From contig OW804098.1 in NCBI GenBank assembly GCA_942159475.1, positions 119,127,374 through 119,191,373 on the forward strand: a stretch of DNA of 64,000 nucleotides, read 5' to 3'. This document shows, piece by piece, positions 1 to 64,000 of the stretch. Position 1 is the first letter of the stretch. Each line of letters starts with the position of its first letter. Origin of the DNA: Sthenelais limicola. Taxonomy: Eukaryota > Annelida > Polychaeta > Phyllodocida > Sigalionidae. Made by a program: the position numbers and the translations under genes. Under the pieces are notes generated by a model. That model was given only the letters and a program-made list of their open reading frames with translations. It was not told the origin of the DNA and made no database searches.

Positions 1-1642
1 TGTGTCTCTATGGTAGAAACTACTGACTGTATGTATAGATCTATGCCTCAATATGTGTCTCTATGGTAGAAACTACTCACTGTATGTATAGATCTATGCC
101 TCAATATGTGTCTCTATGGTAGAAACTACTCACTGTATGTATAGATCTATGCCTCAATATGTGTCTCTATGGTAGAAACTACTCATTGTATGTATAGATC
201 TATGCCTCAATATGTGTCTCTATGGTAGAAACTACTCACTGTATGTATAGATCTATGCCTCAATATGTGTCTCTATGGTAGAAACTACTCATTGTATGTA
301 TAGATCTATGCCTCAATATGTGTCTCTATGGTAGAAACTACTCATTGTATGTATAGATCTATGCCTCAATATGTGTCTCTATGGTAGAAACTACTCATTG
401 TATGTATAGATCTATGCCTCAACATGTGTCTCTACTGTAGAAACTACTCACTGTATGTATAGATCTATGCCTCAATATGTGTCTCTATGGTAGAAACTAC
501 TCACTGTATGTATAGATCTATGCCTCAATATGTGTCTCTATGGTAGAAACTACTCACTGTATGTATAGATCTATGCCTCAATATGTGTCTCTATGGTAGA
601 AACTACTCACTGTATGTATAGATCTATGCCTCAATATGTGTCTCTATGGTAGAAACTACTCACTGTATGTATAGATCTATGCCTCAATATGTGTCTCTAT
701 GGTAGAAACTACTCACTGTATGTATAGATCTATGCCTCAATATGTGTCTCTATGGTAGAAACTACTCACTGTATGTATAGATCTATGCCTCAATATGTGT
801 CTCTATGGTAGAAACTACTCACTGTATGTATAGATCTATGCCTCAATATGTGTCTCTATGGTAGAAACTACTGACTGTATGTATAGATCTAAGCCTCAAT
901 ATGTGTCTCTATGGTAGAAACTACTCACTGTATGTATAGATCTATGCCTCAATATGTGTCTCTATGGTAGAAACTACTCACTGTATGTATAGATCTATGC
1001 CTCAATATGTGTCTCTATGGTAGAAACTACTCATTGTATGTATAGATCTATGCCTCAATATGTGTCTCTATGGTAGAAACTACTCACTGTATGTATAGAT
1101 CTATGCCTCAATATGTGTCTCTATGGTAGAAACTACTCACTGTATGTATAGATCTATGCCTCAATATGTGTCTCTATGGTAGAAACTACTCACTGTATGT
1201 ATAGATCTATGCCTCAATATGTGTCTCTATGGTAGAAACTACTCACTGTATGTATAGATCTATGCCTCAATATGTGTCTCTATGGTAGAAACTACTCACT
1301 GTATGTATAGATCTATGCCTCAATATGTGTTTCTATGGTAGAAACTACTCACTGTATGTATAGATCTATGCCTCAATATGTGTCTCTATGGTAGAGACTA
1401 CTCACTGTATGTATAGATCTATGCCTCAATATGTGTCCCTATGGTAGAAACTACACACTGTATGTATAGATCTATGCCTCAATATGTGTCTCTATGGTAG
1501 AAACTACACACTGTATGTATAGATCTATGCCTCAATATGTGTCTCTATGGTAGAAACTACTCACTGTATGTATAGATCTATGCCTCAATATGTGTATCTA
1601 TGGTAGAAACTACTCATTGTATGTATAGACCTAAGCCTCAAT
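1..1642 (+). repeat. 53-bp satellite array, block 1
   Basis: About 31 head-to-tail copies of a 53-bp monomer beginning TGTGTCTCTATGGTAGAAAC and containing GTATGTATAGATCTATGCC. The period is read directly: the monomer start recurs at positions 1, 54, 107 and so on. Copies differ by scattered single-base changes (CTCACTG/CTCATTG/CTGACTG; CTATGCC/CTAAGCC). The array runs off the left edge. It has no spacers between repeats and, as 53 is not a multiple of 3, no sustained reading frame. It ends at a CTAAGCCTCAAT variant. Confidence 0.98.
1631..1642 (+). repeat. 12-bp direct repeat at left edge of the two-gene unit
   Basis: CTAAGCCTCAAT is the last satellite sequence before unique DNA. The same 12 bases restart the satellite at 26329-26340. 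Most monomers read CTATGCC here, so sharing the minority CTAAGCC form fits a target-site duplication from one monomer, but this is inference. Confidence 0.6.
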
Positions 1643-1859
1643 TAGCTTTGTGAGCCCAGCTTAATACTTAATACTAGGCTTTGGATTGGAGCTGATTCAG
1701 ATAGGGCGGCTAGGTTTGCTGTAGTTTGTGTAGAGTTGTAGAAGTTTCTAACCCCTAACGAAGACAATAAAATCAATTTTTAATATCTTATCGTCCTATG
1801 TGTTACCTTAAAAGTAGTGGATGGAAGCCAATTAATGCACAGTAGGCAATGTTTTCATC

Positions 1860-2039
1860 ACCCACACTAGCACGACGCTGTCAGCGGCCATTTTTCATCG
1901 ACCTCTGTCCCTGAGCATCACTGCGCATGCTCAAAAGGAAGTTACATTTGTAAACAAAAGCAGACGACACAGCTGATCACGTTTTGCTCGGAAGCAGACG
2001 ATTGCTTTTTAGAACAACTGCAACCACCTTTGTTTTACT
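1860..2039 (+). promoter_or_regulatory. Putative promoter of the RecQ-like helicase gene
   Basis: A higher-GC stretch directly upstream of the helicase ATG contains TGCGCATGC (about 1922, NRF1-like half palindrome) followed by AAAGGAAGT (ETS-like). No TATA box is obvious. The gene on the opposite strand has the same motif pair next to its first exon. Assignment is by motif and position only. Confidence 0.45.
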
Positions 2040-2204
2040 ATGACCGAGGCCATTTTCTCAAGTTTGGGCCTGCCTTACTGCCTGAGGCCAGAACAGAAGG
2101 CGGTGATCACTTTTTTAGCTGAGGGGGAGAACGTTTTGGCCATTCTTCCCACTGGATATGGGAAGAGTGACTGTTTTGGTCTATTCCCGAGGGTGTGGGC
2201 AAAG
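2040..2204 (+). CDS. RecQ-like helicase exon 1 (motif 0 and Walker A)
   Basis: Starts at ATG 2040 and ends in phase 0 at AAAG|GTAAGC. It encodes 55 residues including LRPEQKAVI (motif 0) and LPTGYGKS (nucleotide-binding loop). Reading past the donor reaches a stop within 12 codons, which supports the splice. Confidence 0.85.
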
Positions 2205-5200
2205 GTAAGCAATTCACTTCTAATGAAGCATATGTTATAAAAATAATTGAAGTTGATTCAGGCTCCCAGATAAAACTAACCACCATGACGTTTCCCTATG
2301 ATCCTATGTTAATATTATTTATGAGTATGTGTGATATATAGGCCTAGCACTGGTAATGGTGATGGGTCTTTTATTCGGACAGAGAAGGTGGATGCAGCTA
2401 GTTTTGTCTTGACAGTAATGGTGATAGTCTTTAGCTCATGCAAATTGTTTAGCCCATCGTTAACGTTTATGATTTGCCCAAGGTCTAAAATCATATTCTT
2501 ATTCTCAGCAGGTGTAAATGTTAGGCATACCATAGGCCTGTGGTTAATTATACTATATTTTTTTTTTAATTATTAGCTCAACCTATGACTAGATAAAAAG
2601 GCATAATTATTAAATCGGATCTTAAGCTACGATCTCTAAATGGTTTTTATTGAGGGAATTATATCAGGGAGGGGCCTACTGTCGTGAAAAGGGGTGGTAG
2701 GATATAGCCTAAAGGCAAATGGGAAGTGCCAGAATAATGACTATGAATAAGAATAACCCAATATATCAATGTGTGCGAGGTTGTAATTAGGATAACATGA
2801 AACTTATCAACATGTCTTAAGATGCATTAATATTGATAGATATTCAAATATGACTTGATATGATGGTGTAATGATACAATAGGGTAACAGAGACTAAACT
2901 CAATGGATATCTAATTTTTCCAGGATGATAGAGTAGGTATTTACAATGAACCTACTATATCTGAAACCTAATAAAGACAGACAATTGATGTGGCAATCGA
3001 GTGAGCAATGTCCGCCCTTTATTGGACAATAATTTAACAAATTAAAAAAAAAAAAAAAAAAAAACCTCAACTCGACGACTGGGCTGACCAGCTTTGTGTG
3101 TACCGTATCCAAGCAATGCTGTGCTAGATAGAGTAGATGAACGGTAGGTGGCGACACATAACTTCACATATACACACATAACCATATACTTATATCAACC
3201 ATATCTGAAACCTAATAAAGACACAACAATTGATGTGGCAATCGAGTGAGCAATGTCCGCCAAGGTCCATAGGTAAGAAATAATAAGAAATATAGAAAGT
3301 TGTGATTGAAGATAATTAGGTGGAAGAATTAGACAGGTGTTTAGCAACAGACCGCTCCAGGTCCATTCTCCTGTCAGAAGACAAGGAAAGATAGTCCAGC
3401 ACGGCCAGTGACTGCCAGTCACCGATTAACTTAATGTCAGGTAAGTTGAAACCAATTTTGTGGAGGAACGTAGCACCCGAACGCCGGAGCGAGTGCAAGC
3501 CGACTTCAGACTGAGGCAGGCCAATCTTGGTGACCAAGGACTTCAGGAAGGCGAGGACTTCATGATACATGACAGGTCTGGAGGAATGTCTATCAATGGT
3601 GAGAAAAATAGGAGAATCAGGTGAAGAGGGAAACTGGCTGAAATTACGATCAAGCCAATACACAGCACAGAGGGGTGAACCAGGCACTCTAACAATAGGA
3701 ACACAGCCCTGTGAATCACCAAACTGCCTAGTTTTGGACGAACCTAGACTAAGGCAGACTCCCCAATGGCAAAACTCGACATCACACCTCCGTAGCACAT
3801 GGGTGGACGAGCTGCCAGAAGTAGGAAGCACATTTGATTTACGTAGGAGAGATCGAAAGCACAACACGATCACTCCCCACATGGCCGACTGATGAGGACA
3901 ATGGACGTTGACGTGGAGGAACATCTGAAGTAGCTGGTCCATGGACAAAGCCATAGACTGCTTAGGAGGCATGCTGATGCGGCGTTTGATACCCAAGAGG
4001 ACCATTTTAATGTAGAAGGACGATCTGAAGCCCTCAGGGGCACCAACACAATTGTGAAGAGATATTATGGCTGATAAGTAGTTGTCCACCGTAGAGTACT
4101 TCGATGACTTGGCAAGAAGCGAGAGGAATCTGGCCACGGTCTGGGTAGAGGCAGGAACTGGAACGAGGCCGTAGGACCTGCAGAAAGTGATGAACCTTGA
4201 CCACTGGGATCTCCGGACAGACGAGGTGTTCACAGACCAGGCGTGATTCACATTGGTGGACACTTCAGAATCAATCACACGTAGGGCCGACTCTGCAACA
4301 ACATAAGGAGAGTTGGCTAAGGGTGACATCACGATAAGAATGAAGACGAGATAATATGTCGGGGATCACATTCAAGGTACCTCTGATGTGCGAGGAAACC
4401 AAATGAAAGTTATGGCAGGCGGAAGCCCAAAATATGTCGCGCAAAAGGGCCATGCAGAACTTATTAGCGCTCCTCCCCGTGTGGATCATAGCCACAACTT
4501 GTGTGTTGTCCGACTGGCAAGTAACCTTGGAGCCACGCCACTCAGGGCCCATACGATAGCAGGCCAGCCAAATGGGAATTAACTCCAAGTAGTTGATAAT
4601 AGGGCACGGAGGACGCACATTGATCCAATGCTGATGTAGCAGGTCGGTATCTAGTAATTGAGGAGGTGGTGGTAGATCAACAAAGCTGCCAGCAACCCAG
4701 TCACCGGCCCAGGTGAAGCCGAATCCTTGGGAAGAAGCATCCGATTTGAGAGAGGCACTGTCACGAAAATGATAAGCAATCATATTGGCTTTACCATTAA
4801 AGATTTTAGCATATTTAATCCACCACTGAAGATCAAGATGAAAGTCAGATGTTAGGCGAACACGCTTAGAACAGTGATTCAAACCTTTAAGGAGATCTAT
4901 CACCCTCCTAGAAAAAGTTTGCCCCCCTCGAACCAACTTAGAGGCGTGGGCAAGAAGGCCACATAGGACTTGCAACTGATGCGGCGAAGCTCTGGACTTG
5001 TCACTGAAGTAGTGGAGTTCATGCAAAAGCTTATTCAACTTGGCTGATGGCAAGGAAAGAGTCATGTCTGTGGTATCAAAATCAACTCCTAGAAACCTGC
5101 ATCTCATGGAAGGTGTAGAGCATTTTTCCCAGGCGGCTATGAAGCCTAGTTGACCAAGAAGTTGTATAAGAGAAGATTGGGTATTCTGACAATCCTCGTA

Positions 5201-8200
5201 AGACGCACCCCAGCAGAAGAAATCATCAAGGTAGTTAATGATGTGAGGAAATCCACGTCTCGCCATACAAGAGACGATGAAATTGGAGATAATGGTGAAA
5301 ATGAAGGGGGCGCACTTAAGCCCGAAACACAAGCGAGTGTCGAGCAAAGTCACAGTCCTATCACCAAAATTCCAACGTAAACCTTGATACTTCCAGTTAG
5401 AGGCATGGACTGAAATGGAGCGATAAGCCGACTTCATGTCGACGCAAGCCATGAAATAACTCCTAGAAACCTGCATCTCATGGAAGGTGTAGAGCATTTT
5501 TCCCAGGCGGCTATGAAGCCTAGTTGACCAAGAAGTTGTATAAGAGAAGATTGGGTATTCTGACAATCCTCGTAAGACGCACCCCAGCAGAAGAAATCGT
5601 CAAGGTAGTTAATGATGTGAGGAAATCCACGTCTCGCCATACAAGAGACGATGAAATTGGAGATAATGGTGAAAATGAAGGGGGCGCACTTAAGCCCGAA
5701 ACACAAGCGAGTGTCGAGCAAAGTCACAGTCCTATCACCAAAATTCCAACGTAAACCTTGATACTTCCAGTTAGAGGCATGGACTGAAATGGAGCGATAA
5801 GCCGACTTCATGTCGACGCAAGCCATGAAATAACCCGGACGAAGAACTTGAGAAGCATCATCGACGGTAGCATAACGAAATGGTTGGGCAGTAACGTTCA
5901 TGAAGTTATTAATTGACATGTTGCGAGGCATGCTACAATCCGTGATTGGACGAAATGTCCCATTGGGCTTAGGCACCGCCCCAATAGAATGAACACAATG
6001 GGGTAGAGAAGTAGCTGAAATCATCTTTCCATCATGGATTTCTGAGCGAAGTAACTTTGTGATATAATCATAAGCAGCACCTTTAGTAGCGGACGAGTAG
6101 TTGTGACAGTCATACATAGGGACGGTAGAACCAGGATCAACTATGTAAAAACCATCAGAAATGCCTAGCCACAGGTAATTACGCAGATCTATATCAGGTT
6201 CAAAGGACAGTTCGTGAAACCAACCCGATAAATTCATCTGCGAGGTGATACCACCAACCGTGTGTCTGTCCAAGACACGCTCGATCAGAGGCAAGTAAAC
6301 ATAGGCAGTCGGTCAAGGCACAAAGTCGGAAGAATAAGTAAATTCCTCGCTCCGATGAACTGGAGAAGATGGATATAACTTGGGTGCTGTAGGAGTAACA
6401 CATTCCGAAGCAAAGTTGGCATGAATAGCAGGAATATCAATAGTGAGATCGGGAGAAGCATTGTCGGAGGACGAGGAAAAGGGTCAAAGGCCGCCATTGT
6501 TGAAGAAACCGGAAGAGGCCACATTCAGGTCTAACCCGAGTTTTTTGACTCGGAATCAGAACCGCCTCGACAAGCTCCGATCTTATGGCCTCTGGTATGA
6601 CATTTCCCACAAATATGTTGCCGAGAACAGTTCCCAGAACAAACGCCATGATTGTATTTGTAGCAGACGTCGTCTGACCAGTCTGAGGGAATTGAAAATG
6701 TAGTACGACCGTCGGAAGACCTTCTGACTTGTTTACCTCGTGAAACAGATGCCTTTGGTTTTACCTCGCCATCATTGTTTATCAAATGTTCGAGTACGAG
6801 ACTCATACCGTACAAATATTCCGGGACAGTCATCTTAGAGGCATCCACAGACTTCATTGGTTTCCCATTCAATAAACACATGACATGATATTCAGGTCGA
6901 AGAACCATACCTTGCTGGCGGGTGACGCTGGGGTCAATGCTAAGAGAAAGCTGGCTCATAGCAGAGGCCATGAAGGCCATGGCGTTGGCTGCAGTCGGTT
7001 CCGGAGGAGTCGATGTAGAGCCCGAGTGATCGCTGCCATGAATCCCGGAGAAACCTCCGTCGAGGCCCGGGGGAGTGAAGGACACACCTGGTATAACTGG
7101 TACAACTGGCTTAGGAGAAGAAGACGGCTTGCCCTCAGACTTGTCAAGTCTAGAAGTTACATCCTTGAGAGACTTGTTACAAGCAACTTGTGAAGAAATA
7201 ATAGCAGTGAGCTGTTGTTGTTGGAGGTTAGCCATTTCCAGATCTTCCTTGTCCGTAGGAGGTTCCAAATACAGTTTCCATTGAGATTCATCGGAACCAG
7301 CTGCTTTTGCCTTGTCGATGGCTCTCTTCTTGAACCTGCAAGAAGCTTCCCCAGGTCGAGTGTGCTCCTGCTCACAGGCACCACAGAGAGTCATTTTGTG
7401 TGAAAATACGAGGAAATTCAGGAGCCAAAAAAAACCTCAACTCGACGACTGGGCTGACCAGCTTTGTGTGTACCGTATCCAAGCAACGCTGTGCTAGATA
7501 GAGTAGATGAACGGTAGGTGGCGACACATAACTTCACATATACACACATAACCATATACTTATATCAACCATATCACTTAGTGAGTTATATTGTGGTCGA
7601 TGTATATGCTGGTTGAGCTTATTTTTCCCCATAGACCCCAATAGTAAAATGACATTTGTACTGCAACTAAATATAATATCTAAGAACTAGGACCAATGCT
7701 TTGTATATCTATAGATGCAGTGTGCAAACACAGGACCAATGGCACTGGTCATTTCCCCATTGAAAGCTCTAGTCAATGATCAAGTGAGTAAGTGGAATGC
7801 CAGGGGAGTGCCAGCCACAACACTGAGCCCCCAAACCTCATATGAAGGTAGGTGTAGTTGTTGATCTTCTCATTGTTTATCCTTTGATATGATATGACCA
7901 GGTTCTATGGAAACAAAGTAAAACAAAAACAAAATTTCCTCTCCTGTTAAAAACGAATTAATCAACAAAATCCTAAGTCAAAGGTTTCGAATTCAGCTGA
8001 CATCTTCCACATTAATCAAATAAGATACATATTTTGTGGTTGTATTGCCACGCAATGTGTGAGATTTCCATATACTACTTACTAGTTTGTTATTTATGGC
8101 ATGTGCAATGCTACGGTTAAATCTTGAATATTATGTGTGCATATCGAAAAACTAACAAAAAACGTCCTCTAAATTTCATATTTACTTACAGGACTAATTC

Positions 8201-11200
8201 TTATTACTTTTAATTTAGAGATACTCTCCGGGAACTTTGAGCTGCTATTTGCATCCCCTGAGGCCATCCAGACTGAGCAATGTTGGACGTTGCTAACTAA
8301 GATTCGGCGGAGGGTCTGTCTACTAGCTCTGGACGAGATTCATTATTACCCTGTGGGTGCTACTTCACTCTGGTGCTACCTTTTAAGACACCTAATATTG
8401 CATCTTGTGTATTATATTCTGTACATTTCATATTATAAGAAATCACCTCAAACACAATAATGACCTGTGAACAACTAGAGTCTTTCAAAGATCTTGGCTC
8501 ACGAAAAGGCCTGCGTTTTGTCTCCTGGAACATCAGAAGTCTGGTAAAAAACTTTGAATTGGTAAATGTCACACTTCAGGGTGGCGAAGTTGACTTTCTA
8601 TGCTTCTCCGAAACATGGCTAGATAATAAAACCCATGATAACTCTATTGGTATCATCAATTACAACCTGTTTAGATGTGATCGTCAGGGCAAAAAAAAGA
8701 GAGGAGGGCTCTGTCTCTATGCAAAAAAGATCCATGACATTGACCCCGACACCTATAGAGCGCTTAATGTCTCCAATAAAGATGTTGAAATTCAAGTAAT
8801 TCTGATCAAAAACAAATTCACTAAAAACATGTTGATTTTGAACGTTTACAGACCCCCAAGTGGGTCGGCAGCAGTCTTTCTGGAAAAACTTGAAGATGTT
8901 CTGTCAAAAGTTCAACACAGCGGAGAGATTTTCCTTAGCGGAGATGTTAACCTTGACTATAGTGTGATAAAAAATTCCGTGTCAAATTTCTCAATGCAGC
9001 TCAAAGCCACAATGTCAAAATTGAATCTAACCCAATATATAACAATACCAACTAGGGCCACCCTGAAGTCAAAGACCATAATTGATCATTTCTACTCAAA
9101 TTCCCCGATAATAAGCTCATCAGGCATAATTCTAGACTCAACATCAGACCACTACCCAACATACTTGATCAGAAAGAAAAATAGAACTAGATACAAAACA
9201 GACACCTTCTGGGCCAGAAACACAAAAAATTTTGACCAGAAAATTTTAAACGATATTCTAAGAGACCTAGACTGGACCGAATTCTATCAACTGAAATGTC
9301 CAGAAGAGGGATGGGAATATCTTCTGGGTAAAATAAAGTTATATCTGGATAGAATGTGCCCGGTAAAATTATTCAGGAGGGTAAAGATTAGGGAGAAATG
9401 GATTACAAATGAATTGGTCACTTTGATGAACGAGAGAGACAAGCTGTTTAGAAAGGCAAAATCGAACAATGACCCGGAACTATTGGCCAGGGCCAAGTCC
9501 GCGAGAGATGTGGTCAATAAGAGGTGCAAGCTGGCTAAGGCCACTCATGTTAAAAATAACCTCAGTATGGAGGAAAAAAACCCCAAAAAATTTTGGGAAA
9601 TATTGAGACCAATCATTAATCCAGAAAAAATTGTGAAAAATAATGAAATATCTCTTGAAAAAGATGGCTGTATGTTAGCGGGAGAGCAGGTATGCTCTGA
9701 ATTTAATAATTTCTTTTTAGATGTTGGGCCAAACTTGGCAAAAAAGATTGTCCCCCTATCGAATAATGAAGCCAGCGAACTTGAAAAGACCATGAAAAGG
9801 TCCCATGATGATGATATTAATGATTCAACAAAATTAACTTTTTCCTTTGATGCAGTCTCTCCTAAGGAGATTATAAAAATTATCAGCAAGTTTGATAATT
9901 ACAAGAATACAGGTATCAGTTTCATGCCTGCAAAGATCCTGAAGCCCTGCTTAAAAATACTCGCTCCTCAAATGTCATTTATTGTAAACCTTTCACTTGC
10001 GTCGGGAAAGGTCCCGAGAACATTCAAGGAGGCAAAAGTGACCCCACTGCATAAAAATGGCTCTAAAAGCTCTGCAAATAATTACAGACCAATCTCCTGC
10101 ATCTCTTTACCGTCAAAAATACTGGAAAAGGTGGTGCATACTCAACTGTCGAACTTCTTTGAACACAATAACTTATTTTTTACAAAACAGTATGGCTTTA
10201 GAAAGAACCATTCGGTTCAGCAAGCGCATATTGATTTCCTTAATGACATTTATAGTGGCCTAAATGATAAACAATTTAATACAACTGTGTTCCTCGATTT
10301 TAGAAAGGCCTTCGATACCGTGCACCACCAAACGTTATTAAATAAGCTCTATACATATGGTATCAGAGATGTAGAGTTGTCATGGTTTCAGGACTATTTG
10401 TCGGGCCGACAACAGTCGGTCTGCATAAATAGTCATGAATCAGACCCAGGCACAGTCACCTGCGGGGTGCCTCAGGGCACAATTCTTGGTCCAATTCTAT
10501 TTTCTATTTATATAAATGATCTACATAAATCAATAAAACATTCAAATGTCCAGCACTACGCGGATGATACAGTAGTTTTTGTTAACCATATAGAAGAACG
10601 TGAAGCAAATTCAAAAATCCAAGAGGACCTCCATAATATTAGTGCCTGGTGCCGTCACAACAAGATTTCCTTAAATGCTGATAAATGCAGTGTGATAAAC
10701 TTTGCTATTTCTCCTACGTACAAAACTGATTGTGTCTCCTCCCTGAGACTTGGGACATCCAATCTCATGAAAGTTACAGAATACAAATATTTAGGCTTTT
10801 TATTGGATCACTCGCTCTCCTGCAAACCCCACTTGCAAAACCTAATAAAAAAAGTTTCCCTAAAAATTAGACTACTTTATAAAGCGAAAAACTCATTGAC
10901 CAAAAAAGCACGCCAAGATCTATACAAGATGGCTGTTTTACCACACTTTGATTACTGCGACTTTGTCTATGACTCGGGACCCAAATATCTTCTTCATAAA
11001 TTACAAGTACTACAAAATTCGGCATTACGTACCATCTTTGATAAAAATAAATTCGACAATGTTACAAATGAACACAAACTCTTAAACATTCTGCCTCTCA
11101 GCGACAGAAGAGAAAGACACATCATTGAAATAGCACATCATTTAGCAAAAAATCAAAATAACCTAGATAATAGAAAACTTGGGACCAGGAGTCATGCAGG

Positions 11201-14200
11201 GGGTCGCAGAAATTTAAAAACACTCACCCCCAGAACAACAAAAATTCAAAATTCTGTTGTATACAAGTGTCAGATTGGATGGAACAACCTCAAGACAGAG
11301 GCACACAAAATTGAAGACAGATTCGCTTTCATCAAATATATTAACCGTACCTATGATTTGAAATGACCGTTTCTTGGGGAGACGGCATAGGGGTTGTTGT
11401 AAGGATTATTGTTGTATGTTCCGCGCTTTGTTTCTCAATTTCTTCTCTATTTTTACAATGATACTCAATAATTGTATACCTCACATGATTATACCTTTGC
11501 TACCTACACCTTGTACATGCAGCCTTTCATGAGCACACTTCTTTTTGAGATGTGCACATGAAAATTTAATGTTTAATGATTGATGGAGATTTCGAATGAA
11601 TTAATTAACTAATTGTTTTCTTAATAATACTGTTTAATACTTATAGTGTTTAATATGAGCGTAGCTAGCTTAGTCAAAATGTAACCCAAATGTAACCAAG
11701 AAAAAAGGTAACGAAGAAAGGCATGTTCGGGAAGACCTCCACTTGAGAAGAACGCAACCTTTTTGTCAAACACTCTTATGGCAAATAAAGAATTATCTTA
11801 TCTTATCTTATCTTAAGCAACGACCCTCTTCCAGCTAAAATGTGCACCATGCACATTCTTCATGTTGAGCTAATTAGTGAGATCAAAGTGTGCGACAAGA
11901 TCACCCCTGAACGCCCAAGACATTGATTTTTGCGTTGGGCAGGTAGATTTTTAATCTACATGTTTTTCGGGCAGGTAGATTTTTGTTGACTAAACTTTGT
12001 CCCCATGTATAGTGACCGTTCTCAAGGTTATTCCTATTTCGAATAGTAGAACATTGTCTTGTCCCATGAATCATCAAATCGAACATTGTAGTGTAATGTT
12101 ATATATATACTTCTCTCCACCCCGCCTCTTAATATGTAAACATCAAATATTCATTAATAACTGCTGATAAATTACATTAATGTAAATTGTATTGGAAAAT
12201 AGGGAACAATATTATAGAAATCCCGAGATAATAGAAAGATTACGACCAAACACTAAAGGAATAACTTTATAAGCTTCTTAACAGGTTGTTCTCATGAGTT
12301 GTCAATGTATAAATGTTCTACTATTCAGTACTGAAGATACATTACTTCTTGAAATACTTAGAATTCGCCGACTCAATATTTTAAGCAAGATCATACAATT
12401 TAAAAGTACAATATTATGCTTGAATACTGAATCACTCAAAGAAATCACAATGGATGTTAATTTTGCACATCTAAAATAAGCAACTGTAGTATCAATAAGC
12501 TTATTAAATTTTGCAACTATTTAATCTCAATATTCATACAAAGAACGAATGGGCGAACATGTTATAACCATGCGCAATGTACTGTGTACTTTGCTTTCAG
12601 GGGTAGTTCCTTCAGGCCAGAGTACCAGAAGGTGCCAGACCTGAGGGCTCTTTTTTCTGGGGTGCCTGTTCTAGGACTAACAGCCACTGCTACCACGGCC
12701 CTTAGAGACGAACTCTGTGACACCCTAGCCCTATCCTTTAGACTGGTATCGAAAGTACCAGATAGGTGATTATGAATATCAATATCAATTATGAATATAA
12801 ATATTTGTTGGTATAGAATCACAAAAAAAGTGAATACTCTAAAAATGCTGTTTAGATTAAGTTGATAGTTGCATTTTATTCGAATGGGGTTCTGAGACAC
12901 TCACATTTTTACTCTTAAGTAGACATAGCAAGATTGTGACTTAAATAAGTAACATAAAATCTCTGGGTAAATCAAGGAATATGGACGGAATTTCCCAGCC
13001 AATCATTCAAGTCGATAGTAAAAAGTAGAACAGATGACAATACCCTTGATTTTTATGTATAGCGTTAGACAGAAAATTTAAAAGCATACTTTCAAAAATG
13101 TAGTTCTACAATGACGGGACACTTTGGAAATGTACAAATCTCCAACAGAAAGTTATATTCTCAGTTGCAACAACACAGAGGGATTACATTATGCATTTCT
13201 TTATAATAAAAACAACACTGATTAAGATCACTGTAACCAGGTAGTAATTTGGCTGTAAGCTGAAATAAATGTTTTAAATTTTGCAGGATTTATTAGGCTT
13301 ATAATTAATATTGGCGCATATTTGAAGACCAGAATGCCCTATTTTCAGACATATGCTCCCCTTCAACACCTTGAAGATATAAATAAAAAATAGAATAATA
13401 GATAAATAAATAAATAAATAATAGAATAATAGAATAATATATTGCAGGCCCAACATCCACCTGTCCATAGTGAGGACAGATAAAGAATTTGAGGATGCAG
13501 TGGCCGAATACCTTCACATTCTACAGGAGATGGGCCTAAAGGCCCCAAAAATTCTTATATATGCCAGGTAAGATTACTTTTTATGAGGTGAATTTGTTAT
13601 ACCAATTAACACCAGCACACTATCAATTGATTTAAAGTACCATCATACAATTAAAGGTAATGAATTAAGTCATACTAAAACTATTGCTTTCCTTCTGTGT
13701 CTTGTTAAAATTACTGCGGAAATTTACAAAAATTCAATTAAATGTTTTTCAGTCGACCTAATGTAGCGTTTATTTGTCATTAACTAGGTTGCAGTATCTA
13801 TGATATATAGTTCTCCACCTAAGGCAGTTTAAGCTCGATAAGCACAGATATATTATTATATATGATGTAATATGTTCAATCGATCGCAACACACTCGCTT
13901 CAGTATAATAAAGCTGGTAACAGCCTTGGCAAGAGAACTATATTTCATATATCCGACCTATATCTCGTGTATAATGAATGATAAAGAGGTCCCCCTAGTG
14001 ATTTGATTGATCTAAAATATATATTTAATTAATAACAGTGGACTGAGAACTATTTCGAATAGTACAGGAGGAACTACTTAACTACTAAGAAGGACGACAA
14101 CAAAGAAACACCTTTGTTTCATGTGTGGTTCACTGCTAATGAACGAAAATCACCATGTGATTAAGTCTGTATGGACTTGTATATTCACCACCAATATGCC

Positions 14201-15509
14201 CCTCATCCTCCAACGCTTGTAAAACCTATCTAGCACAATTTATGAGAGTTGATGTGTGGAAATATTTACTACAGGGTCTCTGCACTTTGTGTGAGTTTTT
14301 TCCAGGCTCTTTTCACTGGGTTTTTTAAAGGAACACCAGGGATTGTAATTATTGTTGTACGTAGGCCAATTAGCCAAGTTTTATATTCAGATTCACAGTT
14401 TTTAACTTTTACATTGGGACTCACTCAGTGAAAGGGTGAGTCGGTGGAAAGCATACACTATACAGTCAGAATATGACCACTTTAATTAAGGCCATTAATA
14501 GATTTCAACATGATACAAGACTTTCAAGGGCCTTCGGTCGACCAAAACATTCATTTTCCCAGACTTTGAATATATTTTTTCCAAATTCAAGCCTCTTCCA
14601 ACTCCTGTGGAGACCTAGTTATAAATCATAATTATTACAACATACATTTCAAAGGCTACACATTGTAGATCTCATATAAAAGCTGTAGGCCATCACCACC
14701 GATTTAGTTGTCTATTTTTACCTACTTCTCTATACCTAATGTTTGTTGAATACATAAAGCTGGGTACAACAACCATTTAATAAGGAATTAATAATCAGGT
14801 AAAATAGCATTATGACCACTGAGGTTCGTTAATAATCTTGTATGATGTAGAGAGCTATTGTTATTTATTATAAATGGACCTCACTTAATAACTACCCCTA
14901 GCCCCTCCCGAAACTCAGTCATCGGCTTGCCACATTTTTGAGGTTACAAAGTAATTTTCATCATTACATTTGATACCTATTCTAATTCATCTACTTAAAA
15001 GGACAATCGACAGTGTGGCAGATTTGTGGGGGAAGATGACGTTCTTCCTCCAAGAAGAGGGCAAGGATGCACGCAGTAGAACAGTTGAAATGTACCACTC
15101 AGGAACCGAAGAACAACATGGGGCTTACATTCTCAATACATTTACAAGTCCTTCCTCACACATAAGGTGTATTGTAGCCACCGTAGCCTTTGGATTAGGG
15201 GTGTCTGTGCCCGACATCCATGATGTCATACATTGGGGACCTCCTTCCGATATTCTCACATATTGGCAGGAGGTCGGAAGGTGTGCAAGGCACCTTAATA
15301 CAGGAGAGGCTGTGATGTTTGTTCCGAGGGGCACAATGAGTAAAAGATTCATCAATAACGAGATGCTAGAGCTTCTAAGAAAGGCTCTAGCTAATAGTCA
15401 GTGTATTCGGCTTATGGCATTGAGTCACCTTAGAATGGACAATGAAATGGCACAAACTGTAGCTACAAATCAACATTGCTGCTCAGTCTGTGATGCAATA
15501 ATGAATTAA
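2040..15509 (+). CDS. RecQ-like ATP-dependent DNA helicase, six exons, interrupted by transposons
   Basis: Spliced from exons 2040-2204, 7721-7847, 8219-8343 (truncated), 12601-12765, 13448-13567 and 15002-15509; except at exon 3 the donors and acceptors are GT-AG and the phases join. The product has the superfamily-2 RecQ core: LPTGYGKS (Walker A, exon 1), VISPLKALVNDQ (Ia, exon 2), FASPEA and LDEIH (II, exon 3), FRPEY and LTATAT (III, exon 4), DRPN and ILIYAR (IV, exons 5-6), ATVAFGLGV and QEVGRCAR (V-VI, exon 6). About 400 residues would be only the helicase core; no HRDC domain is seen, and the C-terminus ends CCSVCDAIMN. Residues expected after DEIH (C-x-S-E-W in RecQ proteins) are missing because a LINE starts right there, so this copy may be non-functional unless the LINE is polymorphic or a mini-exon was missed. 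RecQ enzymes unwind DNA 3'-5' in recombination and repair; this one's role is unknown. Confidence 0.85.
2205..2960. other. Helicase intron 1, upstream part
   Basis: AT-rich intron sequence between exon 1 and the nested Ngaro element. No further exon, RNA gene or repeat family is recognised. Confidence 0.6.
2961..3016 (-). repeat. Ngaro copy 1 split direct repeat B2
   Basis: Begins CTGAAACCTAATAAAGACA and is repeated at 3205-3261 (B1) with a small indel. It forms the terminal part of the element. Confidence 0.9.
3062..3204 (-). repeat. Ngaro copy 1 split direct repeat A2
   Basis: About 143 bp nearly identical to 7432-7574 (A1); the visible difference is CAATGCT versus CAACGCT. It is preceded by a run of about 20 A. 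Confidence 0.93.
3205..3261 (-). repeat. Ngaro copy 1 split direct repeat B1
   Basis: Counterpart of B2 (2961-3016), lying directly against A2 as the split-repeat model requires. Confidence 0.9.
3316..4332 (-). CDS. Ngaro copy 1 tyrosine recombinase
   Basis: 338 codons. It shows the YR catalytic pattern: Arg in FRSLLRKSN, H-x-x-R in LHSLRRSGATF, a WQS-type third position (GDWQS) and the nucleophile Tyr in VLDYLSLS near the C-terminus. Such enzymes insert a circular DNA copy by strand exchange without target duplication. The ORF start overlaps the RT-RNase H end (stop at 4271) by about 60 bases. No stop or shift is seen within it. Confidence 0.9.
   Translation of the reverse strand: MMSPLANSPYVVAESALRVIDSEVSTNVNHAWSVNTSSVRRSQWSRFITFCRSYGLVPVPASTQTVARFLSLLAKSSKYSTVDNYLSAIISLHNCVGAPEGFRSSFYIKMVLLGIKRRISMPPKQSMALSMDQLLQMFLHVNVHCPHQSAMWGVIVLCFRSLLRKSNVLPTSGSSSTHVLRRCDVEFCHWGVCLSLGSSKTRQFGDSQGCVPIVRVPGSPLCAVYWLDRNFSQFPSSPDSPIFLTIDRHSSRPVMYHEVLAFLKSLVTKIGLPQSEVGLHSLRRSGATFLHKIGFNLPDIKLIGDWQSLAVLDYLSLSSDRRMDLERSVAKHLSNSST
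4271..6540 (-). pseudogene. Ngaro copy 1 reverse transcriptase-RNase H, broken
   Basis: The RT frame continues from the -1 frameshift point at the gag end (6540). It is interrupted by TGA at 6486-6484 and TGA at 6315-6313 (both could derive from CGA), and then by a 374-bp tandem duplication that shifts the frame. RT motifs include ACVDMKSAYRSI, LCFGLKCAPFIF and NYLDDFFCWG (YLDD active site), present twice because of the duplication. RNase H follows: KSDASSQGFG, LELIPIWLA, SDNTQVVAM and DILSRL. It is non-functional as written. Confidence 0.88.
5085..5834. repeat. 374-bp tandem duplication inside Ngaro copy 1 RT
   Basis: Copy one is 5085-5458 and copy two begins at 5459 and ends by 5834; both begin ACTCCTAGAAACCTGCATCT. 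Only about one base difference is seen (AATCATCAAG versus AATCGTCAAG), so it is recent or an assembly artefact. 374 is not divisible by 3. Confidence 0.93.
6531..7394 (-). CDS. Ngaro copy 1 gag-like protein
   Basis: 287 codons. The N-terminus has a Cys motif (CGACEQEH), the middle is Pro/Ser-rich, and the C-terminus has zinc-binding cysteines ending in a C-x2-C-x4-H-x4-C knuckle (CGKCHTRGHKIGAC). It ends ESKNSG then TAG, with the slippery heptamer A AAA AAC three codons before the stop. Gag would bind element RNA and form particles. Confidence 0.85.
   Translation of the reverse strand: MTLCGACEQEHTRPGEASCRFKKRAIDKAKAAGSDESQWKLYLEPPTDKEDLEMANLQQQQLTAIISSQVACNKSLKDVTSRLDKSEGKPSSSPKPVVPVIPGVSFTPPGLDGGFSGIHGSDHSGSTSTPPEPTAANAMAFMASAMSQLSLSIDPSVTRQQGMVLRPEYHVMCLLNGKPMKSVDASKMTVPEYLYGMSLVLEHLINNDGEVKPKASVSRGKQVRRSSDGRTTFSIPSDWSDDVCYKYNHGVCSGNCSRQHICGKCHTRGHKIGACRGGSDSESKNSG
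6540..6546 (-). promoter_or_regulatory. -1 ribosomal frameshift site, Ngaro copy 1 (A AAA AAC)
   Basis: In the gag frame the codons read TCA AAA AAC TCG GGT TAG. A -1 slip at A AAA AAC resumes at CTC GGG TTA, exactly the RT frame. The same heptamer is at the same gag-RT junction in Ngaro copy 2. Confidence 0.75.
7432..7574 (-). repeat. Ngaro copy 1 direct repeat A1
   Basis: The 5' terminal repeat of the minus-strand element, nearly identical to A2. It starts about 40 bp upstream of the gag ATG. Confidence 0.93.
7575..8218. other. Helicase intron 1 end and intron 2
   Basis: Contains exon 2 (7721-7847); the rest is AT-rich intron without recognisable features. Confidence 0.5.
7721..7847 (+). 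CDS. RecQ-like helicase exon 2 (motif Ia)
   Basis: Follows an ATGCAG acceptor and ends GAAG|GTAGGT, phase 1. It encodes MALVISPLKALVNDQVSKW, the RecQ motif Ia/Ib region. Confidence 0.8.
8219..8343 (+). CDS. RecQ-like helicase exon 3, 3' end lost at LINE junction
   Basis: Follows TTTAG acceptor and joins exon 2 in phase as YEEILSGNFELLFASPEA. It runs to the DEIH box (codons 8332-8343), after which the RecQ-typical C-[VI]-S-E-W is replaced by YYPVGATS and a LINE 5' region. No donor giving the phase needed by exon 4 (two bases of a codon) is visible here. Confidence 0.75.
8344..11815 (+). mobile_element. CR1/L2-type LINE, copy 1, inserted in helicase exon 3
   Basis: A single-ORF non-LTR retrotransposon with endonuclease and RT. 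The 5' limit is set where helicase homology stops (8343); the first 30 bases share ACTTCACTCTGG-GTGC with the 5' region of the LINE at 41220. The 3' end is a TTATC-type microsatellite tail (about 11785-11815), typical of CR1/L2-like LINEs that lack poly(A). No target-site duplication could be found. Confidence 0.85.
8460..11366 (+). CDS. LINE copy 1 endonuclease-reverse transcriptase
   Basis: 968 uninterrupted codons. N-terminal APE-type endonuclease: FVSWNIRSL, FCFSETWLDN-like block (LCFSETW), NVYRPPSG, GDVNLDY and SDHYPTYL (roughly residues 15-240). Central RT: FLDFRKAFDTVHH (about 610), GVPQGTILGPILFSIYIND and HYADDTVVFV (YADD about 700). The C-terminal region has the usual thumb-like LPHFDYCDFVYD block. 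Target-primed reverse transcription is the family mechanism. The intact ORF suggests recent insertion. Confidence 0.95.
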   Translation: MTCEQLESFKDLGSRKGLRFVSWNIRSLVKNFELVNVTLQGGEVDFLCFSETWLDNKTHDNSIGIINYNLFRCDRQGKKKRGGLCLYAKKIHDIDPDTYRALNVSNKDVEIQVILIKNKFTKNMLILNVYRPPSGSAAVFLEKLEDVLSKVQHSGEIFLSGDVNLDYSVIKNSVSNFSMQLKATMSKLNLTQYITIPTRATLKSKTIIDHFYSNSPIISSSGIILDSTSDHYPTYLIRKKNRTRYKTDTFWARNTKNFDQKILNDILRDLDWTEFYQLKCPEEGWEYLLGKIKLYLDRMCPVKLFRRVKIREKWITNELVTLMNERDKLFRKAKSNNDPELLARAKSARDVVNKRCKLAKATHVKNNLSMEEKNPKKFWEILRPIINPEKIVKNNEISLEKDGCMLAGEQVCSEFNNFFLDVGPNLAKKIVPLSNNEASELEKTMKRSHDDDINDSTKLTFSFDAVSPKEIIKIISKFDNYKNTGISFMPAKILKPCLKILAPQMSFIVNLSLASGKVPRTFKEAKVTPLHKNGSKSSANNYRPISCISLPSKILEKVVHTQLSNFFEHNNLFFTKQYGFRKNHSVQQAHIDFLNDIYSGLNDKQFNTTVFLDFRKAFDTVHHQTLLNKLYTYGIRDVELSWFQDYLSGRQQSVCINSHESDPGTVTCGVPQGTILGPILFSIYINDLHKSIKHSNVQHYADDTVVFVNHIEEREANSKIQEDLHNISAWCRHNKISLNADKCSVINFAISPTYKTDCVSSLRLGTSNLMKVTEYKYLGFLLDHSLSCKPHLQNLIKKVSLKIRLLYKAKNSLTKKARQDLYKMAVLPHFDYCDFVYDSGPKYLLHKLQVLQNSALRTIFDKNKFDNVTNEHKLLNILPLSDRRERHIIEIAHHLAKNQNNLDNRKLGTRSHAGGRRNLKTLTPRTTKIQNSVVYKCQIGWNNLKTEAHKIEDRFAFIKYINRTYDLK
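11816..12600. other. Helicase intron 3, downstream of LINE
   Basis: AT-rich. The bases after the LINE tail (AGCAACGACCC) do not continue helicase exon 3. Nothing else recognised. Confidence 0.5.
12601..12765 (+). CDS. RecQ-like helicase exon 4 (motif III)
   Basis: Acceptor GCTTTCAG, donor GATAG|GTGATT. It encodes GSSFRPEYQKVPDLRALF followed by LTATATTALRDEL. It needs two bases from the preceding exon (TG of a Trp codon in relatives). Confidence 0.8.
12766..15001. other. Helicase introns 4 and 5
   Basis: Apart from exon 5 (13448-13567) these are AT-rich introns. A short (ATAA)n/(AATAATAG)n microsatellite lies at 13380-13440 just before the exon 5 acceptor. No other feature seen. Confidence 0.5.
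13448..13567 (+). CDS. RecQ-like helicase exon 5 (motif IV)
   Basis: Acceptor ATATTGCAG follows an (ATAA)n microsatellite; donor GCCAG|GTAAGA. In phase with exon 4 it gives PDRPNIHLSIVR, ending ILIYAR. Confidence 0.8.
15002..15509 (+). CDS. RecQ-like helicase exon 6 (motifs V-VI, C-terminus)
   Basis: Acceptor TTAAAAG; one base completes the Arg codon from exon 5, then TIDSVADLW. It contains EMYHSGT, ATVAFGLGVSVPD, VIHWGPP and YWQEVGRCAR, canonical for RecQ C-terminal lobe motifs (GRCAR in place of GRAGR), and stops at TAA 15507-15509. Confidence 0.85.
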
Positions 15510-16449
15510 ATACATTGTCCACTCAATGCCATAATCTGAATACACTGAGCTTGTGTTCTATATATGCACGCCAACTTAAGGACTGCACTTTGTTGCCCAC
15601 TTTTTATTTAAAAGCGTAAGGCAGATTTTTGCTCCTTGGAATTCCCGAGTTTTCTTTATAGTTTTCTCTATTTGCTTCATCAATATTTGTTTCATCAAGC
15701 TGGACGTATTGTGGCTAAAATCGAACATGTTCGACAAATCCCTTTTGAGGTGAAATGGTGAGAATCACCTCTTTCCTCTAGGTAATAATATTACATTAAC
15801 ATCAACATGTAAGCATGTAATTGAATGTAAGCATGTTGGGGAAAACTACTCAAACGTTCTTTATTCTATTATTTATATTTTTATTATTTTTAGAGACTTA
15901 CTGTAGGAATGCAACACACATATGGTTGCGGGAGTAAAATAAATTATCAATATAGCCTATATATATATGGCCATTTCCACCAACTGGACGACTTTTTCAG
16001 ATACAGGGAAGGCAAACATAACTTAAAATCGCGAAATTCTTTAAAATTGGGCCTAAAAAAATACCTTTGACATTGACCTTTGAATATGACTTTTAGTGGT
16101 AACAATAAATTCCCCATTTTTTGTTTATGCGATACCTCTCATAAAGTTTATGTTCCATCCATATTGTGTCATTATAGTGGATATTGCAGGTAGAATACGT
16201 TTGTTATTGATTAAATTAAATATTTTTAACTTCTTTTTCAAACATGGATAATTGAATCCAAATATTCGAAATATCAGAAGTACATGACAGGGCCAAATCA
16301 TAGTAACCTTATAAGCTATCCCAGCTGTTATATTGAAAATAATACAGCTGACACACCAGTAGGGTAATTGCAACTAGGATTAGTGGTTTAATTATACAAA
16401 CCAATTTAATTTATAAAACCATGCTCATATATTCACGAAATAGACAGAT
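15510..16449. other. Convergent intergenic region between the two genes
   Basis: The 3' ends of the helicase (+) and the DUF6589/PHD gene (-) face each other across 940 bp. AATAAA-like hexamers occur (for example near 15938 and 16105 on the plus strand), but poly(A) sites cannot be assigned with confidence. Confidence 0.45.
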
Positions 16450-16799
16450 TTACTGGGGGCGAATCCGCTCCCATCTGTCCATTGTGTCTGACAAATTGGT
16501 CAGTTTCCTGGCGAAGAGTTCTGGTGATTTTATCTCTTTGTCAAAACATAAATGTTCTAATCCCATATGGTGACGTGGTGGAATATAATCAAAAAGTGCA
16601 TCATTCTTGAACTCCTCAGTAAATGTGCGCACTTGGTCGTGATGCCAGTTCTTGTGGTCAAATCTTTCCTTGGCAGAAAACTCTCCCAGACCAACTGAGG
16701 TAAACAAAGAGTCTATATGCTGGCCAAAAGCGCCCCCGAATTCTGCACATCTTGCGACTTGCTCTTCTGTAAGATGTCCTTTAGATCTTTTCAACATTG
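16450..16799 (-). CDS. DUF6589/PHD gene last exon
   Basis: Acceptor CATATTTCAG, stop TAA at 16452-16450. It encodes MLKRSKGHLTEEQVARCAEF to the C-terminus DRWERIRPQ. Confidence 0.82.
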
Positions 16800-19700
16800 C
16801 TGAAATATGAATAATTTCAGTCATAGTTTTGCAGCATCTTATAATTCTTTATATTCTCTATGACTCTTCACATGATTCAGATTGACGCTAACACCACTAT
16901 CATATAAGATTAAGTAATAAGTTTGCTATTTACTAAAGAATTACAATATGTCAAAGGCAGATTTAACTTTAATTTGAATAATGCTATAAATAATTTGGTA
17001 CAAATATCTTAGGATATTAAATTTTCCATCCGATTTTATAGAATCCCCTTAGTATTGGATGTAATAATTATAATCCGTCCATATGTTATACAGATGGGTA
17101 CAGAAAGATGTTAGAGTTATATAGGGCACAAGGACATGTTTCGTTGTTTTTCTTTGTGTCGTTAATGCATTGAACATACCTTTGAAGTCATTATTCAAGT
17201 GCTCATTGACCAGGTCTAGACCAATGTTACCGCCATGGATCCCACGTATGTTCGCCACACGATTCCATATAAGGTCATACCTTATTCGCTCAGGCTGAAA
17301 GCCATGGGCACCTGTGAAAAAGAGTGAAGAGTTGTAAATACAGTAATGTTCTCATTTGGAGTTAACATACCATGCACCTTTTAAAGTAGACGTATTTATT
17401 TGTGCCTACAGCTGTCTTTACACTGAAGTATGTTAACATCTTAGGATACACGATTTGTTGGTAAAATGTTGTCTAAGATCATAGTTGATATTGTGTGTTT
17501 AGCTATGAGTATGAGACAAGAAATTATTTACGTACTGCCTCCGAGGATTACCGTGAATGGTGAGTTGTTCAAAATGGTAGTATGAATGTAGTACTGATTC
17601 GACTTGGAGCTAGTACAAGCTCATGGAAAAACATTATTTATACATGCATTCAGATCACCGAACCTAATCAATATTAGTAGGAAAGACAACCTACAAAATA
17701 CTGTACATCCTAATATAATTAGGTAATGGTGCAATGCACATTAGGATACAGTAAATCTGTACTCTAATACAATTTTATGAAATTTTTAATATTGTCGTTT
17801 GTTATCCCTTAGACTATTATTCCAATGTTACTAATAATACAGGGCGCACCATGTTATTGTAACTCTGTAATCTAGTAAATTGTCAATAACTAGGTAATAC
17901 TATTTCGTATAAATTAATTTACTTACGATGTTTATTAATGATATTTTTTAGGGTTCTATCGGAAGAACTGTCAAGGCAGAGATATGTGATCCATTTTTCC
18001 GAGTAGGCCATATGTAAAAAAAGAATTTGGAAAAATAAAGTTTCAATATATATATATATATATTGATTCGTAATGATCATAATAATAATAATATAAATTT
18101 GGAACAATAAGTAAGTTGTCGTTACTCAAATCATATCTGTTTTTTTGTTTCTATTCTTATATTTAGTATTATACCAGGATCCCCTATTTATATTTCATAA
18201 GTATATTTCAGAAGAGTTCATAATGTTCCTATATCGCTGTTTACTATGAATACACATGTACATCCAAATCAATTTTTATATGTATCTGCAAAAAAAGTCA
18301 GTATCAATATATCTTACTTGCAAGGAGGTAGTGAGCAATGATGACATATTTGTAGTGGTTAAGCTGATAGAACTGGATGAGGTTCATTTTCCAATGGCTA
18401 AGCATAGCAGGTCCATCGCCCTCTCGTACAGCATCCCTTTGGGCCAAATGAAACAACCCCTCATGCATCAGGGCTTTTGTGTGGTTAAGCACTAAGTCAT
18501 CATTAAGTGACCCTAGAGCACACTCATCGCTACAAAACCACTCATCTAAAAGTGAAATGTAAACATAAGAAATACACCAAACTGATATTATTAATTTAAC
18601 CTTAATTGCTTTAAGGGACTAGTTATTTCAAATTGAAGCAAAATCGAAACCTAGTGAAGGCCAAACAATTTCTGCTGAACCAAGAATTTGCTATAATTGT
18701 AATTAAAAACATCAGAAATTATAGGGATTAAATTTTTCTGGAAATATTTAAATGAAACAACATGGGTAATAGTTTAAACTTGCCTGGGATATCTCCAGAC
18801 ATTCTCAAACAAGATGTATGGTACCATTCATTCCTGATGCACTTTGAGGCCCGCGAACACTGCAGCATTAAACCACCCAGGTTTTTTTTACAAAAGCAGT
18901 ATATGTATGAACCACTTGTTCGGCAACTCTCAGAGCAGAAAAACTCTTCATCTGGTCCAGGTGGATCTGAAACAGTGAGATATACAGGTGCTATCATCAG
19001 AACTTAGCAAATCAATTAATTGTCACAGGGGGTTGGGTAGAAGCTGTATATTTATAGGCGACCTATACTTGCCCGCCTGTAAACTTTTTTCTAATTAGAT
19101 GTGGTGAACTACCAAAAGAAAGCTATAATTGTTAACAGTAAACCACTGCAACAGTAATCTGAAACACTGTTACTAGTACACTGTTCCTTGTTATATATAA
19201 TTCTGAGGGTGGCCAAGTACTGACAGCCATTGCATGCATGGTGTTGGCAGGCAATGGGAAGGAAATTAGTTTAAATTGCCCACCCTCTAACCACCAGACA
19301 GGAGAACAGCCACTCACTTTTGTACAAGGAAGCACATTAATACTCATCCAACAGCATTAAGATCTGCACATTCAACATGAATGAATCGGAGTTCACATTG
19401 ATTACTCTGGCATCTGATCAAAGGGCCCCGATCCCCATTGTCGTCACAGCACCTGCGCACTTCCCCATTCTTCATAGCAGAGGCAATGGTGTCAATATCT
19501 TCTTGTTGATAAGGTTGCCAGCAGAAGTCAACAACTTTTTCAGACAACTGCTGAAGCCATTTTAATTTTTCAGCAGTTGTTGCGTCTGTGGGATATGACG
19601 TGGGGACAGAATCAATAGAGTCCATCCCTTCTAAAACCATTGACAACAGGGAAACGTGGGCCTCAGTTGAAAACTGAAATAAGTTTAATAAAACAGTTAA

Positions 19701-22700
19701 AGTGGTATACAGAATTGTGTTCAATCAATATAAAAAATTATGTATTATTTCGTTCAGCTCAATATTTGAACAGATGAGCACCAAATGGTCGTCATATGTC
19801 TCTAAAAAGGTTTCTTTGCAGTCCTCTAAAATACTTAATCTGAGGTGATTTTCTATATTTCTATCAGGTTCCCAAAAAGGAAACACATGGGAAATATGCC
19901 AGTTTTCTTTATATCTAAAAACTTAACTAGAAGATAAATAATATGCATTTTAGGCCTTAAAAACACTAAATAAATTAAGAAAGGGACACCAATTTACTGC
20001 AATAGAAAATACTTCCAGAATGACATCAAATGCCTATATATAATCTATTAACCAACATACCTGAACCATATCCCACACATGTTGAAAGTTTTCCATGACA
20101 TTCTTCTTTAAGTTCTTGTGGCGGAAGAATGTTTTAAGATGGTAAAGAGTCCCTCTACTTCCCTGACTTTTGATGGAGAAGAACGCATTCATGGTATCCT
20201 ACATCGAAGTAGCAGGACAAAATAGTGCTATCAAATGTCAGTTGGTTATATGGCCAAAGAGTACACAGCAAACAATTCCATCAAAACAAGTCTATAATTT
20301 AAGTGCATATCAGAATGTAATCAATATTAATTAATTTTGTATTACATCAAGTAAGGAACATAATAATCTGCTCTAAGCTCCAAGGAAAGCATAAGTTTGA
20401 AGGCTGTTGCACATACTATAATAGATATATGTGCTTTACAAGATCGATGATGATTTCGTTTTATAACTTATACCATAATTATCTGTAATTAAATTATCTG
20501 ATTGTAATTCAAGGCACGGTTTGGAAGATTTGCTTTATTAGTTTTGCCATTGTGAAATATGTTTTATTTGAATGAATTCAAAATTAGGGTCTGTATTGAT
20601 ATTTATACCTATCAAGCAGGTGGGTCATATATTTATATACTCCTCCACCATGGGACCACTGAGCCCTAATCTCATTCCAAACCTATTCATATCGCAAAAA
20701 AATAAATGTTACTTACTTGTAATAACAAAATCTCCTTATGAAACTCCTGTGGAGATTCCACGAGTCCCTCAAGACGATTATCCGGAGTATCATGGTTTTT
20801 CCTTGCTCTGTGTGCATGTATCATACGTTCAATGCTTAAACCATCTCCATCTAACCGACAGATGTTTCTTATTACCTCTAGTTGTGCCTTCCACTCCAAA
20901 ATTTCTTGATTGTGGAAGCCACGTAGCTTGTCCACAATTTTCCGCGCACTGGTCACACTCTTGGCCAGCCCCAAAGTGTTGAATGCTCCATGGAGCTTCA
21001 GGGAAGCACCTTGGCACCACAGGGATATTGATGTGCAGCCTTGCACAAAGCAATGGGTAAATGGATTCCAGGTATTTAGAACTATTGCCATAATGATACC
21101 CTGGCGGCGATGAAGCCACAACTGAGCTTCATTGGTAGTCATTTTTCTGTCAAAATGAAAAGACTGTATTGTTATCTTATTCAATCTATAAAAAATGTTA
21201 GAATTAAGTTAAATCAAATAGGATAGTAGTATATAACCAGGTGCTGATAGGTTCACCCAATTTCTCACCTCTCTATTAATTTATGTAAATTGTTTATATT
21301 TATTTCAATTATATTTAATCATTTACTTAAACCAAAATCCATTGTATATAAGGGGTCACTTTTATTCAAAGGTCTTATAATATAACGTTATAATTTACCA
21401 TTGTATACTAGAGTTAAGATATTATTTTATAACAAGCTACTCCTAAATCTTCAAGAATGTGTAACATGTAAGTTAAATCAAACAATGTTAAAACTCACAA
21501 AATGGTGCGTAACATCGCAATGACAGTGAAATGTAATAACAGATTGATGTAAAATTGTAAAGTCGAAAAAGGTATATCACATAGCATGACTGTGAAGTGA
21601 AATAATAGAATGACAACTTTTGTAATGTAACTATGTATTTGGAACGAAATATGTGAATATGTAAGGTTGATATTATTCATCATTTTCTATTGTTTCGGGC
21701 TCGTCGGAAGATCTATTTTTAGAGGCTTTTGTCCAGTTCTGTATATTATTATGGAAGAAAAATTCAATATATGTATATGTAAATGATGAAGAGAAATAAA
21801 AAATCTTATATATATGACGTGTACCAATATATCTATTCCACATGAAATTCCACATGTAAATTTTATATGATCAACAAAGCTGCCCAATATTGGTAATATT
21901 TTCTACTTTTTGTTCTGTTCTTTACCTATCTATCGAAGTCATTTTCCAAAATTTGAAAAGATGTTTTCATCGCTTTTGCTACACAGTGTAGGCTACAGAG
22001 CCACATAAAAGGCTCAATGTTTACTATCAAAGGAATTGAAACCTTTAGCTGGGTGGCTAAACTTATTATAACAGTCACCAATACTCATATTCGTACCTGC
22101 GGTGAATCCCATAGCCGTGAAAATGTTGGTTTTGAATGTTGCCTATAACTGGGAGTAATCCATTTAGCAGGATGTACAGGGAGGGGCATCTGTCTTTCAC
22201 TTCTTTGACACAGCTGTCCCAGCTGAAACTTTCGATTGTTTGAAGGTCTACCTCCTGCTTGAACATGTTGCTGTCTTTTTCGTTGGATTTTCTCTGAAAT
22301 GTAAAGACATCTCTCTGATGTACATTGTCAAGTTGATTCATATTCATAACCAATAAACAATTTCAGACTGCTACACAAATGATTTTCAAATGAGATGCTT
22401 ATTCCAACATAAGCACATATATATCAAACCACACATCCCCATTCAGGCACCGCCTCCTTCCCCATAACAATATACATGAACATCCCACATGCTGTATTGT
22501 AAAGAAGTCTAAGGGTTTTTAGCCCATAGGTTCAGTAAGATGAAGAAGTGAGACAAGAAGTCCGAGGTTGTAGTTCGTCTGGATTCGGCCTAGGCGGTGG
22601 TGACTCAGCGAGTACCTAGGTCCGAGTCTTTCACTTTATTTTATACTCCAAAATCATGAATTATTCATATAATCAAACCCAGGAAATATTCCACTGGCTC

Positions 22701-24386
22701 TTCCCCTTCCCTCTAATTGGTTGAGGGAGAGAGGATCTTCCTTGCCCACACGCCGACCTCTGCTCCCCAGGCAGAGACCATAAATGGAGTGCATGCAAGT
22801 TGGATCCCTCTCCTCAGCCTTCCCCCTCCCACCCCTTACTCATAGATCCCAAGGCTCGTGCCGGCCCCCCCCACTCCCTCTTAGCCCTTCCCCCCCTCTT
22901 GATAAACCCAGAGCAGTGTATATAGTAATTAGGTCGGGCTGGGGGAGGCGGGGTGGGCCCTGAGTGGCTCATCTCCCCCTCCCTCCTGGCCAGGCCATGT
23001 GTGGCGTGCATGCCCCGACCATGATCAGGGCTAAATAGGTCGGATCTTGGGTCTAAAGATTTCAGTTCTTTACATTATACTGCATGTCCCGCCTACAGGG
23101 CAATGCCCACATTTACATGCACCACACCGTTGGTGCTGCCATCATGACAAACACGTACATCACAAAGTTTTGCCTTATAATTAATGTTTTTATGTTATTA
23201 GACTCAATATTCTGAACAACTGCGTACCCACTTTTCCATACCTCTGATGAATATTTATGAAATATCAGTGATTAAACATGCTTAAAATACACCTTAAACC
23301 AAAATATTGAATATATATCATTCTGAACATTGATCAAGATTACATGGAAATGTTTGTTTACTTATTTATATGTGCCAAGAGTTTCATGAGGCATAATCCC
23401 TAAAAAATGTTTGCGCTAAACTCTAAGATTAAATGCATAGAGGAGGATAGCAATTTATACCCTATAATGGCTGTCACTTTCTGTTCGCTGATAATATGGT
23501 CTTATTGAATACAAAATCATGCAATAAATAAATTCTATATGCTTGATGAAATATGGACATATAGGTGGATTGAAACAGAAAGAAAAAATATCGAATAATA
23601 TTCCCAACTAATCTATAAATCTGTTTCCAAAGTGGTGAAGTTATATGTCCGTCGTAGAGCAAACCTAGCAATTCCTGGAAGTTGGGAACTTTTTTTTCAT
23701 TTCGGAACTTTCTTACTTCTGGAGGGGTTCCTAAGTCTGATTTTCTACCAAAGCATACCTACACCATATTCTGCATACATTGCTAGCTCATGTATGACTT
23801 TCCAGTCACATGACATGACTAATAATTTCCAGTCACATGAGTAAATTTGACCAACTAGTATTCACAAGGGGATGGAATTGTGGAAATGTCCCTGTCATTT
23901 TATTGTGCCGATATTAATGTAAATTAAACTATGGAGAAGTATTTAAAAAACAATTTTAAGAAAACTTACCTCCTCTGATACTATGTCGGAACACACCTCC
24001 ATCAAGGCCTTCTTGGCAGACTCACTTGTACTGCAGAGATGGAGAAATAATTTTTTGTACTTATAATGTTCCAAATAGTTTAGTGCTGTTCCATGGGATG
24101 TGTCTTTTTCGTGGCTTGTTGTATCTCGCATGACAATATTTTCCCTTTCTGCTGAGACATATCGTCTCCTCCGGCTTCTGGGTGCAACAGACACGGTGCA
24201 GTCTTTGAGGGTTGCATAGCAAATAGCATAAAGGAACTGCTCACAGTGGGGAGACACCACCTTCTTGAGGGAAGGAAATACCTTTCCTCGGGTGTAGGGG
24301 TCCACTATGTGGTTCAGCCTCCAGCGATTACATCTGGTGCTGCCACTTTTTCTCTTGAACTTTTTGGAACAAGCAACACACTCCAT
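16450..24386 (-). CDS. DUF6589-like protein with two PHD fingers, nine coding exons
   Basis: Exons on the minus strand: 24386-23970, 22293-22097, 21146-20717, 20198-20061, 19673-19349, 18966-18784, 18545-18318, 17311-17180, 16799-16450. All phases join, giving about 799 residues. The N-terminus is Cys/basic (CVACSKKFKRK). Exons 2-9 match the DUF6589 pattern: FSWDSCVKEVKDRCPSLY, WCQGASLKLHGAFNTLGL, LDGDGLSIERMIHAHRAR, SRGTLYHLK, EAHVSLLSMVLEGM, EGDGPAMLSHWKMNL, WNRVANIRGIHGGNIGLDL and NEHLNNDFK. Two PHD-type zinc fingers (exons 5-7) sit inside the DUF6589 region. PHD fingers usually read histone H3 tails; DUF6589 has no established biochemical role and is often multicopy. Exon 6 uses a GC donor, and the exon 5 donor is defective as written (G|GATGAGT). 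Confidence 0.85.
16800..18317. other. DUF6589/PHD gene introns 8-9
   Basis: AT-rich intron DNA around exon 17311-17180, with a (TA)n run near 18045-18064. No other features seen. Confidence 0.45.
17180..17311 (-). CDS. DUF6589/PHD gene exon 9
   Basis: Acceptor TTTTTCACAG, donor CAAAG|GTATGT. It encodes AHGFQPERIRYDLIWNRVAN and GGNIGLDLVNEHLNNDFK, the near-invariant DUF6589 'WNR..N..G..G.NI.LDL..EHLN' block. Confidence 0.85.
18318..18545 (-). CDS. DUF6589/PHD gene exon 8
   Basis: Acceptor CACTTTTAG, donor GCAA|GTAAGA. It starts DEWFCSDEC, closing PHD finger 2, and continues NHTKALMHEGLFHLAQRD and EGDGPAMLSHWKMNLIQFYQ, strongly DUF6589-like. Confidence 0.85.
18784..18966 (-). CDS. DUF6589/PHD gene exon 7 (end of PHD 1, most of PHD 2)
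   Basis: Acceptor CTGTTTCAG. It encodes DPPGPDEEFFCSESC, then the second finger YCFCKKNLGGLMLQC and EWYHTSCLRMSGDIP. The donor is CCAG|GCAAGT, a classic GC-AG donor. Confidence 0.8.
19349..19673 (-). CDS. DUF6589/PHD gene exon 6 with first half of PHD finger 1
   Basis: Acceptor TTATTTCAG. It encodes FSTEAHVSLLSMVLEGMDSI and, near the end, CCDDNGDRGPLIRCQSNQC then FIHVECADLNAVG. To join the next exon (..PPGPDEEFFCSESC, completing the PHD finger) it must end at GTT G, but the following bases are GATGAGTATT rather than GT. Without splicing a TGA follows. Confidence 0.75.
20061..20198 (-). CDS. DUF6589/PHD gene exon 5
   Basis: 46 codons in phase 0 between GATGTAG and GTATGT. It encodes DTMNAFFSIKSQGSRGTLYH and ends HVWDMVQ. 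It has no stop on either side and was found by phase matching. Confidence 0.8.
20717..21146 (-). CDS. DUF6589/PHD gene exon 4 (DUF6589 core)
   Basis: Acceptor TTTTGACAG, donor CAA|GTAAGT; the first base completes Arg from the previous exon. It contains QGASLKLHGAFNTLGLAKS and GDGLSIERMIHAHRARKNHD, with RLEGLVESPQEFHKE. Confidence 0.85.
22097..22293 (-). CDS. DUF6589/PHD gene exon 3
   Basis: Acceptor ACATTTCAG, donor CGCAG|GTACGA. It encodes RKSNEKDSNMFKQEVDL then FSWDSCVKEVKDRCPSLY, the opening block of DUF6589 proteins. Confidence 0.8.
22294..23969. other. DUF6589/PHD gene intron 2 with a GC-rich block
   Basis: Positions about 22680-23050 are much richer in C/G than the rest of the intron (runs of CCCCC, CTCCCC), suggesting an inserted sequence of unknown origin. 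No coding capacity or terminal repeats are recognised. Confidence 0.4.
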
Positions 24387-24400
24387 TACTAGTTAGATAC
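23970..24400 (-). CDS. DUF6589/PHD gene exon 2 (first coding exon)
   Basis: Acceptor CTCCACAG at 24403-24401, ATG at 24386, donor GAGGAG|GTAAGT; 139 codons, phase 0. It begins MECVACSKKFKRKSGSTRCN, with further Cys/His residues that may bind zinc. Confidence 0.8.
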
Positions 24401-25931
24401 CTGTGGAGAAAGATAGCACCCATCAGCATTTGGATTTCATGAATCTAATGAATTGCATACAAAGTAGGTTGAGCAAACCTCGTCTAGGTTAGAATTAACT
24501 GTGTCCCAAGTAAAAAGGAAAGTTTCTCTTAGCATTATAGGTTTTCACTTAGTTGATCGAAGATTTAGAGAAAATATCACATATGGCTATAGCTAAAAGG
24601 ATATCTGACTGATATTGAAAAAGGCTACTTTTAAAATTTTCATAAACATCCTAAAACTTTTTGAAATACAAGTCGGCCGAGGCCTACATGAAACATCGGT
24701 TTTAGCTTTCAATTTTTCAATATTAAATAACTGTACACCTTTTCAAAATAACTTAATTTAACAGATATTCAGTGTGCGAGATAATCCAACGCCTAGGTTT
24801 CCATAAAATTTGCTTCAGTCTCTGAGATTGATATTTGTCAGGCCACGAAGGTCTCCAATGAAATATCAAGTGATAAAATATTCATTTCTATATTTTCTTG
24901 TCGATTCTGAAAATCTTTGCAAAACCTGTCTATGACCCAGGCTATTTTCACTAGGTCGCACACTGGATATGAATAGATCATTTAAAAAGGGATATTGATA
25001 CAGCTGGTGCAAGTGACAATATAAACATAGTCGCACAACATACAGTTGTGAAAATTATATATAACATAAAATCACACTTATTCCAAGGACTGGTTTAAAC
25101 TAGATCTACAAACATGTCTTAATGCTCGCATTTTAGCCCTTTAAGGCATTATGTCTATAATTTTGATCAATAATATTAGACAGAATCGTAACTTCATGAA
25201 TAGGGAAAGTGGTTCTCTTATCTAAAGTGTTATGTGTAATATTTATCTAGGTCGATTAGCCCAGGCTCATTGTCCTAGTTGTTACCAAGCTCTACCTACC
25301 CCACCCCCAATATCTATTCGAAAAAATAGTGTTTTTAAAAGATCTCACATTTCAATCTAGATCAAAACAAGTTTCAAGCAGATACATCAAAATATATCAA
25401 TTTGTTTTGCCGTAACTAAAGTGTACTGGTAGGCCTACAGTATGTTAATCCACTTGTCAATTGCAACCAAGTGAAAAGGAGTTCTACTCCCGGGGGTATT
25501 GGGGAATGGCAGGGGATGTCAAAGAAAATAAACTTATAATAATAAAGCCACCACCATGCAGGGATTTCCCTTAGTTTACCGACTGGCACAGTGCCATGGT
25601 GGGGAATGAGTATCTACAAAAATGATGCGAAAAATGTGCCCCATGGAGTCGATATTTACACAAATTTCTTGCCCTGGGGGTGGTCGGTGATTTCATATTT
25701 CCCCAAATGCCCAGGACATTTCCTATACCATAAATATATTGACAATAATCAATATCCTATCGTCCTTGGCTTGATCGTCACCGTAGCACATGGCTTGCAC
25801 AAGATTGTGAGTTAGTTACATGTTTGCTAGCCAGCAGACTTAAATTTCATCGTTCAAAAAAGGCTCATCTATCCCAGGTGCATAACAGATTGAGACTACA
25901 GTTGCTTGTTATAATAGGTTATGGTACTCAC
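24401..25931. other. Intron in the 5' UTR of the DUF6589/PHD gene
   Basis: Bounded by GTGAGT (25931) and CTCCACAG (24401). Nothing recognisable inside. Confidence 0.4.
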
Positions 25932-26010
25932 CTTTGAGAAGTCTCAACATCGAAAAAATAACTGGTAACATTAGTTTCATCGGTCCTTACACGCTGTCTT
26001 GTTCACTTCC
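25932..26010 (-). other. Probable 5' noncoding exon of the DUF6589/PHD gene
   Basis: A strong donor CAAAG|GTGAGT (exon last base 25932) lies downstream of the promoter motifs and can join the acceptor at 24403 in front of the ATG exon. The 5' end is a guess; only the donor is clear. Confidence 0.5.
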
Positions 26011-26090
26011 TCTGTGTGACGTCACTGGCAGGTCAGTGCGCATGCGTGACATGACCCAACAGGAAGTTCCGCCATTATTTACAGCTAAAG
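25980..26090 (-). promoter_or_regulatory. Putative promoter of the DUF6589/PHD gene (CRE, NRF1 and ETS motifs)
   Basis: Contains TGACGTCA (about 26018, full CRE), TGCGCATGCGT (about 26037, NRF1) and CAGGAAGTTCCG (about 26071, ETS), within 60 bp and next to the first donor. No TATA box. The architecture suggests a broadly or germline-expressed CpG-type promoter; this is motif-based only. Confidence 0.5.
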
Positions 26091-26328
26091 TAAAGTTATG
26101 TTAGATGCGCTGATATAAAAGCCTCAAGTATTCTGTGTATTCTGCACATCCTCTCCCAAGAATGTACCGTAAGCATCGCAAAAGGTTATAGATTAAGGAC
26201 ATATAGTTTAATAGGAATTGGTTGGGTAGTTTGTCTGGACAAACTAGAGAACTTTCAGCTTCCCTGGGTCAAGCGCATCCTATAGACGACCCAGAATGAT
26301 AATGTAGTTATGGGGCGTCGTTGGTTGG

Positions 26329-28687
26329 CTAAGCCTCAATATGTGTCTCTATGGTATAAACTACTCACTGTATGTATAGATCTATGCCTCAATATGTGTC
26401 TCTATGGTAGAAACTACCCACTGTATGTATAGATCTATGCCTCAATATGTGTCTCTATGGTAGAAACTAGTCACTGTATGTATAGATCTATGCCTCAATA
26501 TGTGTCTCTATGGTAGAAACTACTCACTGTATGTATAGATCTATGCCTCAATATGTGTCTGTATGGTAGAAACTACTCACTGTATGTATAGATCTATGCC
26601 TCAATATGTGTCTCTATGGTATAAACTACTCACTGTATGTATAGATCTATGCCTCAATATGTGTCTCTATGGTAGAAACTACTCACTGTATGTATAGATC
26701 TATGCCTCAATATGTGTCTCTGTGGTAGAAACTACTCACTGTATGTATAGATCTATGCCTCAATATGTGTCTCTATGGTAGAAACTACTCACTGTATGTA
26801 TAGACCTATGCCTCAATATGTGTCTCTATGGTAGAAACTACTCACTGTATGTATAGATCTATGCCTCAATATGTGTCTCTATGGTATAAACTACTCACTG
26901 TATGTATAGATCTATGCCTCAATATGTGTCTCTATGGTAGAAACTACTCACTGTATGTATAGATCTATGCCTCAATATGTGTCTCTATGGTAGAAACTAC
27001 TCACTGTATGTATAGATCTATGCCTCAATATGTGTCTCTATGGTAGAAACTACTCACTGTATGTATAGATCTATGCCTCAATATGTGTCTCTGTGGTAGA
27101 AACTACTCACTGTATGTATAGATCTATGCCTCAATATGTGTCTCTATGGTAGAAACTACTCACTGTATGTATAGATCTATGCCTCAATATGTGTCTCTAT
27201 GGTAGAAACTACTCACTGTATGTATAGATCTATGCCTCAATATGTGTCTCTATGGTAGAAACTACTCACTGTATGTATAGATCTATGCCTCAATATGTGT
27301 CTCTATGGTAGAAACTACTCACTGTATGTATAGATCTATGCCTCAATATGTGTCTGTATGGTAGAAACTACTCACTGTATGTATAGATCTATGCCTCAAT
27401 ATGTGTCTCTATGGTAGAAACTACTCACTGTATGTATAGATCTATGCCTCAATATGTGTCTCTATGGTAGAAACTACTCACTGTATGTATAGATCTATGC
27501 CTCAATATGTGTCTCTATGGTAGAAACTACTCACTGTATGTATAGATCTATGCCTCAATATGTGTCTCTATGGTAGTAACTACTCACTGTATGTATAGAT
27601 CTAAGCCTCAATATGTGTCTCTGTGGTAGAAACTAGTCACTGTATGTATAGATCTATGCCTCAATATGTGTCTCTATGGTAGAAACTACTCACTGTATGT
27701 ATAGATCTATGCCTCAATATGTGTCCCTATGGTAGAAACTACTCACTGTATGTATAGATCTATGCCTCAATATGTGTCTCTATGGTAGAAACTACTCACT
27801 GTATGTATAGATCTATGCCTCAATATGTGTCTCTATGGTAGAAACTACTCACTGTATGTATAGATCTATGCCTCAATATGTGTCTCTATGGTAGAAACTA
27901 CTCACTGTATGTATAGATCTATGCCTCAATATGTGTCTCTATGGTAGAAACTACTCACTGTATGTATAGATCTATGCCTCAATATGTGTCTCTGTGGTAG
28001 AAACTACTCACTGTATGTATAGATCTATGCCTCAATATGTGTCTCTATGGTAGAAACTACTCACTGTATGTATAGATCTATGCCTCAATATGTGTCTCTA
28101 TGGTAGAAACTACTCACTGTATGTATAGATCTATGCCTCAATATGTGTCTCTATGGTAGAAACTACTCACTGTATGTATAGATCTATGCCTCAATATGCG
28201 TCTCTATGGTAGAAACTACTCACTGTATAGATCTATGCCTCAATATGTGTCTCTATGGTAGAAACTACTCACTGTATGTATAGATCTATGCCTCAATATG
28301 TGTCTCTATGGTAGAAACTACTCACTGTATAGATCTATGCCTCAATATGTGTCTCTATGGTAGAAACTACTCACTGTATGTATAGATCTATGCCTCAATA
28401 TGCGTCTCTATGGTAGAAACTACTCACTGTATAGATCTATGCCTCAATATGTGTCTCTATGGTAGAAACTACTCACTGTATGTATAGATCTATGCCTCAA
28501 TATGTGTCTCTATGGTAGAAACTACTCACTGTATAGATCTATGCCTCAATATGTGTCTCTATGGTAGAAACTACTCACTGTATGTATAGATCTATGCCTC
28601 AATATGCGTCTCTATGGTAGAAACTACTCACTGTATAGATCTATGCCTCAATATGTGTCTCTATGGTAGAAACTACTCACTGTATGT
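26329..28687 (+). repeat. 53-bp satellite array, block 2
   Basis: About 44 copies in the same orientation as block 1, starting at CTAAGCCTCAAT. The right third alternates 53-bp and 49-bp monomers (loss of TGTA in CACTGTATAGATCT). Confidence 0.98.
28197..28660 (+). repeat. 204-bp higher-order repeat in satellite block 2
   Basis: The variant TGCGTCTC recurs at 28197, 28401 and 28605, spacing 204 bp, always with the same arrangement of two 49-bp and two 53-bp monomers. 204 = 4 x 53 - 8. Confidence 0.85.
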
Positions 28688-28825
28688 CATTACTCTGGGA
28701 CAACACAGACACATGATTTTATAAAAGGTTTTTTTTTTCCTTTACGATTTTGGCTTTGGGGAGTGAAAAGTTCATCTTCAAGTTCATCAGATTTATTGTC
28801 ATCACAATTGTTCTTGAGAACCCCT
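28688..28825 (-). repeat. Ngaro copy 2 split direct repeat B2
   Basis: Begins CATTACTCTGGGACAACACA; matches 29003-29140 with a few differences in the T-run and TTCAAG/TTTAAG. Confidence 0.95.
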
Positions 28826-28864
28826 GTTCCTTCACCTCTTTGTGTAGGCGTTGGGTGGGTGGGA

Positions 28865-29002
28865 AATCACTGGCCTTGAAAATCGAGAGAGGCCGGGGAG
28901 CCAGGCGCAGCAGGGGTACATAGGTTAGGCCATTCCATTGTGGTGGAGAAGAGGGGTGGCCGGTGTCCTGAGAAATGACCAATCATTTGCAATGATTGAC
29001 AC
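28865..29002 (-). repeat. Ngaro copy 2 split direct repeat A2
   Basis: 138 bp matching 33161-33298 (A1). Its outer end contains the perfect palindrome CAATCATTGCAAATGATTG (minus strand), 8-bp arms around a 3-base loop. Confidence 0.95.
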
Positions 29003-29140
29003 CATTACTCTGGGACAACACAGACACATGATTTTATAAAAGGTTTTTTATTTTCTTTACGATTTTGGCTTTGGGGAGTGAAAAGTTCATCTTTAAGTTC
29101 ATCAGATTTATTGTCATCACAATTGTTCTTGAGAACCCCA
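29003..29140 (-). repeat. Ngaro copy 2 split direct repeat B1
   Basis: Directly abuts A2 and overlaps the YR stop region; counterpart of B2. Confidence 0.93.
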
Positions 29141-29143
29141 AAC

Positions 29144-30208
29144 CTATAGCTTCTTAAATGCATCAAATATCGCAGATGCTTTTGGATCATCTATGTATCT
29201 CAGATAAGCTGCTGATTTCCATCCACCTCTGGTCTGCAGTTCTTGTCTGGCCTGTCCACCAACTTGTGCAGCAACAGTTGCCGCGCCTCGTCTCAGCCCA
29301 TGAAGTGTTGGTCGAGGGTGTGTGATACCAATATCCTCCATTATTGAAGCCCAGTGCGTTCTGATGAAAGACAAAGACAGATTTTGACCATTTTTCGACA
29401 TTATTAGTGGGTCAGTTTTGGTTTTAGTGACAACAAGGGAGCACATGTTGTTAAATGCAGTGACCGGGCAAATAGCAGTATTAGAAAGGGTAGGGATGGC
29501 AATGGTGGTTGCATTCTTCATCGCCTGGTGGTTCTTCTCCCACTTAACTCGGATGATAAGTGAGTTGTCATCTACTGACACATCATTTCGTGTCAGCTGC
29601 CTTGATGCATCAAACATATCAGGAGATTCTGCACAGAAATTGGATTGTCTTAGCATAGTGTAGAACATAAGCAGATAGAGGCATTTTAACGTTGGACCTT
29701 CTTTTCCAGCTCCTGCAATAGTTGCTACCTTAACAAGCATTGGGACATCTACAGCAAATGCCCTCTGTGGGCAGTGTCTAATCTGCTTATCTACTGCCTG
29801 GAGTGCCCTTTTTACTGTATCATGCTGGAAGGGAGCATTATTCAACCTCATCTGCCTATAAGCAGTATTGAGCAAAGAGATATAATTCCTAATAGTGGCT
29901 GGGCTTGCTACCTTAGATGCCAAGTACTCAATAAATGCACAAACCATTTCAAAGTTAATCTCTTTAAAATCAATTCCATACTGAGATATAAATTCTATGA
30001 ATTGTTTCAAGACCGCCTTCATATTAGCTTGAGTGCTGGGCCGTGTGGCCCCCTGTTGTCTTTCTTCTGCCAATCTCAGCCAGCTCTGGATTCCTGGAAC
30101 TAGAAATAGATTAAAAGTAGTTGTTAAAGTCATGAAGAGAAGGGTGAACTTGACACAAGTTAAAATCATTAACTCTAACACAGTCACAAGCAGCTTTGTA
30201 ATGTTCAT
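29144..30208 (-). CDS. Ngaro copy 2 tyrosine recombinase
   Basis: 354 codons if the first ATG is used; the conserved part begins near VPGIQSWLRLAEERQ. Core-binding domain, then the catalytic R (TMLRQSNF), H-x-x-R (LHGLRRGAATVAA), W (GGWKSAAY) and Tyr (YLRYID). It overlaps the end of the RT-RNase H frame by about 100 bases, so the starting ATG may not be the true start. No disruptions. Confidence 0.92.
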   Translation of the reverse strand: MNITKLLVTVLELMILTCVKFTLLFMTLTTTFNLFLVPGIQSWLRLAEERQQGATRPSTQANMKAVLKQFIEFISQYGIDFKEINFEMVCAFIEYLASKVASPATIRNYISLLNTAYRQMRLNNAPFQHDTVKRALQAVDKQIRHCPQRAFAVDVPMLVKVATIAGAGKEGPTLKCLYLLMFYTMLRQSNFCAESPDMFDASRQLTRNDVSVDDNSLIIRVKWEKNHQAMKNATTIAIPTLSNTAICPVTAFNNMCSLVVTKTKTDPLIMSKNGQNLSLSFIRTHWASIMEDIGITHPRPTLHGLRRGAATVAAQVGGQARQELQTRGGWKSAAYLRYIDDPKASAIFDAFKKL

Positions 30209-31984
30209 TGTCTATGTATGCTCTACTCAAAGTATCTGCTATAGTCATCTGTTCTCCAGGGAGGTGGCGATACTCTATTTCTATATTTAGTGAAGCCATA
30301 TGATACCATAGTGCTCTAGCTACAGCATTGAGTACTCTATCCTTAGCCTTTTGACCTGTGAAAACATGAACCGCTGGTAGATTATCACAGAAAACTAGAA
30401 TCTTTGAGTCTGACTGGGCAGATGATGTGAATAGTCTTACACCAATCAGGCAGTTAATTGCCTCTAGCTGAGTAATATGAAATGATTCCACCATACTTTT
30501 AGGGAACTTGTACATGTAGCAGCGCTGCCCATCAGTCCCCCCTCCCCCTACCAGACAGGCATCCACGTGAATGTGTGTTGTGATTGCTCCTTCATTTATG
30601 ACCATTCTTCCATTGAATTTGCGAAGATATTTCTCAAACCATACTAAATCTTTCAGAAGTTGTTCATCCACAATAATTGTTTTATCACAGCCCCTAAGCT
30701 TGTCTAGCATCCTATTCATAAACAGCCTTGCACCTTTGACTGCTTGGGAGAAAAAGTTAATAGATCCTATCAAGCTCTGCAGGGTCGTTTTGGAAATTCT
30801 TTTCTTTGCTTTAATCATAGTAATTGTCTCTTGAAATTCCCTGAGTTTCTTATCTGGAATTTCTATCCACTTTCTCTGAACGTCTATGATTACTCCCAGG
30901 AATTTGCATCTAATGGAGGGAGGTGATATTTTATCAAATGCTACTGGGAGGCCCAGGTCCCTTACTGTGTTGATTACCGTTAATAGGAGAGCATTTTTGT
31001 CTGCGTTTTGATCTAGTAGGAAAATCCCATCATCTAGGTAGAAATATATCTGGATACCTTTCTGATTCAGCGCCCGCTGAATGAAGAGAGAGATTCGTTG
31101 CATAAACAATGATGAAGTACGACACCCAAAGGGGAGGGCAGAATCTATGAAATATTCTTCCCCCACTTTAATGTTCAAGAGAGGGTAGTCCCAAGGGTCA
31201 ACTCTGAAGTTTCTGTACGCTCTTTCCAGATCAATGGATCCCAGTAGTATACTGAAACCCTTGTCAATTATGCGGTCTATGACATAACTGACTGTTGGGA
31301 GTGTATGATCAAGAATTGTCCCAAACACCTGATTCTTATAAATGTGTTCATTCACTCCCTGCTGGGGAGGGAATGAGTAATCTACAATAATCCTCCTTTT
31401 AGCTGGGTCGGATTTTGGCCTAGTCATTATTGGGGAAACCCATGTGTTGTCAAAAGGAGGACTTGAGAATGGGCCCAATAGGGTTGAGTTTGCTACTTCA
31501 TAGTCTATGAACTGCTTCAATTGTGCCGTGTAGTTAATGCCTGATGGGTGGTTATCAGGTATGTTTGTAGGCCTGATATCCCCCATATATTGGATTGGAA
31601 ACCCAAACTGTATCAGTTGTAGGATCCAATTATCATCAGGGTGCCCGGTGGCATATGCCTGCCATCTATCCAATTTATTTAGAGATTGGACTGGTATTCT
31701 AGCCCCACAAAAGTTATACTTTTTGTAGTGATCTACATCTGAGTAAATTTGGAGACTTTTATTGTGGATGATTGGTTTTGGCCAGCGGGCCCTCTTTTCT
31801 TTAATCTCGTCCATGTGCTGGGCGAAGTTTTCTGCTAGAGTGGGGTCTAGTTTCTTGGCTTCCTGCTCAATACTAGCTGTTTTCCCATTCTCTGCATGTT
31901 TAGGTGAGACCCCCTCCCCTTCCCCAATAGCTTGGTAAGATATGTGTTCATATACTGGGGGAGGGGTTGTCTCCCTTAATAGTT
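30111..31984 (-). CDS. Ngaro copy 2 reverse transcriptase-RNase H
   Basis: The frame is open from the frameshift site (31984) to the TAA at 30111; the first ATG is at 31814 (567 codons). RT motifs: GSIDLERAYRNF, LPFGCRTSSLFMQ and YFYLDDGIFLL (YLDD). RNase H: HVDACLVGGGG (D), ITQLEAINCL (E), VFCDNLPAVHV (D) and IADTLSRAYID. It is expected to be made as a Gag-RT fusion by -1 frameshifting. Confidence 0.92.
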
Positions 31985-33019
31985 TTTTGATTGCTTCTCA
32001 TCGATGTCCCCCTTTTCCTTCCATCCCTGGGGCTTCTGTTTAGGTTTGTTTTGGAATGATTGGTCCCTTGCCTTATTTTGATAAGATGGTTCATCTTTAA
32101 GTTTAAAGTAGTTACTAGAAGACCTGCGTTTGCCACATGATTTGGAATCATGAGGCTCACGTGCCCCATTGGTGGCAAAACAGAAAGCACATATATGGGT
32201 GAATGCTATTCCTGGAGAAAAGTGGGACTCCCCTTCTTGTACTTTGGTACAGTTGCCCTTGTTGAAGTCAAAGCATGGATAAGTGTTTAGTTTAGCCTGT
32301 GGTAGGGAGGGTTGTACGTAGGTAGAATTTCGTAGGTGGGCAAAGTCCTGAGTATTGTGGTTCCAGGACCATTCCCCCATGGCTGTCTTTACAATACATT
32401 TGTTAGACCAAGCACGGACTCTTCCCCAATTATGGTCCCGGGCATCTCTAGTTACTTGGTTAATATGATTCATGATTCCTGCAGCTATTCCCGACTTTGC
32501 TTTGGTAGCAGCATATGCTGCCAACCCTTCAATGTGAGGTAAGATATCTAACTCTTCTGGGTGGGTCCCATCCTGCTTAAGTTCCCTTTGGTAATCCCTT
32601 TCTAGGAAAGCATATGGACGAAACCTTTTAATGTTATTCTCTATTTTCTTAGAAGATTTGCTTTTACCTGTAGTACGTGAGAAGTTTGCTTGAAGCAGTG
32701 AATTAGCTTGGGTCACACTTTTTCTAGCCTGCTCCTCCCAATCCGTATCTGAGTCAGATGAGGATTCAGATTCAGAAGAGGAAGTATCCTTCTTTGGCTT
32801 CTTCTTGGGCTTCTTACCCTTACCCTTACCCTTTCCTTTACTCTTGCTACTACCAGGCCCCCCCTCATTATCAGAAACCAAAACCGACTTATCTTTGTCT
32901 TTGTCCTGTTGAGACGTCCCTCCAGCAACCATGGTCTGCAACTGTTCCAGAATTGTCTTATTAATCAAGGACTGCTGAGAGATAAAGTCCTTCAAAGGGT
33001 CTTCCTTCTTTGGTGGCAT
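31976..33019 (-). CDS. Ngaro copy 2 gag-like protein
   Basis: 347 codons. It has a Lys/Ser-rich low-complexity segment (GKGKGKGKKPKKKPKKD, then SSSESESSSDSD) and a C-terminal Cys/His array (CFDFNKGNC ... HICAFCFATNG ... HDSKSC). The stop TAA follows the slippery heptamer. Confidence 0.85.
   Translation of the reverse strand: MPPKKEDPLKDFISQQSLINKTILEQLQTMVAGGTSQQDKDKDKSVLVSDNEGGPGSSKSKGKGKGKGKKPKKKPKKDTSSSESESSSDSDTDWEEQARKSVTQANSLLQANFSRTTGKSKSSKKIENNIKRFRPYAFLERDYQRELKQDGTHPEELDILPHIEGLAAYAATKAKSGIAAGIMNHINQVTRDARDHNWGRVRAWSNKCIVKTAMGEWSWNHNTQDFAHLRNSTYVQPSLPQAKLNTYPCFDFNKGNCTKVQEGESHFSPGIAFTHICAFCFATNGAREPHDSKSCGKRRSSSNYFKLKDEPSYQNKARDQSFQNKPKQKPQGWKEKGDIDEKQSKNY
31982..31988 (-). promoter_or_regulatory. 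-1 ribosomal frameshift site, Ngaro copy 2 (A AAA AAC)
   Basis: The gag frame reads TCA AAA AAC TAT TAA. Slipping -1 resumes CTA TTA AGG GAG, which is open into the RT. The heptamer sits two codons before the gag stop. No clear downstream pseudoknot could be judged by eye. Confidence 0.8.
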
Positions 33020-33160
33020 GGTGGTGTTTGAAAGGAGCCAAATGCCAGTAATGCTAGGTACAGGTGCACTGGGCCACGCTCAGCATGGGACCACTTGACT
33101 ACAATAGCAATGCTATACTGCACTTCACTAGCCCACGCAATGGACCCGTGGCTTGCACCT

Positions 33161-33298
33161 AATCACTGGCCTTGAAAATCGAGAGAGGCCGGGGAGCCAG
33201 GCGCAGCAGGGGTACATAGGTTAGGCCATTCCATTGTGGTGGAGAAGAGGGGTGGCCGGTGTCCTGAGAAATGACCAATCATTTGCAATGATTGACAC
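33161..33298 (-). repeat. Ngaro copy 2 direct repeat A1
   Basis: The 5' terminal repeat of the minus-strand element, ending exactly at the satellite junction. Confidence 0.95.
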
Positions 33299-34764
33299 AT
33301 AGATCTAAGCCTCAATATGTGTCTCTATGGTAGAAACTACTCACTGTATGTATAGATCTATGCCTCAATATGTGTCTCTATGGTAGAAACTACTCATTGT
33401 ATGTATAGATCTATGCCTCAATATGTGTCTCTATGGTACAAACACTGTATGTATAGATCTATGCCTCAATATGTGTCTCTATGGTAGAAACTACTCACTG
33501 TATGTATAGATCTATGCCTCAATATGTCTCTATGGTAGAAACTACTCACTGTATGTATAGATCTATGCCTCAATATGTGTCTCTATGGTAGAAACTACAC
33601 ACTGTATGTATAGATCTATGCCTCAATATGTGTCTCTATGGTAGAAACTACTCATTGTATGTATAGATCTAAGCCTCAATATGTGTCTCTATGGTAGAAA
33701 CTACTCACTGTATGTATAGATCTATGCCTCAATATGTGTCTCTATTGTAGAAACTACTCACTGTATGTATAGATCTATGCCTCAATATGTGTCTCTATGG
33801 TACAAACTACTCACTGTATGTATAGATCTATACCTCAATATGTGTCTCTATGGTAGAAACTACTCATTGTATGTATAGATCTATGCCTCAATATGTGTCT
33901 CTATGGTAGAAACTAGTCATTGTATGTATAGATCTATGCCTCAATATGTGTCTCTATGGTAGAAACTACTGACTGTATGTATAGATCTATGCCTCAATAT
34001 GTGTCTCTATGGTAGAAACACTGTATGTATAGATCTATGCCTCAATATGTGTCTCTATGGTAGAAACTACTCACTGTATGTATAGATCTATGCCTCAATT
34101 TGTGTCTCTATGGTAGAAACTACTCACTGTATGTATAGATCTATGCCTCAATATGTGTCTCTATGGTAGAAACTACTCACTGTATGTATAGATCTATGCC
34201 TCAATATGTCTCTCTATGGTACAAACTACTCACTGTATGTATAGATCTATACCTCAATATGTGTCTCTATGGTAGAAACTACTCACTGTATGTATAGATC
34301 TATGCCTCAATATGTGTCTCTATGGTAGAAACTACTCACTGTATGTATAGATCTATGCCTCAATATGTGTCCCTATGGTAGAAACTACTCACTGTATGTA
34401 TAGACCTATGCCTCAATATGTGTCTCTATGGTAGAAACTACTCACTGTATGTATAGATCTATGCCTCAATATGTGTCTCTATGGTAGAAACTACTCACTG
34501 TATGTATAGATCTATGCCTCAATATGTGTCTCTATGGTAGAAACTACTCACTGTATGTATAGATCTATGCCTCAATATGTCTCTCTATGGTAGAAACTAC
34601 TCACTGTATGTATAGATCTATGCCTCAATATGTGTCTCTATGGTAGAAACTACTCACTGTATGTATAGATCTATGCCTCAATATGTGTCTCTATGGTAGA
34701 AACTACTCACTGTATGTATAGATCTATGCCTCAATATGTGTCTCTATGGTAGAAACACTGTATG
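33299..34764 (+). repeat. 53-bp satellite array, block 3
   Basis: About 27 copies, same orientation, with several short monomers lacking TACTC (GAAACACTG). It is directly continuous with block 2 across the Ngaro insertion. Confidence 0.98.
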
Positions 34765-34977
34765 ATTTGTTAGTATGTTTGCACTGGCAACAGGTTCTAA
34801 CTCATTATTTCTTTGGGGATGTAGAAATATAATACTTTTTTATTTTTTTATTTTTTCTTTATTTTATCGGAGAACTGATTTTGAGTTTTTTCCGAATCAA
34901 CAAAACTGCAGCATTAGCTGGCAGTTCTGCATTGTTTTGTGCCGTAGGAATGAAAATGGGGTATAAATCTATCAATT

Positions 34978-37242
34978 TCAGCTGAGTTTAGATGAAACTA
35001 ACATATTACTGATATTTGGGTTTCTTCTGTATCCAAAGACTAGCTCATCTCTAAAATGTCCACGATATAAGTTTTGCAGGTTTTGGTATGTGTTTTTAAC
35101 AATTTCGGTGATTTTTGTGGAGGTTGCATTATATATTGTGACAAAGGCAATAGTTCCCATTTCTGTCAATTTTATGTTCATTCCATTAGGTTCGACAGTG
35201 TTGAGTGCCTGTATCCATTTCCCTTCAATTTGTAATCTTTTTTTATGGTTTTTTTCGTCTGAGCCTTGTTCTAATATTTGTTCTATTGGGTAAATTACCA
35301 TATTTTCTTCTGCAGTATGGAATATATCATTGAAATGTTCAGCAACTGGTTTTTTCTGTTCAGACCGAATATCATGAAGGTGGCCTTGTAACCTCTGACG
35401 TAATGAATTTGAGGTTTCCCCTACATAGTATTCTTTGCATTTAATGCATTCAATGATGTAGATGATATTTTTGGAATTACATGTTATTTTGCCGATAATG
35501 GGGTAAGACAGTTGGCCATGTTGGATTTCTGATGTCTGTTTGAGCCATAGACAACATTCACATCGTGGTTTGCCACACTTGAGGGATGCCCCATAGGGCC
35601 ATTCCTCTCCTGTGATGTAGTTTAGTTTATAAAGGGTTTCTGCTTTGATTTTTCTAAGAAATCTGGCCGAATAATGCCTTTTCTTTCTGAGGGTCTTGAA
35701 GAGTATAGAGCAAGCTTCTTCGAAATCAGGGGTGTTGTTGCAAATTTTATGGAATCGCGTTATTTGTGATTTTAGAATACCTCTAAATGTATGACGGGGA
35801 TGGAATGATTCTTTGTGTAATAGTTCATGGGTGTCAGTGGGTTTGAAATATACTTTTGTGTCAAGAATCTCTTCGTTTTCATATCTTGATCCTTTGAATA
35901 TTGTAACATCAAGGAAATCTACTCTTTTGGCATTGATTGTGTGTTTTAGTTTGATTGAAGGACTGTGGTTGTTCAAGAGCTCGAGAAATTCTAGAAATTC
36001 TTGCTCTGAGTGTGTCCAAACAAGGAAGATGTCGTCCAGAAATCTATAATATACTAGGGGAAGTTTATCTGCTTTTTCCAGTACTTCTTCCTCAAATTGA
36101 GCCATATATATGTTTGCGTAATTTGGAGCAAATTTCTTTCCCATGGCTGTGCCTGAAATCTGTAAATACCATTCATCATCGAACTGAAAGTCATTATTTT
36201 TTAGAGAGAGTTCTAATAGGTCTAGGATAGCTTCATCTGGTCTGAGTACTTTAGGGTGTTTCCTGAAGATGTTTTCTATAGAAGTAAGGCCATCGTCTAT
36301 TGGTATGTTGGTGTAAAGGGAGTCAACATCTAAGGTTATCAGTAAGGAGTTTGCGGGAACTTTTTGTTCTTGCAATTTTTCCAGAAAATCCCAAGTGTCT
36401 TTTATGTAGGAAGGATGAATGGTGGCCAGTGGTTTCAGAAAATGGTCAATGTATTCCGATACTCTATATGATTCACTATTACAGTCTGAAATTATGGGCC
36501 TTCCAGGAGGCATTCTGTTGGGAATCGTCCATTTATCTAGATCTTTGTGGATTTTTGGTAAGAGGTAGAACAGTCGTGGTCTTGGATTATCTGGTGGTTT
36601 TAGGTAATTTATCTGCTTTTGTTTTAGATAGAGGTTCCCTCGACCTAATTGGGTAAGAATTTCATTAATTTTCTTGGCTGTTTCAGGATAAATAGGTTTG
36701 TCTATTTTTGTGTAAAATTTGGAATCATTTAGCTGTCTTTTTGCTTCTTTTATGTAGTCAGATTTTCTCATTATGACTGTTGCTGACCCTTTGTCTGCTT
36801 TTTTGATTACCAAGTGGTTTTTGCCTCTTAGGCTTCGTAATGCTCCAATTTGGTTTCTTGGCAGATTGGGTTTGTTTTTCTGAATCGGGGTATCTTTTAT
36901 TGATTTTGTCATGTCTTGCAAAGTTTGTTGGATCTCGTCCGGAATGAATTTCTCAGGTGGAGACCATGAAGATTTTTCAACAAAGGGTAGTTTTTCATAT
37001 TTTGAGTTCTTATAGAACTGTTTATAAAAGTATTGGATTTTGATTTTCCTTGAGAAGTTATCAACATCAGTCATTATTTTGTCCTTGTCTGTAAACTTAG
37101 GTGTTGGGACGAAATTTAGGCCCTTTGCCAAAATATCTATTTCCTCTGGTTTTAATTCTTCATCAGATAGGTTGATGATACTAGAGCCTAATGTAAGTTG
37201 TCTTTGTGTTTCAGGTTCAATAGTGCCTTTCTGACGTTTCAG
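34978..37242 (-). CDS. Penelope-like reverse transcriptase with GIY-YIG endonuclease (ORF2)
   Basis: Open from the -1 frameshift point at 37242; there is no ATG until about 37074, so expression as an ORF1-ORF2 fusion (about 1376 residues) is likely. Counting from the TTG at 37131: ITLDVDSLYTNIP (motif A, about 268-277), GTAMGKKFAPNYANIYM (motif B, about 327), YYRFLDDIFLVW (FLDD, about 364) and a Cys cluster CGKPRCECC (about 519). The GIY-YIG nuclease is IIYIIECIKCKEYYVGET (about 556) with the family Arg region LRQRLQGH. Penelope RTs are the telomerase-related class; GIY-YIG cuts the target DNA. Confidence 0.93.
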   Translation of the reverse strand: MKRQKGTIEPETQRQLTLGSSIINLSDEELKPEEIDILAKGLNFVPTPKFTDKDKIMTDVDNFSRKIKIQYFYKQFYKNSKYEKLPFVEKSSWSPPEKFIPDEIQQTLQDMTKSIKDTPIQKNKPNLPRNQIGALRSLRGKNHLVIKKADKGSATVIMRKSDYIKEAKRQLNDSKFYTKIDKPIYPETAKKINEILTQLGRGNLYLKQKQINYLKPPDNPRPRLFYLLPKIHKDLDKWTIPNRMPPGRPIISDCNSESYRVSEYIDHFLKPLATIHPSYIKDTWDFLEKLQEQKVPANSLLITLDVDSLYTNIPIDDGLTSIENIFRKHPKVLRPDEAILDLLELSLKNNDFQFDDEWYLQISGTAMGKKFAPNYANIYMAQFEEEVLEKADKLPLVYYRFLDDIFLVWTHSEQEFLEFLELLNNHSPSIKLKHTINAKRVDFLDVTIFKGSRYENEEILDTKVYFKPTDTHELLHKESFHPRHTFRGILKSQITRFHKICNNTPDFEEACSILFKTLRKKRHYSARFLRKIKAETLYKLNYITGEEWPYGASLKCGKPRCECCLWLKQTSEIQHGQLSYPIIGKITCNSKNIIYIIECIKCKEYYVGETSNSLRQRLQGHLHDIRSEQKKPVAEHFNDIFHTAEENMVIYPIEQILEQGSDEKNHKKRLQIEGKWIQALNTVEPNGMNIKLTEMGTIAFVTIYNATSTKITEIVKNTYQNLQNLYRGHFRDELVFGYRRNPNISNMLVSSKLS

Positions 37243-39107
37243 TTTAAAAGACCAATGTGATGGAGCCAGTGGTTTAAGAGGTAGTTGGCAGTTTCCTCTG
37301 TCCAGTGAACCTGGTCTTTTGGTTTGAGTTTGAATTTCGAACTCTCTATGCCAGGTAAGAGGTCTATAATTTTAGATCTCTGGATTCCTTCAGTTATACA
37401 AGATAGGTTTGAATTTTGAGTTTGTGAGAGTACCTGCTGGTCCCATTGGGGCAAAACGAACCACAGTTTGGCATTAGGGAATGCTCTCTCAGCCTGATTT
37501 ACCATCCGTTTGAATTCTGGTACTACTGTTTTGGTTGGATGGTTGTCCCGGTCATTGATACCTACACTAATAATAACCGAATCCGGGTTTTGTCTGAGCT
37601 TGGTAGCCTTTCGAAAGAGTTCCGTCATATGTTGGAATTTTGCACCTGGATAACTCTGGATTTCCAGGTTCTCTACCCTTGATTTAGAGATTACAGACAG
37701 GTTAGAGTCGCCTATAATCAGGGTTTTTTCCGAAAGTGGAGTCAACTGCCAATCTTTTTTTTTGTGAGCTGTGTTTTTGGCTCTGTTTGGAATAACCTCC
37801 TTTAGTGGATTTGGTGATGATGGAGGTGAAGATGTTAGGTCAATTGGCCGAATCTGACCTAAGGTGGCCGAAATTGGTGATATGGGTGAGCCCTGGATAG
37901 AAGGAGGGCGTGATCCCCTGGAGAAATTTGAGGGGCTGTTTTGTGGTGTAGTGAGTATGCTTTGACGGAGGGACATCAACAGTTTGCCAAATGTGTTGAT
38001 GCCTTTATTGAATTTGCCTCCTGTGCCCCAATAGGGGTCTGGAACTGTGTGGATCAATTCCGATCCCTTTGATTTGATCAGTTCCTGCCTAAAGGTGTGA
38101 TTTTGGGCGAATTTTAAATGCAGCAGGTCTGACATAAGATTACGCCGAATTGAATTCCAGCTGCCGGCCTTCAGGTGTTTAGTCTGAGCTTTTGCTTCTA
38201 CGGCCGTTTTTGAGTCCAGAACAGCTTGGACGATCCCCTGTTTGTCAAAATGGACCGCCTTCCTATATTGGTATGCATGTTCCAAGGATCTGAAAGTCAT
38301 GCCATCCAATTCAAAATCAGCAGGGTAGAAGTTGGACAAGGGGTCTAAATGTCCTTTCACTACCCTTTCCTTTACTAAAGCAGGCCCTTTTGGTTGAACT
38401 GGGCTGGTTTTTGGTGTTGAGGGTTTTGGGGTTAAGCCCCTAGAATTTGGAGTGGTCAAAAGTGGTGGGGTTAGGCCCAATGATTTGGAAGAGGTTGAAG
38501 GTGGTGGGGTGAAGCCCCGTGATTTCGAAGAATTTGAAGGTGGTGGGGTGGACCCCCTTGATTTGGAAGAGTTTGAAGGTTGTGGGGTTAAGCCCCTGGA
38601 TTGGAAAGAAGTTGAGGGTGGTGGGGTTAGGCCCCTTGATTTTGGAGTGTTTGATGCACTGGCAGTGGCCTGTGCATAGGTCTGAAGATGACCAACCCTG
38701 TTTTCCAAAGTGGGTGGTCCTGGTGGCGCCCCCTGTTGTTTTGAAGGGGCACTTTCCATTTCTGGGGTTTTAGCCAAATTCCCCATAATTCGTTGAAAAT
38801 TATCCAAAATTGGCTGATCGAGCTTTGCCCTGAAGTTTTTACGGGCCCAAGAGATAGCCAGATGTTGAGCCCTTTTCATTTCCATAGGGTCAACCTGCAT
38901 TAGGGAGAGTTTGGTCTGAATTTCCTCAATCTGTCTCCCATAATGTTCACAGAGGGTGGACGATGTTGTCCGAATCCACTCTGTGTTGTGATTTTGAAGA
39001 GCCTGCATTAGGTTTTGAGAGGGAATAGCAGGCTTGAAGAACTGATTTAGTTCTTTTAACTTTTTCTGGAAGCTTTTAGTCAAATTGCCTTCCATTTGAT
39101 TTTGCAT
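37239..39107 (-). CDS. Penelope element ORF1: NADAR domain plus SGNH hydrolase domain
   Basis: 622 residues. Residues 1-130 are helical and charged (possible coiled coil). Residues 155-235 are tandem Pro/Ser/Thr-rich repeats of about 16 residues (SKSRGxTPPPSxSS). Residues 248-385 are a NADAR/YbiA-like domain: HLDPLSNFYPADFELDG, FRSLEHAYQYRKA, LHLKFAQN, PYWGTGGKFNKG and NTFGKLLMSLR. Residues 455-617 are an SGNH/GDSL-type hydrolase with all blocks: IIGDSNLS (nucleophile Ser), SYPGAK (Gly), VGINDRD (Asn) and DQVHWT (Asp-x-x-His). NADAR enzymes hydrolyse N-glycosidic ADP-ribose from guanine; SGNH enzymes are esterases found in ORF1 of some LINEs. The substrates here are unknown. Confidence 0.88.
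   Translation of the reverse strand: MQNQMEGNLTKSFQKKLKELNQFFKPAIPSQNLMQALQNHNTEWIRTTSSTLCEHYGRQIEEIQTKLSLMQVDPMEMKRAQHLAISWARKNFRAKLDQPILDNFQRIMGNLAKTPEMESAPSKQQGAPPGPPTLENRVGHLQTYAQATASASNTPKSRGLTPPPSTSFQSRGLTPQPSNSSKSRGSTPPPSNSSKSRGFTPPPSTSSKSLGLTPPLLTTPNSRGLTPKPSTPKTSPVQPKGPALVKERVVKGHLDPLSNFYPADFELDGMTFRSLEHAYQYRKAVHFDKQGIVQAVLDSKTAVEAKAQTKHLKAGSWNSIRRNLMSDLLHLKFAQNHTFRQELIKSKGSELIHTVPDPYWGTGGKFNKGINTFGKLLMSLRQSILTTPQNSPSNFSRGSRPPSIQGSPISPISATLGQIRPIDLTSSPPSSPNPLKEVIPNRAKNTAHKKKDWQLTPLSEKTLIIGDSNLSVISKSRVENLEIQSYPGAKFQHMTELFRKATKLRQNPDSVIISVGINDRDNHPTKTVVPEFKRMVNQAERAFPNAKLWFVLPQWDQQVLSQTQNSNLSCITEGIQRSKIIDLLPGIESSKFKLKPKDQVHWTEETANYLLNHWLHHIGLLN
37242..37248 (-). promoter_or_regulatory. 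-1 ribosomal frameshift site T TTA AAC at ORF1 stop of the Penelope-like element
   Basis: ORF1 ends CTT TTA AAC TGA. The heptamer T TTA AAC is in the correct phase and lies directly before the stop. A -1 slip continues CTG AAA CGT CAG into ORF2, which then has 37 open codons before its first possible near-cognate start (TTG at 37131). A short CTGA/TCAG hairpin follows immediately; no pseudoknot was evident by eye. Confidence 0.8.
38440..38680 (-). repeat. Coding minisatellite (about 48-bp unit) in Penelope ORF1
   Basis: Five or so imperfect units encode SRGLTPPPSTS-like repeats. All units keep the frame, forming a flexible linker before the NADAR domain. Confidence 0.75.
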
Positions 39108-39139
39108 AATTTTCTCATGGTGTAGACACTGGATAATTC

Positions 39140-41219
39140 AGATCTATGGTAGAAACTACTCACTGTATGTATGTCTCTATGGTAGAAACTACTCACTGTA
39201 TGTATAGATCTATGCCTCAATATGTGTCTCTATGGTAGAAACTACTCACTGTATGTATAGATCTATGCCTCAATATGTGTCTCTATGGTAGAAACTACTC
39301 ACTGTATGTATAGATCTATGCCTCAATATGTGTCTCTATGGTAGAAACTACTTACTGTATGTATAGATCTATGCCGCAATATGTGTCTCTATGGTAGAAA
39401 CATTGTATGTATAGATCTATGCCTCAATATGTGTCTCTATGGTAGAAATTACTTACTGTATGTATAGATCTATGCCTCAATATGTGTCTCTATGGTAGAA
39501 ACTACTCACTGTATGTATAGATCTATGCCTCAATATGTGTCTCTATGGTAGAAACTACTCACTGTATGTATAGATCTATGCCTCAATATGTGTCTCTCTA
39601 TGGTAGAAACTACTCACTGTATGTATAGATCTATGCCTCAATATGTGTCTCTATGGTAGAAACTACTTACTGTATGTATAGATCTATGCCTCAATATGTG
39701 TCTCTATGGTAGAAACTACTCACTGTATGTATAGATCTATGCCTCAATATGTGTCTCTATGGTAGAAACTACTCACTGTATGTATAGATCTATGCCTCAA
39801 TATGTCTCTCTATGGTAGAAACTACTCACTGTATGTATAGATCTATGCCTCAATATGTGTCTCTATGGTAGAAACTACTCACTGTATGTATAGATCTATG
39901 CCTCAATATGTGTCACTATGGTAGAAACTACTCACTGTATGTATAGATCTATGCCTCAATATGTGTCTCTATGGTAGAAACTACTCACTGTATGTATAGA
40001 TCTATGCCTCAATATGTGTCTCTATGGTAGAAACTACTCACTGTATGTATAGATCTATGCCTCAATATGTGTCTCTATGGTAGAAACTACTGACTGTATG
40101 TATAGATCTATGCCTCAATATGTGTCTCTATGGTAGAAACTACTCACTGTATGTATAGATCTATGCCTCAATATGTGTCCCTATGGTAGAAACTACTCAT
40201 TGTATGTATAGATCTATGCCTCAATATGTGTCTCTATGGTAGAAACTACTCACTGTATGTATAGATCTATGCCTCAATATGTGTCTCTATGGTAGAAACT
40301 ACTTACTGTATGTATAGATCTATGCCCCAATATGTATGTATAGATCTATGCCTCAATATGTGTCTCTATGGTAGAAACTAGTCACTGTATGTATAGATCT
40401 ATGCCTCAATATGTCTCTCTATGGTAGAAACTACTCACTGTATGTATAGATCTATGCCTCAATATGTGCCTCTATGGTAGAAACTACTCACTGTATGTAT
40501 AGATCTATGCCTCAATATGTGTCTCTATGGTAGAAACTACTCACTGTATGTATAGATCTATGCCTCAATATGTGTCTCTATGGTAGAAACTACTCACTGT
40601 ATGTATAGATCTAAGCCTCAATATGTGTCTCTATGGTAGAAACTACTCACTGTATGTATAGATCTATGCCTCAATATGTGTCTCTATGGTAGAAACTACT
40701 CACTGTATGTATAGATCTATGCCTCAATATGTGTCTCTATGGTAGAAACTACTCACTGTATGTATAGATCTATGCCTCAATATGTGCCTCTATGGTAGAA
40801 ACTACTCACTGTATGTATAGATCTATGCCTCAATATGTGTCTCTATGGTAGAAACTACTCACTGTATGTATAGATCTATGCCTCAATATGTGTCTCTATG
40901 GTAGAAACTACTCACTGTATGTATAGATCTAAGCCTCAATATGTGTCTCTATGGTAGAAACTACTCACTGTATGTATAGATCTATGCCCCAATATGTGTC
41001 TCTATGGTAGAAACTACTCACTGTATGTATAGATCTATGCCTCAATATGTGTCTCTATGGTAGAAACTACTCACTGTATGTATAGATCTAAGCCTCAATA
41101 TGTGTCTCTATGGTAGAAACTACTCACTGTATGTATAGATCTATGCCTCAATATGTGTCTCTATGGTAGAAACTACTTACTGTATGTATAGATCTATGCC
41201 CCAATATGTATGTATAGAT
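39140..41219 (+). repeat. 53-bp satellite array, block 4
   Basis: About 39 copies, same orientation. The first monomers next to the Penelope element are deleted between CTATG repeats. A short variant (GCCCCAATATGTATGTATAG) occurs at 40324 and again at 41199, about 875 bp apart, and the region 40150-41200 resembles 45960-46990. Confidence 0.97.
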
Positions 41220-44200
41220 ATCTGTAATATCATTGTCTTAAAGACAAATAGAGATTAGGGACGATGGGGGATGCAAAGATTATCTTGGGGTTATTGGGAA
41301 CAAGCACTTCACTCTGGAGTGCCAATAAGGGACAGAGGGACAATGTATGATTCGGACGAGACAGATAATGATATTGATATGTTTAAGAAACTTAAGGGGA
41401 TAAAGTTAGTAACCTGGAATGTAAGAAGTTTCCTTCAAAAGAAAGACCAAATTGACCATTTTATGAGGGAATCCGAACCACATCTAGTGGTATTCCAAGA
41501 GTCATGGCTCAGTAAAAGTGTTCCCGATAGTAAATTGGAAATACAAGGCTATAAGATGTGCAGATGGGATAGAAAACAGAAAAGGAGAGGGGGCGGCCTA
41601 ATCTCATATTCTCATTCATCTCTGAATATTGAAACCGACAAATACAGAGAACTGTGGGTATCTGATGGGAACATTGAGATTCAGATTTTCGAACTCACAA
41701 AGAAATTTATTAAAGATAAGGTAGTCCTCCACGTTTACAGACCTCCACAGGGAAACTTGCAGAAAGCCCTTGAGGTAATCGACTCAGTCTTAGAAAATAT
41801 TGACACCACCAAAGAACTTTTCATGCTTGGCGATTTTAACTATGATGCCAAAAATATTGAAGAGGGCACCTCAACAGGAGCTGAGAGGTTCAAAAGCATT
41901 CTCAGCAAATATAACTTGCAACAAATAATAAAAGATCAGACAAGAATAAGTAAAACATCATCGTCTACCATTGATCACATTTATACTAATTGTAAAATTA
42001 CCAACAAAAATGGGACTCTAAACATTAATATAAGTGACCACCTCCCCACCTATGTTCAAATAAAAAAAGAAAGAACTAGATATAGGACTGAAACGTTTAC
42101 TGCAAGGAATACGAAGAGGCTGGATATTCCAATACTGCGTGAAATACTCTGCGACCTAGACTGGTCTGCACTGTATGAAACCAGGGACGTTGAGAAGGCG
42201 TGGAGGATTATCATTGATAACATAACCAGAATATTAGACAATATGTGTCCTGTCAAAACATTCAAACAGGTGAGGGTTATACCGGAATGGTATGACAAAA
42301 GCATAATCGATAGCGGGAAGGAGAGAGATAAGGCGTTCCGGTTGGCAAAGAACACGGGGAGGGATCCTGAGTGGCAGAGGGCTAGAAAACTGAGGGGGAA
42401 AGTAAATACACAAATAAAAAACGCCAAAGATAAGTACTTGAGAAACAAAATTGACGAGAATATGAATGACTCGCACAAAATATGGGAAATATTAAAGCCC
42501 CTAGTAACAGAGGGAAAAGGTAATCACAACAGTGAAATATCAATTACCAAAGGGAAGGAGATATTAAAAGGGACCGAAGCGGCCGAAGCAATTAATGATT
42601 ACTTTGTAAACATTGGACCCACCTTGGCAAGTAACATAAAAAACAGTGATGAAGAAATAAACCACTCAGAGGGAAACACTGAAAGGGGTAACCCCAATAA
42701 ATTCTCTATTATGCCCATTGAAAAATCCTCAGTAGAAGCTGCTTTACTAAAGGTGGGTAACTATAAAGCCTCGGGGATCGATCTTATGCCAAACAGGATC
42801 CTAAAACCTTGCATGAAGGCACTTAGTGGCCAATTCTCATATTTATATAACCTGTCAATAGAAAGCTCAATTGTACCTAGTGAATTTAAGAAAGCCAATG
42901 TAACCCCCCTGTACAAAGAGGGAAGCAAGCAATCACCTGGTAACTACCGACCAATATCATGTATTAATCTACCAGCGAAAATACTCGAGAGCTGTATCCA
43001 CACACAACTATCAAATTACTTGGAGTCAAACAACTTACTAACCAAGAACCAATTCGGGTTTAGGAGAGGAAAATCCATTGTTGAAGCCCATGACAATCTA
43101 CTAAATAGAGTATACAACAATTTAAACAGTAAAAGAGCAACCGACCTAATATTTCTAGATTTCAAAAAAGCATTTGATACCGTTAACCATAAATTGCTCC
43201 TGCAGAAACTTCTAAATTACGGAATAGACCAGAAATCATACCAATGGTTCAATAACTACCTTTCAGACAGACGTCAGAGGGTAGTGCTGAGAGGTGGATC
43301 CTCCTCCCTTAAACCCGTCACATGTGGTGTCCCCCAGGGTACCTCCTTGGGGCCACTACTATTCAGTGTATACATTAATGATTTACCTGAGGTCGTTAAA
43401 ACAAGCAAAATCCAGTTATTTGCAGACGACACTATATTATATGATGATAGAGCCCTTGGGGCCAATAAGATTGAATCACTCCAAACAGATCTCGATAGCA
43501 TAGTAAAATGGTGTGCTAATAATAAAATCTCGCTTAACATCTCGAAATGCAAAAGCCTAACCATCAGGGCTAAGATTGACCATAAAAACGTGGTGCAATA
43601 TAACATCGATGATCAAATAATGGGTGATGTTGAAGCATACAAATACCTCGGAATTGAACTTGATAGGCAGCTTAACTATAAGAGATTCATGTGTAAAAAA
43701 ATCAACACTGTTAGATCTAGGGTGGGGGCCATGTCCAAACTGTATGGAGTGTGTAGTAAGAAAACTTTATTACTCATTTATAAAACTATGATATTGCCAA
43801 TAATTGATTACGGCGATGTTTTTTATGGTTCTACGACCCAAGCATACCTTCAAAAGCTCCAGACACTGCAAAACTCTGCGCTAAAAATAATATTGCACCT
43901 ACCAAAGTACACCAGTACAAAAGAAATACACAAAGAGTTAAAAATTATCTCGCTAAAAACTAGGCGCGAAGCACATGGTTTGGAAAGGGCCTTCATAAGA
44001 TCACTAGATGACAAAAATACTGATAATAGGGCCATAGGACTCAGGAGCCTAAAGAAAGGTAGGAAACTGAAGGTGCCCACTCCAAAAAACGAAATCTTTC
44101 GGAGATCGTACCTCTATTCCCTGCCCAACTTATGGAACTCTCTTCCTAGTGAAGTCCAATTATTACCAAACAGGAAAGAGTTCAGAGGCTACCTAAAAAA

Positions 44201-44897
44201 TAGATACCCTCTTGACTTCGATCCCCACCTTAAGGAACCTCAGACAAGCTGAGGAGACATATCAGATGATATCACGAACTGATCAACATTCATTGTATGA
44301 CTTGTTGACAGTAAAATAGGGGGCGGGGAACTATAATCTATTTAGGAGTGTAAATCCTTTCTTGCAACAAGATCGATATAACGATACCATGGGAGGGGGG
44401 ATAGAAACCTACACTGTTTTATTTTATTGTTTTGTTCTGTAAATATATGTTATAGTAGCGGCGCTCCGCCACTACAAGTACTGACTGTGAGAGAACTCAG
44501 ATGTTTTACTGTTTACTGTTCTTGATGTTTTAGGCCTCCAGTACAGGAGACCAATGTACAGGAGAAACCAAGCTTTGTAATATCATTGTGTTTTACTCCA
44601 GGATGCTGTAGTAGGAAAATTTTAATCACTGTACTAGACAACCACATTAAACTAAACTACATTAATGTCCGTTATCACAAAACAATTGACACTTTAATTA
44701 CAAAACGGACCATAAACAGTCTCAAACATCATGACTGACCATTGAACACTATTTTACTAATATCAGTTAAAACATCAGCTATGTTCAACAAATGAGATTT
44801 GCCCGGAAGACCTGCGTGCCACTTGGCTTGCAGACGGTATATTCGTTTCTGATTGTATGTATTGTCTCTTCAGAATAAAAATCCTATATATATATAT
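41220..44897 (+). mobile_element. CR1/L2-type LINE, copy 2, in satellite
   Basis: Single-ORF LINE between satellite blocks 4 and 5. The left junction is in TGTATAGAT; the right end is a (TA)n tail (about 44885-44897) followed by ATATCTATGCCTC satellite. Its 5' region contains ACTTCACTCTGGAGTGCC, shared with the LINE at 8344. Confidence 0.88.
41271..44252 (+). CDS. LINE copy 2 endonuclease-reverse transcriptase
   Basis: Up to 993 codons; the ATG at 41344 (MYDSDETDNDID) is an alternative start. Endonuclease: LVTWNVRSF, VFQESWLS, GDFNYDA and SDHLPTYV. RT: FLDFKKAFDTVNH (about residue 626), GVPQGTSLGPLLFSVYIND and LFADDTILY (FADD about 715). C-terminal block LPIIDYGDVFYG. No stops or shifts, so it is a candidate active copy. 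It is related to but clearly diverged from the LINE at 8460. Confidence 0.95.
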   Translation: MQRLSWGYWEQALHSGVPIRDRGTMYDSDETDNDIDMFKKLKGIKLVTWNVRSFLQKKDQIDHFMRESEPHLVVFQESWLSKSVPDSKLEIQGYKMCRWDRKQKRRGGGLISYSHSSLNIETDKYRELWVSDGNIEIQIFELTKKFIKDKVVLHVYRPPQGNLQKALEVIDSVLENIDTTKELFMLGDFNYDAKNIEEGTSTGAERFKSILSKYNLQQIIKDQTRISKTSSSTIDHIYTNCKITNKNGTLNINISDHLPTYVQIKKERTRYRTETFTARNTKRLDIPILREILCDLDWSALYETRDVEKAWRIIIDNITRILDNMCPVKTFKQVRVIPEWYDKSIIDSGKERDKAFRLAKNTGRDPEWQRARKLRGKVNTQIKNAKDKYLRNKIDENMNDSHKIWEILKPLVTEGKGNHNSEISITKGKEILKGTEAAEAINDYFVNIGPTLASNIKNSDEEINHSEGNTERGNPNKFSIMPIEKSSVEAALLKVGNYKASGIDLMPNRILKPCMKALSGQFSYLYNLSIESSIVPSEFKKANVTPLYKEGSKQSPGNYRPISCINLPAKILESCIHTQLSNYLESNNLLTKNQFGFRRGKSIVEAHDNLLNRVYNNLNSKRATDLIFLDFKKAFDTVNHKLLLQKLLNYGIDQKSYQWFNNYLSDRRQRVVLRGGSSSLKPVTCGVPQGTSLGPLLFSVYINDLPEVVKTSKIQLFADDTILYDDRALGANKIESLQTDLDSIVKWCANNKISLNISKCKSLTIRAKIDHKNVVQYNIDDQIMGDVEAYKYLGIELDRQLNYKRFMCKKINTVRSRVGAMSKLYGVCSKKTLLLIYKTMILPIIDYGDVFYGSTTQAYLQKLQTLQNSALKIILHLPKYTSTKEIHKELKIISLKTRREAHGLERAFIRSLDDKNTDNRAIGLRSLKKGRKLKVPTPKNEIFRRSYLYSLPNLWNSLPSEVQLLPNRKEFRGYLKNRYPLDFDPHLKEPQTS

Positions 44898-47800
44898 ATG
44901 TATATATCTATGCCTCAATATGTGTCTTTATGGTAGAAACTACTCATTGTATGTATAGATCTATGCCTCAATATGTGTCTCTATGGTAGAAACTACTCAC
45001 TGTATGTATAGATCTATGCCTCAATATGTGTCTCTATGGTAGAAACTACTCACTGTATGTATAGATCTATGCCTCAATATGTGTCTCTATGGTAGAAACT
45101 ACTCACTGTATGTATAGATCTATGCCTCAATATGTGTCTCTATGGTAGAAACTACTCACTGTATGTATAGATCTATGCCTCAATATGTGTCTCTATGGTA
45201 GAAACTAGTCATTGTATGTATAGATCTATGCCTCAATATGTGTCTCTATGGTAAAAACTACTCACTGTATGTATAGATCTATGCCTCAATATGTGTCTCT
45301 ATGGTAGAAACTACTTACTGTATGTATAGATCTATGCCTCAATATGTGTCTCTATGGTAGAAACTACTCACTGTATGTATAGATCTATGCCTCAATATGT
45401 GTCTCTATGGTAGAAACTACTCACTGTATGTATAGATCTATGCCTCAATATGTGTCTCTATGGTAGAAACTACTCACTGTATGTATAGATCTATGCCTCA
45501 ATATGTGTCTCTATGGTAGAAACTACTCACTGTATGTATAGATCTATGCCTCAATATGTGTCTCTATGGTAGAAACTACTCACTGTATGTATAGATCTAT
45601 GCCTCAATATGTGTCTCTATGGTAGAAACTACTCACTGTATGTATAGATCTATGCCTCAATATGTGTCTCTATGGTAGAAACTACTCACTGTATGTATAG
45701 ATCTATGCCTCAATATGTGTCTCTATGGTAGAAACTACTCACTGTATGTATAGATCTATGCCTCAATATGTGTCTCTATGGTAGAAACTAGTCACTGTAT
45801 GTATAGATATATGCCTCAATATGTGTCTCTATGGTAGAAACTAGTCACTGTGTGTATAGATCTATGCCTCAATATGTGTCTCTATGGTAGAAACTACTCA
45901 CTGTATGTATAGATCTATGCCTCAATATGTGTCTCTATGGTAGAAACTACTCACTGTATGTATAGATCTAAGCCTCAATATGTGTCCCTATGGTAGAAAC
46001 TACTCATTGTATGTATAGATCTATGCCTCAATATGTGTCTCTATGGTAGAAACTACTCACTGTATGTATAGATCTATGCCTCAATATGTGTCTCTATGGT
46101 AGAAACTACTTACTGTATGTATAGATCTATGCCCCAATATGTATGTATAGATCTATGCCTCAATATGTGTCTCTATGGTAGAAACTAGTCACTGTATGTA
46201 TAGATCTATGCCTCAATATGTCTCTCTATGGTAGAAACTACTCACTGTATGTATAGATCTATGCCTCAATATGTGCCTCTATGGTAGAAACTACTCACTG
46301 TATGTATAGATCTATGCCTCAATATGTGTCTCTATGGTAGAAACTACTCACTGTATGTATAGATCTATGCCTCAATATGTGTCTCTATGGTAGAAACTAC
46401 TCACTGTATGTATAGATCTAAGCCTCAATATGTGTCTCTATGGAAGAAACTACTCACTGTATGTATAGATCTATGCCTCAATATGTGTCTCTATGGTAGA
46501 AACTACTCACTGTATGTATAGATCTATGCCTCAATATGTGTCTCTATGGTAGAAACTACTCACTGTATGTATAGATCTATGCCTCAATATGTGCCTCTAT
46601 GGTAGAAACTACTCACTGTATGTATAGATCTATGCCTCAATATGTGTCTCTATGGTAGAAACTACTCACTGTATGTATAGATCTATGCCTCAATATGTGT
46701 CTCTATGGTAGAAACTACTCACTGTATGTATAGATCTAAGCCTCAATATGTGTCTCTATGGTAGAAACTACTCACTGTATGTATAGATCTATGCCTCAAT
46801 ATGTGTCTCTATGGTAGAAACTACTCACTGTATGTATAGATCTATGCCTCAATATGTGTCTCTATGGTAGAAACTACTCACTGTATGTATAGATCTAAGC
46901 CTCAATATGTGTCTCTATGGTAGAAACTACTCACTGTATGTATATATCTATGCCTCAATATGTGTCTCTATGGTAGAAACTACTCATTGTATGTATAGAT
47001 CTATGCCTCAATATGTGTCTCTATGGTAGAAACTACTCACTGTATGTATAGATCTATGCCTCAATATGTGTCTCTATGGTAGAAACTACTCACTGTATGT
47101 ATAGATCTATGCCTCAATATGTGTCTCTATGGTAGAAACTACTCACTGTATGTATAGATCTATGCCTCAATATGTGTCTCTATGGTAGAAACTACTCACT
47201 GTATGTATAGATCTATGCCTCAATATGTGTCTCTATGGTAGAAACTAGTCATTGTATGTATAGATCTATGCCTCAATATGTGTCTCTATGGTAAAAACTA
47301 CTCACTGTATGTATAGATCTATGCCTCAATATGTGTCTCTATGGTAGAAACTACTTACTGTATGTATAGATCTATGCCTCAATATGTGTCTCTATGGTAG
47401 AAACTACTCACTGTATGTATAGATCTATGCCTCAATATGTGTCTCTATGGTAGAAACTACTCACTGTATGTATAGATCTATGCCTCAATATGTGTCTCTA
47501 TGGTAGAAACTACTCACTGTATGTATAGATCTATGCCTCAATATGTGTCTCTATGGTAGAAACTACTCACTGTATGTATAGATCTATGCCTCAATATGTG
47601 TCTCTATGGTAGAAACTACTCACTGTATGTATAGATCTATGCCTCAATATGTGTCTCTATGGTAGAAACTACTCACTGTATGTATAGATCTATGCCTCAA
47701 TATGTGTCTCTATGGTAGAAACTACTCACTGTATGTATAGATCTATGCCTCAATATGTGTCTCTATGGTAGAAACTACTCACTGTATGTATAGATCTATG

Positions 47801-49154
47801 CCTCAATATGTGTCTCTATGGTAGAAACTAGTCACTGTATGTATAGATATATGCCTCAATATGTGTCTCTATGGTAGAAACTAGTCACTGTGTGTATAGA
47901 TCTATGCCTCAATATGTGTCTCTATGGTAGAAACTACTCACTGTATGTATAGATCTATGCCTCAATATGTGTCTCTATGGTAGAAACTACTCACTGTATG
48001 TATAGATCTAAGCCTCAATATGTGTCTCTATGGTAGAAACTACTCATTGTATGTATAGATCTATGCCTCAATATGTGTCTCTATGGTAGAAACTACCCAC
48101 TGTATGTATAGATCTATGCCTCAATATGTGTCTCTATGGTAGAAACTACTCACTGTATGTATAGATCTATGCCTCAATATGTGTCTCTATGGTACAACTA
48201 TTCACTGTATGTATAGATCTATGCCTCAATATGTCTCTCTATGGTAGAAACTACTCACTGTATGTATAGATCTATGCCTCAATATGTGTCTCTATGGTAG
48301 AAACTACTTACTGTATGTATAGATCTATGCCTCAATATGTGTCTCTATGGTAGAAACTAGTCACTGTATGTATAGATCTATGCCTCAATATGTGTCTCTA
48401 TGGTAGAAACTACTCACTGTATGTATAGATCTATGCCTCAATATGTGTCTCTATGGTAGAAACACTGTATGTATAGATCTATGCCTCAATATGTGTCTCT
48501 ATGGTAGAAACTAGTCACTGTATGTATAGATCTATGCCTCAATATGTCTCTCTATGGTACAAACTACTCACTGTATGTATAGATCTATGCCTCAATATGT
48601 CTCTATGGTACAAACTACTCACTGTATGTATAGATCTATGCCTCAATATGTGTCTCTATGGTAGAAACTACTCACTGTATGTATAGATGTATGCCTCAAT
48701 ATGTCTCTCTATGGTAGAAACTACTCACTGTATGTATAGATCTATGCCTCAATATGTCTCTATGGTACAAACTACTCACTGTATGTATAGATCTATGCCT
48801 CAATATGTGTCTCTATGGTAGAAACTACTCATTGTATGTATAGATCTATGCCTCAATATGTGTCTTTATGGTAGAAACTACTCACTGTATGTATAGATCT
48901 ATGCCTCAATATGTGTCTCTATGGTAGAAATTACTCACTGTATGTATAGATCTATGCCTCAATATGTATGTATAGATCTATGCCTCAATATTTGTCTCTA
49001 TGGTAGAAACTACTCACTGTATGTATAGATCTATGCCTCAATATGTGTCTCTATGGTAGAAACTACTCACTGTATGTATAGATCTATGCCTCAATATGTG
49101 TCTCTATGGTAGAAACTACTCACTGTATGTATAGATCTATGCCTCAATATGTGC
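44898..49154 (+). repeat. 53-bp satellite array, block 5
   Basis: About 80 copies in the same orientation, ending abruptly at ATATGTG before CCATGAGATG. It contains many short monomers toward the right end (GAAACACTG, missing GTCT) and a large internal duplication. Confidence 0.98.
44900..48120 (+). repeat. 2040-bp offset duplication within satellite block 5
   Basis: The run of monomer variants from about 44900-46080 recurs at about 46940-48120 at an offset of exactly 2040 bp (for example GTAAAAACTA at 45251 and 47291; GATATATGCC and CTAGTCACTGTGTG near 45807/45843 and 47847/47883), with only a few differences. It indicates a recent unequal exchange or an assembly duplication. Confidence 0.88.
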
Positions 49155-50060
49155 CATGAGATGCCACATTTTCTTTGAAGCAGACTATGCAGAACAACTC
49201 AGATCTTTGCTTCCATATCCTACTTGCAATGATATCTGAAGTAACCCACATCTTTGATAAAATTGTATACTTTAGCCATCATATCACACATCTTTAATAT
49301 GTAACCTGATATTGGCTAACATACCTCAAATTTGTATCTATCGATTCCCTTTAAGGTGGTTATTATCATGATTATCACAATTTTATTCTCATTACGATGA
49401 TTGTTTTTACTCAAATGATCTGATTCATGAATTCAAACAAAGGATGAACCATATCTGAAAACATGCTTGTTTTGTTATAAAAGTAAAATGGAATATTTTG
49501 CTTCCTTTTAAGTTTTCTCTCAGCCTTTACAATATTACTGTTTTCATATTTTCTAACAAAGCCTTCGATAAGTGTACATTTCTTTCGTCTTAACTGAGGA
49601 AAACTAATTGCCATGACTAGCGGGGTTTAGTGGAGAAAGCATTGTAAGAAATATGCAATCAAGGATCAAAAAGCCCTCCTTTATATATTGAGAAAGAGCT
49701 ACATAGAATATTTCTTTTTAAACATAATTATTTACATATATGCAAGATTTTCTCTAAGTTTTCTCTAAGAGAGGGAGGTAAAATGGCGGCGGTAGCGGGA
49801 ACCTGCGTCAAGACGTTCTGTTGAAAAAGTCTCCACCAACATGGTAACCGGTCATCCTAGAGACATTTTTTATCGATCAAAGGAATTATAAACATTTGGA
49901 AAAGCCCTACCTGAAGTGTATGAGAGCTGATCCCATTTATTAATCCTTGATGATCAGTTTTTACGAACAGTGAGTGATATTAGAGTAACTTCCATTGAGT
50001 GTTTTGCCGCCAACGCTGTGTATGTAAACAACTAGAGCTGTCACTCTGTCACACTCTACT
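49155..50060. other. Unique AT-rich sequence right of the satellite locus
   Basis: No gene recognised. The last 300 bases (from AAAATGGCGGCGG at about 49780) may be the 5' UTR of the following LINE. Confidence 0.4.
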
Positions 50061-50855
50061 ATGAAAAGAGCTGTGGACGGTAACACGGGCATATCTCCTG
50101 GCAATAAGAAGATCAGCGATCATAAATCCGCCTCTCCTGTGGATTCAACTAGTATCTCCTCCTTAATCATGGGTGACTTGCCGATAGCCTCACCGTCTAA
50201 TAAAATTGTGGATGTGATGATGTGGAAGTTGAAGAAGAAGAACTCACAACGACCGAAACAGTCAGCAATCTAATTGTCGAGCACAACAATATGGTGGATG
50301 GGCTTGAGGAAAATAAGAAGATGTGCGGAACTATAGCTGATACTTTGACCGACGAAACCCTCAGAAATCGTGAGCTGAAAGAATACACAGAAAGGTTAGA
50401 AAGACGTGTAAATGATTTAGAGCACAAATATGATCATTTGACATTCAAACTGAGCAAGCAAAAGCTGATTAATAACGAAGTCGACACGCGCCTGAAGGAG
50501 AAATGTATTGTTTTCAATGGGGTGCTAGTCAAGGCACACGAAGATATCGATACAGTATGTACTAGAATCATAAGAATGGTTCTTCCTCACTTCGAGGACA
50601 ACTCCTTTGACGACATCTACCAAATAATCTCAAAAAAACAGAACAACCGTCGACCACACCCTATTGTTGTAAGATTTAAGTTCTTAAAGGACAAGAAGGA
50701 CTTCATGACAAAGAAGGGACTTTTGTTTAATGGCAAGAACTTTCCCCCTGAAAGGTTCCCCGCTATCAAATTTTGGTCCTTCGACGATGACATTAACCCC
50801 GAAGTGCGCAGAAATAGAAGCGTTCTAAAACAAATAGCTAAGAAAGCAGTAGAAA

Positions 50856-53135
50856 GGGGCCATCCACAAATGACGTCATGCCCTAGGGGGGGAGGGGGGG
50901 TTGAGTTTTCATGACAAGGTATGACAATGGGGGGAGGGGGGGTCACCTCATGTATGACATCATGTTTTTATATTTTTGATAAAAAGACTACCATAACGGG
51001 GAAACTTGTGCTCTAAGTAAAATTCATTTGAAATACCCCTTAGAATAACAGGTTACTGGACATGCTTCTCTGGCCTCTATATCTAGATATATCCAGATTA
51101 TTCTAGTTTTCTTGCAAATCAAACTTCAACAATGGCACTGTGTGAAAACATCCCTGAGGAATATTGCATTTTTTCTATAATAATTTAAAAAATGTATTGG
51201 CCTTAAACTGAATTAAAAAAAAAAATCAATAGGAACTGGTGTCATGTAACTTGAGTGGCAGCCTTACACTGCCTTTATTAAATAAATAATATATAACAAA
51301 ATCTCTAGCGGCATGTCTGTTGGTATAGGAAATGTCTGCTAATATGGATTCCAGCCATTCATCTTTACGCACCATTGGTGTTGGAGGTCATGCAATTTTT
51401 TCCTGATATAGACCCATGCATTTTACACAGAGGTAGCAATAGAATGACTGGTACCACACCCATTGCCCGACCAGTCCCAATGCCAAGGACGGTATTTCCA
51501 TGTCCTCAAGATCGTTCTTGAGGCAGTTGACATGTCCTGCTACAACCAAGTCCAGTAGCGTGTACACATCACCTCTTAATCTTTTAAAGTGAAGGGTAGG
51601 CAAGTCAAGTTCCTTATACATATCTAAGGACTTTGTCACTCACCTTTGAAGGTTCTTCAGAGTATTGATATTAACCATGTACTCAGGGTTCTGAACCCCT
51701 CATGGAAACCAGTTCATTATATATGGATACATTTTAAACTAATCGATGCAGCTTAGATAGACCTTTCATGGGACATATACTTTCATATAGCTAAAACACA
51801 AAATGGCCACCCTATGGGCAGAAATCCACCCACATAACCCACTTTTATGCAGAGGAAAAAATAATTTTGTCAAATAGTCAATAATTTATTCTGAATACAA
51901 ACATTGAATAATTGCATATCAGAAAAACTGTTTCAATGAGATATGAATCATTAAAAAAAGGTCACGTTGGGGAAGTTTAAACGTTGCCAACCTAACGACA
52001 TTCATTATAAAAATGTGTCTACACAATTATTGATTATCAAATGAAACTTTGTCAATTTAAAGCATCTAATAAGATGTTCATGTCATAGAATTTTTAATTT
52101 CAACCTAACATTTTTTCGGTTATTTTTGGACTGATTTAAGCTGGGGTTGGCCCAGAGGCACTAATGGGCTGGCAACATAAAACATTGGAAGAGAACAATT
52201 TCAGTTGAGATAATGAAATTGGATATAATGAGAATAATGTATTTTTGCTACAAGAATACCAAAATATTGATTTTGAGAGAAATCAAGAATATTTGACAAG
52301 GATTAGAACAAGGCCATGCCCTTAAACTTTGGGTGTCAAAGAGTTAAGATGATTTTCAAATAAAGTGCCTTGAAATAGAAAAATTTTGATCTTATTCTAT
52401 AGCTTGAAACGTTAGCTTAATGATACGATAATAAACAAAAATATTGAAATTTAAAAAATAACCCTCATTACCTCTACAATATTTCTATCCAAAGGCATTG
52501 GGGTGGCAACGTTAGAAAATGCAGTTTTTAAAATTAGTGTGCCCAATTTTTGTTATGAACCCTTCATTATATGTACAATGATATCTGTAAATGGCAAGTA
52601 GTTTCAATGCATTTAAAATTTTAGCAAAAAATACCCTCTGTGTACCTGATTGTTGAGAACTGACCATATATATTATGAAGAGAAGTGGTCATGGAACTGA
52701 CCCCTGTGGGACTATACAGACTTGATCTTGTGTAAAAGGCTTTTATGTGATATGTTCCATTACTACATCCTAAACTATAGCTTCCATAACTGTGCACAAT
52801 ATGCAAATCAGGCTTAATGCGTTTGGGTATTATACCACTGCCAAACCTGCACATGTGCAACTAATTAGACCCACGTCCATTGGCAGGCAGAAAACTAACC
52901 TTAACATAGTGGTTGATAATCTTGCCTTATTTGTTGGACACAAAGCAAAATTCATTGCTGGTATATGTTGGCAAAATTTGTTGGGCTGGGGGGGGGGGGG
53001 GGTGCTGCAAACATGACGTCATTTTTTATCAGTTTTAAGGGGGGGTCTGGCACAGTGTGACGAAACATGACATGGGGGGGAGGGGGGGGGTCAAAAATGG
53101 CCCAAAAAAGCATGACGTCATTTGTGGATGGCCCC
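50856..53135. mobile_element. 2.3-kb terminal-inverted-repeat DNA element inside LINE ORF1
   Basis: Ends are inverted repeats of about 26 bp (starting GGGGCCATCCACAAATGACG on both strands: 50856-50881 and 53110-53135), followed inside by G-rich tracts on both sides. Flanking AAA(G) is duplicated; removing the element with one copy restores the ORF1 frame (GTA GAA AGT AAC). No transposase ORF is recognised, so it is non-autonomous. The superfamily is not assigned; the TGACGTCA core in the TIR is notable. Confidence 0.85.
51388..51690 (-). pseudogene. Fragment of a LINE RT C-terminus inside the TIR element
   Basis: The minus-strand translation reads NTLKNLQR, stop, VTKSL and KELDLPTLHFKRLRGDVYTL, the typical post-RT block 'L..L.LP.L..RR.RGD'. 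It is a degraded, truncated remnant. Confidence 0.55.
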
Positions 53136-54116
53136 AAAGTAACCTTGATGTTTACGCAAAAGCAAAAGGAGACAAGATAATGTTCAAGGGTTCTAACTAC
53201 TCGCAAACACAACTGGAACTGCTTCCTGAAACTCTCCAACCAGGCTCACTGAAGGTTATCAAGGTGGGAGGCACTATTGCATATCAGGGCCACCTAGCTT
53301 GGCCATCAAATCTATTCCAATGCCCGATAAGACTGGAGAATATACCATTTAGAAGTGTCGAACACGCCTAATTCTACTACAAAGCGCTGAAAACGGGTAA
53401 CACAGTAGCAAGTTGCAAAATCGCAAAAATGGGTGATCCTTATGAAATTAAGGAATTCGGAGACAAACTCTCGTCTGACGACGAGTGGGAATTAGCACAA
53501 GAAGGGTATATGAGGACCATAATAAAGTCCAAATTTACTCAAAACAAGGAGCTACGTACCTTGCTATTGTCAACTGGTACCATTGAACTCGTCGAGGCCA
53601 CTCATGATACAAAGTGGGGCTGTGGCGTCTATCTCGGCAATGTTCATCTCCGCACCCGTACCTGGGAAGGATTGAATACACAAGGTAAAATCGTAATGGC
53701 AGTGAGAGACGAGATGAGAGAGACCTACAAGCAAGAACTGTCCAAGGTTATCCTAATGTCTCCACCTCCTCCAGCTATTTTAAGTTATCCCCCTTCTCGC
53801 AGGATAAAATAAAAGGTGTACTCTCTTCTCGACGTTCCAGACATCCTAGACTAGACGAGTTATCCGCGTCTATGCATGAGAAAAGACTGGAAAATATTGA
53901 AGCGACCCTCATTGGTAAGACCAAAAGCATAACGGACTCAGCCACTACCAGGCGAGAAGGCTTTAAAACCCTACTTCGACCGAGCAAACTGAACTTTACA
54001 GTGTCAAGCACGCCACATGGACAAACGGGTACGCGTAAAGTCCGTAAACTGAACAGTGACCTGCACAAATCTCTAAATGAATCAATGCATGGTCTAGCTG
54101 CAGCTACAAACTCGTA

Positions 54117-54826
54117 ACTGAATCCTAATATAAGTTCACTTATACCTACTTGCTCACTGTCATTCCATTTTTTGTAATCCATTCAGCAATTTCAGTCGGT
54201 TTTTCTTGATACCTGATGCTGTTGTTTACCTTGGTAGCTGACACACGTGTATCCATGCCGGAAGTCTCAGACCGGAAGCTCAGTCGGCAGAAAATGGCTA
54301 AAATGTTTCGAATCGCTAACAACGACATACTGTATTATAAATAATTAGAGTGTTACTCTAAATAACCTACCTGTAAATGATAAATCCTTGAAATGGTATG
54401 AGTGGTATTTTTCCTACTTATGTTATAATATTCTATGCAGAACACGATATAGTTCCAAAATGGCGGACCCCACGTCGAACCGCGTCAGTTTGAGCTAAGG
54501 TAAATGTAAACTTCTGGCTTATATGTTTCAGTAAGAAATGCTGGACTTGTATAAAGTGTATATTTTGTTTGTTTCTCTTGATGACTGCCTGTGAACTATG
54601 TTTGACTAATTCTCAGTCCTTTGCTTAGGCGAAATTCTTTTGCTAAGATAGTCGTACCACGCATACACTATGCCGCTAAGCCCAGTAGGGCCCCGAGTGT
54701 TTTTATCTTATACCATTTCAAATACAGATTGTACACTTGACCTTCGAATATTGGTCCGAGTATTACAACCCATGTGGGTGTTGAGAGTTTGCCACGAATT
54801 GAATCAGACCTTGTACCTTGAGAGAA
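54117..54826. other. LINE ORF1-ORF2 spacer
   Basis: About 700 bp without a supported ORF; it includes AAAATGGCGGACC at about 54458. It probably belongs to the LINE. Confidence 0.45.
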
Positions 54827-57444
54827 ATGGAATTGGATGACTTACACGAAATTAATACTAGCAAGGGACTTGGTATTATCTCGATTAACGTTAGATCCCT
54901 CAGACACAAATCCATTGAAATCTCAAACTCACTATTGAAAGGTTGCATAAAGATGGTATTTATCCAGGAAACCTGGTTAAACTCGTTTGACTTTAATAAC
55001 CACCTCTCGTTACCTGACGAATTTAACATCTATAGACACGATAGACTAGGTCCTAACGTGAAAAATAAAGGAGGAGGTTTATGTTGTCTAGCTCACAGAG
55101 ACTGTAAAGTTGATCCATAGATATTCGATAAGCTAAATACCTGTTCTCCAAATCTAGAATTACTGGAGACAGTGGATCTCTTCTGGACGTGCTATGCTCT
55201 GACCATCCTCACATAAATAAGACAGGTATCGTAAACATCAACCTGTCAGACCACCTAGGCATTTACTTAATCATAAAGAAAGGAAAGGAACCTAGAAAGG
55301 TCGAATGCAAAAAGGGTAGACGTTTTCATAGGCTAACTGAGGAGGATATTAATATTCATCTTCAGCCATTAATGAATGACTTAGACCTTTATGAAAATGT
55401 TCGTAATTGTCCAGATGGTATGTGGTATCAAACGAAACAGTGTATCCTTGAATTGTTAGATAGAAAATGTCCATTCGAAGATATAATTGTCAGAAGTAAA
55501 GGCAGATTTAAGCTAACTCATGATTTGATCCAAAAGATTAAATTGAGGGATAGATTATTTAGAAAGGCCTATAAATCAGGTTTAGCAAATGACCATAGAG
55601 ATGCTGTAAGGCAAAGAAATGAGGTAACAAAATGTATTAAGAACTACAAAAGAAACCTCATCAAAAATGAATTAAACGCTAATGCCAACAATAGTAAAAA
55701 GTTCTGGTGCAACATAAACAGTTTATTTGGTAAAGCAAATAGTGCTCTCCCAACCAATTTCTTACACAATGGCAGGGAAGTTACTGACCAAATTGCCAGT
55801 AATGAGTTGAATGATTATTTTGTGAAACTGGGACATACGAAAATTGATAATTTCCCAGAGTTTGAAGAATTCTTGGGTGATGAACCTAACCTTTTTTTTA
55901 CTAGCACTACCTATATTACTGAAACAAATGTATATAATCTGATTGGTGATATTGATGTAGGTAAGAGTAGCAGATTCGAGTGGGTGGACAGCAGAATCTT
56001 AAAATCATTTCTCCTAAAATTGTGCCCCTTGATCACTATCTTGCTAAAAAGGTGCATTGAATTAGGAGTCATACCTGGGGAATAGAAATGCTACCAAGTG
56101 AAACCTATTCCGAAGGACGGCAGTACTAAACTATTTACCAACTTGAGACCGATAGCTATCGTCCCGATAATGTCTAAACTCATCGAAAGAATTATATGTA
56201 AATCTTTGGTTGAACATATGGAGGGCAATAACTTATTCTCTGAGAAGCAAGGAGGTTTTAGAGCGGGTCACTCAACCAATATTAGTCTATTCGACTTCCT
56301 CACCCCCGTAGTTAAGGGTCTGGATAGAGGTGAATGTACCACAGCCTGCTACTATGACATATCCAAAGCTTTCAACAGTATTGACCATCGAGTTCTTAGA
56401 CGAAAATTATCTTTTTATCAGATTCATCCTAAATTGATCAGGATTATAGAGAATTACCTTCAAAACAGACAACAACAAACGGTACTGAATGGATTTATCT
56501 CTGATACAAAATTGATAAATAGAGGTGTGCCCCAAGGGAGTCACCTGGGACCCTTAATTTTTCTTATATACATTAACGATCTCCCCTCATGTATAGATAC
56601 TGTTGATCACGGAAATAATGACCTAAATATCTCACTTTACGCAGATGGTACTGCCTTAACAGTAACGGGTCCTAATCTAGACGACTGTCTAACCATATGT
56701 CAAAACGCAGCCTCAACAATAAATAATTGGATGAAGGCGAATGGCCTTTTACTGAATGGGAAGAAATCCCAGCTTCAAATTAGTGGCACAAGAGCATCTC
56801 TAAAAAAGATCAATTTCAACCAACTAAGAAAGATCTATATAAACGGTTCTGAAATTACAAACAGTAAGACAGTAAGATACTTAGGGTTCAAAATAGATCG
56901 ACTGATAAGCATGAATGATCATATGAACAAACTGAAAATCTCAGTATTATACAAAATGACTCAATTTAGAAAAATCAGGGGCTATATTACAATCAAGATG
57001 GCGCGTAAAATATTAAAAACGCACATCCTATCTATTCTTGAATATGGTGTAGTCTTTCTGAGTATGGCAAATGCCAATATCAAAAATAAACTTGAGAGGC
57101 TTCTCATAAGGGCCATCAAACTTGTTTATAAGAATGATCCTAGAAACATAGACAAACTAAAAATTGATTGTAACATCAACTCTCTAGAAAAAAGGGGTAA
57201 AATTGCCTTACTAGGTATCATGTTCCAAAAGAAAAATGATCCTCTTTATTGTCAAAACATGCCAAGGGAGACCAGGCTTGCTGATGGGCAGGTCTTAAAA
57301 ATCCACAGGCCAAATAGGGAAAAATTTAGGCAGACCCCCCACTTTATTGGTCCTACCCTATGGAACAACCTTCCAGCAAATTATCGAAAATTAGACTGGA
57401 AAACCCTGAAAATATCTTTGAAGGCCAATAACGATCTGATATAG
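54827..57444 (+). pseudogene. LINE ORF2 endonuclease-reverse transcriptase, inactive
   Basis: The endonuclease start is kept (ISINVRSLRH, FIQETWLNS, GGGLCCLAHRD) to a stop at 55120. The central endonuclease is then missing, and the frame resumes with LLDVLCSDHPH and NLSDHLGIYL at about 55180. A TAG at 56083-56085 stands where TGG (Trp) would read through. RT motifs: YYDISKAFNSIDH, GVPQGSHLGPLIFLIYIND and LYADGTALTV, in which the catalytic YADD is YADG. This copy cannot encode an active RT. Confidence 0.9.
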
Positions 57445-57955
57445 GTCTCGAATCGTTATAAGCGTGATTTTCAGAAATTGTCCTTGTTCTGGTCAACGAG
57501 GGGCCTGAACGGACACAAATTGATTAAAATGTACTTGTGAAATTGTTTGATAAATGTCCTTTTATTATAAGGAACCTCCTGTAATAAGACAGGAAAATCT
57601 CTAATTTCGGAGACAAATATAACTTGATGCATGATCTGTTTTTTATGCCTATGTGTACTTTTATTCAATTTCTGTATGGTCGAAAAAACAAAAAAACTCA
57701 AAAATACTAGTAGTTAAGTGAATGATAACATGAAATTGTGTATATCTAGAAAGAACTTGATCTGCCGGGAGTAAATAAACATGCGTATGTCCTCCTGCTA
57801 TGTAATTACAATGAAGTTAAAACATTAAAATAACTAAAATATATAAAGGAATAACTATGTAATTTTTGAACTGTGTATCATGAGATTATTGGGTTCGCCT
57901 GAAAATGTTAACGCAATAAAATTTATTAAAAAAAAAAAAATAAAAAAATAAATAA
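57445..57955 (+). other. LINE 3' UTR and poly(A) tail
   Basis: About 470 bp after the ORF2 stop, ending AACGCAATAAAATTTATT and an A-rich run. The poly(A)-type end differs from the microsatellite tails of the two other LINEs. Confidence 0.65.
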
Positions 57956-58539
57956 AGGTGGTCTGTTTTTGTTCTAAGTCTCCTCAGTAGGAGCCAGAAC
58001 TTTGGGCTGGAATAAAAAACATAAGAACAATGAACAACGCTTCACCATGATTTTTTAAAAATACAGTTGCAGATAGTTCCCATAATTATGTATTTGTCTT
58101 GATACTAGTCCGTACTTCCATAAATACATGTGTAGAAGCCTCTCGTAATTGTCTACCTCCGTTATTCCTATCTATATCCACCTGTACTTGAAAAAAGGCC
58201 GATTGATACTGACATATACTTCATTTGTAACAGAATTGATGTATTTTGATGCGATAGTGATATCTCAATAGAGTAGAATTTAATCGTTTATTAACCCTTG
58301 CAACATATACTCCCGAGTCTCCTCCTTTTCACCGTTCATGATAGGAAGCACACTTAGATATTGTAGCTTAGTAATTGTCGTAGAATTATTGATTGAAAAT
58401 TTGATATATTTAGGGTATAATTTTACTTCAATAAAACAAAACAATTACCCCTTCCACCAGGTATTTATATTGATTGAGACAATGATACCTCTCTATACAT
58501 ATTCAATGCTAGGTATACATGCCAAAATTTGGATTTTAA
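57956..58539. other. Unique intergenic sequence
   Basis: AT-rich; nothing recognised. Confidence 0.4.
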
Positions 58540-58749
58540 AAGTTGGTCTCCACTGGCTGCGGTAAGCTCTGCGGTAAGCCTTGCGATGGTTTGTGCTGGT
58601 TTTGTAGGTGGAAAGGAATGACGAGGTCCTGCCTGCATGGATCACTGGCCATGTAGGCAGGACCTCGCCACTTCTCACTATCATAACACCATCAGAAGGC
58701 TTACTGCAGGGCTTACTGCAGAGCTTATCGCAGCCAGTGGAGACCACCT
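58540..58749. mobile_element. 210-bp TTAA-flanked MITE with inner palindrome
   Basis: Flanked by TTAA on both sides (58536-58539, 58750-58753). Outer inverted repeats pair GGTCTCCACTGGCTGCGGTA with its complement at the right end, continuing through GTAAGC repeats. A second inner inverted repeat (GAGGTCCTGCCTGCATGG / CCATGTAGGCAGGACCTC) makes a long hairpin. The TTAA target fits piggyBac- or Kolobok-type mobilisation; no ORF. Confidence 0.85.
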
Positions 58750-58753
58750 TTAA

Positions 58754-59350
58754 TTATGACAGTTGTTTTTTGTTTAAATAAAAGGAATATATATCCAAAG
58801 AATGCCTCAGGGCTTTACAACATTAACCCCATGTATTACCTCAAGCCATACCCACTACAAGTTTAACTGTCATATTGAGTCCAATGAAAACTTGTAATTG
58901 TTCTAAAGTTGAGGTAACCATCTGTAGATTATGGAACAGGGGACAAGAAAGGAGAGGTAAATAGAACCGATGAGATGAGATGAGGGAATCGATGAGTACA
59001 ATAGGGGGATACTTTGTAAATACAATATAAACGTTTTGTATGTTGTATTTGTCGATAAAGACACAGTAGATTGTGTTAATAATTTGTAAGACTGATGAGA
59101 ATATAATAGGCTGTAGCAAGTTGTTTATATTGGATGCATCCAAGTGTGGATGGTGTTATATTGTGGTTGGGGCACATCTTCTGGATCAATATTTGTGATG
59201 TGTTACAGAAGAATGAGTCATAAGTCGCAAAATTGATATTATTCGAAGTGTTTTATTCAACAGATCTCTTTGGTTATACATTGATTATTGTGGTATCTAA
59301 CACGGTAATTCATGAGAAAACATACATACCAAACTTCAAAACATGTATTA
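58754..59350. other. Unique intergenic sequence
   Basis: AT-rich; nothing recognised. Confidence 0.4.
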
Positions 59351-59599
59351 AATGTACAATTTACAATTGTAAAAACATTGAACAATTGGCAGATCTACAC
59401 ATTTAGGAAATTCTACTAAATTTGGCTGAAAAATGATGAAAACCGGGTATATCTGAGTATATTTTGGATTGCATGCATTTGATTTAATGTATCAGTTCTG
59501 CTAGGTTAAACTGTATTTTAAAGCTCATTTTTGTCTTAAATGTGGGTTATTTGAGAGGATTGCAGAAGGCGAATTGTATATTTTCTGAAAATCTGACCC
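59351..59599 (+). mobile_element. 235-bp MITE family, copy A (left end degraded)
   Basis: Shares AATTGGCAG-TCTACACATTT, CCGGGTATATCTGAGTATAT, AGCTCATTTTTGTC and the right terminus GAAAATCTGACCC with copies B-D. The left terminus is rearranged. Confidence 0.75.
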
Positions 59600-60648
59600 A
59601 AATATGTCCAGGTATTCCTCAGATCATCCTATGCAGTATATTTAGCTACTTCACTATAGTAATTGTCCACCCATGAATATTGCAAACCTGTTTGATAAAA
59701 ATATCAAACTTATAACTATAGACGTACTTATGAGCTGCTTTTATGTTTACATCATTAGAATCCCCTCTCACTTTTCTGTGACACTACATTTATATGTGAT
59801 GTGTCGCAGGAAAATACCCCTAAAGTTACAGAAAAGAATACTTTTCCACAATGGTTCTTCATAGGAATGTTTTCATTCTTCCACCTGGGCTGCCTGGCCC
59901 CTCCGCATATGAATTACAACTAATACTTAAATGGTATAGTGAAAGCATTATCTAAAGCCTGGGTTCCACTGCCCCACTACTTCTTCCACTTCTCCTCCAG
60001 AATTTTAGAAGTGTTGAGTGCTCCCGCTTCTATCAAACATGTTACATATGAAACAGCCGGTACTTGGTGGCTGAAGTAGCGGGAAGTAGCAGGGCACTGT
60101 CGCCGCTCTATGTTACTACTCACGTTACTTGATGCATTCATTTCCAAACAAAAACAAAATAGTGGTAGAAGTAATGTGCCAATAGCATCTATTCCGTTTA
60201 CTTTCTGTTACGTTATAAAGAAACAGGAGTAGCGGAAGAAGTAGCAGAGAAGTGGAGCCTAGCCTTTAGAGAGAACGTGGAGCTCCTAGTATCCACACTA
60301 ATGAGGTGTGCGGACTAGTGAAGTGTAACTCATGTACAGTAAAATATCCATCCTTGATAGGGAGATGCAATTAGGTAAAAATACGAGTCGTATTGTAGAG
60401 AGAGATGTATGACATTGGAGTCCTCATGATATTTCATTACATAAACTTAATGTGCAAAAAACATATTTGACGAAAAATGTAATAAATCCATGCATATTAT
60501 AATAAGCGAGGGTATTCAAATGTGTGCAAGTGCTTTGTTCAGTAGCACATACCAAATTAATAAATAAAACATTAAACCCGCCATCAGCAGTGTTAATGGG
60601 TTGTACCTAAATGGTGTTATGATTCATGACAATTCAAACACATAAATT
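59600..60648. other. Unique intergenic sequence
   Basis: Nothing recognised apart from short GAAGTAG-rich stretches at about 59970-60260. Confidence 0.35.
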
Positions 60649-60883
60649 GGGTCAGATTTTCAGAAAATGTACAATTGGCAGCTGTACACATTTCAGAAAT
60701 TCTCCTAAATTAGGCTGGAACATGATGAATACCGGGTATATCTGAGTATATTTGGTATCACATTGATTTAAAGTATCAGTTCTATTATGTTAAACAGCAT
60801 TTTGAAGCTCATTTTTGTCCTAAATTTGGCTTGTTTGAGCGGATTGGTGCAGGTGAATTGTACATATCCTGAAAATCTGACCC
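60649..60883 (+). mobile_element. 235-bp MITE family, copy B
   Basis: Complete: left end GGGTCAGATTTTCAGAAAAT, right end its inverted form (GAAAATCTGACCC), TIRs of about 28 bp with mismatches. No ORF; no convincing TSD. Confidence 0.82.
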
Positions 60884-60912
60884 GTTTATTGCCAACGATT
60901 CTAGGCATACAT

Positions 60913-61138
60913 GGGTTAGATTCTCAGAAAATACACAATATACACATCTATCAAATTCTGCTAAGTTAGAGTAAAAAATGATAAATACTCAGTATATCTG
61001 AATGAATTATGTATTGTATTCATTCAATACATCTGTCTGGTTATGTTGACCGTATTTTGAACCTGATTGCCATCTTAGATTTGGGTTATTTGATAGGATT
61101 GGTGAAGGTCAATTGTACATTTTCTTAAAACTTGGCCC
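60913..61138 (+). mobile_element. 235-bp MITE family, copy C
   Basis: Ends GGGTTAGATTCTCAGAAAAT and TTAAAACTTGGCCC. It is flanked by ACAT on both sides, a possible 4-bp TSD. Diverged from copy B but collinear. Confidence 0.78.
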
Positions 61139-61809
61139 ACATAATGGTAGCTATAATTGTAATGTGACAACGAGAATATTTGATTGTGGAATAAAACCTC
61201 ATCTCATGTCATCTCATGCAAGGTTCTTAATGAGACAAGTAGTGACAATGGGTTGGTGTGATAGGAATCTTGAGTCAGGCTGATATTTCTGATGTGTTCA
61301 ATAGGGGATTTGCATAGCCGCCATTTTGAATCTTGATTCACATGGAGTTATGGGACTAAACTGTCTGAAACTATAGAAAACATGTCATATTCAGCACGGG
61401 GTATTCATCAATATTCCAATGTCAATATCCATGTGTTATGCATGTTTCCATTACACAAATCTTCATCTTTCCCATCATGCATTTGGTTTTCATAGATCAT
61501 TTACACAAGCTATGATATTGGTGAAAACATTCTTGCAATTTTCGATAAAGATGTTACAAATATTTCTATGTTAGATTTAAACTGAATCCATCCCATGATG
61601 CACTGTAACAGACATGCGCAGTGAGACATGCAAATCCCCTATTGCAAAAATGATATTTTCCAAAATGATTTATACACAGGATCTCTTTGTTCGAAAGTTC
61701 AGATATTTGAGGTGTTAGGTCCTGTGAGTTGAATAAATATATGTACTAAATCCCAAGAGAGTGTATTAAATGTGTTTGTGCGATTTGAATGCCATCCTCT
61801 TGAGTATAT
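61139..61809. other. Unique intergenic sequence
   Basis: AT-rich; contains two short stretches about AGGGGATTTGCAT / ATGCAAATCCCCTATTG (61302 and 61629) in opposite orientation, possibly ends of another small foldback element. Confidence 0.4.
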
Positions 61810-62045
61810 GGGTCAGATTTTCTGAAAATGTACAATTCACCTTCACCAATCCTCTTAAATAACCCAAATTTCAGACGAAAATAAAGTTCAAAATACAGTT
61901 CGACCTAACCGAACAGATTGCAATGCTGCAATGCAATGCTGAATATACTCAAATTTACCTAGTATTGACCAAATTGCAGCATAATTTAGCAGAACTTATT
62001 AAATGTGTACAGCTGCCAATTGTACATTTTCTGAAAATCTGACCC
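61810..62045 (-). mobile_element. 235-bp MITE family, copy D (reverse)
   Basis: Starts GGGTCAGATTTTCTGAAAAT and ends TTTTCTGAAAATCTGACCC. The interior is the reverse complement of copies A-C (GGTTATTT, AGCTGCCAATTGTAC). Confidence 0.82.
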
Positions 62046-62229
62046 ACATACCGTATATCAAACAGAAAATATAAAAACAATTCTTCATTGTGCTTAATGT
62101 TTACCATCATTACAATCGGCTTGATCTCATTTCTCAACACATCACTGTTATGGGACATTGATTCAATATTTAAAGACACCTGTAAATCATTCATTGATAT
62201 CACTTCATAAACATTTAGAGATTCCCTAA

Positions 62230-64000
62230 ATGACTAAGAATGAAGCCTATAGGCTTAGAGCAGTATATTTTCGTAATCTAGCTAATTCTGAGACCAGGCA
62301 AGCCAGAAGTGAGTTCTTTAAAAACCAACTTGAAAGACACAAGTATGACTATAAAAAATGTTGGCAGATTTTAAATGACTATTTACCATTTAAAGATAAA
62401 TCCAAATCCATTTCCAAAATCATAGATCCAGAAACAAATACCATGGCATATGCCAAAGATGTCGCAGACATAATTAATACATTTTTTGCCAACATTGGCC
62501 CAAAAACTGCGGCTCTGCTGCCGGATAGTGATAATGAATTTGACCTTGGTCCTGTAGCCCCTAATGGTCACCTTATGGAACAGATACCTTATGAAGCCAT
62601 AACAGTGGACTCACTCTCTAAAATCATTGATAACTTATCACCCTTTAAATCTTCTGGCTGTGACGATATACCCATGCAGTTATACAGTCTCCTATTTAAA
62701 TGTATTAAACCTCAGCTAATTTACTTACTCAACCTGTCTATTATACATGGTAGCGTGCCCCACAGATGGAAACAGGCCACGGTAATACCTATTCCCAAAA
62801 AAGGTAATGCCACCCACGTCACTAACCTTAGACCGATCTCTCTTACACACATATTTGGGAAGATTCTAATAAGAAACTAATAACTTGCTTTCACTATTCC
62901 ACGGCGGTTTTAGGCAAAATGCCTCAACCATTGAAACAACATATCTGTTACTTTAAAAACTTGCCAATAACAGAAATCGACGTCATATAAGTACCCTTGT
63001 ATTCTTCGACTACCAAAAGGCGTTTGATTCTATCAACCATAACTTGTTAATTAAAAAGCTGGACCACCTTTGCTTACCAGTATGGTTTCGCTGCTGGATT
63101 AGGAATTATTTAAAAGGTAGACAACAAAAAGTTAGAGCTAACAATTCATTTTTCACGTATCGGCCGGTATCGTGTGGCGTCCCACAAGGTTCTATTTTGG
63201 GCCCACTATTCAATTTATTCATTAATGACATTTGTAATATCAACTATAATGGCCGAATACTTCTATTTGCTTATGATATTGTATTACTTAATGATGCACC
63301 GAAGAGAGATACCCTACTGGCACACTGCCAAGCAGATGTAAACAAAATTGCTGACTGGAGCCTTGCCAACAAATTATCCATCAGTTTGCCTAAAACGAAG
63401 GCAATCCTAATTCCAGCATCACAATTTCAGGCTAAAGTTAATGCAGACCCACCCTTGAACTTACAAATTTACCAGAATAATATTGACTGGGTTACTTCAT
63501 TTGTTTACCTTGGTCTAACTATTGATACAAGTCTGAAATTTGAGGTCATGGCAAAGCACATTATTAACAAGGCCAACTTGAGGTTATGTAATTTGTATAT
63601 CAATAGACACGCTTTGGACTGTAGAACTAGACTAATGTTAACCAAATCAATGATTCTAACCTACCTGGATTATAGCAAGGTATGTTACCTCAATTGTTAC
63701 AAATCTCACATTAACCAGCTGCAAGTGTTCCAGAATAAGGCTTTAAGATTTGCTTTAAAGAAACCCCGTAGATATAATATCGATTACTTGCACTTGGAAG
63801 CCGGAGTCATGACTGTTAAACAACGCATTTATTTTAATAATGTTAAATTCTACCAGAAGCAGCTCCATGTCCCCCGGATTGATTGGATTATTAAGGGGCA
63901 AGAAGCCAACTACCTCCTAAGAGAAAACAGGGGCCTCAACTTTGAGGTAAATCACCCAACGTGTAACAACTATCAAAATTCTCTTGCCTATAAAGGAGTG
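62230..64000 (+). pseudogene. LINE reverse transcriptase, 5'-truncated and degenerate, runs off the window
   Basis: First part 62230-62880: KNQLERHKYDYKKCWQILND, IINTFFANIGPK, SSGCDDIPMQLY, PHRWKQATVIPIPK and NLRPISLTHIFGK, i.e. the region before and start of RT. A frameshift or small deletion follows near 62880 and a TAA near 62955. The frame is then open to the window end: VFFDYQKAFDSINH, GVPQGSILGPLFNLFIND, LLFAYDIVLLND and SFVYLGLTID. The active site reads FAYD instead of FADD. No endonuclease is present upstream. Confidence 0.85.

Follow-up and report, generated by a model that had tools for sequence, protein, structure and literature searches.

The NADAR family is known for the removal of ADP-ribose from guanine, while E. 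coli YbiA clears riboflavin intermediates, so that other NADAR substrates are possible. The roles of NADAR proteins in animals are described as unclear (PMC11125620). NADARs of RNA viruses have been proposed to counter host ADP-ribosylation (PMC9503650), and the phage protein gp30.3 carries His in the slot of the catalytic E125 (PMC11543638, PMC11125620). Among retrotransposons, the domain has been reported in ORF1 of Tx1 LINEs of the oyster Crassostrea gigas and in Ectocarpus Gypsy elements (PMC12477816). The window analyzed here, 64,000 nucleotides from the polychaete Sthenelais limicola, contains a NADAR domain in the protein encoded before the reverse transcriptase (RT) of two unrelated kinds of retrotransposon from the same large genome, a Penelope-like element (PLE) and an old LINE. 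A sequence-only reading of the window had proposed this arrangement, which our results support; its further suggestion that such systems were undescribed is wrong for LINEs, since NADAR in LINE ORF1 is already in print for oyster Tx1. A NADAR in a PLE looks new, and the literature searched, with partial coverage, yielded no report of a PLE with the domain, which here has a helical N-domain on one side and an SGNH esterase on the other.

The identity of both domains as NADAR is virtually certain. Against Pfam NADAR (PF08719; curated cut-off 35.1 bits) the PLE ORF1 scored 84.8 bits (E 1e-23, residues 266-394) and the LINE fragment 53372-53812 scored 81.9 bits (E 8.2e-23), or 92.0 bits when the LINE domain was taken whole with its stop codon read as X. 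The motifs named in the earlier reading were located, SNF, SLEHA and WGTG at residues 268, 284 and 370 of the PLE ORF1, and SNLF, SVEHA, WGCG and GLNTQGK at positions 53306, 53354, 53615 and 53669 of the LINE. AlphaFold2 models of both domains have the YbiA fold, their best PDB match being the ADP-ribose-bound NADAR 8bau, and the pocket Glu and Lys (E43 and K50 of P. nicotianae) were kept in 24 of 24 aligned rows, both window domains included. NCBIfam likewise places both in the family, with riboflavin intermediates N-glycosidase as the best model (cut-off 73.7; PLE 84.7, read-through LINE just over at 73.9). A NADAR profile matched three of 1413 window ORFs, every one from the PLE or the old LINE; because this profile was built with both window domains included, the independent evidence is that of Pfam, phage NADARs and the PDB. 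A chance motif was ruled out by the Pfam scores and by a shuffle control, in which the best profile match among 2000 residue shuffles of the PLE ORF1 had an E of 0.16.

The PLE (34757..39142, minus strand) is 5'-truncated inside ORF1 and sits within a 53-bp satellite array. It is flanked at 34743-34756 and 39143-39156 by the 14-bp repeat TCTATGGTAGAAAC, which fits a target-site duplication. The 53-bp repeat was considered as a part of the element and rejected, there being no satellite at 19 of the 20 fetched PLE loci (flanks of up to 1.5 kb for the other 19). ORF1 is open over 632 codons (632 aa; 37239..39137, minus), and 15 further copies in the same genome have a 683-codon stop-to-stop frame. 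Its product begins with a five-helix domain (residues 2-122; 38772..39134, minus) that is conserved in relatives and was modeled by AlphaFold2 with pLDDT of 86-96 over ten-residue blocks. The NADAR domain follows (residues 255-396; 37950..38375, minus), with the codon of H363 at 38049-38051, and then an SGNH/GDSL esterase domain (residues 454-627; 37257..37778, minus) in which S478, G498, N528, D608 and H611 are present; the linkers between domains are mostly disordered. The esterase, absent from the account given by the earlier reading, is weak by Pfam: the window copy scored 25.7 bits, under the cut-off of 32.9 that no scored PLE-family member passed, and 10 of 15 members matched at E 0.05. 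P0012, which passed at 33.8, lies outside the PLE set, as does P0016, both having been excluded because their domain order differs.

Immediately ahead of the ORF1 stop lies the heptamer T TTA AAC (37242..37248, minus), and ORF2 (34978..37371, minus) is in the -1 frame; the heptamer is a possible frameshift site, and the RNA fold after it is unremarkable (z -0.38). ORF2 encodes an RT (RVT_1, 1.3e-9), a Cys-rich stretch and a C-terminal GIY-YIG endonuclease (8.1e-7), as in the Neptune type, a likeness that comes from domain layout and motifs; C599, C604, C607 and C631 are invariant in 11 of 11 sequences. A hammerhead ribozyme in the terminal repeats would be expected of PLEs of the Neptune type. 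Hammerhead and other Rfam families gave no match at gathering in the window or in five PLE copies taken with 1.5-kb flanks. PLE relatives at 24-48% identity keep the NADAR pocket residues; the NADAR of P0003 falls below the Pfam cut-off (31.4 against 35.1), and copy L062 has five replacements in the domain, W370R among them by deduction. P0015 keeps the N-domain and SGNH and has no NADAR, so some PLE relatives manage without it. Scans of viral contigs with the window PLE ORF1, P0004, P0006, the LINE NADAR, alignment A4, P0012 and the ORF2 alignment A5 found no relative. Contig matches, the best 120 of 2017, are a lower bound, and the first-look candidate counts of 5561 and 9329, of which 150 and 70 were scored, are not copy numbers.

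The LINE is damaged as well. The N part of its ORF1 (50204..50855, plus strand) has coiled-coil and RRM-like parts recognized by eye, gave no match to Pfam RRM, and shares 21-25% identity (tblastn) with other LINE ORF1s of the same genome. A 2.3-kb insert with 26-bp exact terminal inverted repeats (50856..53135, strand unassigned) splits the ORF, and downstream of it the NADAR domain (53258..53734, plus) has an in-frame TAA at 53369-53371. A stretch in a different frame (53689..54117, plus), without a Pfam match, is probably the C-terminal part of ORF1, and pieces of ORF2 comprising the endonuclease start, middle and RT (RVT_1) occupy 54803..57444 (plus). The domain is present in both window copies as claimed, and both copies are damaged. 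Elsewhere in the genome, NADAR-ORF1 and EN-RT ORF2 are both open in five of seven eight-kb LINE loci; ORF2 is broken in L043 and L046, and ORF1 of L046 is also split. In three pairs with dS of 0.4-1.0 the NADAR codons have dN/dS of 0.05-0.10, and in the one pair compared dN/dS is lower in NADAR than in the ORF1 tail; values of 0.46 and 0.74 came from two young pairs, and for 9 of the 18 within-group pairs dS had no defined value. The low ratios show purifying selection on the LINE NADAR in the pairs that gave them. A protein search with this domain produced no match at E 0.001 among 829 candidates.

The two elements differ in active-site type, since the last-strand slot of P. nicotianae E125 holds His in 13 of 13 PLE NADARs and the catalytic Glu in 31 of 31 LINE NADARs (the window LINE, strand ELVE, and 30 of 30 from the same genome). 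The alignment of the PLE His with YbiA is ambiguous. T4 gp30.3 shares the His slot with the 13 PLE NADARs; its row has a very long branch and lacks other shared residues, and the likeness drawn here is limited to that slot. The row was omitted from the trees used for clade tests (branch 4.8-5.3 in the initial tree). The suggestion that NADAR was recruited twice is favored by active-site type and by p-AU tests on these alignments, an exclusive PLE and LINE clade having p-AU of 0.026 with the window LINE alone and 0.049 with 12 LINE rows (11 of the 30 fetched same-genome LINE NADARs were used), while the LINE rows join NADARs of phages and bacteria on a 97/96 branch. A single clade of all 27 transposon-type rows was nonetheless not rejected (p-AU 0.35), the tree has the glutamate-type P0012 and P0016 on its PLE side, and sharing of ORFs across retroelement classes is documented (PMC5408684). 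One capture followed by exchange between LINE and PLE ORF1s and then by a change of active site is thus a distinct possibility, if the less probable history.

The reading that we prefer, with a probability of about 0.5, is that a functional ADP-ribosyl hydrolase within ORF1p shields the nucleic acid or RNP of the element from host ADP-ribosylation. It is based on the fold and where it lies, the open copies, a pocket that has been conserved and, for LINE pairs, purifying selection. In both elements the YbiA-fold NADAR would be a working module of an ORF1p that accompanies the element RNA, hydrolyzing ADP-ribose, most likely guanine-linked, on RNA, cDNA or RNP and so reversing what host or stress-induced ADP-ribosyltransferases add while reverse transcription proceeds. 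The histidine-type NADAR of the PLE is tethered by mostly disordered linkers between the helical N-domain and the SGNH esterase, so that the RNP would receive two hydrolases along with ORF1p; the glutamate-type NADAR of the LINE follows the coiled-coil and RRM-like parts. Catalytic activity in intact copies is predicted to be likely, nucleic-acid ADP-ribose has close to an even chance of being the substrate, and counter-defense as the reason for keeping the domain is a tentative and rather doubtful proposal. More speculative still would be a general scheme in which animals, or at least this host, defend against retrotransposons by guanine ADP-ribosylation in RNA or cDNA, and at least two element classes carry erasers (a Glu NADAR in LINE ORF1p; a His NADAR with esterase in Penelope ORF1p).

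Other functions can be weighed against this one. NADAR might serve in RNA processing or as an RNP scaffold, binding RNA or processing partners with a pocket that is structural or holds an unrelated ligand. RNA processing has been proposed for transposon NADARs (PMC12477816), and a scaffold role may hold for SNA-3, an essential protein of nematode trans-splicing. Of its three NADAR domains, NADAR 1 is without YbiA-type residues, while mutation of such residues leads to sterility at 25 degrees in NADAR 2 and to larval lethality in NADAR 3 (PMC9303266). Both window elements, however, keep pocket residues along with the fold, which a pure scaffold would not require, and we regard this role as unlikely. 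Clean-up of small molecules (free ADP-ribose derivatives, cyclic ADP-ribose signals or reactive riboflavin-like intermediates) rather than action on nucleic acids would agree with the best NCBIfam model and with roles proposed for phage NADARs (PMC9503650); it seems quite improbable given fusion in ORF1 beside an RT, which would suggest a local macromolecular target, as a diffusible substrate needs no tether. That the domain is a functionless passenger acquired by template switching is very hard to sustain: its absence from P0015 and decay in some copies would be expected, but the low dN/dS of NADAR, below that of the ORF1 tail, and retention of the pocket in distant PLE relatives speak against it.

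An active domain would put the ORF1 proteins of retrotransposons, next to viruses and phages, among the carriers of ADP-ribose erasers. The genome defense of the host would then gain a candidate layer in the ADP-ribosylation of nucleic acids. Both element kinds have young, open, near-identical copies in the same genome, which makes the question directly accessible at the bench, and together they form a natural collection of NADARs under selection.

Compared with known systems, the old LINE resembles Tx1 elements in its layout of NADAR ORF1 followed by EN-RT ORF2, and shares a NADAR within a retrotransposon with both the oyster Tx1 LINEs, where it is also in ORF1, and the Ectocarpus Gypsy elements; that account, in the portion available, mentions no PLE with NADAR, SGNH partner or active-site typing (PMC12477816). 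SNA-3 is likewise an animal NADAR protein in an RNP, but is a host protein with three such domains (PMC9303266). The DarTG1 antitoxin NADAR, E. coli YbiA and P. nicotianae 8bau have the same fold and the E43 and K50 equivalents (PMC11543638, PMC11125620); the window LINE retains their E125-type Glu whereas the window PLE has His, and both window domains, known here from sequence and models, differ as parts of transposon proteins. Nidoviruses and other RNA viruses have RNA-based genomes whose polyprotein contains both NADAR and the polymerase (PMC9503650), and the BFVD matches listed for the PLE model include nido-like replicases; this likeness comes from architecture and fold, the window elements being reverse-transcribing genomic elements instead. 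Neptune-like Penelope elements of fish and molluscs share the SGNH esterase of the PLE (PMC5408684, PMC3905857), which is set apart from them by the NADAR lying between helical N-domain and esterase.

The Penelope-like element (PLE) of the window (34757-39142, minus strand) encodes an ORF2 with RVT_1 and GIY-YIG domains and an ORF1 of 632 codons, for which an AlphaFold2 model predicts three folded parts: a five-helix part (residues 2-122), a NADAR domain (255-396) and an SGNH hydrolase (454-627), with linkers between them whose pLDDT is mostly below 50. The element starts inside ORF1, abutting a 53-bp satellite, and is flanked at both ends by a 14-bp direct repeat; other genome copies have a 683-codon stop-to-stop frame, of which the window copy therefore lacks 51 codons. 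A LINE, the PLE and a DIRS-like element break up the satellite (arrays at 1-1642, 26329-28687, 33299-34756, 39140-41209 and 44897-49153), placing several retroelement classes within one satellite. The window also holds tyrosine-recombinase retroelements at 3316-7436 (phage-integrase match; 374-bp tandem duplication at 5079-5834) and 28688-33298 (phage-integrase match and RVT_1), and a Helicase_C fragment at 14955-15509 that is RecQ-like by eye.

A protein search with the PLE ORF1 returned 16 relatives (P0001-P0016). The N-domain and NADAR occur together in 13 proteins including that of the window (P0001-P0011 and P0013 being the others), 12 of them above the Pfam NADAR cut-off and P0003 below it. 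By alignment and motif, the SGNH part lies downstream of NADAR in 12 proteins, P0011 stopping short of it; P0014 is a fragment with SGNH only, and P0015 has the N-domain and SGNH without NADAR. Two hits differ from the PLE set in order or make-up: P0012 (PHD, SGNH, NADAR and zinc knuckle) and P0016, which is 358 aa long, lies on a 601-kb contig and carries motifs of NADAR followed by SGNH. NADAR and SGNH hydrolases recur together in these other settings. Outside the S. limicola genome, three of the 16 relatives were assigned to PLEs because contigs of exactly the same size (4610, 7140 and 8786) carry PLE reverse transcriptase matches; with jittered sizes the mean was 0.27 matches, and at least three arose in 39 of 20000 trials. 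The remaining relatives are inferred to belong to PLEs from the common N-domain. Among the four linked sets, P0006/P0008 are closest both in ORF1 (49%) and, through their partners, in ORF2 (73%).

Within the genome itself, 16 stop-free matches (the window and 15 others) span all 632 ORF1 codons at 98-100% identity, several of them head to tail at a spacing of 5.8-6.0 kb. Such head-to-tail copies at G000:C4:129381924-129395738 and C3:16760526-16774027 (loci L048-L050 and L052-L054) have identical ORF1 DNA. ORF2 sequence lies downstream of ORF1 in 20/20 fetched PLE loci, in pieces in L066. A T TTA AAC heptamer (37242-37248, minus strand) immediately precedes the ORF1 stop and is identical in 7/7 copies inspected; ORF2 is in the -1 frame and has no ATG ahead of its conserved start, which together suggest -1 frameshifting. 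An LN ending after the SGNH part recurs in P0001, P0004, P0005, P0007, P0009, P0013 and P0014. Against frameshifting, however, the RNA 3' of the heptamer is unstructured and, in some relatives, ORF2 has a Met further upstream.

The old LINE (about 50204-57444, plus strand) carries NADAR in the second half of ORF1, interrupted by a TAA at 53369-53371. A 2.28-kb insert (50856-53135) splits its ORF1; the insert has inverted repeats that match exactly over 26 bp, and its ends are G-rich. The order of ORF1 and ORF2, their strand and the distance between them (54117 to 54803) tie the two together as one element, and open relatives are arranged in the same way. In the 1.13-Gb genome, 5561 first-look PF08719 candidates were seen, and 150/150 scored matches exceeded the cut-off; of these, 101 sit in open frames no shorter than 550 codons and 86 in frames of 600 or more. 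The best 30 of the 150 have the look of a LINE ORF1: N-terminal parts, then NADAR, then a tail. Similarity to LINE EN/RT was seen within 1.5 kb of many of them, though not of every one. At seven loci inspected over 8 kb, such similarity lies downstream of the NADAR ORF1 in 7/7. Both frames are open in five (L040, L041, L042, L044, L045; ORF1 574-679 codons, ORF2 948-1002, gap 589-1113 nt), while ORF2 is broken in L043 and L046, the latter with ORF1 also split.

In the Phytophthora nicotianae NADAR, E43, K50 and E125 contact ADP-ribose, and mutants of the Escherichia coli equivalents lose activity or rescue, E88A having only a mild in vitro effect (PMC11543638). E43 and K50 both have equivalents in 24/24 aligned rows, the two domains of the window among them. 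The E125 slot is Glu in the window LINE, P0012, P0016 and 30/30 fetched LINE NADARs (rows not all independent), and His in 13/13 PLE NADARs. In the models, PLE H363 ends strand SELIH and LINE E156 ends ELVE. Profile alignment places the PLE His opposite the Glu of the ADP-ribose-bound structure 8bau but, against YbiA, where the loop has one extra residue, opposite a His after the Glu; the assignment is therefore good relative to 8bau and the LINEs and ambiguous relative to YbiA. Phage gp30.3 NADARs are reported to have His in this slot, and the characterised phage NADAR to have retained its activity (PMC11125620). The SGNH residues S478, G498, N528 and H611 do not vary across the 13-row alignment.

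Purifying constraint can be gauged for the LINEs, where NADAR dN/dS is 0.054 for L012-L022 (dS 1.03), a pair whose dN/dS is 0.051 in the N part and 0.314 in the tail, 0.079 for L020-L025 (dS 0.44) and 0.098 for L025-L019 of the same family (dS 0.46); L011-L023 (0.026) and L017-L024 (0.072) have saturated dS (2.3 and 3.6), and dS is undefined for 9 of 18 pairs. Among young pairs, two have values of 0.46 and 0.74, which is what decaying copies should show, and two more have 0.036 and 0.26 from very few changes. PLE copies are too similar to yield a ratio; relative to the window copy, NADAR is free of amino-acid changes in nine of ten further distinct ORF1 sequences, and in L062 it has five, one at W370 by deduction.

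The earlier suggestion that NADAR was perhaps recruited twice fares unevenly. In a tree of 34 NADAR rows, which excludes RNA-virus, NCLDV and named host rows, the PLE rows form one clade (97/92), and a 97/96 branch separates them, with P0012 and P0016, from 12 LINE and seven phage or bacterial rows. An exclusive PLE and LINE clade gave p-AU 0.049 (0.026 earlier with the window LINE alone), whereas a clade of all transposon-type rows (0.35) is not rejected, nor is one of PLE, window LINE, P0012 and P0016 (0.226). Two captures by retrotransposons are favoured on these sequence comparisons.

Most likely, ORF1p would bring NADAR, as a putative ADP-ribosyl hydrolase, into the RNP. Residue conservation says that the pocket is probably in use and gives no indication of substrate; counter-defence, as proposed earlier, would be one reason among several for keeping the domain. 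A role in RNA-intermediate processing has been suggested for retrotransposon NADARs (PMC12477816). NADAR-bearing retrotransposons offer a strong opening for experiments.

The earlier remark that no such system was known to have been described does not survive for LINEs, since PMC12477816 reports NADAR in Ectocarpus Gypsy elements and in oyster Tx1 LINE ORF1, the position it has in the window LINE. No further report of NADAR in retrotransposons was recognised among the papers listed from the open literature, which leaves most subscription journals and bioRxiv preprints uncovered. NADAR in retrotransposons is thus already known; what looks new is its presence in a PLE, in His-type form and paired with an esterase. 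The window PLE is like known PLEs in carrying SGNH (PMC3905857, PMC5408684), and like Neptune-like PLEs, for which cysteines between RT and GIY-YIG are a given feature (PMC3846280), in cysteines between RVT_1 and GIY-YIG that are invariant in 11/11 aligned relatives.
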